42,409 nt of DNA, from NCBI GenBank assembly GCA_030602885.1, contig JAUVYV010000031.1, positions 1-42,409 on the forward strand, in the 5' to 3' direction. Below, one piece after another: positions 1 to 42,409 of this stretch (its first letter is position 1; each line of letters starts with the position of its first letter). The notes beneath the pieces were generated by a model, which was given only the letters and a program-made list of their open reading frames with translations, searched no databases and was not told where the DNA came from. The position numbers and the translations under genes are program-made. The stretch comes from Phycisphaerales bacterium. Lineage in GTDB: Bacteria > Planctomycetota > Phycisphaerae > Sedimentisphaerales > Anaerobacaceae.

Positions 1-431
1 GGGCGAATTCGGGGTCGAGAGGGGCAAACGGGGCGGGTTTTCGGTTGCGGGGAAACGTGCGAAAGTTTGAAAAAAATTGAAAAAATCTGCGAAAAATGGC
101 TGTGAAAAGGCAAAAAAACGCGAAAAAAAGGGGGTTTTGAGAGAATTCTTTGGAAGATTTGGGGGCCTTACTATTAGAAAAACTAATAGTATAAAGTCGT
201 CTCTCGTCGCTCGTCTCTCGTCGCTCGTCGCTGGTCTCTGGCTGGTTGAAGTATGCCTGGCATGCTGAGATTTTTTAACCGCAGATTTTTGCGGATTTTT
301 TGCTAGATATGAGATACTGGCGATTCCACAGGACGCCTTACAGCGGAGCGACTAATTCGCCGCGGGGGCTAAAAAACTTTATGGCCGGAAAGCTTTAATT
401 TTCGCTAGCGTAAATCGCGTGCATTCGCCGG
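1..431. other. Non-coding, low-complexity region with small repeats
   Basis: No convincing gene was seen; the short open frames are A-rich or repeat-derived. It holds a perfect hairpin at 169-191 (TACTATTAG, 5-nt A loop, CTAATAGTA). It also holds two perfect copies of the 14-bp unit TCGTCTCTCGTCGC at 197-224, decaying into related sequence up to about 245. A weak terminator-like structure lies at 279-301 (CCGCA, 6-nt loop, TGCGG, then ATTTTTT). Nothing here can be tied to a neighbouring transcript. Confidence 0.6.
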
Positions 432-1595
432 TTAGGTTTCTTTCATGTCAACGTCCTTCTCCGAGATGAGCGAGTGGGCATTTTCAGCTGCTCCTGTGAT
501 CGCTTGGTGTGAGTATTTGCACATAAGATCGAGTCTCTCCTCGACCTCTGCCGCGAACTCCAGGTCATGTTCACAGCAATTGCCGTGCACAATGTCGTTG
601 CGCAGTTGATACAATGACTTCTGTCCGGCTCCGCCCGAGGAAAACAGTTTGTCAGAAAGTTGCATATCGGTTGATATCTTAGGAAGCACAATGCGAAGCT
701 TATCACGTATGCTGGTATTCTGGATATTATAGCAATCTTCCACAACCTTAAAACAGTTGTTCTTTTTTACATCGGATAGGAGCTCCATAATTTTTTTGCG
801 ACGTTCAGCCTTGTTCGACCTGGAAGTCGAAACATAAGGGTAGAGACCGTGCGCGAGTAGCTCTATTGATTCCCAATAGCTCACGAACCTCGTTAGCTTT
901 GAACCAAGGACATTACCACGTGCATGCCACGCAATGGCTCGGCACAGAAGATTGCGTAGAGAAACGTCGGAAAGGCTGCGCAGTGCCTCAAATGCTGGAA
1001 ATACATCCTTTGTGAAGAAGTCATCTTCCACTGTTGTATGGATGGTGTCTTCGCTTTCTCGTGGCATGCGCAGACATTTCCATTCCTTCGACTTCTTGAT
1101 GGCAGAACTTGGAGGCTCAACCGGAAGAACTTGACGTTCCATATAGCGAGCAGGATACCACGCAAGCGATGTGTTGGACATCAGTGATGTAATATTCGAA
1201 AGCAGCGAGATATGGAAGACGGCGTCTTCTATGGCCCGCTTCGCGGAACTGACTTCTTCTGGAAGATCGGTTTTGATCCATCCCCAGGTATCGTACAATT
1301 TGAGATCCCTTTGGCGGTGTACCATGATGGGATTCGCGAGAATGGGTTTTCCCACTGGATCATAGCACTTCGACTCAAGACATACTCTTTTACTTTTGCT
1401 CTGGAGCTGTGTCCCCTCTGTAGATTCCCACGCTAGCGAACCGGTCAAGATGAAGGGTAAAGAACCATTCTCCCGTATCTCTTCTATGTGATGCCAGTAA
1501 GTATTGATGATATAATTCTTTGTGAGATTCCTCATCGCCATAACATGTTTTATGTAATCCTGGAACCCTGAGTCTCTATTTTGTTCTCTTGTCAT
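432..1595 (-). CDS. Apea-like HEPN-domain protein, possible RNase
   Basis: About 387 aa, no signal peptide or membrane segment. The C-terminal third resembles Apea-like HEPN domains: a helical stretch (SYWESIELLAHGL) followed by a late LRNDIVHG motif with R332 and H337, matching the R-x4-6-H signature of HEPN ribonucleases. The N-terminal two thirds are not recognised. An in-frame TTG exists at 1637, but a good -10 box (1640-1645) lies directly against it, so the ATG at 1595 is preferred; its ribosome site is weak. HEPN proteins often act in toxin-antitoxin or phage-defence systems. No antitoxin or nucleotidyltransferase partner is adjacent, so RNA cleavage is a family-level inference. The gene stands alone among repeats, which fits an accessory gene. 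Confidence 0.72.
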   Translation of the reverse strand: MTREQNRDSGFQDYIKHVMAMRNLTKNYIINTYWHHIEEIRENGSLPFILTGSLAWESTEGTQLQSKSKRVCLESKCYDPVGKPILANPIMVHRQRDLKLYDTWGWIKTDLPEEVSSAKRAIEDAVFHISLLSNITSLMSNTSLAWYPARYMERQVLPVEPPSSAIKKSKEWKCLRMPRESEDTIHTTVEDDFFTKDVFPAFEALRSLSDVSLRNLLCRAIAWHARGNVLGSKLTRFVSYWESIELLAHGLYPYVSTSRSNKAERRKKIMELLSDVKKNNCFKVVEDCYNIQNTSIRDKLRIVLPKISTDMQLSDKLFSSGGAGQKSLYQLRNDIVHGNCCEHDLEFAAEVEERLDLMCKYSHQAITGAAENAHSLISEKDVDMKET

Positions 1596-1639
1596 TCTTG
1601 CTTCTATAGCTGTATCTATTCGCCAAAACGATAACAATG

Positions 1640-1669
1640 ATTATACAGTCTGTATAAAACGCCTTACAA
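1640..1669 (-). promoter_or_regulatory. Sigma70-like promoter of the HEPN gene
   Basis: Read on the minus strand: TTGTAA (1664-1669), 18-bp spacer, TATAAT (1640-1645). Transcription would start near 1633 and leave about 38 nt of leader before the ATG at 1595. This position argues against the upstream TTG as start codon. Confidence 0.5.
1641..1657. promoter_or_regulatory. Palindromic operator candidate over the -10 box
   Basis: TTATACAG, one central T, CTGTATAA: a perfect palindrome with 8-bp arms. It overlaps the -10 box at 1640-1645 and runs into the spacer, where a bound dimeric repressor would block RNA polymerase. The regulator is unknown. The half-sites run ACAG..CTGT, the reverse order of an E. 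coli LexA box, so LexA is not proposed. Confidence 0.45.
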
Positions 1670-2142
1670 AACCGCCATCACCGTATTGGACGGCTGGCTT
1701 TCGCCGGAACACTCTTAATCAATTAACATTGTCGCCCCTGTTGTGCTCCCTCATGTTGTTTGTTTGTAATTATACCATCTTGGTCAAAAACCACAAGATT
1801 TAATTTTTGCTCTATCCACTATTCACGAATCCTTTAACGGCAACTCTCTCGCACTAAGCTCCTCAAGTCGGCTTATCCACCAGCATGCCGGCGAGGCAAC
1901 AACAGTTTATTTCTTCCCCCGCACTACGCTGAGTGCGGGGTCTGCGCCCGCCAAAAAGACCCGCCACACGAATGGCGGGCAAGCGGGGGGTAAACTGCGC
2001 TCCGAAATTGGGTTTGAATTGGGTTTGTTTTGTCTTTGCCGTCGGTTTTGGGGTAATCGACGGTAATCTCCTTGCCATCCGACGTGACTTTGTCTCTGCC
2101 GTAGAAGGCCGGCACGCAACAGTTGCCCTGCCCTTCTTATTT
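1670..2142. repeat. Intergenic region with REP-like hairpins and CAAACCCAAT repeats
   Basis: No gene is supported. A perfect hairpin lies at 1917-1940 (CCCCGCACT, 6-nt loop, AGTGCGGGG). A second at 1960-1979 (CCCGCCA, CACGAA loop, TGGCGGG) recurs exactly at 14485-14504. Near 2006-2031, minus-strand CAAACCCAAT-type repeats appear that also occur at the far right end of the window. Open frames here read through repeats and are not annotated. Confidence 0.55.
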
Positions 2143-2304
2143 ACTCAAACTGACCGATTTCATTTTTTAGACACTGATTAACGCAGATTAACACTGTTCG
2201 TTCAGATTCTGGATTCCCGCTTTCGCGGGAATGACAAATTATGCTATGTTCTTATCAATACAATACTTATATCCGTGTTTACCATAAAAACGGTCAGTTT
2301 GATT
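2143..2304. mobile_element. MITE-like element, copy 1 (divergent interior)
   Basis: Left end ACTCAAACTGACCG (2143-2156) and right end CGGTCAGTTTGATT (2291-2304) are near-perfect inverted repeats. They are flanked by the direct repeat TATTT (2138-2142 and 2305-2309). The interior differs from the other four copies: it carries GATTAACGCA-type repeats and a GGATTCCCGC/GCGGGAATGAC hairpin at 2211-2236 that also occurs at 8551. The right duplication covers the last Lys codon and stop of the C25 peptidase gene; the inserted base restores TAA. No coding capacity. Confidence 0.75.
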
Positions 2305-5300
2305 TATTTAGGCACACAGGCAGGGTCGGAGGGATTCGCTATACAATCGATTAGCCAGTTTTGGGCGAGGGTGGCGAAGTCAAGGGCGTTGACAGAGCCG
2401 TCGCCGGTATGCTCCGGGGCGATGTCGGCGATGCAGTAAGCAAGGCCGGCCTTTAGCCACTGGTCGGCGAACTCGGCGAGGTCGGAGAAGTTGAATTCGG
2501 TCGGCCATCGCGGAGCGAGGACGGAGAAGTCCGCGAAGTTCACTACCCCGTCACCGCCGGCAGGTGCGCAGTCGGCAGGTATTTCGTCAAACAGCCACTG
2601 GTCACAAAGAGCGGCAAGGTCATGATAGTCAACCCGACAGTCCCTGTTGAAGTCACCCACAGGTGGCACCGGCGCCGCAGCCACTACCGTAATCTCAACA
2701 TCGTCAATACCCCAGTACCAATCATAGTTGGCATTGTAATAGTGCCACCGTATCTGCACATCCGATGCGCCGTCGGCGCCATAGCCCGACAACGGCAGTT
2801 CCACTTGCCCCTCATAATCATAACCCTGATACCTTGCTAAATTTTGCCACGCCCCGCCGTCTATCCGAACATCAACATCTCCCACCTCGTCAGGAGAATA
2901 GTAGCAAAAGTAGTGCTTGAATTTCAGTGTTACATCCGTGAAGCCCGAACAGTCAAAGCTCTGCGTTATAAGCTGCTCGTTCATGTCCTCAAGGCCGGCC
3001 CAATCGCTGTCAACTATCATAAATATCCCCGTCCAGTACGAGCTCCATCGCCCGCCCGGATTCTCCGACATCCATGTATCCAAACTCGAGCCGCCGTTTA
3101 TAATCGACCAGCCGGTCGGCAGCCCGCTGTCAAACCCCGTCTCATATATGACAATTTCACCTGCCTGAACCTCTACCGTCACCGTCGCAATATTCGAATC
3201 GCCGCCGTCAGGAGCCGTCCCTCCGTCGTTCGCCTTGAACTTAAAACTATCCGAACCCATCTGGCAGGCCGCCGGTGTATACAATACCTCGTTGCCGTAT
3301 CCCAAAAGAGTATAAGACACCGAATTCACCTCGTTCTCGTCAAATGGGTCGCTCAAAACACCATACGATGGAAGTGACGCAATGATGTAACTTAGCGGAT
3401 CGGGATGGCCCTCGTCAATAGCCTGGAGAATAATGTTAACAGGCGTATTAACCTCTGTAGAAACGCTGCTGTCACAAGCAACCGGAGGAGTATTAGGGCC
3501 GTCATCACCGACAATACGCAGGGATGGGTCGCCGAATATGTGCCAGGTGTTGAATGTTGCCGGGCCGGTGCCCCACGTTAAAATGTTGCCGCTGTCGTTG
3601 TCCATCATTGAGCACGAGCCGGCATAGCAGAGTGTACCAAAGCAGCTATACGTCCCAGCGCAGAACAGATCAACGAATTCATCATCCGCATCCATTGGTT
3701 GGTCCCACGGTGAAGTGATGCTTGATGCGTAAATGCCAATCGCTCCAGTGGGCTCAGAGCCATTGGTCGCGCGGAGCCAGGCTTCGGCGAAGCATGTATA
3801 GCCGTTGAACTGACCGTTGAGACACGCCACATCGAAGATAAACGGCAGCATATTGTCATTTGTCAGGGCGTTAACGTTGGTGTTGTTAAAGCCGCTGGTG
3901 CCCCAGAATGTCGTATTGCCGTGACCGATATAGTTAATGAAGCCTCGGCCGGCGTTTATACAATCTGCAACATCTTGTGGGTCCGGGTCGCCTGCAGCAT
4001 CTCCACACAGACTTCCATCATACAGTTCATCAACCTGAATATAACCACAGGCAAGAAGATCTTCCCGGATAAGCTGTTTATGCTGGCAGTCATATTCACC
4101 GTTATGGCCCGGCCCCTGGTCTGAGGCGATCATCACGGCACGCCAGAACCAGCACTGCTGCGTGGCCGGCATGTTCTCGTACTCGATAGTCCGTTCAACC
4201 TGCGTATCGACGTCTGCGGGGGTCTCTGCCGAGAAACGGCCGACCATGATGTCCGGGTAGTTGTCGCTGCCGGCCACCAGTGAGTAACTCGGATCGATCG
4301 CACTATCCGGATACTCAGTCCAGCCGTCGTCATAATGCTGGGTACATGTTTCCACCTGGGTATAGTCACCTACGAGCAGCACAAATGCCAGGTCGGTGGC
4401 GGAATCATAGACGCTCTGGATGTAGTCCTTGATATCCGTGCAATTGTTGCCAATCGTAGAGACACAGACGACCGTGGTGGGAATGCCGATGCTGTCCTTG
4501 TGTACCTTCAGGGGCTGGACGTTAGAAATCCAATTACAGTCACCGACGATGATGAGCATCTCGCCTTGTTCGTCCAGTAGAGTGTAGCGCTGGTTTAATT
4601 CGTAGTTGATAAAGTGCGAGCTATAGAGCTGATGAAACGCGCGGCTGAGCTTGCGCGGCTTTCGATACAGGACGTTGACCTTGCCAAGACCGACTGCTGC
4701 CACTTCCACCGTCATATTGGTATAAACACGCAGCACACGGCGGACGGGGTTGTACTGAAAGGGATTGGCCGTAACAACGATGCCACGGTGGTCGCGCATA
4801 ATATATGGCTCGCGCAGCACGGCCAGCGGCCCGGGATAGAAGGCATTCGTCTTGTATGCCCTGCCGAAGGTGTACGGCACATCAGCGGGATTTACCGAAC
4901 GGGGGATGTAACCCTTGGACGGAACGATGTCGATGTCCTCTATCTCATAGTAGGAGCTATCGAGAACACGTACCGCCATACGAGCATCGTCAGGAATAAT
5001 TATGCTGCGTGAGGCATCCGGCAGTGCCGGCGCGCCTTTCTCTTTCTTGTTACTTTCACCCTCCAGATAAATCTCGGTAAAGCTCTGACCATCGATGCGG
5101 ACCGGCTGACGCTTGAAATCGCCAAACTCATAACTGACCACAATCCGGTTGGGGTTGTCCTCCAGCACGTTGACAGCGGCGCCTTGGTTCTCGCTCCGCG
5201 CCAATGCCGGCAAAGCGGAGCAAGTCAGTGCGAGGACTGCCACCGTCAAAAGCGTGCAGTCAGCCAGACCCGAAGCATTACAAATCGAAGATAATTTATT

Positions 5301-5354
5301 GTATTGAAATCCAAATGAGCGGCTTACCGTTACTCTGCGTATTAGAGCTTTCAT
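2304..5354 (-). CDS. Secreted C25 (gingipain-like) cysteine peptidase with dockerin-like tail
   Basis: 1016 aa. Signal peptide within residues 1-53, with a hydrophobic run ending near SALPALA. The catalytic domain spans about 260-600: INYIGHG supplies His478 and FDVACLNG supplies Cys511, the His/Cys pair of family C25. A cadherin/Ig-like domain follows at about 655-760, then a jelly-roll adhesion-type domain at about 765-890. The C-terminus (about 895-1016) holds four dockerin-like units (GDFNRDCRVD, GGDGVVNFAD, a degenerate third, HTGDGSVNALD), each followed by a DQWL/QNWL-like end. Such tails are usual in secreted Phycisphaerae proteins and may anchor or sort the enzyme. A strong AGGAGGT site lies about 7 nt before the ATG. 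Role: extracellular protein breakdown (inferred). Confidence 0.88.
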   Translation of the reverse strand: MKALIRRVTVSRSFGFQYNKLSSICNASGLADCTLLTVAVLALTCSALPALARSENQGAAVNVLEDNPNRIVVSYEFGDFKRQPVRIDGQSFTEIYLEGESNKKEKGAPALPDASRSIIIPDDARMAVRVLDSSYYEIEDIDIVPSKGYIPRSVNPADVPYTFGRAYKTNAFYPGPLAVLREPYIMRDHRGIVVTANPFQYNPVRRVLRVYTNMTVEVAAVGLGKVNVLYRKPRKLSRAFHQLYSSHFINYELNQRYTLLDEQGEMLIIVGDCNWISNVQPLKVHKDSIGIPTTVVCVSTIGNNCTDIKDYIQSVYDSATDLAFVLLVGDYTQVETCTQHYDDGWTEYPDSAIDPSYSLVAGSDNYPDIMVGRFSAETPADVDTQVERTIEYENMPATQQCWFWRAVMIASDQGPGHNGEYDCQHKQLIREDLLACGYIQVDELYDGSLCGDAAGDPDPQDVADCINAGRGFINYIGHGNTTFWGTSGFNNTNVNALTNDNMLPFIFDVACLNGQFNGYTCFAEAWLRATNGSEPTGAIGIYASSITSPWDQPMDADDEFVDLFCAGTYSCFGTLCYAGSCSMMDNDSGNILTWGTGPATFNTWHIFGDPSLRIVGDDGPNTPPVACDSSVSTEVNTPVNIILQAIDEGHPDPLSYIIASLPSYGVLSDPFDENEVNSVSYTLLGYGNEVLYTPAACQMGSDSFKFKANDGGTAPDGGDSNIATVTVEVQAGEIVIYETGFDSGLPTGWSIINGGSSLDTWMSENPGGRWSSYWTGIFMIVDSDWAGLEDMNEQLITQSFDCSGFTDVTLKFKHYFCYYSPDEVGDVDVRIDGGAWQNLARYQGYDYEGQVELPLSGYGADGASDVQIRWHYYNANYDWYWGIDDVEITVVAAAPVPPVGDFNRDCRVDYHDLAALCDQWLFDEIPADCAPAGGDGVVNFADFSVLAPRWPTEFNFSDLAEFADQWLKAGLAYCIADIAPEHTGDGSVNALDFATLAQNWLIDCIANPSDPACVPK

Positions 5355-5945
5355 CCTACGACCTCCTTTTTTAGCTGTTTCCTTTAAAAATTAGAATGGA
5401 ATTATCCGTCTAAATCTTTTTAATATGAGCAACCGAATTGACTTTTTCCGCTCATTTCCTTGCTACAGTTGTGTTACATAACAACCGGATTTTTTGCATG
5501 TCCAGAGAGACAAAAAGGTTCTCTCACTCTGTTTGCTTTTATTCCATATTATAATACTTCGTACAAGTACAAAGTGTCAAGTGGAAAAATGAAAATGTAG
5601 CGCTTTTTTGCATTTTCTTCAACAGTTCAGCATGGATGCGTTTTTTTGGCCGAAAATATGGTCTGGGAGAAGAAAGCAGCTACACTTGCTCAGCCAGGAC
5701 TATGTACGGCAATGTTGTTTAGCTGTTAAAACTATCCTTATTGTCATTTACGTAAACCAATTCGCCATAGGCCCGGTCAGCCGATGGTAGTCCCCCGCCC
5801 AAGGCGGGCAAGCCCGCCAGAGGGAGTGGCGGAGAGGGAGAAGGGATTTTCGATTTGCGATTTACGATTGAGGATTTAGTCCTGCTTCGCTTCGAGAGGG
5901 GTAAATGCGTCCCTTGGGGACGGCTGCAATATCGGGCGGGTAAAG
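5355..5945. other. Intergenic region upstream of the C25 gene with REP-like hairpins
   Basis: No gene is supported. The left half is an AT-rich leader for the C25 gene. The right part has two G+C-rich hairpins: 5794-5808 (CCCGCC, CAA, GGCGGG) and 5813-5832 (CCCGCCA, GAGGGAG, TGGCGG). The latter unit recurs at 6835-6855. Confidence 0.5.
5551..5580 (-). promoter_or_regulatory. Sigma70-like promoter of the C25 peptidase gene
   Basis: Minus strand: TTGACA (5575-5580), 18-bp spacer, TATTAT (5551-5556); an overlapping TATAAT at 5548-5553 would need a 21-bp spacer. The start would fall near 5540, giving a leader of about 190 nt before the ATG at 5354. Confidence 0.5.
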
Positions 5946-6653
5946 TTACCAGAGTAGCGGGAGGAATTTTGATGGGACGTCGGCGGTGTATTCGGAGTAG
6001 CCATCAAGCTCTGCGCGCAGGACGTTGTCTTCGAGGCAGGTTCTTATAACAAGCATTAAGACCGCGACGGCTACGGGGATTAGCGAGAAGAACGAGCCGA
6101 GCGCTAAAGCTGAGCCGGTGATGCAAAAGACGGCGCCGAGATAGCCGGGATGCCTGATATAGGCGTACGGGCCTTCCCGGACGACGTAATGACCTTCTGC
6201 GGGTCTGATGCAGACGTCATTGAGGAAGAACTGGTTTGAAGAGACGGCCCAGATGACGAGGGCCTGGCCGACGGCAAGCAGGATGTAGCCGGCGGCATAC
6301 ATCATGGCAGGGAACTCTTTGTGCGAGGAGAATCGTCCTGTGTCGAGGGCGGCGACTATCAAGGCGTCGGCGACGGTTGCCATGAAGGCGGTGTGGGTGA
6401 TGATGGCCCAGATTTTCACGTTCGTTTTGGGCAGGGTGCGTTCTTTCAGGATATCGATTTTATCGTTGAAGAGAGGCATAGCGCATGCGACGACGATTGA
6501 ACAGTATGCGACGAAAACCCAGCCCTGCCAATAGTCGAGCCTGCCTGCCAGCAGGAGCAGACCCGCCATGAGGAAAGTTAGTGCTGCGGCGATGCGGAGG
6601 TGGAGATTTTTATATTCGAGTTTTGTCGAGAGGTGCGTAGCTGAGTCTGTCAT
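5946..6653 (-). CDS. ICMT/PEMT-like membrane methyltransferase family protein
   Basis: 235 aa with about five or six hydrophobic segments. The C-terminal half has the signature of isoprenylcysteine carboxyl methyltransferase-like proteins: VREGPYAYIRHPGYLG (SAM/substrate-binding region), then a Glu in RTCLEDNVL and YSEYTADVPSKFLP near the end. These bacterial homologues methylate lipids or small molecules at the membrane; the substrate cannot be read here. The ATG at 6653 is chosen because GGGGGGA lies about 8 nt upstream; an in-frame TTG at 6674 would lie before that site. It stands alone between repeat-rich spacers. Confidence 0.8.
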   Translation of the reverse strand: MTDSATHLSTKLEYKNLHLRIAAALTFLMAGLLLLAGRLDYWQGWVFVAYCSIVVACAMPLFNDKIDILKERTLPKTNVKIWAIITHTAFMATVADALIVAALDTGRFSSHKEFPAMMYAAGYILLAVGQALVIWAVSSNQFFLNDVCIRPAEGHYVVREGPYAYIRHPGYLGAVFCITGSALALGSFFSLIPVAVAVLMLVIRTCLEDNVLRAELDGYSEYTADVPSKFLPLLW

Positions 6654-6991
6654 CACTAAATCCCCCCGGAGCAAAAGCTCGTGATCTGCGTGGCGAGCAC
6701 TATCAATAAAGTATAGGAATCAGAAAGATAAATACAAAATCACAGACACTAAATTACGAGGTGCACGTGCAGGGTGGCCTTGCTACGCTAAGGCTTGAGA
6801 TTTTATCGGGCGAAGTTGGGTGGCTGGGGTGAAACCCGCCAGAGGGAGTGGCGGGTAAACCGTCGGTGAAACCCCGATAAACGGCATCGGGACAGGTGGC
6901 ACGGCGAAAGTTTTTATGACCCGCGCAATAAAATTGCGGGGCTAAATACGAAGTTGAGGCCACGCAGGGCGGGAATGCCGGGGTGGTGATG
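6654..6991. repeat. Intergenic region with REP-like hairpins
   Basis: No gene is seen. A perfect hairpin at 6835-6855 (CCCGCCA, GAGGGAG, TGGCGGG) matches the one at 5813. CGGGACAGGTGGC near 6890 recurs near 12478. A further imperfect hairpin near 6920-6942 pairs CCCGCGCAAT with ATTGCGGGG. Confidence 0.5.
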
Positions 6992-8125
6992 TCAGTCCTT
7001 TTTCAGGTAGAGCGTTTGGGTGGGGAATGCGAACTCGATGCCCTCTGCGTCGAACTGCTTCATTATCTCGAAATTCACTCGCTCGTTGACTTCCTGGAAG
7101 AGCCAGTAGGCGGGGGGTTTTACCCAATAGCTCATATAGATATTCAGCGAGCAGTCGTTGAATTCGCTGAAGTAAACTCTGGGTGGTTTTTCCTCGATGG
7201 CGTTTATTTCGGGGACCTTGGCGAGGATGTCTTTGATGATATTCACCGCTCTTTGGGTTTTGTCGTGGCCTGAGTCGTAGGTGATGGTGATATCGGAGGT
7301 CCTTCTGATGAATGGTCGTCGGCCTATGTTTTCGACGGCGGAGTTTGTGATGATGCTGTTCGGAATTGTTACGAGGTGGCCCTGCAGGGTTCGGATTTTC
7401 GTGCTTCTGAAGCCGACTTCTTCGACCGGGCCGTAGTGGTCTTCGATTTTGACGAGGTCGTCGATCTGGAAGGGGCGGTCGGTGAAGATTGTGATTGAGC
7501 CGAAGAAGTTTGCGATGGTGTCCTTTGCGGCGAGTGCGATTGCGATACCGCCGACGCCGGCACTGAGGATGATTGCTCTTATGTTGGCGTCGAGTATGCC
7601 GTCTGCTATCCAGAGTGCGGCGATGATTGTGATGGTGACGCGGAGGGATTTTCTGACGACCGGTACGAGCATGTCGTCGAGCTTGGTTTTAGTTTTGCTA
7701 GTGAGGCGGAGGAGGTAGTATTCGATGACGTCCACGAGTCGATAAATGGCGTAAGCAAGTGCAACGGCGGCGACGGCCTGGGCGGTTTTTGTCCAGTAGG
7801 CGGCAATGGCGGGGCTTATTGCATCTTCGCCGAAGTTCAGGGACATTCTGCATAGAGCGAAACCGAGTGCGAAGACGGCAACGGATATCGGCTTTGCGAC
7901 GGCATTGAGGAAGATGGTGACTACGTTTGAGCCGCGTTTTTTTCGGATACGTTCGGCGTAAGCGTTGATGAAGAACTGTACGATTCGGCCCAGGGCCATT
8001 GCGACGAGAATCGTGAGCAGGACGAGGAGGAATCGCCATATCTCGTTACCCTTGATGATTTTGTAGCTGACTGTTCTGGACCACCAGGTGGCGGCGAGCA
8101 TTATGTTCGAGGTTATCGGCACCAT
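6992..8125 (-). CDS. MscS-family mechanosensitive ion channel
   Basis: 377 aa from the ATG at 8125, preferred because GGAGA lies about 5 nt upstream; an in-frame ATG at 8140 lacks a ribosome site. Five hydrophobic segments come first. The pore-lining helix is ILSAGVGGIAIALAAKDTIA, followed by FGSITIFTDRPFQIDDLVKI, the standard join to the MscS beta domain. Next come VEEVGFRSTKIRT and VTIPNSIITNSAVEN, typical of the family, and a C-terminal alpha/beta domain ending YLKKD. It should open under membrane tension to release solutes during osmotic downshock. It has more N-terminal helices than E. coli MscS (286 aa). No operon partner. Confidence 0.92.
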   Translation of the reverse strand: MVPITSNIMLAATWWSRTVSYKIIKGNEIWRFLLVLLTILVAMALGRIVQFFINAYAERIRKKRGSNVVTIFLNAVAKPISVAVFALGFALCRMSLNFGEDAISPAIAAYWTKTAQAVAAVALAYAIYRLVDVIEYYLLRLTSKTKTKLDDMLVPVVRKSLRVTITIIAALWIADGILDANIRAIILSAGVGGIAIALAAKDTIANFFGSITIFTDRPFQIDDLVKIEDHYGPVEEVGFRSTKIRTLQGHLVTIPNSIITNSAVENIGRRPFIRRTSDITITYDSGHDKTQRAVNIIKDILAKVPEINAIEEKPPRVYFSEFNDCSLNIYMSYWVKPPAYWLFQEVNERVNFEIMKQFDAEGIEFAFPTQTLYLKKD

Positions 8126-8302
8126 AACGAATCTCCACATACACAGACACTTCGGCTTTTCGTAAGCATTTTTATATCTTTTGGAGGCGAGAATACAAGG
8201 GGTTTTTGTGCAAGTTTTGCTTTACGGAGCTGAGTAGGCGCGTCAGAATGGTGTTGGCGTGAGCGGCGAGTGAGTAATTCGGCTGGTTAGCGCATATTAT
8301 TT

Positions 8303-8474
8303 ACTCAAACTGACCGATGGTCAGTTTGAGAGTGCAAAAATCAAAGCTAAAAATGCAAAATTATGGAATCCGCCTGCGGCGGATGGTCGAGTTCATTGAA
8401 TTTCTTGTGATACAGAACATGTTGTCGAATAATGAGTTACGTTAATTTTCGGTCATAAAACGGTCAGTTTGAGT
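8303..8474. mobile_element. MITE-like element, copy 2 (172 bp)
   Basis: Perfect 14-bp inverted ends ACTCAAACTGACCG / CGGTCAGTTTGAGT, flanked by TATTT duplications (8298-8302, 8475-8479). The left end is itself a hairpin: CTCAAACTGACC, GAT, GGTCAGTTTGAG. A central hairpin ATCCGCC, TGC, GGCGGAT follows. The right half matches copy 5 (34349) and differs from copies 3 and 4. No coding capacity. Confidence 0.85.
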
Positions 8475-8481
8475 TATTTAG

Positions 8482-8600
8482 TTACTGTTGCGGAAAGCCA
8501 AAACCAGTACTGTCACCCCTGCGAAAGCAGGGGTTTACGGCCTAAAAACTGGATTCCCGCTTTCGCGGGAATGACAAAATGCCGTTTCCGCAACAGATAC
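8482..8600. mobile_element. Second small inverted-repeat element with 7-bp flanking repeat
   Basis: The direct repeat TATTTAG flanks this 119-bp segment (8475-8481 and 8601-8607). Inside are inverted ends sharing the perfect 12-mer CTGTTGCGGAAA (8486 region) / TTTCCGCAACAG (8584-8595). The core has two hairpins in opposite order: CCCCTGC, GAAA, GCAGGGG (8516-8533), and the GGATTCCCGC/GCGGGAATGAC hairpin (8551-8575). TGTCA and TGACA bound the core. Different family from the 172-bp element beside it. Confidence 0.6.
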
Positions 8601-8639
8601 TATTTAGAGGGTCATCAAGTGTTTTTCAGGAGATATGAG

Positions 8640-10031
8640 ATGAAACGGCGAATGGTATTTTCGATGATGGTGTGCGTGGTGGTTTGTACGGCTTGTGGGG
8701 CGGAGAAGGCGGCTGGGCCTGGGGTCGGGCTTACGATTTATAACGACAACTTTGCGGTGGTGCGGGAGTCGCGGGAGATGTCGTTCGATGCGGGGGTCAA
8801 TACGGTCAGGTTCACGGATGTTGCGGCTGCGATAGACCCGACGAGCGTGAATTTCAAGTGTCTGTCTGCGCCGGGGGCGATATCGATATTAGAGCAGAAT
8901 TACGAGTATGACCTTGTGAATACGGAGAGTCTGCTGAAGCGGTATATCGACAAGAAGGTGTTGGTTGTAATCAAGGGCAGCGGTGCCGACGTCGGCAGGG
9001 AGGTGTCGGGAGTTCTTCTGGCGGCAGTGGGCAACGATTTGATAGTGAAAAGCGGCAAAGGTGATATCGAGATTATCAGCAGGGGCAGTGTGGAGGAGAT
9101 ATCGCTGAAGGAGCTGCCGGAGGATTTGGTGACGAAGCCGACGTTAGTTTGGCTTGCGGCTGCGGAGAAGGCGGGTGAGCAGCTCTGCCAGGTGACATAT
9201 ACGACGGGGGCAATCGGATGGAAGGCGGATTACTCGGCGGTATTGAATGCGGAGGAGACGGCGATTGATTTTAGCGGGTGGGTGACGATTGATAATAAAA
9301 GCGGTGCGACGTACAAAGAGTCGGCTTTGAAACTGATTGCGGGTGACGTGAGGAGGATAGTACCGGCAAGGCCGCGGGCAAGGATGGTCGAGAAGTTTGC
9401 TCTTGCCGAGGCGGGGATGGGTGGATTTGAAGAAAAGGCGTTTATGGAATACCATATGTACACGCTGGGTCGGAAGAGCACGATAAACAACAATCAGGTG
9501 AAGCAGATAGAGTTTATCGAGCCGGCGGCGGGTGTGCCGACGAAGAAGCTTTATATTTATAACCGGACGCAGCAGGCGGACAAGGTTCAGATAAAACTGG
9601 AGTTCGAGAACAAGGAGGAGAACCACTTAGGGATAGCGCTTCCTAAGGGGAAGGTTCGGGTATTCAAGAAGGACCCGGCGGATGACAGTCTGGAATTTGT
9701 CGGCGAAGATATGATTGACCATACGCCGAGGAAGGAGAAGCTAACGCTTTACATCGGCAATGCGTTTGATGTTGTGCCGGAGTATACGCTTCTTGATACG
9801 AAGCGCGGGCGACGGCGGATAACTCAGAAGCACAGGATTGAGGTTCGGAACAGGAAGGATACGGCGATAACGGTGTTTGTGGATGAGCCGTTCGGCGCCT
9901 GGGTGAGCTGGAAGATTGACGAAGCGACGCACGAGTATGAGAAACGTGATGCGCGGACGGCGAGGTTCGAGGTGCGGCTGGAAGCGGATTCGACGGTGAC
10001 TATCGAGTACACGGCGACACAGAGCTGGTAG
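8640..10031 (+). CDS. DUF4139 domain-containing secreted protein
   Basis: 463 aa. It starts with a signal sequence (MKRRMVFSMMVCVVVC) followed by TACGAE, which could be a lipobox with Cys acylation. The body matches DUF4139 proteins: an N-terminal beta domain (VGLTIYNDNFAVVRESREM, DPTSVNFKCL) and a C-terminal domain rich in charged strands (WKADYSAVL, WVTIDNKSGATYKESAL, ending TVTIEYTA). These envelope proteins have no well-defined biochemical role. The ATG at 8640 is chosen because CAGGAG lies just upstream and because the 57 in-frame codons before it translate a dispersed repeat. It is followed 21 bp later by a DUF4405-like gene, probably co-transcribed. Confidence 0.85.
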   Translation: MKRRMVFSMMVCVVVCTACGAEKAAGPGVGLTIYNDNFAVVRESREMSFDAGVNTVRFTDVAAAIDPTSVNFKCLSAPGAISILEQNYEYDLVNTESLLKRYIDKKVLVVIKGSGADVGREVSGVLLAAVGNDLIVKSGKGDIEIISRGSVEEISLKELPEDLVTKPTLVWLAAAEKAGEQLCQVTYTTGAIGWKADYSAVLNAEETAIDFSGWVTIDNKSGATYKESALKLIAGDVRRIVPARPRARMVEKFALAEAGMGGFEEKAFMEYHMYTLGRKSTINNNQVKQIEFIEPAAGVPTKKLYIYNRTQQADKVQIKLEFENKEENHLGIALPKGKVRVFKKDPADDSLEFVGEDMIDHTPRKEKLTLYIGNAFDVVPEYTLLDTKRGRRRITQKHRIEVRNRKDTAITVFVDEPFGAWVSWKIDEATHEYEKRDARTARFEVRLEADSTVTIEYTATQSW

Positions 10032-10052
10032 GTGGATTGCGAGGATTATATT

Positions 10053-10379
10053 ATGAGGCGAAGTTCGGTTAATTTTGTTGTAGATTTGGTTAGCTTTTTG
10101 GATTTGGTGGGTCTTGCGTGCACTGGTGTGGTGATGAAGTGGGTATTGCCGCCGGGGTCGGGCGGGCTTGGGCGCGAGCTTCACGGCGGACAGGGCGGAG
10201 AGCATATAAGAGAGGTTTGGGGGCTTGGTCGGCACGACTGGGGGGCGGTTCATTTCTGGTTAGCGGTTGTGTTTATTGTTCTGATGGGGGTGCATGTGGT
10301 TTTGCACTGGACGTGGATTAAGTGTTATCTGACGAGCTTGTTCAGAACCAGTGAAAAAGTTGAGGATGGGCCGCAGTAG
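10053..10379 (+). CDS. DUF4405-like small membrane protein
   Basis: 108 aa with two or three membrane helices (NFVVDLVSFLDLVGLACTGV; HFWLAVVFIVLMGVHVVLHW). Histidines in HDWGAVHFW, GVHVVLH and the preceding GEHIRE resemble the DUF4405 / cytochrome b561-like layout, in which paired His can hold heme, so a redox role in the membrane is possible but unproven. The ATG at 10053 with GAGG upstream is preferred over an in-frame GTG at 10032 directly behind the previous stop. Likely in one operon with the DUF4139 gene. Confidence 0.72.
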   Translation: MRRSSVNFVVDLVSFLDLVGLACTGVVMKWVLPPGSGGLGRELHGGQGGEHIREVWGLGRHDWGAVHFWLAVVFIVLMGVHVVLHWTWIKCYLTSLFRTSEKVEDGPQ

Positions 10380-10414
10380 GGGGGCCTGGGCGCGCAGTTT
10401 TTGCGGGCACAAGG

Positions 10415-11050
10415 TTATTTTAGCTCGACGGACCAGTATGCGTTGTCGAGGAACTGCTTCCAGCTTTGGTATCGGTGGTGTCCGAGGTGGAGGTGAATGA
10501 GGGGATTTTTTTTCGGTTTTACGGGTCTTTGGATGAGGGTCAGGCCGGCCTGTTTTGGCGTTCGGCCACCCTTTTTGACATTGCATTTGGTGCAGGCGCA
10601 GACGATATTTGTCCAGGTTGACCTTCCGCCCAGACTGCGTGGTATGATGTGGTCGAGCGAGAGCTCTGAAGTGGGCTGTTTCCTGCCGCAGTACTGGCAG
10701 TGGTTCCTGTCTCTTGCAAAGAGGTTTCTTCTGTTGAATTTGACCTCGTTTCTCGGGAGGCGGTCGTAAAAGAGCAGTCGAATGATTCTCGGCACAGCGA
10801 CGTAGAAGTTGACGGTAGAGACCCAGTCGTGACCATCAGGCTCGAAGGAGCGTTTGAATTCGCTTACGTCGCACCAGCTTTCGAAGTCGTAGTTTGAGTA
10901 CGTGCCCTGTTCGAGTGAGACGACTTCGGCAAGGTCTCTGCACAGCAGTGAGAATGCCCTTCTTGCTCCGACGATGCGGATAGCCATGTAGTGCTTGTTC
11001 AGGACGAGCACACTGCAGTCAAGAGCGGATTTTAGTTCGCCGGCAATCAT
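10415..11050 (-). CDS. HNH endonuclease
   Basis: 211 aa. A zinc-ribbon HNH domain spans about 108-170: C118/C121 (CQYC) and C153/C156 (CTKC) would bind Zn; LDHIIPRSLGG gives the catalytic Asp133-His134; N148 follows in TWTNIV, with N157 near the end. The N-terminal ~100 residues match the small stand-alone HNH group common in environmental bacteria, where the role is unknown (nicking, repair or restriction). Start: ATG at 11050; a TTG six bases upstream is possible; no clear ribosome site. It is convergent with the DUF4405 gene, with 35 bp between them and no clear terminator. Confidence 0.85.
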   Translation of the reverse strand: MIAGELKSALDCSVLVLNKHYMAIRIVGARRAFSLLCRDLAEVVSLEQGTYSNYDFESWCDVSEFKRSFEPDGHDWVSTVNFYVAVPRIIRLLFYDRLPRNEVKFNRRNLFARDRNHCQYCGRKQPTSELSLDHIIPRSLGGRSTWTNIVCACTKCNVKKGGRTPKQAGLTLIQRPVKPKKNPLIHLHLGHHRYQSWKQFLDNAYWSVELK

Positions 11051-11261
11051 AATCAAAATGGACCGTATATTGGCTTTTCATTTACCTTCTGATTATAAGG
11101 AATATCACAAAACTTTGTGGTGTGCAAGAGAAAAGTGAGAAGTTTTTAGTGTGCGTGGCAGGCAGTTGGGAGCCGGGGCGACAGAAAGATACGCCTGTGG
11201 TGCTTGCGGCGGGCCGAAGAGCGAACAACTCGATTAAATCGCGATACTCAGCAGGAGTTTG

Positions 11262-11480
11262 TCAGCTTTGTGCTTCTGCGGACAACTGTACCACGTTATC
11301 AGCTCTGAGCCCCTTCTCTCCCTCAACGATGTCGAAGCTGACGGAGTCACCTTCATTGAGAGTTTTGTAGCCGTCACTTGCGATATTGGAGTAGTGCACA
11401 AAGACATCGTTGCCGTCGGTGGTGGCAATAAAACCGTATCCCTTCCTTGAATTGAACCACTTAACTGTTCCCTCTGACAT
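11262..11480 (-). CDS. Cold-shock domain protein (CspA family)
   Basis: 72 aa, a full-length CspA-type OB fold. RNP1-like KGYGFI (in [10 protein letters not shown]) and RNP2-like VFVHYS are both intact, with N-terminal GTVKWFN. It binds single-stranded RNA/DNA and probably melts mRNA structure. AGGGGAG lies about 6 nt before the ATG. It follows the HU-like gene on the same strand after 164 bp. A TATAAA-like -10 box at 11519-11524 (minus strand) suggests its own promoter, but no good -35 box was found. Confidence 0.95.
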
Positions 11481-11644
11481 ACTGCGCTCCCCTTGAACTG
11501 CTTTGGCGAAACAAATTATTTATAAGCAACCCTTAAAGCGGCGTATGTGTTGTACGAGCCGGTGTGGGTTTTCACTTTTTTTTTGTGCTGCGGCTTCACA
11601 GGGATAATTCAACTGTGTATATGTCATTTCAGTTCGGCCGGCAA

Positions 11645-11965
11645 TCAAAAGGATTTTGGTGTTTTCGTCGATTGCGAAACAGGAGCACTGATGCTTTGTT
11701 TCATGAGCCGGCCCATTTTGAATTTGACTGTTCTTTTCGAGGGGACATTAACCCGCTCCAAAGTCTTTGGGTTCTGAGCGACCCTGGATGCCCTTGTTCT
11801 TGTTTCAAAGACGCCGAAGTCGCGGAATTCGATGCGGTTGCCGTTGCGCAGCTCAGCGGTAATCTCTTCAAGGAAGGTCTGAACGATGTTTTTTACGGTG
11901 AGCCGCTTGGCTTGTGTCTGCTTTGCGATTCGGTCAATGAGTTCTTTCTTTGTAACAGTTGACAT
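11645..11965 (-). CDS. HU/IHF-family DNA-binding protein
   Basis: 106 aa. N-terminal helices (VTKKELIDRIAKQT, VQTFLEEITAEL), then the beta-arm region IEFRDFGVFETRTRASRVAQNP with the usual Arg/Pro tip, then a strand ending KFKMGRLMKQ. The tail of about 15 residues (SISAPVSQSTKTPKSF) is longer than in typical 90-aa HU. It should bend or wrap DNA as a dimer. GAGGT lies about 6 nt before the ATG. The leader is long (about 165 nt; see the promoter at 12139). Confidence 0.93.
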   Translation of the reverse strand: MSTVTKKELIDRIAKQTQAKRLTVKNIVQTFLEEITAELRNGNRIEFRDFGVFETRTRASRVAQNPKTLERVNVPSKRTVKFKMGRLMKQSISAPVSQSTKTPKSF

Positions 11966-12138
11966 ACGCTACCTCATTTCAAGAAAGAGCAGTTAGCAAA
12001 CTTGATAGCTCCCTTTTTCGCAGGCGAGCGATACTTTGAAGGAAACGGTTCTCTCCGCAACCTGTCCGCTCATAGTGTGCCTCTTGAACGTTATTGCACT
12101 AACCGGCAGTGGCAAAGCCACTTGTGTAACTGCAAATC

Positions 12139-12167
12139 ACTATACTACAACGACTTCTATGCAACAA
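12139..12167 (-). promoter_or_regulatory. Candidate promoter of the HU-like gene with long leader
   Basis: Minus strand: TTGTTG (12162-12167), 17-bp spacer, TATAGT (12139-12144). The start would be near 12132, about 165 nt before the HU ATG. The leader contains a perfect hairpin at 12108-12122 (AGTGGC arms, 3-nt loop). Confidence 0.4.
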
Positions 12168-12602
12168 GCAATTTTTATTTTATTTTTTTTCGTGTGTTTG
12201 CAGGAAGCAGAGGGACTTAAAATTGGGGAGGCACTTGGGAGGCAGTGGGGATGAACCCCCGGCATAAAGCCGGGGGCTTGCGGCGGGTGGACAGGACGAT
12301 TCTTCCGTGAGGAGGCGTGGCGAGGGATTGGTACGTAAAGTCTTTATTTTCAAGGCCTTATGTACGAGTGATATGTTTGTGTGTTGTGAGCGTCAGCGGC
12401 ATTATGCGTGTAAAAGTCCAAGGCAGACATAGAGGCAGACAATGGGATGCGTCCGGCTTCGCTCTGGCGAGCTACGCCGGGACAGGTGGCGGGGGCAGGG
12501 GATTGTTTGCCGGAAGAGAGAAGTGTTTTGAAGAGCGATTCGGGACTTACGGACAATAAAAGCGGTTCGCAAAGGGTCAAGGTAAAAAAGCGTGTTGACC
12601 GG
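12168..12602. repeat. Intergenic region with REP-like hairpin upstream of lepB
   Basis: No gene is supported. A perfect hairpin lies at 12256-12276 (CCCCCGGC, ATAAA, GCCGGGGG). The stretch 12440-12500 holds repeat-like sequence sharing CGGGACAGGTGGC with 6890, so the open frame running through it into lepB is not taken as coding. Confidence 0.5.
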
Positions 12603-14228
12603 ATGACAGCTAATCTGCATAATCGCTGTTCTTTATATTGGCTCGGCCGATATGGAGCATGTGTGCAGGGCGGCGCACGAGTATGTGCTGTGAGCGGTTC
12701 TGTGAAGTGGACGGACAAGGGCAGAGAAGGCGTGGATAAGCAAAGAATAATAGATAAGGTTGCTGAGATAGCAAACACTTTCGAGTGGCTGATAACGGCT
12801 TTCATTCTTGCGTTTATATTTCGGGCGTTTGTGATGGAGGCGTTTCGGATACCGACGGGGAGCATGGCAGATACTCTGATGGGTGCTCATTTTCGTCTGC
12901 GTTGCCCGCAGTGCGGGTATAAGTATCGGTACGGGCTGGGGAATTTTCGGCAGGTACCGCGGGACACGGTGCCGAGAGGTGCATTGCCGGAGCGGTCGAG
13001 TCGCTGTCCGAGCTGCGGTTGTTATCAGCCGACCGGCGGGATGATGCCTATTTCGAACGGCGACCGTATTTTGGTATTGAAGTGCCTGTATCAGTTTTTC
13101 GAGCCGAAGCAGTGGGACGTGATAGTATTCAAGAACCCGCTGAACCCTGCGGAGAACTATATCAAGCGGCTTGTGGGCAGGCCCGGCGAGACGGTGGAGA
13201 TAATCGACGGTGACGTTTATATAAACGGGCAGATAAGCCGAAAGCCGCGTAAGGTGCAGGAGAAGCTTTGGATGGTAGTATATGACAATGACTACCAGCC
13301 GGCAAGACCGCAGGAGCCGCAGTTTAACGGTCATAAGTGGGTCCAGCCGTTAAGAAACCTGGAAGATTCATCGTGGGAGCCGGAGAAAAGAAACGCTACG
13401 GTATTTGTGCTGGACAGTCGGAGAGAGAAGGTCAGCACGCTGTACTATGACAGTTCTGTCGGGAATAATTTTCGTGCGACTTATGCATACGATGATGTGA
13501 GTGAGTATCGGCATATGCCTTACTGCAGCGATTTGATGGTGCGTTTGAGGGTAAGAAGTGGAGATAATGGTGGGGCTGTGGGGGTGCAGCTGAGCAAATA
13601 CGGGATTGTTTACGAGGCGCTGGTGGACAGCAGTGATATGGTTTTGTCGAGAGTCGCCGGCGGTGAAAGAGAGGAGCTTGCGCGGGAGTGCATCGGTGTC
13701 GGTGTCGGGACGAAGGAAAAGTTGTTTGAGTTTGCGAACGTGGACCATAAGCTTGTTTTGGAATTCGGCGATAAGCGGCTTGACTACGACTTAGGGCGTG
13801 GGCCTGATGATGCGGGTGAGCGGCGGGCGGGGAAAAGAGCGCAGGTTAAGATATTAGGGCGGGGGCAGCTTTCGATTTCGCACGTCGCTATTTTCCGTGA
13901 TATTCATTACACATCGCGGAATCCGAACCTGAACCGCTACGGTCGCGCGACGGAGGGTGATCCGCTGCAGTTGGGAGAAGACGAGTTTTTTGTTCTCGGC
14001 GACAACAGTCCCCGCAGTGAAGACGGTCGGTGGTGGAGCCGGAAGGGCAGGGGCAACAGCGGCAAGGAGTACAATTACGGGGTTATTCCGCGGGAATATC
14101 TGGTGGGTAAGGCGTTGTTTGTCTATTGGCCTGCGGGATTTAAGCCATTTTCGCGGTCTCGGTTTGCGGTGGTGCCTAATATCGGCGAGATGCGTTTTAT
14201 TTACGGAGGCTCGGAGGAGACAAATTAA
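12603..14228 (+). CDS. lepB: Signal peptidase I with zinc-ribbon insert and enlarged periplasmic domain
   Basis: 541 aa from the ATG at 12603; the true start may be a later GTG (12690 or 12732), since homology begins near residue 44. One membrane helix (FEWLITAFILAFIFRAFVM) precedes the catalytic Ser87 in FRIPTGSMADTL; the general-base Lys188 is in NYIKRLVGRPGE; the C-terminal box is FFVLGDNSPRSEDGRWW. It should remove signal peptides from secreted proteins such as the C25 peptidase and the propellers here. Two features are unusual against E. coli LepB (324 aa): CPQCG (C101/C104) with CPSCGC (C135/C138) forms a probable zinc ribbon between Ser and Lys, and about 250 extra residues, possibly a beta-sandwich, lie before the last box. 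Confidence 0.92.
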   Translation: MTANLHNRCSLYWLGRYGACVQGGARVCAVSGSVKWTDKGREGVDKQRIIDKVAEIANTFEWLITAFILAFIFRAFVMEAFRIPTGSMADTLMGAHFRLRCPQCGYKYRYGLGNFRQVPRDTVPRGALPERSSRCPSCGCYQPTGGMMPISNGDRILVLKCLYQFFEPKQWDVIVFKNPLNPAENYIKRLVGRPGETVEIIDGDVYINGQISRKPRKVQEKLWMVVYDNDYQPARPQEPQFNGHKWVQPLRNLEDSSWEPEKRNATVFVLDSRREKVSTLYYDSSVGNNFRATYAYDDVSEYRHMPYCSDLMVRLRVRSGDNGGAVGVQLSKYGIVYEALVDSSDMVLSRVAGGEREELARECIGVGVGTKEKLFEFANVDHKLVLEFGDKRLDYDLGRGPDDAGERRAGKRAQVKILGRGQLSISHVAIFRDIHYTSRNPNLNRYGRATEGDPLQLGEDEFFVLGDNSPRSEDGRWWSRKGRGNSGKEYNYGVIPREYLVGKALFVYWPAGFKPFSRSRFAVVPNIGEMRFIYGGSEETN

Positions 14229-14264
14229 CCGAAGCAGCAATACTACAGCGCGAGCTGGTAATAA

Positions 14265-14457
14265 ACTCAAATTGACCGATGGTCAGTTTGAGAGTGTAAA
14301 AATCAAAACCCAAAATGCAAAATTGTTGTCCTAAGGACTCCTTACGGAGAATCCGCCTGCGGCGGATGGCTGATTTGAGCGTATTTTTTGTAACGCAGAA
14401 CATATTAGCGAATAAAAGGTTACGTTAATTTTTGTCTGCAACGCGGTCAGTTTGAGT
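14265..14457. mobile_element. MITE-like element, copy 3 (193 bp)
   Basis: Ends ACTCAAATTGACCG and CGGTCAGTTTGAGT, flanked by AATAA (14260-14264 and 14458-14462). Same two-hairpin layout as copy 2, with a 21-bp insertion (TCCTAAGGA then CTCCTTACGGAG) before the central hairpin. The right half matches copy 4 (25930) almost base for base. It lies 36 bp behind the lepB stop. Confidence 0.85.
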
Positions 14458-14462
14458 AATAA

Positions 14463-14527
14463 ACTCAAATTGGCCGATACCCGCCCCGCCACACGAATGG
14501 CGGGTAAATTTCGCGGGAATGACAAAT
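14463..14527. mobile_element. Truncated MITE left end plus repeat fragments
   Basis: ACTCAAATTGGCCGAT begins directly after the right target duplication of copy 3 and then departs from the family. It is followed by the CCCGCCA/TGGCGGG hairpin (14485-14504, as at 1960) and half of the GCGGGAATGAC repeat (14509-14527). No right end was found before the next gene. Confidence 0.55.
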
Positions 14528-14582
14528 AGAAGTTAGCGGTTTTGTTAGATGCTCTTAGAGTTTCTTCTGCGGCTTTGGGTTT

Positions 14583-15656
14583 ATGAAGTGGACAGAAATG
14601 AATCGTTGTGGTAAGGGCACAAATGCGGGCCTTTTCGCACTTATCGTGGTGGGGCTGGCTATCGCTGCGGGAGTGGTTGCTGTCGTGCGATTCGACGTTC
14701 GCGGCGAAAAGGGTAGCGGGCTGAGCAGGGATTATGTGTATGACACAGCAGAACTTGGGAAGTTTGATCCGAAGCTTATCCTTTACGATGAGTCGATTAG
14801 GCCGATAGCCACGAACTTCAGTAAATCGCGCGGGATAGCTGTGGGGCTTAGGGGCGATATTTTTGTAGCTGGTGACAGAGCGGTTCGCGTTTTTGGCGAA
14901 GGCGGCGTCCTGAAGAGGGACGTTGACCTTGACGGCCAGCCGGTGTGTGTGTGTGCGGGTGATGACGGTACGGTGTATATCGGTATGAGAGACCATGTTG
15001 AGGTTTATGACAGTGGTTTTAATCGATTAGGCTCGTGGGAAGGGCTTGGCGAGAAGGCGGTTTTGACGAGTATCGCGGTATCGAAAGAGGATGTTTTCGT
15101 TGCAGACGCGGGCAATCGCGTTGTCCTGCGCTATGACAGGTCGGGAAAGCTTGTGAAAAGGATAGGGGAGAAGGATGCAGAGAGGAATATTCCCGGCTTT
15201 GTGATACCGAGCGCGTATTTTGACGTGGCTATGGCGGCAGACGGACTGCTGAGGGTGACGGACCCGGGCAGGCATCGGATTGAGGCGTACACCGTCGATG
15301 GCGACCTGGAATTCTGGTGGGGCAAGTTCTCGATGGATGTGGATGGGTTCTGCGGGTGCTGCAATCCGGTCAACTTTGCGATATTGCCGGACGGCAGCTT
15401 CGTCACGAGTGAGAAGGGGCTTATGAGGGTGAAGATATACGACCCGCAGGGCGAGTTCGTCGGTGTTGTTGCCGGGCCGGAGCAATTAGTGGAGACGGGG
15501 ACAGCACGAATAGGAGTGACGCCTTCGGAGGATACTGCTCGGGGGTTCGACGTTGCAGTTGACGGCAGGGGGCGAGTGCTCGTTTTGGATACGATTAAGA
15601 ATACGGTAAGGATATTTACGAGAAGGCAGGGCGCAGATGCGCAAGGTTCAGAATAG
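14583..15656 (+). CDS. NHL-repeat beta-propeller protein, membrane-anchored
   Basis: 357 aa. One N-terminal helix (residues 16-36) anchors or exports the protein. The rest is a chain of NHL-like blades (RGIAVGLRGDIFVAG, TSIAVSKEDVFVADAGN, FDVAMAADGLLRVTDPGRHR, FDVAVDGRGRVLVLDTIKN). A DGFCGCCNP motif (C257, C259, C260) in the fifth blade could hold a metal or disulfide. NHL propellers usually bind partner proteins, so a scaffold or sensor role in this redox operon is possible. No strong ribosome site is visible; an ATG at 14598 is the alternative start. Its end overlaps the next gene by 20 bp. It is the first gene of the operon running to 24501. Confidence 0.82.
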   Translation: MKWTEMNRCGKGTNAGLFALIVVGLAIAAGVVAVVRFDVRGEKGSGLSRDYVYDTAELGKFDPKLILYDESIRPIATNFSKSRGIAVGLRGDIFVAGDRAVRVFGEGGVLKRDVDLDGQPVCVCAGDDGTVYIGMRDHVEVYDSGFNRLGSWEGLGEKAVLTSIAVSKEDVFVADAGNRVVLRYDRSGKLVKRIGEKDAERNIPGFVIPSAYFDVAMAADGLLRVTDPGRHRIEAYTVDGDLEFWWGKFSMDVDGFCGCCNPVNFAILPDGSFVTSEKGLMRVKIYDPQGEFVGVVAGPEQLVETGTARIGVTPSEDTARGFDVAVDGRGRVLVLDTIKNTVRIFTRRQGADAQGSE

Positions 15657-15876
15657 AAGAGAGTTTTTTGCAGCAGTGCTGCGATACGGTGTTCTGGCTG
15701 GGTTTGCTGCTATCGGTGTGATTGCCGGTGTAAAAAGTCGGCGTCTTGTTAAAGAGGGCAGGTGCGTCAGGGGTGGGGTGTGCAGCGGGTGTGATGTTTT
15801 TGAAAGATGTGCGCTGCCGGAGGCGCTATCGGCCAAGGCGGTTTTGGACGGGGGTGGCGATGCCTCAGGAAGATAA
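15637..15876 (+). CDS. Small membrane protein with four-cysteine motif
   Basis: 79 aa, family not recognised. One membrane helix (GVLAGFAAIGVIAGV) is preceded by RREFFAAVL, which resembles a twin-arginine signal. The mature part has four Cys spaced C43-x5-C49-x2-C52-x5-C58, suited to an Fe-S cluster or heme-free metal site. It overlaps the NHL gene upstream (20 bp) and the Tat ferredoxin gene downstream (17 bp), so the three are likely translationally coupled. The overlap and tidy Cys spacing support a real gene despite its size. It may be a small electron-transfer or assembly subunit; this is inference only. Confidence 0.65.
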   Translation: MRKVQNRREFFAAVLRYGVLAGFAAIGVIAGVKSRRLVKEGRCVRGGVCSGCDVFERCALPEALSAKAVLDGGGDASGR

Positions 15877-16429
15877 GAGTATTGACAGAAGGCAGTTTCT
15901 TAAAAGCGGGATTCGCGGAGCTGCTGTTGTGGGGATTGTGGGTGCGGCCGGGCTTGGCGTGAGTAAGACGCGAAAGTCTGATACGGTCTGGCAGATAGAC
16001 CCGAACATCTGTGTGTCATGCGGCAACTGCGCGAAATACTGCGTGCTGGAGGTTTCGGCGGTAAAGTGCGTTCACGCCTTTGCGATATGCGGGTACTGCG
16101 ATTTGTGCTCGGGGTACCTTAATCCAAAGCCGAGGGAGCTTGACAGCGGGGCGGAGAACGAGCTGTGTCCGACCGGCGCGGTAAAGCGGAAGTTCGTCGA
16201 GGACCCGTACTACGAATACACAATCGACGAGGAACTTTGTATCGGGTGCGGCAAGTGCGTCAAGGGCTGTAACGCATTCGGCAATGGCTCGCTGCATCTG
16301 CAGGTGCGTCACGACAGGTGCCTGAACTGCAACGAGTGCTCGATAGCCGCCGCGTGCCCGTCGGGCGCTTTCAAGAGAGTTCCGGCAGATTCGCCTTATA
16401 TGATTAAGACGAAGGTAAGCCACGGCTGA
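15860..16429 (+). CDS. Tat-exported polyferredoxin (NapG/MauM-like)
   Basis: 189 aa from the ATG at 15860. A twin-arginine signal (DRRQFLK) and hydrophobic stretch AAVVGIVGAAGLGV mark export of a folded protein. Four Fe-S motifs follow: CVSCGNCAKYC, CGYCDLC with a later CP, CIGCGKCVKGC, and CLNCNEC...CP. This matches the NapG/MauM-type ferredoxins that pass electrons from a membrane NapH-like partner on the periplasmic side; such a partner is encoded directly downstream (TGATG overlap). An earlier in-frame start would lack the Tat signal at the N-terminus and overlaps the preceding gene, so it is rejected. Confidence 0.87.
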   Translation: MPQEDKSIDRRQFLKSGIRGAAVVGIVGAAGLGVSKTRKSDTVWQIDPNICVSCGNCAKYCVLEVSAVKCVHAFAICGYCDLCSGYLNPKPRELDSGAENELCPTGAVKRKFVEDPYYEYTIDEELCIGCGKCVKGCNAFGNGSLHLQVRHDRCLNCNECSIAAACPSGAFKRVPADSPYMIKTKVSHG

Positions 16430-17727
16430 TGATACGCAAGTCTCTGATACTATCGATTCTCCTGCTGGCGGTTCCCTACGCGGCTGCGTTTGGGGCGGAG
16501 CGTTTTCCGCCGCCGGAGTTCGAGAGCGGTTATGAGCTTCCGAGCCCAACCACGCCGTCGCCGAGGGTGGACGTATTCGAGTATATCGATGCGGTGGTGC
16601 TGTTTGCGGCGCTTAGCGTGGGGACATATCTTGTATTGAAGAAGCGCAGCAGGCGGTGGATTTTCGCTCTGATGGTGTTTTCGCTTGTGTATTTCGGGTT
16701 TTACAGAAAGGGTTGTGTTTGTCCGATAGGGGCGATTCAGAATGCGGCGATGACGGTTTTTGATAAAAGCTATGCTATGCCTGTTGTGGTTTTGGCCTTT
16801 TTGATTTTGCCGTTTGTTTTTACATTGTTTTTCGGCAGGGTTTTTTGTGCGGCTGTCTGTCCCTTGGGCGCGATTCAGGATTTGTTTGTGCTCAAGCCGA
16901 TAGCGATACCGCGATGGCTCGATAGCTCTCTGCGATTGTTTGCGTATTTGTATTTAGGGTTGGGGATACTGTTTGCAGCGACGGGCAGTGCGTTTGTGAT
17001 ATGCAGGTATGATCCGTTTGTTGGTTTTTTCCGGGTGACGGGCAGCTTCAATATGATAGTGGCTGGGATATGCCTACTTGTCATCGGGATTTTTATTGGT
17101 CGGCCTTATTGTCGGTTTTTGTGTCCCTACAGCGTTATCCTGAGGCAGTTTTCCCGGATTTCGAGATGGCGTGTTACGATTACGCCGGACGATTGTATCC
17201 AATGTCGGCTGTGCGAAGATGCGTGTCCGTTCGGAGCTATACGAAGCCCGGCGGCAAAGTGGAGGGGTGAGGATTATTCGGTGGGTAAGAAGCGTTTGGC
17301 TCTGCTGCTTGTGCTGCTGGGCGTTCTGGTAGTTTTCGGCGGGTGGGTAGCGTCGCGGGCGAGCGGGTGGATGGCACGAGTGGACTGGCGGGTGCGATTA
17401 GCCGACAGGGTCTATCTGGAAGAGACGGGCAAGGTCAGCGACACGACCGATGCGAGCGCGGCATTTCGGGCGACGGGTGAGGAGATAAAAGAGCTTTATG
17501 CAGAGGCCAGCGATATCGAGGCGAAGATGGCGACGGGGAGCTGGATACTCGGCGGGTTTATGGGATTAGTGGCGGGCTTGAAACTTGTTGGGCATTCGGT
17601 GAGGCGAACGAGAACGGACTACGAGGCGGACAGGGCGAGCTGTTTTGCGTGCGGGCGATGTTTCACATACTGCCCGCGAGAACATGCCCGACTTGATAAG
17701 CTGAAGAACAAGGAAGAAGGTAAATGA
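16429..17727 (+). CDS. NapH/NosR-like membrane polyferredoxin
   Basis: 432 aa. N-terminal signal or helix (SLILSILLLAVPYAAAFG), then about five more helices. CxxxCP motifs typical of the NapH/NosR/CcoG group are present: VCPIGAIQ, CAAVCPLGAIQD and CRFLCPY. A classical cluster CIQCRLCEDACPFGAI follows, and a final CFACGRCFTYCPRE sits close to the C-terminus. Such proteins oxidise quinol or relay electrons across the membrane to periplasmic ferredoxins. Start ATG overlaps the stop of the Tat ferredoxin; the stop overlaps the start of the next gene. A long helical segment with charged residues (about 315-400) separates the last two clusters. Confidence 0.88.
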   Translation: MIRKSLILSILLLAVPYAAAFGAERFPPPEFESGYELPSPTTPSPRVDVFEYIDAVVLFAALSVGTYLVLKKRSRRWIFALMVFSLVYFGFYRKGCVCPIGAIQNAAMTVFDKSYAMPVVVLAFLILPFVFTLFFGRVFCAAVCPLGAIQDLFVLKPIAIPRWLDSSLRLFAYLYLGLGILFAATGSAFVICRYDPFVGFFRVTGSFNMIVAGICLLVIGIFIGRPYCRFLCPYSVILRQFSRISRWRVTITPDDCIQCRLCEDACPFGAIRSPAAKWRGEDYSVGKKRLALLLVLLGVLVVFGGWVASRASGWMARVDWRVRLADRVYLEETGKVSDTTDASAAFRATGEEIKELYAEASDIEAKMATGSWILGGFMGLVAGLKLVGHSVRRTRTDYEADRASCFACGRCFTYCPREHARLDKLKNKEEGK

Positions 17728-19439
17728 AGCAAAGCGACAGTGACAATTTTGAGACCAAAGGGCAGTGGGAGAGAACGGCTGTTTATTCGGCGTGGGTAGC
17801 CGGTGTTTTTTCGGTGGTTGTTGCTGCGTTGCTTTTTGTGAATTACCTGCAGTTGAAGGTTTTGATACCGTTGCGTGAAGAGCGTCTTGAGGCAATGAAG
17901 CTGAAGGTTGCGGATAGTTCTGCCGATGCGCAGCTCGTTGGGCAGATACGACAACTCGATTTGGATATTCGGCGGGACAGAATCAGGGGTCAGGGCTTTT
18001 CGCACAGGGGAAGCTATCTGCTGTTAGGTGGCTTCATAGTGCTCATTGCCGGCGCGAAGCTTGTAAGTTATTTGCGCAAGCAGCTTCCACATCCTGAAGG
18101 ACAGCGTGAGGGACGAGCGGAACAGATGCAGGAGGCGAATGCGGGGCGATGGGCTATTACGGCTGGGCTGATTGTGGTTGGGGCAGGGGCGTTGATTTTT
18201 GCACTGATGCCGACCACCGATTATGGCGGGAGCGAGGTGAGCAGCTATCCATCGGCTGAGGATATTGCGGCGAACTGGGCTCGCTTTCGCGGGCCGGGAG
18301 GGCTGGGTATCAGCGCATATACAAATGTGCCGGAGAAATTCGATGTTGAGGGCGGCGAGGGTATTGTGTGGAAGACGGCGATACCGCTTGCGGGATTTAA
18401 CTCGCCGATAGTGTGGGGTGAGCGGGTGTTTATTTCGGGCGGTGATGAAAAGGCACTGCAGGTTTATTGTTATGATGCTGCGAACGGCAAGCTGCTCTGG
18501 ACGGGAGACGTTCCGAGGCAGGGGGAAGAAAAAGTTAATCCGATGGAGGATACGGGCTTTGCGGCGCCGACTATGGTGACGGACGGCAGGCGAGTGTATG
18601 CCATCTTTGCAACGGGTGACATCGGCTGTTTTGATTTTACCGGCAAGCGGCTTTGGGCGATGAACCTCGGTGTGCCGGACAACGCATACGGACACGCCTC
18701 GTCGTTAGCTATGTATCGTAATTTAGTGCTGGTCCAGCTCGACCAGGGTCAGGCGGAGGACGAAAAGTCCAGACTTATCGCGCTGGAAGGTTTTTCCGGC
18801 GGGACGGTCTGGGAGGTGAAACGACGCGTTTCGGGTTCGTGGACATCTCCGATTGTCATCGAAACAGAGAAGGGGCCTCAGATAATTACCTGCGCCGACC
18901 CGTGCATGATTGCCTACAAGGCGACAAACGGGGCGGAGCTCTGGCGGGCGGATTGTCTTGGGCCTGATGTGGCGCCTTCAGCGGTTTACGGCAACGGGCT
19001 TGTCTATGCGATACATCCCTATACGAAATTAGTTGCGTATCGCGCGGACGGGACGGGTGATGTCACTGAGACACATATTGCATGGACAGCCGACGAGGGT
19101 ATTTCCGATATATGCAGCCCGCTGACGAACGGCAAGGTGGTTTTGGTGCTTACGACCGACGGGCTGCTGACGTGCTACGACGCCAAAGACGGCAAGAAGC
19201 TCTGGGACAAGGAATTAGAGGAAGAGTTTTTCGCGTCGCCTTCCTTTGTCGGCGAGAAGGTTTACCTTCTGAGCGGTAAAGGCGTATTGATAGTCGCCGA
19301 CATATCTGGAGGTTACAAAGATGTGGCGAGGTCCGAACTCGGTGAAAAGTGTTTTGCGTCGCCTGGCTTTGCCGACGGGCGCATCTACATCCGAGGCGAA
19401 AAGAATTTGTATAGGATAGGAAACAGGGCCGGTGAGTGA
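17724..19439 (+). CDS. Membrane-anchored PQQ-type beta-propeller protein
   Basis: 571 aa. Two hydrophobic helices (about 12-38 and 92-112) and a third near 140-160 precede the propeller, which begins WARFRGPGGLGIS. Blades carry the PQQ-repeat pattern (VYCYDAANGKLLWTGD, IAYKATNGAELWRAD, LTCYDAKDGKKLWDKE). No quinoprotein dehydrogenase catalytic residues were recognised, so the fold may serve for protein or ligand binding rather than PQQ chemistry. The multi-helix N-terminus is unusual, since most such proteins have one signal peptide. ATGA coupling with the gene before and an 8-bp overlap with the NuoE-NuoF gene after tie it firmly to the redox operon. Confidence 0.85.
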   Translation: MKQSDSDNFETKGQWERTAVYSAWVAGVFSVVVAALLFVNYLQLKVLIPLREERLEAMKLKVADSSADAQLVGQIRQLDLDIRRDRIRGQGFSHRGSYLLLGGFIVLIAGAKLVSYLRKQLPHPEGQREGRAEQMQEANAGRWAITAGLIVVGAGALIFALMPTTDYGGSEVSSYPSAEDIAANWARFRGPGGLGISAYTNVPEKFDVEGGEGIVWKTAIPLAGFNSPIVWGERVFISGGDEKALQVYCYDAANGKLLWTGDVPRQGEEKVNPMEDTGFAAPTMVTDGRRVYAIFATGDIGCFDFTGKRLWAMNLGVPDNAYGHASSLAMYRNLVLVQLDQGQAEDEKSRLIALEGFSGGTVWEVKRRVSGSWTSPIVIETEKGPQIITCADPCMIAYKATNGAELWRADCLGPDVAPSAVYGNGLVYAIHPYTKLVAYRADGTGDVTETHIAWTADEGISDICSPLTNGKVVLVLTTDGLLTCYDAKDGKKLWDKELEEEFFASPSFVGEKVYLLSGKGVLIVADISGGYKDVARSELGEKCFASPGFADGRIYIRGEKNLYRIGNRAGE

Positions 19440-21783
19440 CGTTGATTTGACATTTGTGGAACAGACCGTCGAGAGAATCGGTACTGAGAAGGATAAGGTT
19501 CTGGAGATTCTTCAGGCGATCGAGGACGAGTACGGGTATCTTCCACAGGAAGCTCTTGAGCGAGTCTGCGAGCTGACTGAGATAACTCCAGCTTCGATTG
19601 CGGGTGTTTCGACGTTTTATGACCGGTTCCGACACAGCCCGGCGGGCCAGCATATAGTTCGTATCTGTATCGGGACGGCCTGCCACGTCAAAGGGGCCGG
19701 GCTGGTCTATGACGCCTTCCAGAGGTATCTCGGTATCCCGGAGGGAGACGATACCGACCCTGAGAAGATGTTTACTATTGGGAAAGTGGCGTGTTTAGGC
19801 TGCTGTATGCTTGCCCCTGCAATACAGATTGATGATATTACCTACGGGCACCTGACCAGCGAGCAGGTTCCGGTAGTGTTGAGGGATTTTCTCGAGCAGG
19901 AAAGAGTCCGCAGTCAGCGAAGGGAGGTACCGGTCCGGGCAAGAACCGAGAAGGAACTTGGCGAAATCCGAATATGTCTCGATTCCAGTTGCGTCGCCAG
20001 CGGCAGCGCCAGAGTATATGAGGCGTTGGAAAATGCTGTCAAAGAAACGGCTGTTCGGGCCGTGGTCAAAAATGTCGGCTGTCCGGGGATGTCCTTCCTG
20101 GCCCCCATTGTGGAAGTGGCTTTGGCCGATGGGACTTCGTTTCGCTATGCAAGGATCCAGCCGGAGGATGCCAGAGCTATTGTACTTAGACATTTCAGGC
20201 CGAAGAAAGTTGGTCCAAAAATCAAGAATGTTATGTCCACCGTGCTGGATAAGATACTTACCGACAAAGCCTGGGAATCCGTCACACGTTATTCGGTAGA
20301 TGTGCGGGATCGGCCGGTAGCTGGTTTTATGGACAAACAAGTACATATTGCTACTGAGCACTGCGGACACATTGATCCGGTTGACCTTGACGAGTATTTA
20401 AGCAACGATGGATTCGAGGCCCTGCAAAAGTGCGTCAGCCGGTTGAACGGCGAAGAAGTTATCGCCGAGATACGGCGCAGCGGGCTTCGTGGCAGGGGAG
20501 GGGCCGGCTTTGAGACGCACCTCAAATGGTCCTGGGTGCGCAGCGAAAAGTCCCAAAAGAAATATGTAGTCTGTAACGGCGACGAGGGCGACCCCGGGGC
20601 TTTTATGGACCGCATGATAATGGAGTCGTACCCGTATCGGATTCTCGAGGGGATTGCGATAGCGGCGTACGTGGTGGGGGCCGATGAGGGCAGGTTTTAC
20701 ATTCGGGCGGAATACCCGCTTGCGTATAAGCGAATAAGCGAGGCGATAGAGAAGTGTTGTGAGAGGGGATTTTTGGGTGAGGACATTCTTGGCAGCGGGT
20801 TCAGCTTTGAATTGAAGCTTGTACCGGGTGCGGGTGCGTTCGTATGTGGAGAGGAGACGGCGCTGTTGGCGAGCATAGAAGGTCGTCGGGGTATGCCTCG
20901 CTTGCGGCCGCCATACCCAGCGGTGAAGGGGCTGTGGGGAAAGCCGACGCTGATTAACAATGTCGAGACATATGCGACGGTGCCGTGGATACTGCGAAAC
21001 GGTGCGGAGGAGTTTGCAAAGCTCGGCACGGAGCATAGTAAGGGGACGAAGGTCTTTGCGCTTGCGGGAAAAATCTCGCACGGCGGGCTTATCGAAGTGC
21101 CGATGGGTATTACTATTCGTGAAATCATAGAAGATATCGGCGGGGGGATAGCGGGCGAAAATTACTTCAAGGCGGTCCAAGTAGGGGGGCCTTCGGGCGG
21201 GTGCGTGCCCGCTGAATTAGGGCACATTACGGTGGACTATGAGTCGCTGACAGAGGTGGGGACAATGATGGGCTCGGGCGGACTGGTCGCGCTGGATGAG
21301 ACGGACTGTATGGTCGATATCGCAAGGTACTTTTTGCAGTTTACTCAGAACCAGTCGTGCGGCAAGTGCACGTTTTGCCGGATAGGGACGCGGCGGATGC
21401 TGGACGTTCTCGAGCAGCTGTGCAACGGTGAAGGCAAGCGTGGTGACATAGAAGAGCTTGAGCATTTAGCGGCGATGATAAAGAAGGGCAGCTTGTGCGG
21501 GCTTGGGACGACGGCGCCTAATCCGGTGCTTTCGACGATTCGTTACTTTCGCAGCGAATACGAGGCACATATCGAGAAGCGATGTCCGGCGGGCAGGTGC
21601 AAGGCGCTTATTACGTATTCTGTGACGGACGACTGCATCGGCTGTACGATTTGTGCACAGCACTGTCCTGTGGGGGCGATTGAGATGAAGCCGTATGAGA
21701 AACATGAGATAGATACGGAGAAATGCGTGCGGTGCGGCACGTGCAAGAGCGTTTGTCCTGCTGAGGCGGTGAAGGTTGAGTGA
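19432..21783 (+). CDS. NuoE-NuoF fusion, NADH-oxidising flavoprotein with extra thioredoxin-like domain
   Basis: 783 aa, GTG start overlapping the previous stop. Residues 1-160: NuoE-like [2Fe-2S] thioredoxin fold with C79, C84, C121, C125. Residues 175-260: second thioredoxin-like domain with C182, C187, C217, but Ser221 where a fourth Cys is expected. Residues 330-640: NuoF core with GLRGRGGAGF (NADH/FMN site) and CNGDEGDPGAF; N3 cluster at C643, C646, C649, C689. Residues 730-783: two ferredoxin motifs (CIGCTICAQHC, CVRCGTCKSVC). This layout matches the HydC/HydB-type diaphorase modules of bifurcating hydrogenases and NAD-linked formate dehydrogenases, but no hydrogenase or formate dehydrogenase gene is in the window. 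It should exchange electrons between NAD(H) and Fe-S partners. Confidence 0.9.
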   Translation: MSDVDLTFVEQTVERIGTEKDKVLEILQAIEDEYGYLPQEALERVCELTEITPASIAGVSTFYDRFRHSPAGQHIVRICIGTACHVKGAGLVYDAFQRYLGIPEGDDTDPEKMFTIGKVACLGCCMLAPAIQIDDITYGHLTSEQVPVVLRDFLEQERVRSQRREVPVRARTEKELGEIRICLDSSCVASGSARVYEALENAVKETAVRAVVKNVGCPGMSFLAPIVEVALADGTSFRYARIQPEDARAIVLRHFRPKKVGPKIKNVMSTVLDKILTDKAWESVTRYSVDVRDRPVAGFMDKQVHIATEHCGHIDPVDLDEYLSNDGFEALQKCVSRLNGEEVIAEIRRSGLRGRGGAGFETHLKWSWVRSEKSQKKYVVCNGDEGDPGAFMDRMIMESYPYRILEGIAIAAYVVGADEGRFYIRAEYPLAYKRISEAIEKCCERGFLGEDILGSGFSFELKLVPGAGAFVCGEETALLASIEGRRGMPRLRPPYPAVKGLWGKPTLINNVETYATVPWILRNGAEEFAKLGTEHSKGTKVFALAGKISHGGLIEVPMGITIREIIEDIGGGIAGENYFKAVQVGGPSGGCVPAELGHITVDYESLTEVGTMMGSGGLVALDETDCMVDIARYFLQFTQNQSCGKCTFCRIGTRRMLDVLEQLCNGEGKRGDIEELEHLAAMIKKGSLCGLGTTAPNPVLSTIRYFRSEYEAHIEKRCPAGRCKALITYSVTDDCIGCTICAQHCPVGAIEMKPYEKHEIDTEKCVRCGTCKSVCPAEAVKVE

Positions 21784-21806
21784 GAATTTAGCAAAGGGAA
21801 CATGCT

Positions 21807-22916
21807 ATGAGACTTCAAAACAGGTTTAAGAGAATACTTGATGCGGCGTTCGACGGTTGTGGGCCGAACCAGGATGATTGCATTTACCTTTTGAGTCTGC
21901 CCGGTGACGGCATGGAAGCGGCAATGCTGACTGCGGGGGCGGATACCATTTCGCGAAAAAGATTCGGTAATCAAGCGATCCTTTTAGGCCAGATTGGGAT
22001 CGATATCGCGCCATGTCCCGGTAACTGCAAATTCTGCGTTTTCGGAGAGGGGCATACGACTTTTGAAAAGAGCCGACTGTCCATGGAAGAAATCCTGTCC
22101 CGGGCTCGTGATTTTACACGGCAGGGTGATTTGTATGCACTGTTTCTTATGACTATGCATGAATTTGACCTGGATTATTTTCTTCAGGTCGTGGAAAGGA
22201 TTCGCCGGGAAATTCCTGCTCATACACAGATTGTGGTCAATATCGGTGATTTCGATATCGAACAGGGCGAGCGGTTAGCCGACGCCGGAGTAAATGGCGC
22301 TTATCATGTACGCCGTTTGCGTGAAGGAAAGGATACCTCGCTCGAACCCGAAGAGCGGGAGAAAACCATCGCCACAATACGGCAGGCGGGGCTGGACTTT
22401 TACTATTGCTGCGAGCCGATAGGGCCTGAGCACACACCGGCAGAGCTGGTTGAGCAGATGTTTTTGGGTATCAGGCACGGCTGTTTTCAGCACGCGGCCA
22501 TGCGCCGCGTCTTTGTTTCCAGCGCACCGTTGTCTGTAAACGGGCAAATTACCGAACGTCGGTTGGCGCAGGTCGTTGCGGTAATCACCCTGGCCAGTCT
22601 GGCCTGTCCGGAAACGAAAAACATTGCCGTTCACGAGCCAAATCTTTTAGGTCTGGCTGCGGGAGCCAACGTGGTCTATGCCGAAACCGGCGCCAACCCC
22701 CGTGACATCGAAGATGATACATCGCAAAACCGCGGCCTGGATATCTGCGCCTGCCGAAAGATGCTCTATGAGGCCGGCTTCACGGCGCTGCTCAGGGGAG
22801 ACGGCACAAGCATCCCGCTCGACCTGGAATATGTTCAACGTACCAGCGAACCTCAACAATCGGAGGTATCGGGCGGCAGTCAGATGAACAACACGAAAAC
22901 AGCTATGTCAAAGTGA
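21807..22916 (+). CDS. Radical SAM protein, BioB/ThiH-like
   Basis: 369 aa. The radical SAM triad is C70, C74, C77 in CPGNCKFCVFG, inside a TIM-barrel of BioB/ThiH/HydE general type (LLGQIGIDIAPC before it; YHVRRLREGKDTS and FYYCCEPIGPEHT later). A C-terminal DICACRKMLYEAGF resembles the end of the barrel in biotin-synthase relatives. The exact reaction cannot be told; it lacks the CxxNCxYCG-type signature of HydE/PylB. It lies 23 bp after the NuoE-NuoF gene and 7 bp before the flavoprotein gene, so it may mature a cofactor for that complex. By eye its codons end in C more often than in its neighbours, a possible sign of separate origin. GGGAAC lies upstream of the ATG. Confidence 0.8.
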   Translation: MRLQNRFKRILDAAFDGCGPNQDDCIYLLSLPGDGMEAAMLTAGADTISRKRFGNQAILLGQIGIDIAPCPGNCKFCVFGEGHTTFEKSRLSMEEILSRARDFTRQGDLYALFLMTMHEFDLDYFLQVVERIRREIPAHTQIVVNIGDFDIEQGERLADAGVNGAYHVRRLREGKDTSLEPEEREKTIATIRQAGLDFYYCCEPIGPEHTPAELVEQMFLGIRHGCFQHAAMRRVFVSSAPLSVNGQITERRLAQVVAVITLASLACPETKNIAVHEPNLLGLAAGANVVYAETGANPRDIEDDTSQNRGLDICACRKMLYEAGFTALLRGDGTSIPLDLEYVQRTSEPQQSEVSGGSQMNNTKTAMSK

Positions 22917-22923
22917 AAGCACA

Positions 22924-24501
22924 ATGCCCAGATTGACAATAGACAATCGTGAGGTTGAAGTTGACGACGGCGCGACGGTGCTCGACGCGGCCGGCAAGCT
23001 CGGCATCGAGATACCGACGATGTGCTTTCTTAAAGGTTACGAGCCATCGACGAGCTGTATGGTATGTGTGGTCAAGGTTGAGGGGCGCGACGGACTGGTT
23101 GCTTCGTGCGGACTGCCGGCAGAGGATGGGATGCATGTGGAGACGGCGTCGCCGGAGATTATCGATGCGAGAAGGGCGGCATTGGAGCTGCTGCTGAGCG
23201 ACCATGTGGGCGATTGTATGGGGCCTTGTCAGGTGGTGTGTCCTGCGAAGATGGATATACCGGTGATGATTCGGCAGATTGCGGCAGGGCAGCTTTGCGA
23301 TGCGATTGAGACTGTCAAGCGTGATATTGCGCTGCCAGCGGTTTTAGGGCGGATATGTCCTGCGCCCTGTGAGAATGTGTGCAGGAGGCGACAATACGAT
23401 GATACTGTTTCGATATGCCTGCTGAAAAGATATGTCGCGGATGTGGATTTGCAGTCGGCGCAGCCGTATGTGCCTGTCTGCAAGGCGAAGCGCAACAAGA
23501 GTGTGGCGATTATTGGGGCAGGGCCTGCGGGTCTTGCGGCTGCGTACTACCTGCTGCAGGAGGGCTTCGACTGCACGATATTCGACGAGCGCGATGAGCC
23601 GGGCGGGATGCTGCGGTATTCTGTAGGCGATGATGAATTGCCGAAGGATGTGCTCGATGCGGAGATAGGGTTGATAACGAAATTGGGGGCAGAGTTTAAG
23701 GGGGGGACGCGGATTGATGGCGGGGGGGCGATTGATAAGCTGAGAAGTGACTTTGACGCTGTGTTTATTGCGGTCGGTGAGGTTGAAAAAGAGCAGGCAG
23801 AGCAGATGGGGTTTGAGGCGGGGCCTAAGGGGATAGCGATTGACCCTGGGACTTATGCGACGAATATCGAGGGGGTGTTTGCGGGAGGTGATGCTGTTCG
23901 CAGGCGGAAGATGGCTGTTCGGGCGGTTGCAGACGGCAAGGAGGCAGCGGCCTCGATTACTCAATACTTAGCTGGTGAGCCGGTGACAGGGCCGAGAAGA
24001 CAATTCAATACTCGGATGGGCAAGCTGCTGGAAGGCGAGATGGAAAAGCTGATGGCGGGCGTGAGCAAAGAGCAGCGTGTATTGCCATCAGTGGGGTCAG
24101 ATGGTTTTACCATGGAGCAGGCGAGGGCTGAGTCGAGCCGTTGTATGCATTGCGACTGTCGCAAGGCCGATGACTGCAAGTTGCGAATATATTCTCGGGA
24201 GTATAAGGCCCGGGCGGGACATTATAAGTCAGAGCGGCGGACGTTTGTCCAGGAGTTTGAGCATCCTGAGATAATTTATGAGCCGGGCAAGTGTATCGAC
24301 TGCGGGCTGTGTATTCAGACGGCAGAGCAGGCAAGAGAGCGGCTCGGTTTGACGTTTATCGGGAGGGGGTTTGATGTTCGGGTGGCGGTGCCGTTCAATA
24401 AGAGTATTGCCGACGGGCTGAGAGAAGCGGCGGGTAAATGCGCCGCTGTGTGCCCGACAGGTGCTTTGGCTATCAGGGACGGCGATGGGGGAAATTGCTG
24501 A
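22924..24501 (+). CDS. [2Fe-2S]/GltD-like Fe-S flavoprotein lacking the NAD(P)H domain
   Basis: 525 aa. Residues 1-75: NuoG-type [2Fe-2S] domain (C34, C45, C48, C62). Residues 95-180: GltD-type helical Fe-S domain (CMGPCQVVC, CPAPCENVC). Residues 192-350: FAD fold with GAGPAG at 198-203, PGGMLRYSVGDDELP, and the closing GVFAGGDAVRR. The second Rossmann fold that binds NAD(P)H in GltD is absent: FIAVG (281-285) runs within about 15 residues into the C-terminal FAD segment. The C-terminus adds Cys-rich motifs (CMHCDCRKADDC; CIDCGLC; CAAVCP). It probably receives electrons from the NuoE-NuoF protein rather than from NAD(P)H itself. Last gene of the operon; weak ribosome site. Confidence 0.85.
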   Translation: MPRLTIDNREVEVDDGATVLDAAGKLGIEIPTMCFLKGYEPSTSCMVCVVKVEGRDGLVASCGLPAEDGMHVETASPEIIDARRAALELLLSDHVGDCMGPCQVVCPAKMDIPVMIRQIAAGQLCDAIETVKRDIALPAVLGRICPAPCENVCRRRQYDDTVSICLLKRYVADVDLQSAQPYVPVCKAKRNKSVAIIGAGPAGLAAAYYLLQEGFDCTIFDERDEPGGMLRYSVGDDELPKDVLDAEIGLITKLGAEFKGGTRIDGGGAIDKLRSDFDAVFIAVGEVEKEQAEQMGFEAGPKGIAIDPGTYATNIEGVFAGGDAVRRRKMAVRAVADGKEAAASITQYLAGEPVTGPRRQFNTRMGKLLEGEMEKLMAGVSKEQRVLPSVGSDGFTMEQARAESSRCMHCDCRKADDCKLRIYSREYKARAGHYKSERRTFVQEFEHPEIIYEPGKCIDCGLCIQTAEQARERLGLTFIGRGFDVRVAVPFNKSIADGLREAAGKCAAVCPTGALAIRDGDGGNC

Positions 24502-24618
24502 TTATTAGCCGGGGGAAAGAGTTTTCAGCGAACCGGGGGGCTCAGGAGACGTAGAATCAGAGAATTGTGAAGAGAGGAGCGGTGTATGTGCGCGCTTGGT
24601 GTGTGGTTTCGATGAGAA

Positions 24619-24647
24619 TTGACAATCGTAAGTCATTCCTATAGTAT
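24619..24647 (+). promoter_or_regulatory. Sigma70-like promoter upstream of PQQ-type propeller gene
   Basis: TTGACA (24619-24624), 17-bp spacer, TAGTAT (24642-24647), with TATAGT overlapping two bases earlier. The start would fall near 24655, about 35 nt before the ATG at 24690. It separates this gene from the redox operon ending at 24501. Confidence 0.55.
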
Positions 24648-24689
24648 TACCCGGCAAAAACTTATGAATATTTTTGATAGAGACGGAGT

Positions 24690-25925
24690 ATGAACAAGGC
24701 GGCAAAAGGCACAAGTCGTAATGGTTTGATGGTTTTAATGGTATTTGTTGTTTTATTGCTTTGCGGGTCGGTTTATGGGGGTGACTGGCCCTGGTGGCGC
24801 GGGCCTAATCACAACGGCATTTCGCAGGAGAAGGGCTGGAATGCGAGCTGGCCCGAAGGAGGGCCGAAAGTGCTGTGGAAGGCGTCGGTGGGTATCGGGT
24901 TTTCGACGTTTGCGGTCAGCGGCGGGGCGGCCTACACGATGGGCAACGCGGACGATAAGGACACCGTATATTGCTTCGATGCAGCGACAGGAAAGGAAAT
25001 CTGGAAGCACACATACAACCAGCGCCTCGATGCGAAGTATTATGAGGGGGGGACATTGGCCTCGCCAATGGTGGCGGGCGGGAAGGTCTATACGCTTAGT
25101 AAGGACGGCAAGGCCTTTTGCCTGGACGCAGAATCAGGCAAGGTGGTATGGCAGAAAAATCTGCTGGGTGACCTGAAAATCGAAAGGACTACGTGGGGAC
25201 TTTCCGGTTCTCCACTTGTGATTGACAATCTTGCTATTTACAACGCGGGCGCTACGGGTGTTGCGCTTAATAAAGATGATGGTTCTGTGGTGTGGCAGGG
25301 GCCGAAGAGTCCGGGCGGCTATGCGACAGCGGTTCCGTACACGATGGACGGGCGTAAGTGTGTGGCCTTGTTCGGCTTTGGGGAAGTGCTCGGACTTGAT
25401 GCGGCAACGGGAGAGGAGCTGTGGAGTCACAAGTGGAAGACGAGATACGACGTTCACGCCGCCGACCCTATTATTGTGGGAAAGCAGGTCTTCATCTGTT
25501 CAGGGTACGGTGAAGGATGTGCACTGCTCGAGCTTGAGAGTAAGGATGGCAAGTACGAGGTCAAACGGCTCTGGCGAAACAAGAATATGCGGAACAAGAT
25601 GAACGCGTCTGTTTTATGGGATGGGTACATTTACGGTGTTGACGAGGGTGGAGAGCTGCGGTGTCTGGACCTTAAGACGGGTGAATTGAAGTGGGCCCAG
25701 AAGGGGTTCGGTCAGGGAAGCTTGACGATAGCCGACGGTAAGCTGATTGTAATGGGCGAGAAAGGTAATCTGGTTGTCGCAGAGGCCTCGCCGGGGGGAT
25801 ACAAGGAGATTTCGTCGGCAGATGTACTTGCCTTCAAATGCTGGACGGTTCCGGTCCTCGCCAACGGCAGGATATACGTGCGAAATACAGCCGGTGACGT
25901 TTCCTGTCTGGATGTTGCGAAGTAA
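24690..25925 (+). CDS. Secreted PQQ-type beta-propeller protein
   Basis: 411 aa. Signal peptide (NGLMVLMVFVVLLLCGSVYGG), then WPWWRGPNHNGIS, the usual start of this propeller type. Blades show the pattern YCFDAATGKEIWKH, FCLDAESGKVVWQKN, LGLDAATGEELWSHKW, RCLDLKTGELKWAQK. No dehydrogenase active-site residues were recognised. It is paralogous to the propeller at 26192: both share WRGPN and the EGGPK-x-LW segment. It probably acts in the periplasm as a binding or scaffold protein. It has its own promoter and is cut off from the next gene by MITE copy 4, whose left target repeat overlaps the last base of its TAA stop. Confidence 0.87.
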   Translation: MNKAAKGTSRNGLMVLMVFVVLLLCGSVYGGDWPWWRGPNHNGISQEKGWNASWPEGGPKVLWKASVGIGFSTFAVSGGAAYTMGNADDKDTVYCFDAATGKEIWKHTYNQRLDAKYYEGGTLASPMVAGGKVYTLSKDGKAFCLDAESGKVVWQKNLLGDLKIERTTWGLSGSPLVIDNLAIYNAGATGVALNKDDGSVVWQGPKSPGGYATAVPYTMDGRKCVALFGFGEVLGLDAATGEELWSHKWKTRYDVHAADPIIVGKQVFICSGYGEGCALLELESKDGKYEVKRLWRNKNMRNKMNASVLWDGYIYGVDEGGELRCLDLKTGELKWAQKGFGQGSLTIADGKLIVMGEKGNLVVAEASPGGYKEISSADVLAFKCWTVPVLANGRIYVRNTAGDVSCLDVAK

Positions 25926-25929
25926 CCTT

Positions 25930-26100
25930 ACTCAAACTGACCGATGGTCAGTTTGAGAATTAAAAATCAAAATGCAAAATGTAAAATTGTTGAATCCGCC
26001 TGCGGCGGGCAGCTGATTTGAGCGTATTTTTTGTAACGCAGAACATATTAGCGAATAAAAGGTTACGTTAATTTTTGTGTGCAAAGCGGTCAGTTTGAGA
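25930..26100. mobile_element. MITE-like element, copy 4 (171 bp)
   Basis: Ends ACTCAAACTGACCG and CGGTCAGTTTGAGA, flanked by ACCTT (25925-25929 and 26101-26105). The left duplication begins with the final A of the upstream TAA stop. The left hairpin is perfect; the central hairpin has decayed (ATCCGCC, TGC, GGCGGGC). The right half matches copy 3. Confidence 0.85.
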
Positions 26101-26191
26101 ACCTTAACCTGTGCCGGAACACGGAGAGTTGTATCAAGGCAAGAGCAACCTGATTAGCCCGGAAAGAGTTTGGTTTCGCGGAGTTTGTTTT

Positions 26192-27454
26192 ATGTTCAGA
26201 AGAAGAGACAATATGGCGTTGGGCTCCTGTGTGCTCGCCGTTCTCTTGTCTTGTCCGGTTTTTGGCGGTAACGAAGGCTGGTATCAGTGGCGCGGTCCAA
26301 ATCGGGACGGCAAGAGCGTTGAGACGGGACTGCTGAAGGAGTGGGCTGAAGGTGGGCCGAAGATGCTGTGGTTCGTCGAGGGCCTTGGAGAGGGATGGGC
26401 GTCTATGTCGATTGTCAACGGGCTTATCTATACGACGGGCAAGAAAGGCAGAGGCGAGTTCGTTCACGCCATTGATATGGATGGTAACAGGAAGTGGCGG
26501 ACAGAATACGGCCCGGCCTGGACGGGTTCTTATCCCGGCGCAAGATGTACACCAACGATCGACGGTGACAGACTCTATGTCATCAGCGGGCTGGGGACGG
26601 TGGCCTGCCTGGACCGCGAGAGCGGCGAGAAGAAATGGACGGTGAATGCGTTCAAGGACTTCGACAGCGAATACGGACGATGGGGTATTGCCGAATCACC
26701 TCTGATTATCGATGAGAAGGTAATCTTCATCGCCGGGGGTAAGAAGGCGACCATGGTGGCGCTAAAGAAGAAAACCGGCGACGTTGTCTGGGCGAGTGAA
26801 AGCATCGGTGAGAAGAGCTCGTACTGTTCGCCGATCCTTGTTGAAAGAGGCGATGCTCGTTTGATAGTGACAATGCTATCCGATTCGGTCGTCTTTGTAG
26901 ATGCCGAGACTGGAAGAATAGTCTATCGGGACAAATACGCCGACTACCAAAAAAAGCCGAAGGATATTAATCCTGTCACGGCTGTTTACCATGATGGATG
27001 TGTTTATACGACGAGCGGCTATGACTGCGGCGGGGCCATGTATGAGATTTCCGAGGACGGCAAGACGATATCCAGGAAATGGGTTGATACAGTCCTTGAC
27101 TGCCATCATGGCGGCGTTATCTTTCTCGACGGTTATATCTACGGCGCGAGCTGGAAGGGCAACGGTGACGGCAACTGGGTCTGCCTTGACTGGGACACAG
27201 GGAAGGTGATGTACGAACATCACTGGATATGCAAGGGTTCGATAACGTATGCCGACGGGATGCTGTACTGTTACGAGGAAAAGAGGGGCAACGTTGCTCT
27301 TGTGAAGGCAACGCCTGAGGGCTTCAACATCGTCAGTTCATTCGAGGTAACAAAGGGCAAGGACCAGCACTGGGCGCACCCGGTAGTCTTCGGTGGCAGA
27401 TTGTACATACGCCACGGCGACGTATTGATGGCCTATGATGTTAAGGCCGATTGA
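26192..27454 (+). CDS. Secreted PQQ-type beta-propeller protein, first gene of isoprenoid operon
   Basis: 420 aa from the ATG at 26192 (GGAG about 10 nt upstream); an ATG at 26213 is the alternative. A signal peptide (MALGSCVLAVLLSCPVFGG) leads into YQWRGPNRDGKS. Propeller blades are weaker matches than in the neighbour (VHAIDMDGNRKWRTEYG, ACLDRESGEKKWTVN, VALKKKTGDVVWAS, VCLDWDTGKVMYEHHW). Several Cys and His late in the protein (DCHHGGV, HHWICKG) have no assigned role. Only 17 bp separate it from the ferredoxin gene, and it probably leads the operon that includes the terpenoid-type enzymes. How a periplasmic propeller would serve cytoplasmic chemistry is unclear. Confidence 0.83.
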   Translation: MFRRRDNMALGSCVLAVLLSCPVFGGNEGWYQWRGPNRDGKSVETGLLKEWAEGGPKMLWFVEGLGEGWASMSIVNGLIYTTGKKGRGEFVHAIDMDGNRKWRTEYGPAWTGSYPGARCTPTIDGDRLYVISGLGTVACLDRESGEKKWTVNAFKDFDSEYGRWGIAESPLIIDEKVIFIAGGKKATMVALKKKTGDVVWASESIGEKSSYCSPILVERGDARLIVTMLSDSVVFVDAETGRIVYRDKYADYQKKPKDINPVTAVYHDGCVYTTSGYDCGGAMYEISEDGKTISRKWVDTVLDCHHGGVIFLDGYIYGASWKGNGDGNWVCLDWDTGKVMYEHHWICKGSITYADGMLYCYEEKRGNVALVKATPEGFNIVSSFEVTKGKDQHWAHPVVFGGRLYIRHGDVLMAYDVKAD

Positions 27455-27471
27455 AACGGAGGAATTACCAA

Positions 27472-28353
27472 ATGGCAGGCGATACAACCATAATTTACTG
27501 CGACTGTGCCTACTATGACATCATACCGAAAGATGTAAAATCAACGGTACTTGCCGCACTTGCACGCAGCGGCCTTGTATTTCACGCCGTTTCCGATTTA
27601 TGCGGGCTGGCGGCGAAAAGGGATAGCCAGCTCAGGGACTGGGTGGCGGCGGAATCGGTTAAGATAATCGCCTGTTACCCGAGGGCGGTTAAATGGCTGT
27701 TTCGCGCGGCCGGGGCTGATTTGGACCCGCAGCGCACCGAGATATTCAATATGCGGACAATGCCAGCGGAAGAGATTATCTCTTCTGTTGTCCCGGCACA
27801 AAGCAAAATCGAAGCTGGCGGGGACATCGAGCCGGGCGGAAAGGGCGACTGGGTGCCGTGGTTTCCGGTGATTGACTACGAGAGGTGCAAAAACTGCAAA
27901 CAGTGTATGAACTTCTGTCTTTTTGGCGTTTATGATGTTGATGAGGAGGGACAGGTTCGGGTTGTCAAGCCGGACGGCTGTAAGACGAATTGCCCCGCGT
28001 GCGCGAGGGTCTGTCCACAGGCAGCCATTATTTTTCCAAAATACGGGAGCAGTCCCATCAACGGCGACGAGGTCACTGATGAGACGCTGGAGAAAGAGAT
28101 AACCGGAGTAAAGGTGAACTCGCTGCTGGACGGTGACATTCGCGAGGCAATCCGCAGTCGCAGCAGAAAAGGCAGACGATTTGCCGCCTCGACGGAAAAC
28201 TCGCCGGGCGGGGGAGCGTCGGCTGTGAACGAGCTGCAGCACAAATTGAGCATTCCGAACGAGGTTTTGCGGTCTTTGTCTGCGAAGGACATTGCCCTGA
28301 TACGAGAGAGAACAATCGCTAAGAAAGGCCACGGCGAAGATGACAGCGAGTGA
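27472..28353 (+). CDS. Two-cluster ferredoxin with N-terminal accessory domain
   Basis: 293 aa, cytoplasmic. The ATG at 27472 follows GGAGG by 9 nt. The N-terminal ~120 residues (TIIYCDCAYYDIIPKDV, VSDLCGLAAKRD, IIACYPRAVKWLF) look like a small alpha/beta domain with conserved Cys, loosely like the MvhD/HdrA-associated Fe-S subunit, but this is not firm. Two [4Fe-4S] sites follow: C139/C142/C145/C149 (CKNCKQCMNFC) and C170/C174/C177/C181 (CKTNCPACARVC). The C-terminus is charged and probably disordered. It overlaps the next (radical SAM) gene by 14 bp, so it likely supplies low-potential electrons to that enzyme. Confidence 0.82.
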   Translation: MAGDTTIIYCDCAYYDIIPKDVKSTVLAALARSGLVFHAVSDLCGLAAKRDSQLRDWVAAESVKIIACYPRAVKWLFRAAGADLDPQRTEIFNMRTMPAEEIISSVVPAQSKIEAGGDIEPGGKGDWVPWFPVIDYERCKNCKQCMNFCLFGVYDVDEEGQVRVVKPDGCKTNCPACARVCPQAAIIFPKYGSSPINGDEVTDETLEKEITGVKVNSLLDGDIREAIRSRSRKGRRFAASTENSPGGGASAVNELQHKLSIPNEVLRSLSAKDIALIRERTIAKKGHGEDDSE

Positions 28354-29902
28354 GCAGCCGAAGCCGAAAGTTCTGCTTGTCAGCGACAGAACTCTGAGTG
28401 CAGGTTACAGGGTTTTGTTCGAAGGCATTTTCGCAACGATGCAGACGAGACAGGTGCCGGAACCTGCAATGCGTTACTTTTTGTCCCCACGTATCAAAAC
28501 AGATAAGCTCGGTCGCGCAAAGGCGGCGGCGCTGGGGCTGCGTCGTGTTGAATCGGCACTGCTGCGGTTTACCGACCTTAATCCCGATGATGTGGTTTGT
28601 ACGACACCGGAATCGCTGCCGAAGATGCTTGGGCCGTGGGTTAAGGTCGTGGCTTTTAGCTCGAGCGACCCATTGGGTATGGGGATGAGCAATACAACGA
28701 CGAAGAACTTCTGGAAAGGCGAGCTTTATACAAGCTACTGGACTCGGCAGACGCTGCAGCAGATCACCGAGGCGAAAAGAAAATACGGCTTTAAGGTTGT
28801 TGCCGGAGGCGCCGGTGCGTGGCAGTGGAAGCGAAGAGCTGTGCAGAAAGAGATGCTCGGCGTCGATGTGGTATTCGACGGCTATTTCGAAAAGGCGGGG
28901 CCAAAGCTCTTTGATGACCTGATTAACGGTAAAGAGACCGCCGAGTACATGGATGAAGAAAGCACGTGCATAGAACAAGTGCAACCGCTTAAAGCACCGT
29001 CGATGCTGGGTATCATTGAGCTTTCGAGAGGGTGCGGGCGGGGATGCCGGTTCTGCACAATGGCTCGAAAGAGTATGAGCCATATACCGGTCGAGACAAT
29101 TCTGGCGGATATGAAGACGAATGTGGCCACGGGAATGACCAACGTAGTCAGCAGCAGTGAGGACTTCTTCAGGTACGGAGCGACAGGGGTAAAACCGAAT
29201 TTTGAGAGCTTATGCGGTCTGCTCGAGCAGATGCGAAAGATACGGCAACTTTCCTTTATGCAGATGGACCACGCGAATATCAATACGGTGCTGCAGTTGA
29301 CGGACGCGGAGCTTTGTGAAATCAGGCGACTGTTGACATGGCGATGTAAGACCGATTATCTTTGGGTGAATATGGGTGTCGAGAGCGCGAACGGTCGGCT
29401 TGTAGCAGCCAACTGTCCTGGGAAGATTGCACCATTTCGGCCCGAAGACTGGGAGGAGATGGTCAAGGAGACTGCTGAGCGAATGAATCGAACAGGTTTC
29501 TTCCCGGTGTTTAGCATAATACTCGGTCTGCCCGGCGAAACACGGGATGATGTCGAGCGAACAGGCAAACTGGTCGAGTATCTCGGGCGGAAACGGGCGG
29601 TGATTTTTCCGGTATTTTATGAGCCGCTGTCGAGCGAGGATGTAAGGTTTGGAATTGAGGATATGCGTTCGGAACATCTTGCGTTGTATCGGGCCTGTTA
29701 CGAGATAAACTTTCGGCTGATGCCGCGACTGTTCTGGGACAATCAGCGGGCAGGGGGGGTAGGCCTGGTAAAGCGTTCTCTGTTGCAGGCGCTCGGGCGC
29801 TGTGAGGTTATGTCCTGGCGACGGACGTTCAGACGGCTGGGTAAGCAGCTGGCGCGGCGGCAGGCCGTTGAGGAGGATGTGGAAGTATGCGGGACGATTT
29901 AG
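28340..29902 (+). CDS. Radical SAM protein with B12-binding-like N-terminal domain
   Basis: 520 aa. Residues 1-200 form an alpha/beta domain like the cobalamin-binding domain of B12-type radical SAM enzymes (VVAFSSSDP, VVAGGAGAWQW, VVFDGYFEKAGPKLFDDL), but without the DxHxxG motif that ligates cobalt, so B12 may bind base-off or not at all. The radical SAM triad is C232, C236, C239 in SRGCGRGCRFC; barrel motifs follow (VNMGVESANGR, FSIILGLPGETRDDV). Related enzymes methylate or ring-contract unactivated carbons, including hopanoid methylases HpnP and HpnR. Position among isoprenoid cyclisation genes suggests a terpenoid substrate, an inference. It overlaps its neighbours on both sides (14 and 16 bp). 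Confidence 0.82.
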   Translation: MTASEQPKPKVLLVSDRTLSAGYRVLFEGIFATMQTRQVPEPAMRYFLSPRIKTDKLGRAKAAALGLRRVESALLRFTDLNPDDVVCTTPESLPKMLGPWVKVVAFSSSDPLGMGMSNTTTKNFWKGELYTSYWTRQTLQQITEAKRKYGFKVVAGGAGAWQWKRRAVQKEMLGVDVVFDGYFEKAGPKLFDDLINGKETAEYMDEESTCIEQVQPLKAPSMLGIIELSRGCGRGCRFCTMARKSMSHIPVETILADMKTNVATGMTNVVSSSEDFFRYGATGVKPNFESLCGLLEQMRKIRQLSFMQMDHANINTVLQLTDAELCEIRRLLTWRCKTDYLWVNMGVESANGRLVAANCPGKIAPFRPEDWEEMVKETAERMNRTGFFPVFSIILGLPGETRDDVERTGKLVEYLGRKRAVIFPVFYEPLSSEDVRFGIEDMRSEHLALYRACYEINFRLMPRLFWDNQRAGGVGLVKRSLLQALGRCEVMSWRRTFRRLGKQLARRQAVEEDVEVCGTI

Positions 29903-31578
29903 CAACGGCGGCGAGGCCGGCAAGGCCGCCACAAAATAATATACCGCAGTCAAAGGAGCAACGGGAACGACTGCTCGATATTATCCGCAATTACGTGCGG
30001 AGCGAAAGGCCGACCGGACCACTGTCCATTGAGGAGTTGAAAGAGCATTGCAGCAATGTACTGAAGCTGGCCAAGCTCGCACCGCAATATCATGACTACA
30101 CGGCAGTGCTTGTCAATAACGAGGTCTGGCGAGACATTGTCGCAGCAATTCCATACGAGAAACGGCTGTTGCTTTTGCCGAAGTGCCTTCGTGATCCGGA
30201 CAATTGTCAGGGTGAGCTTGATGAGTTCGGCCTGATATGCAACCACTGCGGTAGTTGTGTAATAGATGAGCTCCAGAACCAGGCAGAGCGGTTGGGTTAT
30301 GCGGTCCTGGTTGCGGAGGGCTCGCCGATAGTGACTTCTCTGATTGAAAGCGGCAAGGTCGAGGCCGTGATTGGGGTGAGCTGTCTGTCGGTGCTGGAAC
30401 AGGTCTTCCCTTATATGTCGGCCGGCGCCATTCCCGGCATTGCGATACCTCTGCTTCAGGACGGCTGTGCCAATACAAGCGTTGATATCGATTGGGTCTG
30501 GAACGCAATTTGGGAAAACAGCGCCGATGAAACCCGGCGGTTAAATCTCGAAGAGCTTCGCAGAAAGGTTGATAGCTGGTTTACGCCGGAGTCGCTGGAG
30601 CCACTATTGGGACCGGCCGACGACCAGACGAAAAAGCTTGCGATAGACTGGCTGGCCAAGGCGGGTAAGCGGTGGCGGCCTTTTCTTGCGGTATGCGCGT
30701 ACAGGGCAATCAAGGGCGACAACGAAGAGCAGCCTGGCGGTGAGCTTATGCAGGTTGCCATTGCAATAGAATGTTTTCACAAGGCCTCGTTGATTCACGA
30801 TGATATCGAAGATGGGGACAAGCAGCGTTATGACGAGGAGACGATGCATGTCAAATACGGTGTTCCGATTGCTCTTAACGTTGGGGATTTCCTTCTTGGC
30901 GAAGGATACCGTCTGCTTGCAGAGGCAAATACGTCGGGCGACGTAAGGGCTGCGATGCTGCGGGTGGCGGCGGAGGGACATAGAGATTTGTGCCTTGGTC
31001 AGGGGAAGGAATTGTCCTGGCTTCGGAGCGGCGGGCCTTTGAGCAGCGATGAGGTGATTGAGATTTATGAGAAGAAGACCTCTCCTGCGTTTGCGGTTGC
31101 CTTGAATTTAGGGGCGATACTTGCCGGCGGCGCGGAGGAATTGGCCGGCGTTTTCAAGCAATACAGTGACGCGCTCGGCGCAGCTTATCAAATCAAGGAT
31201 GACATCGACGATTTCGATGTTCATAACTTCAAGGTTGAGCGGGGCATGATAAGGCCGTCGCTTCTGCTTGCGGCAGCTTATGAGCGAGCCGAAGATGCCG
31301 GCAAGGCGGCGATTGATTTGCTGTGGCGCCGGGACAGTACCTGCAGGGGCACCGTCGATATTGGCGCTATCCTCGAAAAGCTGCGAATCCGCACAATGGC
31401 TTCGGCCGCTATGGAGTCATACAAATCCAAAGCTATTGGCTCTCTGGTTGCCTTGAGCAATCCGAGTCTTAAGGGGCTGCTTCGCAGAGTCGTGGCCAAA
31501 ATCTTCAACGATATTGACGTGATGAGCTGCTGCAATGACTATCAGGCAGGACATGTTAGGGGCGGTGAGTCGAGCTAA
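29887..31578 (+). CDS. DUF116-polyprenyl synthase fusion protein
   Basis: 563 aa. Residues 25-210: DUF116 with five Cys (C100, C107, and CNHCGSC with C118, C121, C124) likely to hold an Fe-S or zinc site. Residues 245-545: trans-polyprenyl diphosphate synthase with GKRWRP (260-265), first Asp-rich motif HDDIED (D305, D306, D309), the later MHVKYG, and second motif KDDIDD (D438, D439, D442). Both Mg-binding motifs are intact, so chain elongation from IPP is expected. Small residues (Ala300, Ser301) before the first motif suggest a product longer than farnesyl. The usual RRG after the first motif is replaced by RYDEE. The fusion and a 44-bp overlap with the downstream gene point to dedicated pathway use. 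Confidence 0.88.
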   Translation: MRDDLATAARPARPPQNNIPQSKEQRERLLDIIRNYVRSERPTGPLSIEELKEHCSNVLKLAKLAPQYHDYTAVLVNNEVWRDIVAAIPYEKRLLLLPKCLRDPDNCQGELDEFGLICNHCGSCVIDELQNQAERLGYAVLVAEGSPIVTSLIESGKVEAVIGVSCLSVLEQVFPYMSAGAIPGIAIPLLQDGCANTSVDIDWVWNAIWENSADETRRLNLEELRRKVDSWFTPESLEPLLGPADDQTKKLAIDWLAKAGKRWRPFLAVCAYRAIKGDNEEQPGGELMQVAIAIECFHKASLIHDDIEDGDKQRYDEETMHVKYGVPIALNVGDFLLGEGYRLLAEANTSGDVRAAMLRVAAEGHRDLCLGQGKELSWLRSGGPLSSDEVIEIYEKKTSPAFAVALNLGAILAGGAEELAGVFKQYSDALGAAYQIKDDIDDFDVHNFKVERGMIRPSLLLAAAYERAEDAGKAAIDLLWRRDSTCRGTVDIGAILEKLRIRTMASAAMESYKSKAIGSLVALSNPSLKGLLRRVVAKIFNDIDVMSCCNDYQAGHVRGGESS

Positions 31579-32422
31579 GGGTGTTCTTGGCGGCTCGGCC
31601 GAGCTGGTCGTCAGGTTTCTTCAATCGCAAATCAATCAAGACGGTGGTTTCAAAGGAAGAGACGGTCGCAGCGATTTGTATTACACCATGTTTGGCGCCG
31701 AAGCGATGAAGGCATTGGGCGCCGATGTCCCCCGAGAAAGAATTGCAGAGTACCTGGCCGGATTCTGCGATGCCGAGTCGCTGGACCTTGTTCACTTAGG
31801 CTGCCTTGTCCGCTGCATGGTGGATTTGGGCCGGTCGATAAGCGATTCTTTTCGTAATGCCGTCCTGCAGCGGGTTGCGGCACATCGCAGCGCCGACGGC
31901 GGCTTCAGCACTGCCGTGCGTGCAGCGTGCGGAAGCGCTTACGGCTGCTTTTTTGCGCTGGGTTTGTATCAGGATATGAAAACGGATGTACCCGCGCCCG
32001 ATGCTTTGGTTAAGTGCATCGAGTCACTTGAAACGCGCGATGGAGGCTATGCGAACGAACATTCGCTGCCGGTGGGTATGACTGCAGCTACGGCGGCGGC
32101 TTTATCGACGCTGCATTACTTAGACCGGCGGCGTGAGGAAGATGCGGTGGACTGGCTTATTAAGCAGCTTCGGCCGGATGGGGGCTGGCCGGCGGCTGCG
32201 AACGCGCCGCTGTCGGATTTGCTTTCGACGGCGACGGCACTTCACACGCTGGGGCTGCTGGAGATGTCGCTGATCAATATCAGAGAACAGTGCCTTGATT
32301 TCGTCGAGAGTCTGTGGGACGGAAAGGGCGGCTTTTTCGGCTGTGCTGCGGACAGGGTCGCTGATTGTGAATACACTTACTATGCCCTGCTGGCCCTGGG
32401 ACATTTGAGAGAGGAGAAATGA
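31535..32422 (+). CDS. Prenyltransferase/squalene-oxidase-repeat protein
   Basis: 295 aa, almost entirely alpha-barrel repeats of the PFTB/squalene type: QDGGFKG, ADGGFSTA, RDGGYANE, PDGGWPAA, GKGGFFG, with a late DCEYTYYALLALG. The size fits half an alpha/alpha terpene-cyclase fold. The Asp-Cys near that end recalls the zinc site of protein prenyltransferase beta subunits, but the full Asp/Cys/His set cannot be assigned. No DxDD motif. It may pair with the larger cyclase-like protein encoded next (4-bp overlap) or bind a prenyl chain. Start at 31535 overlaps the synthase gene; an ATG at 31553 is also possible. Confidence 0.78.
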   Translation: MTIRQDMLGAVSRAKGVLGGSAELVVRFLQSQINQDGGFKGRDGRSDLYYTMFGAEAMKALGADVPRERIAEYLAGFCDAESLDLVHLGCLVRCMVDLGRSISDSFRNAVLQRVAAHRSADGGFSTAVRAACGSAYGCFFALGLYQDMKTDVPAPDALVKCIESLETRDGGYANEHSLPVGMTAATAAALSTLHYLDRRREEDAVDWLIKQLRPDGGWPAAANAPLSDLLSTATALHTLGLLEMSLINIREQCLDFVESLWDGKGGFFGCAADRVADCEYTYYALLALGHLREEK

Positions 32423-34299
32423 TAGTCGAGACGGGCATACTTGAACAGACGATACGAAACCTGACCGAGCACTTACTGAGTCGGCGGTGCTCGGCGGGGC
32501 ATTGGCGGGGACATCTTTCAAGCAGCGCTTTGTCAACTGCTACTGCTCTTTTTGCGTTGGCTCTTATCGACAAAACCAGGTATCGTTCTTTTACAGAACG
32601 CGGCCTCGACTGGCTTGCAGCGAATCAGAATGCCGACGGCGGATGGGGCGATACTGTAATAAGCGGCAGTAACATCAGTACGACGATGCTGTGCTGGGCA
32701 GCGTTTACGGTCGTCGAGGACCAGACTTCATATCGGCAGACTCTTGTGCGCGTGGAGAAGTGGCTTGTCAATCGGGCTGGGAGTCTGAGATCAGCCGAAC
32801 TTGCCGAGGCCGTCACTCATAAGTACGGCGAGGACAGGACGTTTTCAGTACCGATTCTGACGATGTGCGCATTGGCGGGGAGGTTGGGTAACAAAGACAC
32901 ATCCTGGAAGCTAATCAAGGCGCTGGCTTTTGAGTTTGCCGCGTGCCCGCGCTGGGTGCTCAGGTTCTTTCGTCTGTCGGTGGTCAGCTATGCGTTTCCC
33001 GCCCTGATCGCGATAGGACAGGTACACTATTATCATCGAAAGCCGCGATGTCCCCTAAAGCGACTGGCCCGACATTTCACAAGGCGTCGCACGCTAAAGC
33101 TGCTCGATGAGATTCAGCCGTCAAGCGGCGGCTTTCTCGAGGCGGCGCCGCTGACGAGTTTTGTCGTGATGAGTCTCGCTGCTGCAGGCCGGATGAACAG
33201 AGACGTTGTTTCCAGGGGTGTCGAGTTTCTCACCAATTCGGTGAGGGATGACGGAAGCTGGCCCATAGATACGAATCTGGCGACGTGGGTGACGACTTTG
33301 TCTGTAAGCGCCTTGAGCCGCTCGGATGACTTTGGGGTTTTCCTCTCGCGCGACGACCGGGTCAATATCCAGCGGTGGTTGCTTGGGCAGCAGTATCGGC
33401 GAGAGCATCCATACACGGCGGCTGCAGCGGGCGGCTGGGCGTGGACGGATCTGCCCGGCGGCGTGCCCGATGCGGATGATACTGCCGGTGCCTTGATTGC
33501 TCTGAGCAACTTAGGTTTGTCGGGCGACGATGTCACCGCAGCGGCAGAGGCGGGAATCAAGTGGCTGTTGGGATTGCAGAACAAAGATGGTGGTATCCCA
33601 ACTTTTTGTAGGGGGTGGATGAAATTGGCCTTTGACCAAAGTGCGCCCGACCTTACCGCCCACGCCGTGGCTGCATTCGATGCCTGGTATGAGCGGGTAA
33701 ACCCAAAGCTGCAAACGCGAATTGACCGCGCAATCAAACGGGCCTTGGTCTATCTGAGCAATGAGCAGCGAGAAGACGGCTCCTGGACGCCTTTGTGGTT
33801 CGGCAACGAGTCCGCACCGGGACAGGCGAATCCCGTTTATGGAACGAGCCGAGTTCTCATTGGGTTGAGCCGTTTGCCTGACCGAAAAAAAGGACCAATC
33901 GGTCGTTGCGTCAATGATGCGGTGAGGTGGCTGATTTCGGTACAGAATCCGGACGGCGGGTGGGGCGGTGCTAAAACGGTCGGGTCTTCAATCGAGGAAA
34001 CTGCGCTCGCTGTGGATGCTCTGGCGGGGGTATTGCAAGGAGAGCCGGTGAGTAACTGTTCGGGCCGGGAGGCATACACCGATTGCGGAGATATCAGAGA
34101 GGCCGTTATGCAAGGTGCGGCCTGGCTGATAGATAGGACCGAGCAAGGCAGAACGTGGACGGCTGCGCCGATAGGGCTTTATTTTGCGAAGCTGTGGTAC
34201 TATGAGGAGATCTATCCGGTCATTTTTGCGTTATCTGCTCTTTCGGCAGTGCACAGGTTGATTAAGAAAGGCTTTCCTGTTAATCTACGAATCGACTGA
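32419..34299 (+). CDS. Squalene-hopene-cyclase-like protein (class II terpene cyclase family)
   Basis: 626 aa, close to the ~630 of squalene-hopene cyclases. The protonating DxDD motif is intact as DADD (351-354) in GGVPDADDTAG. Several QW-type repeats are visible (QNADGGWGD, DDGSWPID, QNKDGGIP, QREDGSWTPLW, QNPDGGWGG). The stretch ahead of DADD (GGWAWTDLPGG) differs from the WxFxxxxxxYPDVDDTA seen in typical hopanoid cyclases, so a different polyprenyl substrate is possible. No squalene synthase (HpnCDE or SQS) is encoded nearby. The expected reaction is proton-initiated cyclisation of a polyprenyl chain, at the inner membrane face if like SHC. Last gene of the operon; MITE copy 5 follows after 49 bp. 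Confidence 0.85.
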   Translation: MIVETGILEQTIRNLTEHLLSRRCSAGHWRGHLSSSALSTATALFALALIDKTRYRSFTERGLDWLAANQNADGGWGDTVISGSNISTTMLCWAAFTVVEDQTSYRQTLVRVEKWLVNRAGSLRSAELAEAVTHKYGEDRTFSVPILTMCALAGRLGNKDTSWKLIKALAFEFAACPRWVLRFFRLSVVSYAFPALIAIGQVHYYHRKPRCPLKRLARHFTRRRTLKLLDEIQPSSGGFLEAAPLTSFVVMSLAAAGRMNRDVVSRGVEFLTNSVRDDGSWPIDTNLATWVTTLSVSALSRSDDFGVFLSRDDRVNIQRWLLGQQYRREHPYTAAAAGGWAWTDLPGGVPDADDTAGALIALSNLGLSGDDVTAAAEAGIKWLLGLQNKDGGIPTFCRGWMKLAFDQSAPDLTAHAVAAFDAWYERVNPKLQTRIDRAIKRALVYLSNEQREDGSWTPLWFGNESAPGQANPVYGTSRVLIGLSRLPDRKKGPIGRCVNDAVRWLISVQNPDGGWGGAKTVGSSIEETALAVDALAGVLQGEPVSNCSGREAYTDCGDIREAVMQGAAWLIDRTEQGRTWTAAPIGLYFAKLWYYEEIYPVIFALSALSAVHRLIKKGFPVNLRID

Positions 34300-34348
34300 A
34301 ATCATGCGTGAGCGGCATGTGAGCTTGTCGTTATGGGCTGAGTAAGTA

Positions 34349-34520
34349 ACTCAAACTGACCGATGGTCAGTTTGAGAGTGTAAAAATCAAAACCCAAAAT
34401 GCAAAATTGTTGAATCCGCCTGCGGCGGATGGTCAATTTCATTGAATTTCTTGTGATACAGAACATGTTGTCGAATGAAAAGCAGCGTTAATTTTCGGTC
34501 ATAAAACGGTCGGTTTGAGT
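34349..34520. mobile_element. MITE-like element, copy 5 (172 bp)
   Basis: Ends ACTCAAACTGACCG and CGGTCGGTTTGAGT, flanked by AAGTA (34344-34348 and 34521-34525). Both hairpins are intact; the right half matches copy 2. It lies between the cyclase-like gene and hemB, with the right target repeat just ahead of the hemB ribosome site. Confidence 0.85.
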
Positions 34521-34539
34521 AAGTAATAAGGAGCACTCA

Positions 34540-35508
34540 ATGGATTTTCCGGATATCAGAATGAGACGGCTTCGCAGCAACGATGCGATGCGGCGGCTTG
34601 TCCGCGAGACCACTCTGAGCGTCAATGATTTTGTTTATCCGCTATTCGTACGCGCCGGGAAGGGAATCAAAGAGCCGATAAAGTCAATGGCAGGCTGTTT
34701 CCGCTTCTCGGCGGACAGCGTCGCAGCGGAGGCGGCTGAAGTCGCTTCCTTAAGGATACCTGCGGTGCTTCTTTTCGGGCTGCCTGCGAAGAAAGATGAA
34801 ATCGGCTCGGAGGCGTGGGCGGAACCAGGTGCGGTGCAGTTGGCTGTGAGGGAAATCAAGAGGGCTGTGCCTGAATTGGTTGTGATTACGGATGTCTGCC
34901 TGTGTGCATACACATCGACGGGGCATTGCGGCGTTATCAAGGAGGGCAAGGTCGATAATGATGCGACGTGTGAGCTGCTTGCCAAGGTTGCACTGTCGCA
35001 CGCCCAGGCCGGCGCGGACATGGTAGCACCTTCGGATATGATGGACGGCAGGGTAAAGTATATCCGCGAGTGTCTTGAAGAGAACGGCTTCTGTGATGTT
35101 GGCATTATGTCCTATGCGGCCAAGTATGCCTCGGCATTTTACGGGCCTTTCAGGGATGCAGCGGAATCGGCCCCTGCCTTCGGAGACCGCAAGGGTTATC
35201 AGATGGCCCCGCCCAACGCCAGGCGGGCAATGGCTGAGATTGCACTGGACATAGAAGAGGGGGCCGACATCGTGATGGTGAAACCGGCGCTGCCGTATCT
35301 GGACATAATTCGCCGGGCGAGAGAGCGGTTCGACTGCCCCATAGCCGCGTATAATGTGAGCGGTGAGTATATGATGATAAACACAGCCGCCGGGGCGGGG
35401 CTGATTGACAGACAGGCCGCTATGCTCGAGACGCTGTACTCAATTAAAAGGGCAGGCGCCGATATCATTATTACATATTTTGCGAAAGATGCGGCGAAGC
35501 TGATTTAA
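34540..35508 (+). CDS. hemB: Porphobilinogen synthase (delta-aminolevulinic acid dehydratase)
   Basis: 322 aa, full length. It condenses two 5-aminolevulinate molecules to porphobilinogen. Schiff-base lysines are K195 ([15 protein letters not shown]) and K248 ([10 protein letters not shown]). [14 protein letters not shown] carries C120, C122 and C130, the zinc triad of the Zn-dependent type. AAGGAG sits 7-8 nt before the ATG at 34540, directly behind MITE copy 5, so the element may have changed this promoter. Its stop faces the hemC stop two bases away (convergent), with no room for a terminator between them. Confidence 0.97.
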
Positions 35509-35510
35509 GC

Positions 35511-36437
35511 TCAGGTTCTTCGTAGTTTCTTAAGGATTTCACCGCCGCCGGCTTGAAGCAATTGTTCAGCCAGCAGTTCGGCGCATCGGACGTGCTCATC
35601 TAACGGTAGGGCGGCTGAGCGTCTGACGACATTGCCGCCGTCGATATCGGCTATCATTGCATCGATAAGGATTTGCCTTCCGTCAATTCGTGCGTAAGCA
35701 CCGAATGGTATACTGCAGCCGCCGTGCATAGCTTCGAGTGTTTTTCTCTCGGCCTGCGTTGCTATTCGAGTCGGCTCATCATCGAGTTGCGAGATAAGTT
35801 GCAGCAGGTCGGTATCGTCGGGGCGAATCTGCACGGCTAAAGCGCCTTGGCCCGGGGCGGGCAAGAAGACAGAAGGGGCCAACACAGCCGATATCTTATC
35901 GGAGAGGCCCAGTCGAATCAGACCTGCACAGGCGATAACAGCGACATCGACTTGGCCTGACCGGACTTTTGAAATTCTCGTTTCAACATTGCCGCGCAAG
36001 GGGACATACTTGAGGTCGTTTCGCAGATGTTTCAGTTGTGCGATTCGCCGCAGGCTCGATGTGCCGACGGTTGCGCCTTTGGGCAATGTCTCGATCGACG
36101 ATGCACCGGATGATGTAACCAGAGCGTCGGCAGGGAAAAGCCTTTTGGGGATCGCGGCAACGAGAAGTCCGTGGGTTTCAGCGGTCGGCAGGTCCTTTAA
36201 GCTGTGTACGGCCAGGTCGGCTCGGCCCTGCAAAAGCGTCTGTTCAACAGCCGATGTGAAATAGCCGACGGACGAAGATTTGTAGAGAAAATCGGACTTG
36301 TCACTATCACCCTTTGTGGTCACCTTCACGACGGATATTTTGACGTCAGGGCAAAGTTCTCTGATAGAGTCTGCCACGATATCGGTTTGGGCTATAGCAA
36401 GGCGGCTTGCTCGTGTTGCAATTCTAATGGTCCTCAT
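35511..36437 (-). CDS. hemC: Hydroxymethylbilane synthase (porphobilinogen deaminase)
   Basis: 308 aa, full length. It polymerises four porphobilinogens into hydroxymethylbilane in the cytoplasm. IATRASRLAIAQ opens the protein; HSLKDLP holds the catalytic Asp82; HGGCSIPFGAYA holds Cys241, which carries the dipyrromethane cofactor. LRGNVETRISK supplies substrate-binding arginines. On the minus strand, divergent from the ahbB-like gene (224-bp gap) and tail-to-tail with hemB. No hemD (uroporphyrinogen III synthase) is present in the window. Confidence 0.97.
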   Translation of the reverse strand: MRTIRIATRASRLAIAQTDIVADSIRELCPDVKISVVKVTTKGDSDKSDFLYKSSSVGYFTSAVEQTLLQGRADLAVHSLKDLPTAETHGLLVAAIPKRLFPADALVTSSGASSIETLPKGATVGTSSLRRIAQLKHLRNDLKYVPLRGNVETRISKVRSGQVDVAVIACAGLIRLGLSDKISAVLAPSVFLPAPGQGALAVQIRPDDTDLLQLISQLDDEPTRIATQAERKTLEAMHGGCSIPFGAYARIDGRQILIDAMIADIDGGNVVRRSAALPLDEHVRCAELLAEQLLQAGGGEILKKLRRT

Positions 36438-36661
36438 TTTTGTCCTTTAAAGATATTTGGCTCGGGCAAGAAGAAGTTGTACCGAAGAAAGAGGGCCGAT
36501 TCAAGCATTTTCACGGGGGGTTGTGTGGCGCGTACAAGCGAGCAGAGGCAGCTTGGCTTTGCAGGCGGTATGTAGTATCATTGTCGTATGTAAATTGCCC
36601 ATAGCTGTATTGCACAGACCCGTTGGAATCGTCGAAGGTAAGCTCATTAGGGCGTTAGAAG

Positions 36662-37141
36662 ATGAAAGAGCAACAATCGGGCATCGAGAAAAGGATTCTG
36701 GCAGTAATCCAGGAAGGGCTGCCAGGCAGCCGGACTCCATACGATGGTATGGCTCGGCGTGTGGGGATTAGTACCCGGAAATTGCTGGAGATTCTGAAAC
36801 AGTGGAAGCAGCAGGGCAAGCTTCGCAGGATCGGTGCGATAGTGAATCACTTCAAGCTGGGTTTTTCGGCCGGTGCGATGGTGGTCTGGAAAGTGGAGCC
36901 GCAGCATGTCGAAGAGGTGGGCCAGATGTTGGCTGGTTTCGAGCAGGTGAGTCACGCTTACGAACGGGACACTACCGACAACTGGCCGTATAATCTATAT
37001 ACTATGGTCCACGCCGGCAGTTGCGAAGAGCTGCTTAGTACGGTCAAGCGGATGAGTAAAGCATGCGGCATCTCGCAATATAAGGTTCTTACTACAGAGA
37101 AAGAGCTGAAAAAGGTCGGACCGAGGTATATTACCCAGTAG
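36662..37141 (+). CDS. ahbB: Siroheme decarboxylase subunit, AhbB-type
   Basis: 159 aa, Lrp/AsnC-like: an N-terminal winged helix (YDGMARRVGISTRKLLEILKQW; LRRIGAIVNH) and a C-terminal ferredoxin-like domain. NWPYNLYTMVH and the ending ELKKVGPRYI match AhbB/NirDLGH proteins. These decarboxylate siroheme to 12,18-didecarboxysiroheme in alternative heme synthesis. Context agrees: ahbC, hemA, hemB, hemC and hemL lie nearby. In Desulfovibrio AhbA and AhbB act as a pair; no AhbA gene is seen here, so it may lie elsewhere or this protein may act alone. GGGCG lies about 9 nt before the ATG. First gene of the run ahbB, hemX-like, hemA, ahbC. Confidence 0.9.
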   Translation: MKEQQSGIEKRILAVIQEGLPGSRTPYDGMARRVGISTRKLLEILKQWKQQGKLRRIGAIVNHFKLGFSAGAMVVWKVEPQHVEEVGQMLAGFEQVSHAYERDTTDNWPYNLYTMVHAGSCEELLSTVKRMSKACGISQYKVLTTEKELKKVGPRYITQ

Positions 37142-37173
37142 TTCTTGCCGGACTGAAGTCAGAAAGCAGAAAT

Positions 37174-38016
37174 ATGGCGGAACTTCCAAAACCGGAACTT
37201 GCTGTTTTCTTGTCTGTGGTCGTTGTGTTTGTCGCGGCGGGCATAGTGGGAATTCTGCAGTTGCGAGTCAACGGTGACAGGTACGGGCGTTTACTTGCAC
37301 CTTTGATTTCGCTCGGTGTAGCCCTGGAAGCAGTGCTGTTGATATTCAGGGCGGCAGCCATAAAGGCCGTGCCTTTAACAGGTCTGTTCGAGTCAATGAT
37401 AGTTCTTACGATGGTGTTCGGGCTGATATACCTGCTGCTCGGTATCGTGGTGACTGCGGTGTGGTTTGGCTCGACGATGGTATGGCTGATACTGGGCATG
37501 ACCGTGCTGACCGCAATCGCAGCAGAGCCGAGCGCGCAGGCAAGCGCCATCGCCGCGACACCGTGGGCAGTCGCACATGGTATTGCAATGGTTTTAGGTG
37601 GCGCGTGTATTGCTTTTGCCGCGGTGTGTGCGTTTCTGTATCTGTTCGGTATTGGCAAACTGAAGCGCAAAGAGGTCATGAAAGTCCTGGGCAAGGTACC
37701 TAATATCGAGCGGCTCGAGCGAATGAATATTCTTGCTGCGGGGGCGGGTTTTGTTCTGCTTACGCTCGGCATAGCGAGCGGCCTTGGGCTGACGACACTG
37801 CTGAAAACCGGTCTTGTGCGATGGCTTACCGATGTAAAGGTCATATCCACCATCGCTGCGTGGGGGCTGCTGGGAGTTATCTTAATTCTTGACCATATCG
37901 GTGTGCTGAGCAACAAGACAAGGACCTATGTGACAGTTGCCGCATTTATTCTCGTGGCTTTTGCAATTTTAGGGGCAGCGGTGCTGGGGGTAACTCAGCA
38001 TAATTTTTCAGTGTAG
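37174..38016 (+). CDS. HemX/CcsA-family membrane protein
   Basis: 280 aa, about eight membrane helices. It belongs to the cytochrome c assembly (CcsA/CcmC/HemX) family by overall layout (MVWLILGMTVLTAIAA, AVAHGIAMVLGGACIAFAAV, AAWGLLGVILILDHIG). The WGxxWxWD heme-handling motif of true cytochrome c synthases was not found. Together with its place 12 bp ahead of hemA this points to the HemX branch, which in Bacillus lowers HemA levels. It starts 32 bp after the ahbB-like gene. A heme-binding or transport role cannot be excluded, since His residues (AHG, DHIG) lie in or near helices. Confidence 0.82.
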   Translation: MAELPKPELAVFLSVVVVFVAAGIVGILQLRVNGDRYGRLLAPLISLGVALEAVLLIFRAAAIKAVPLTGLFESMIVLTMVFGLIYLLLGIVVTAVWFGSTMVWLILGMTVLTAIAAEPSAQASAIAATPWAVAHGIAMVLGGACIAFAAVCAFLYLFGIGKLKRKEVMKVLGKVPNIERLERMNILAAGAGFVLLTLGIASGLGLTTLLKTGLVRWLTDVKVISTIAAWGLLGVILILDHIGVLSNKTRTYVTVAAFILVAFAILGAAVLGVTQHNFSV

Positions 38017-38028
38017 TCTTTGCCTGAT

Positions 38029-39348
38029 ATGAGCACGAAAGCCAAAATCCTGGTGGTGGGACTCAATCATAAGAGCGCTCCTGTTGAAGTTCGGGAGCGT
38101 CTGGCATTCGATACGCCAAAGGTGTGTGAAGCGCTCGGCCGACTAAGAGAGGAATTTAAGAAAGATGAGTTCGTGCTTCTCTCAACGTGCAACCGCGTCG
38201 AGGTATATTGTGCCTGCGGGGCGAACAGCGGGACAAATGCAGAGTTGCTGATTGAGTTTCTCTCGGCGTTCCACGATGTTGCTCTGCGAGATTTTCGGCA
38301 GTGCTTATACGTTCACGAAGATGAGAACGCGGTCAGGCATCTGTTGATGGTTGCTTCAAGCTTAGACAGCATGGTCGTGGGTGAAGATCAGATAATTGGG
38401 CAAGTAAAAGAAAGTTACCGTGTTGCCTGCGGCGCAAAGACTACGGGCAAGGTTCTGAACCGGCTTTTCCACTGCTCTTTTGCAACCGCCAAGAAGGTCC
38501 ACACGGAAACCGCCATATCCATCGGTCGGGTCAGCGTGGCGGGGGTGGCGGTGGAATTGGCGAAGCAGCTCTTTGCCGATATATCAAGGGCCCGTGTCAC
38601 TGTAATCGGGGCCGGGGAGACGGGCGAGCTGATTGTACAGCACCTGCTGCACGAGGGCTGCCAAGATATAACGATTTTGAACCGCTCGTTTGAACGAGGC
38701 CGGGGTATGGCTCGGCGTTACGGTGTCGCGGCGGGGGCGTGGGAAAAGCTTGGCAAATACCTTAGAGAAGCGAATATAGCAATTGCCTCGGCCGGCTGTC
38801 AGCACTATCTATTCGGCAAGGCGCAACTGACCGAGGTCCTTGCCAATCGGCGGGAAGGTGCGCTTCTCATCATAGACATAGCGGTTCCCCGCAACTTTGA
38901 GCCGGCAATAAACGAAATGGATGATGTATATCTGTACAGTGTGGATGAGCTGGCGGAGGTAGCCGAACAAAACCGCAGGGTCCGAGAGAGCGAAATCACG
39001 AGGGGGATGCAGATAGTATATGACAGCGCAGGCAATTTCATGGACTGGTTCAGGTCCAGGGAGATTGGCTCGCTTATAGGCCAGATGAAGAAGGAGTTTG
39101 ACCAGATGAGTCAAAAGGAGCTCGAGCGATTCTTCGTAGGGTCCAGGGAGAATGCTCCGTGCAAGGATGTTGCTGAGGCGATGGTCCGTCGCATTGTCAG
39201 TAAGCTTTCCCATTGCGTAATCAAGAACGTTGATGCCGTGGCGAAAGAACACGGCCCGGCTGAGGCGGCCAGGTTGGTCGATAGTATCCTCGAGCAGGCA
39301 AGGCAGATATCCTCTGAAACGGAGGAACAAAGGCCGAACAGTAACTAA
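38029..39348 (+). CDS. hemA: Glutamyl-tRNA reductase
   Basis: 439 aa. It reduces glutamyl-tRNA to glutamate-1-semialdehyde, the first step of C5 heme synthesis. Catalytic Cys54 lies in LSTCNRVEVYC; GLNHKSAPVEVRERL opens the protein; GAGETGELIVQHLL binds NADPH; a C-terminal helical dimerisation region follows. The ATG at 38029 is chosen; a TTG at 38020 is in frame but closer to the preceding stop, and neither has a clear ribosome site. It is followed by ahbC after 57 bp. Its partner GSA aminotransferase (hemL) is encoded downstream on the other strand. Confidence 0.97.
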   Translation: MSTKAKILVVGLNHKSAPVEVRERLAFDTPKVCEALGRLREEFKKDEFVLLSTCNRVEVYCACGANSGTNAELLIEFLSAFHDVALRDFRQCLYVHEDENAVRHLLMVASSLDSMVVGEDQIIGQVKESYRVACGAKTTGKVLNRLFHCSFATAKKVHTETAISIGRVSVAGVAVELAKQLFADISRARVTVIGAGETGELIVQHLLHEGCQDITILNRSFERGRGMARRYGVAAGAWEKLGKYLREANIAIASAGCQHYLFGKAQLTEVLANRREGALLIIDIAVPRNFEPAINEMDDVYLYSVDELAEVAEQNRRVRESEITRGMQIVYDSAGNFMDWFRSREIGSLIGQMKKEFDQMSQKELERFFVGSRENAPCKDVAEAMVRRIVSKLSHCVIKNVDAVAKEHGPAEAARLVDSILEQARQISSETEEQRPNSN

Positions 39349-39405
39349 CAATATGGCTTGGAGCAGGCCCGCCCTCGGCAAGGCGCATACTGGAAAAACG
39401 ACAAG

Positions 39406-40656
39406 ATGATAAATATCAGTAAACTGTATTGTGGTCAGATTACCCCCGGTGACTGGATTCGTTATGGGCAGAGTGGTTCCGGCAAACCGGACGGGCGATT
39501 GGTGCCCGGCAAAGCCAGTGAAAGGCGCCCGATTGTCGTTTGGAACATCACCAGAAAGTGTAATTTGAAATGCGTCCATTGTTACAATGACAGCGGAACA
39601 GATAAACCCGCCAACGAACTGACAACAGAAGAAGCGAAATCGGTTCTTGATGATCTTGCGCAATTCGGCGTGCCGTCTGTCCTGTTCTCGGGCGGCGAGC
39701 CGCTTATGCGGACCGACCTGTTCGACTTGATTGAATACGCGCACACGAAGCGTCTGCGGACGGTGATTTCCACGAATGGGACACTGATAACCGCCGAGAC
39801 AGCCAGGCGAATTAAAGGTGGTCAGGTATCGTACGTCGGAATAAGTCTCGATGGTATGGGGCCGGTCAACGACCAGTTCAGGGGGGTAAGCGGGGCTTTC
39901 GACAGGGCTGTTAGAGGTATTCGGTACTGCCGGGATGTCGGAGTGCGAGTCGGGCTGCGGCTTACGCTGACCAGGCGAAATGTCCAAGACCTGGAAGCAC
40001 TATTCGAGCTCTTCGGCAAAGAGCAGATAGAAAGGGCCTGTTTTTACCATCTGGTGCCGAGCGGCAGGGGAGGTACGATTACAGATGACAATCTTACACA
40101 CGCTCAAAGCAGGGGCGCTGTGGAGACAATACTCGCAAAGACCAGACAGTTCAAGCAAGTTGACCGGCAGACTGATATTCTAACGGTCGATAATCATGTG
40201 GACGGCGTTTACCTGTACCTGAGACTACTCAAAGAAGACCCGAGTCGCGCCGAAGATGTGTGGAAACTGCTTTGCTGGAACGGCGGGGGATTGTACAGCA
40301 GCGGGGTGGGCATCGGGTGCATCGATTTTAACGGCAGGGTTCACCCGGACCAGTTCTGGGGGCATTATGATTTGGGTGACGTGCGGAAAAGGCGTTTTAG
40401 TGAAATATGGAGCGACGAAAGTGAGCCGCTGCTGAAAGGGCTGAGGGACCGCAGAGGATATGTGAAAGGCAGGTGTCGAGTGTGTAAGTTTTTTGACGCG
40501 TGCGGCGGAAGTCTGCGGGTGCGGGCGGATCTGTACTTCGGTGACCCGTGGGCGCCGGAGCCGGGCTGCTATTTGAGCGATGAGGAAATCGGGCTTGATG
40601 CCGAGAAGAAGGCGGAGCTTGAACGCAGCGGCGAAGTGTTTCATCTGCCCGATTAG
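39406..40656 (+). CDS. ahbC: 12,18-didecarboxysiroheme deacetylase, radical SAM AhbC (NirJ-like)
   Basis: 416 aa from the ATG at 39406 (an in-frame TTG at 39358 is less likely). Radical SAM triad C52, C56, C59 in CNLKCVHCY; SGGEPLMR binds SAM. The C-terminal auxiliary cluster region is SPASM-like (CIDFNGRVHP, CRVCKFFDACGG). GDPWAPEPGCYLSDEEIG is characteristic of AhbC/NirJ. It removes the two acetate side chains of didecarboxysiroheme to give Fe-coproporphyrin III. AhbD, which makes heme in the next step, is not evident in the window. The cluster supports siroheme-dependent heme synthesis. It is convergent with hemL, with 25 bp between. Confidence 0.9.
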   Translation: MINISKLYCGQITPGDWIRYGQSGSGKPDGRLVPGKASERRPIVVWNITRKCNLKCVHCYNDSGTDKPANELTTEEAKSVLDDLAQFGVPSVLFSGGEPLMRTDLFDLIEYAHTKRLRTVISTNGTLITAETARRIKGGQVSYVGISLDGMGPVNDQFRGVSGAFDRAVRGIRYCRDVGVRVGLRLTLTRRNVQDLEALFELFGKEQIERACFYHLVPSGRGGTITDDNLTHAQSRGAVETILAKTRQFKQVDRQTDILTVDNHVDGVYLYLRLLKEDPSRAEDVWKLLCWNGGGLYSSGVGIGCIDFNGRVHPDQFWGHYDLGDVRKRRFSEIWSDESEPLLKGLRDRRGYVKGRCRVCKFFDACGGSLRVRADLYFGDPWAPEPGCYLSDEEIGLDAEKKAELERSGEVFHLPD

Positions 40657-40681
40657 ATACACGCATGCAAAGCATTTTCCT

Positions 40682-41959
40682 TTAACCTTTGAAATTTTGG
40701 ACTGCTTTTATAGTTTTTTGGAAGTCCTGCTGTTTGTGTGCGGTGGAGAGAAAGCAGGCTTCGAATTGTGAAGGGGGCAGATAGATACCGGCACTTAACA
40801 TGTGATTGAAGTACTTCGCGTATTTTTTTGTGTCGGATTTTGCCGTCGAGGCGTAATCCGTCACGGGACCCGGGTTGAAAAAGAGTGTGAACATCGAGCC
40901 GACGCGATTGATAGAGTGCTCGATGCCGGACTGTTTGAGGGCGTTGGAGAGATTTTCACACAACCGGCTGGTTGCGAGGTCTATTCGTTTATAGGGATTT
41001 TCCGATTTGAGAAGCTCGAGTGTTGCGATGCCGGCAGCGACGCAGAGAGGGTTTCCGGATAATGTCCCGGCCTGATAGACAGGGCCATTGGGGGCGAGGT
41101 TATCCATAAGGTCGGCCTTTCCGCCGCAGGCACCTATGGGCAAGCCGCCGCCGATGATTTTGCCGAGGCATGTGAGGTCTGCTTTTACACCGAAGATGTC
41201 CTGCGTGCAGCCGTATTTGAGCCGAAAGCCGGTTATGACTTCGTCGAAGATGAGCACGGTTTTGTTTTTGGTGCAGAGCGTTCTGAGGGCTTTGAGAAAT
41301 TCGGGGCAGGGCGGCACAACGCCCATATTGCCGGCGATGGGTTCGACGATGACGGCGGCGATTTGACTGTCGTATTTTTCGAATGCCGCTTTGAGTTTTA
41401 CGCTGTTGTTGTAGGGCAGGGGGATTGTATGCTTTGTGAAATCTCTGGGGACACCCGGGCTGGCGGGTATGCCCAGTGTCATTGTGCCGGAGCCGGCGCG
41501 GACGAGGAGATGGTCAACGTGGCCGTGATAGCAGCCGATGAACTTGACGATTTTGTCTCGGCCTGTGCATCCGCGTGCAAGGCGTATTGCGGTCATGACG
41601 GCCTCGGTGCCGGAGCTTACGAGGCGGACTTTTTCAACGGTTGGTATCGCCCGGACTATCAGCTCGGCAAGGCGTGTCTCAAGGGCGGTTGGTATGCCGT
41701 AGCTGGTTCCACGGGTCATCACCCTGCGGATGGAATCGAGGACCTCTTTTCGAGCGTGGCCGAGGAGCATGGGGCCCCAGGAGAGGCAGTAGTCGATATA
41801 CTTTTTGCCGTCGGCGTCAAGGATAAACTGGCCTTTTGCTTTTTCTATGAATATGGGTTTGCCGCCGACGGCCTTGAAGGCGCGGACGGGGCTGTTAACG
41901 CCGCCCGGTATTAGCTTGAGCGCCTTACTGAACAGTTTTGCGTTTCGACTTATCGCCAT
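40682..41959 (-). CDS. hemL: Glutamate-1-semialdehyde 2,1-aminomutase
   Basis: 425 aa, the usual length. A PLP enzyme of aminotransferase class III that converts glutamate-1-semialdehyde to 5-aminolevulinate, using the product of hemA. PLP lysine K267 is in CLGKIIGGGLPIGA; LIFDEVITGFR, SSGTEAVMTAIRLAR and YHGHVDHLL are family hallmarks. The ATG at 41959 is chosen because homology begins there (MAISRNAKLFSKALKLIPGG); 77 in-frame codons further upstream translate repeat-like DNA. TGGAACCGG upstream gives a modest ribosome site. Confidence 0.97.
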   Translation of the reverse strand: MAISRNAKLFSKALKLIPGGVNSPVRAFKAVGGKPIFIEKAKGQFILDADGKKYIDYCLSWGPMLLGHARKEVLDSIRRVMTRGTSYGIPTALETRLAELIVRAIPTVEKVRLVSSGTEAVMTAIRLARGCTGRDKIVKFIGCYHGHVDHLLVRAGSGTMTLGIPASPGVPRDFTKHTIPLPYNNSVKLKAAFEKYDSQIAAVIVEPIAGNMGVVPPCPEFLKALRTLCTKNKTVLIFDEVITGFRLKYGCTQDIFGVKADLTCLGKIIGGGLPIGACGGKADLMDNLAPNGPVYQAGTLSGNPLCVAAGIATLELLKSENPYKRIDLATSRLCENLSNALKQSGIEHSINRVGSMFTLFFNPGPVTDYASTAKSDTKKYAKYFNHMLSAGIYLPPSQFEACFLSTAHKQQDFQKTIKAVQNFKG

Positions 41960-42409
41960 TGGTCCGGTTCCAGGATAATCATTAGCATAAGTGTCGCCCT
42001 GATAAAAACATATAATAACACGGGAGAGTGGGACAGATGGTTTTTTTCGCAGAGACAGGGGAAAACGGGCTGGTGGGGGAACGGGCCCGGCACCACGATG
42101 GGTGCGGGGTCTGCGCGACCCTGGCGGCTGGGTCCCCTGCTGCTGGGCCATTGGAGGAGCAGTTCCTCTGCTGCAGGACCAAAGTAGCAATCTCCCGAGG
42201 ACAAGCGGGGATCTGCGCTGCCCTCGACAAGCTCGGGTCGCTTGAAAATTGGGTTCGTTTTTTTGCAGCCGAAGGGGCTATTTTTCTCGTAATCTCTTTT
42301 ATTGTATAGGGTTAGGTTCATATTTTGCCTATTTTAACATTGGGTTTGTTTGGGTTTGTTTTTCACCGTTCGAAGGGGTGAATAATTTTCGTAAATCCTT
42401 TTCAGGCAT
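41960..42409. other. Repeat-rich intergenic region at the right end
   Basis: No gene is supported. GTGCGGGGTCTGCGC (about 42101-42115) almost repeats the segment at 1934-1947. The stretch 42339-42361 carries ATTGGGTTTGTTTGGG repeats, like 2006-2031. Open frames through here are compositionally odd and translate repeats. Confidence 0.5.

Follow-up and report, generated by a model that had tools for sequence, protein, structure and literature searches.

A StnC-like Fe-S flavoprotein subunit without NADPH domain and its putative membrane-attached bifurcating complex in Planctomycetota

The window analysed here, the whole stretch of 42,409 nucleotides from a Phycisphaerales genome, encodes at positions 22,924-24,501 an iron-sulfur flavoprotein that resembles GltD and StnC and lacks the NADPH domain. 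Judged from sequence, and with a probability of roughly 0.6, this protein is a BfuA/StnC-type wiring subunit of a membrane-attached Bfu/Stn variant, in which NADP(H) as third partner has been exchanged for a chain of NapH and periplasmic Fe-S proteins. A more far-reaching proposal is put forward tentatively, at slightly less than even odds: the protein would belong to a new membrane-attached bifurcating or confurcating complex, widespread in Planctomycetota, which couples NADH and ferredoxin to a periplasmic carrier via NapH and a Tat ferredoxin and which descends from an NADPH transhydrogenase that shed its NADPH and FAD domains step by step.

The open reading frame has an ATG start and codes for 525 residues, with the following layout:

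22,924-24,501, forward strand: GltD/StnC-like Fe-S flavoprotein subunit without NADPH domain, BfuA-like (ORF, Pfam, homologue alignment)
22,924-23,214, forward strand: N-terminal NuoG/HydA-like [2Fe-2S] domain, residues 1-97, with Cys34, 45, 48 and 62 invariant
23,215-23,463, forward strand: Fer4_20 domain, residues 98-180, with Cys98, 102, 106, 145, 149 and 153; Lys168 corresponds to StnC Lys170
23,491-23,973, forward strand: single FAD-type Rossmann domain, residues 190-350, with GxGxxG kept and Glu238 at the Arg239-equivalent position
23,779-23,871, forward strand: deletion scar, residues 286-316; these 31 residues take the place of a stretch of 178-184 residues that contains the NADPH Rossmann domain in full-length relatives
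24,121-24,468, forward strand: C-terminal Fe-S domain, residues 400-515, with Cys407, 410, 412, 418 and Cys457, 460, 463, 510 conserved

Pfam matches in the product comprised Fer2_4 (residues 4-76), Fer4_20 (100-177), FAD-type Rossmann models (about 190-231) and the C-terminal part of Pyr_redox_2 (274-338). The only GxGxxG motif is GAGPAG at residue 198. Between FIAVG, with its last residue at position 285, and GVFAGGD, with its first at 317, lie 31 residues; in eight full-length relatives this spacing is 178-184, which corresponds to a deletion of about 147-153 residues. A first-pass annotation of the window had noted a single GxGxxG, a missing NAD(P)H-binding Rossmann domain and a deletion of about 150 residues, and the ORF, Pfam and alignment to solved homologues bear it out on all of these. 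A divergent second Rossmann fold was rejected by alignment, as only 31 residues are present; the appearance of a decaying domain is seen in loci L124 and L127. In phmmer searches against solved chains, 9bov_A, 8oh5_C and 9n5u_A scored far above NfnB and GltD. The earlier description as a GltD/NfnB-like subunit without pyridine-nucleotide domain is supported; among solved proteins, StnC and subunit A of NfnABC stand closest, not GltD. The alignment with these homologues covers residues 2-298 or so, leaves out approximately 100-160 residues of their own chain, which form the NAD(P)H domain, and then resumes. An AlphaFold model, built on an alignment of three rows, had a pLDDT of 48.7 and was poor except in the FAD domain and a stretch of the N-terminus; over most of residues 190-350 its confidence was fair to good, with a single Rossmann core. 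Foldseek on a low-confidence model again returned StnC and NfnABC-A proteins at the top. The NCBIfam model PRK12814 (NADPH-dependent glutamate synthase small subunit) gave 427 bits, under its curated cut-off of 916.

The predicted NuoF partner is encoded upstream:

19,432-21,783, forward strand: NuoE-NuoF fusion with C-terminal 2[4Fe-4S] domain, a core of the BfuC+BfuB / StnA+StnB type (Pfam, motifs, solved homologues)

Its closest solved relatives are NfnABC-B and StnB, and it keeps the FMN and NADH sites, the CGKCxxC motif (B1 Cys), the B2-cluster His, the C-terminal 2[4Fe-4S] domain and the NuoE [2Fe-2S] motif (BfuC). By these motifs it is recognizable as the bifurcating core that matches the wiring subunit. 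The N-terminal [2Fe-2S] site (B5) of the NuoF part reads CLDSSC...GCPGMS in the sub-clade of the window, not GSC...GCxGxC, which could mean weaker bifurcation there. The expectation that a NuoF partner brings its own NADH/FMN site is thus supported by motifs and homology; the two genes are, as a small correction to the first-pass annotation, not adjacent in the window, since a BioB-like radical SAM gene (21,807-22,916) lies between them, which was found in no relative locus searched. As a reason for dispensing with the NADPH domain, NADH handling by such a partner is incomplete, because full-length StnC has one too; the change lies in the third partner.

Further genes surround this pair:

14,583-15,656, forward strand: NHL-repeat protein with N-terminal membrane anchor, the conserved first gene of the module
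15,860-16,429, forward strand: periplasmic-type ferredoxin with Tat motif RRQFL (the listed ORF begins at 15,746; 15,860 is the likely start)
16,429-17,727, forward strand: NapH-like membrane ferredoxin, in L124, L127 and L133 present as a fusion with NuoE
17,724-19,439, forward strand: membrane protein with three predicted TM segments and a PQQ-type beta-propeller
24,690-25,925, forward strand: PQQ-type beta-propeller protein, often downstream in relatives
26,111-27,454, forward strand: PQQ-type beta-propeller protein, often downstream in relatives

The gene order NHL protein, Tat ferredoxin, NapH-like protein, TM propeller, NuoEF and wiring subunit recurs in most relatives with enough flanking sequence. 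Among 161 genomes of the order, 83 have both NapH and the wiring-subunit gene, 10 the latter only, 6 NapH only and 62 neither; owing to the kinship of these genomes, a p value for this co-occurrence does not count as independent evidence. Some genes lie apart (NapH in G048; the propeller gene in G048, G604, G211 and G248), and in L110, L112 and L122 the relative of the wiring-subunit gene does not adjoin NuoEF, which counts against our explanation. The Tat motif of the ferredoxin fits the strict pattern in 23 of 38 loci, and nearly all others have a looser RR. The window NapH has seven predicted hydrophobic segments, including an N-terminal signal, and two CxxC-type sites; it scored 43 bits against TIGR02163 (cut-off 213), a weak similarity, and sequence searches found no solved relative. 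NapH and NuoE form one ORF in the three loci named above, and in L097, L098, L125 and L136 a TM hairpin precedes NuoE; these fusions are the strongest sign that NapH and the bifurcating core are together at the membrane. The TM-propeller gene is found in most operons with the deleted form and is absent from full-length ones. A strict link between its presence and loss of the NADPH domain, suspected from L097 and L098, was dropped, as L125, L133 and L136 are deleted without that gene.

Relatives of the wiring subunit, counted at E <= 1e-60, occur in 93 of the 161 genomes of the order, nearly all of them as complete matches in short ORFs. At class level, 53 of 247 genomes gave a match, and a phylum sample of 392 genomes gave 41, mainly of the short form and some full-length. 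The gap is therefore common across the order and in other classes and families of Planctomycetota, as a check of the homologues for this deletion confirmed. Plain Stn-like loci without NapH (L099-L103, L132) retain the NADPH domain, and so do the NapH-type loci L097 and L098, with 178-179 residues. In the NapH-type loci L124 and L127, 159-162 residues remain, with the GGGNTAMD and YRR motifs decayed; a remnant of 46-52 residues is left in L109, L110, L123 and L126, the 31-residue spacing is that of most NapH-type loci, and only 7-10 residues are found in L041, L116, L122, L133 and L139. In L128-L131, with subunits of 337-340 residues, the entire FAD domain is absent, the Fe-S parts and the operon being kept. 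Arranged in this way, the sequences read as a graded erosion inside one conserved operon, from intact over degenerate, remnant and deleted NADPH domain to a deleted FAD domain. In a NuoF tree, into which the domain-loss trait does not enter and in which many inner branches are weakly supported, the NapH loci fall into one supported clade, and the degenerate L124 and L127 group with the deleted L133 and L140 in one supported group. From this grouping, the NADPH domain was most likely lost more than once. The series reads as a clear natural record of a modular redox enzyme swapping its third substrate: core and wire are retained, the domain for the old substrate decays after a new partner has been connected, and loss may then extend to the flavin domain.

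For the state of the FAD domain, column conservation was compared between 47 deleted forms and the eight full-length relatives. The Arg next to FAD (R239 in StnC, R201 in NfnB) is present in all eight full-length sequences and in 8 of the 47 deleted ones, the window having Glu238. The Asp of GGD, present in the window, is kept in 21 of 47, whereas GxGxxG and the second GG glycine are invariant among the deleted forms. In the Fe-S wiring, Lys stands in 38 of 47 at the StnC Lys170 column (Lys168 in the window), and the core Fe-S Cys columns are nearly invariant. Pairwise identity of the FAD domain lies about 5 points under that of the Fe-S parts in deleted forms and about 5-11 points above it in most pairs of full-length forms (eight sequences, few pairs), and we take this to reflect relaxed constraint in the deleted forms.

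These data bear on the suggestion in the first-pass annotation that the FAD of this subunit is itself the bifurcation point, which draws on homology to NfnB, whose FAD bifurcates. In the StnABC complex, bifurcation takes place at the FMN of StnB, to which the FAD of StnC hands on its electrons without itself bifurcating (PMC10482914), and FMN bifurcation has been proposed for the entire Bfu family (PMC9304861). Given this precedent, the replaced Arg239, the variable GGD Asp and the lower identity of the FAD domain, a bifurcating FAD is unlikely; as the domain is moreover dispensable in L128-L131 and the NuoEF neighbour retains an FMN-type core, we regard this suggestion as highly improbable, and a structural or decaying role of the FAD domain is more likely. 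A working redox centre of another kind deserves more weight, although it too seems unlikely: a partner could dock on the open face left by the NADPH domain and use the retained flavin as a relay. The invariant glycines mean that FAD may still bind and work, which counts against reading the domain as a remnant, and the domain is kept in the great majority of relatives and modelled with fair to good confidence over most of its length. The erratic GGD Asp and Arg columns, the apparent relaxation of constraint and the loci that keep the operon without any FAD domain speak against a working flavin.

Coupling might also have been lost along with the NADPH domain, leaving a non-bifurcating oxidoreductase for NADH (or ferredoxin) that supplies the membrane chain. 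The altered N-terminal [2Fe-2S] motif of NuoF in the window sub-clade would fit this, but all other BfuBC hallmark motifs are kept in the window and its relatives, including the B2 His, which is absent from non-bifurcating homologues (PMC9304861); we consider such an enzyme improbable. Least credible of all is an artefact, be it an assembly deletion or an NADPH domain supplied in trans by another gene, for which no supporting evidence was found: the gap is shared by independent genomes across the phylum, on which ground an assembly deletion was rejected, intermediates with a decaying domain exist, and no separate NADPH-domain gene was seen in the conserved operon of the window and the relative loci.

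In the membrane-attached Bfu/Stn variant that we favour, bifurcation or confurcation would take place at the FMN of NuoF. Electrons would leave FMN along the Fe-S clusters of the wiring subunit, reach the Fe-S centres on the cytoplasmic side of NapH and cross the membrane to the ferredoxin in the periplasm, or take this path in reverse; the FAD domain would be a structural remnant en route to loss, at most a one-electron relay. A quinone partner, with NapH as quinol dehydrogenase, is less likely, because two menaquinone markers were not found in a marker search of the own genome (no match to the futalosine-pathway marker, and a MenD match far below cut-off).

Sedimentisphaerales, an order of anaerobic Phycisphaerae, live strictly by fermentation and lack a respiratory chain according to PMC11266412. 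If the proposal is true, such bacteria would have, in a bifurcating complex attached to the membrane and joined to periplasmic Fe-S proteins, a means of trans-membrane electron transfer, and their cytoplasmic redox balance would be linked to the periplasm in a testable manner. Elsewhere in the own genome, L142 (C124) holds Rnf/Nqr-type genes, and L003 and L005 (C55) hold a second system with a NuoF-GltD fusion, which matches GltD-family models across the nucleotide domain, and a HoxU-like protein of 241 residues. Downstream in the window, a second conserved block (27,451-34,299) contains genes for a ferredoxin, a B12-type radical SAM protein, a DUF116-polyprenyl synthase and prenyltransferase-like and squalene-hopene-cyclase-like proteins; it recurs in L041, L043 and L044, and in L133 the DUF116-synthase and cyclase homologues adjoin the NapH operon. 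It is followed by haem biosynthesis genes (34,540-39,348; ALAD, porphobilinogen deaminase, glutamyl-tRNA reductase), among which a cytochrome c assembly gene (37,174-38,016) hints at c-type cytochromes.

Literature searches returned nothing relevant on such an operon and, on the domain loss, the Stn papers only. The [2Fe-2S]-Fer4_20-FAD-C-terminal Fe-S architecture is that of the StnABC (Nfn-Bfu) transhydrogenase of Sporomusa ovata (PDB 8oh5; PMC10482914) and of NfnABC of Caldicellulosiruptor (9bov) and Thermococcus sibiricus (9n5u), with which the Lys ligand column and the NuoE/NuoF core are likewise shared. Unlike these, the window protein has neither the NADPH domain nor the FdhF-like C-terminal domain, Arg239 is replaced, and the operon has membrane and periplasmic Fe-S partners. 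The complex would work like a Bfu/Stn enzyme, yet we would not count it as a member of the Stn transhydrogenases, as their defining NADPH domain is absent. With the Bfu family, e.g. NiFe-Bfu HydABCSL, it shares the BfuBC core motifs and a BfuA-type wiring subunit fed by extra subunits (Type 2/3 logic); it differs from the types described in the consulted part of PMC9304861, where none with NapH, Tat ferredoxin and propellers was found, in that these are its extra subunits. NfnB and GltD share the Fer4_20 and FAD Rossmann half, but the NADPH half is missing here, no NfnA or GltB partner was found in the operon, and the second Rossmann fold of NfnB and Arg201 at its bifurcating FAD have no counterpart. 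As in NapGH and NosR-type membrane ferredoxins, a NapH-like polyferredoxin stands beside a Tat ferredoxin; the similarity is weak, and in the window NapH is tied to an NADH/ferredoxin core.
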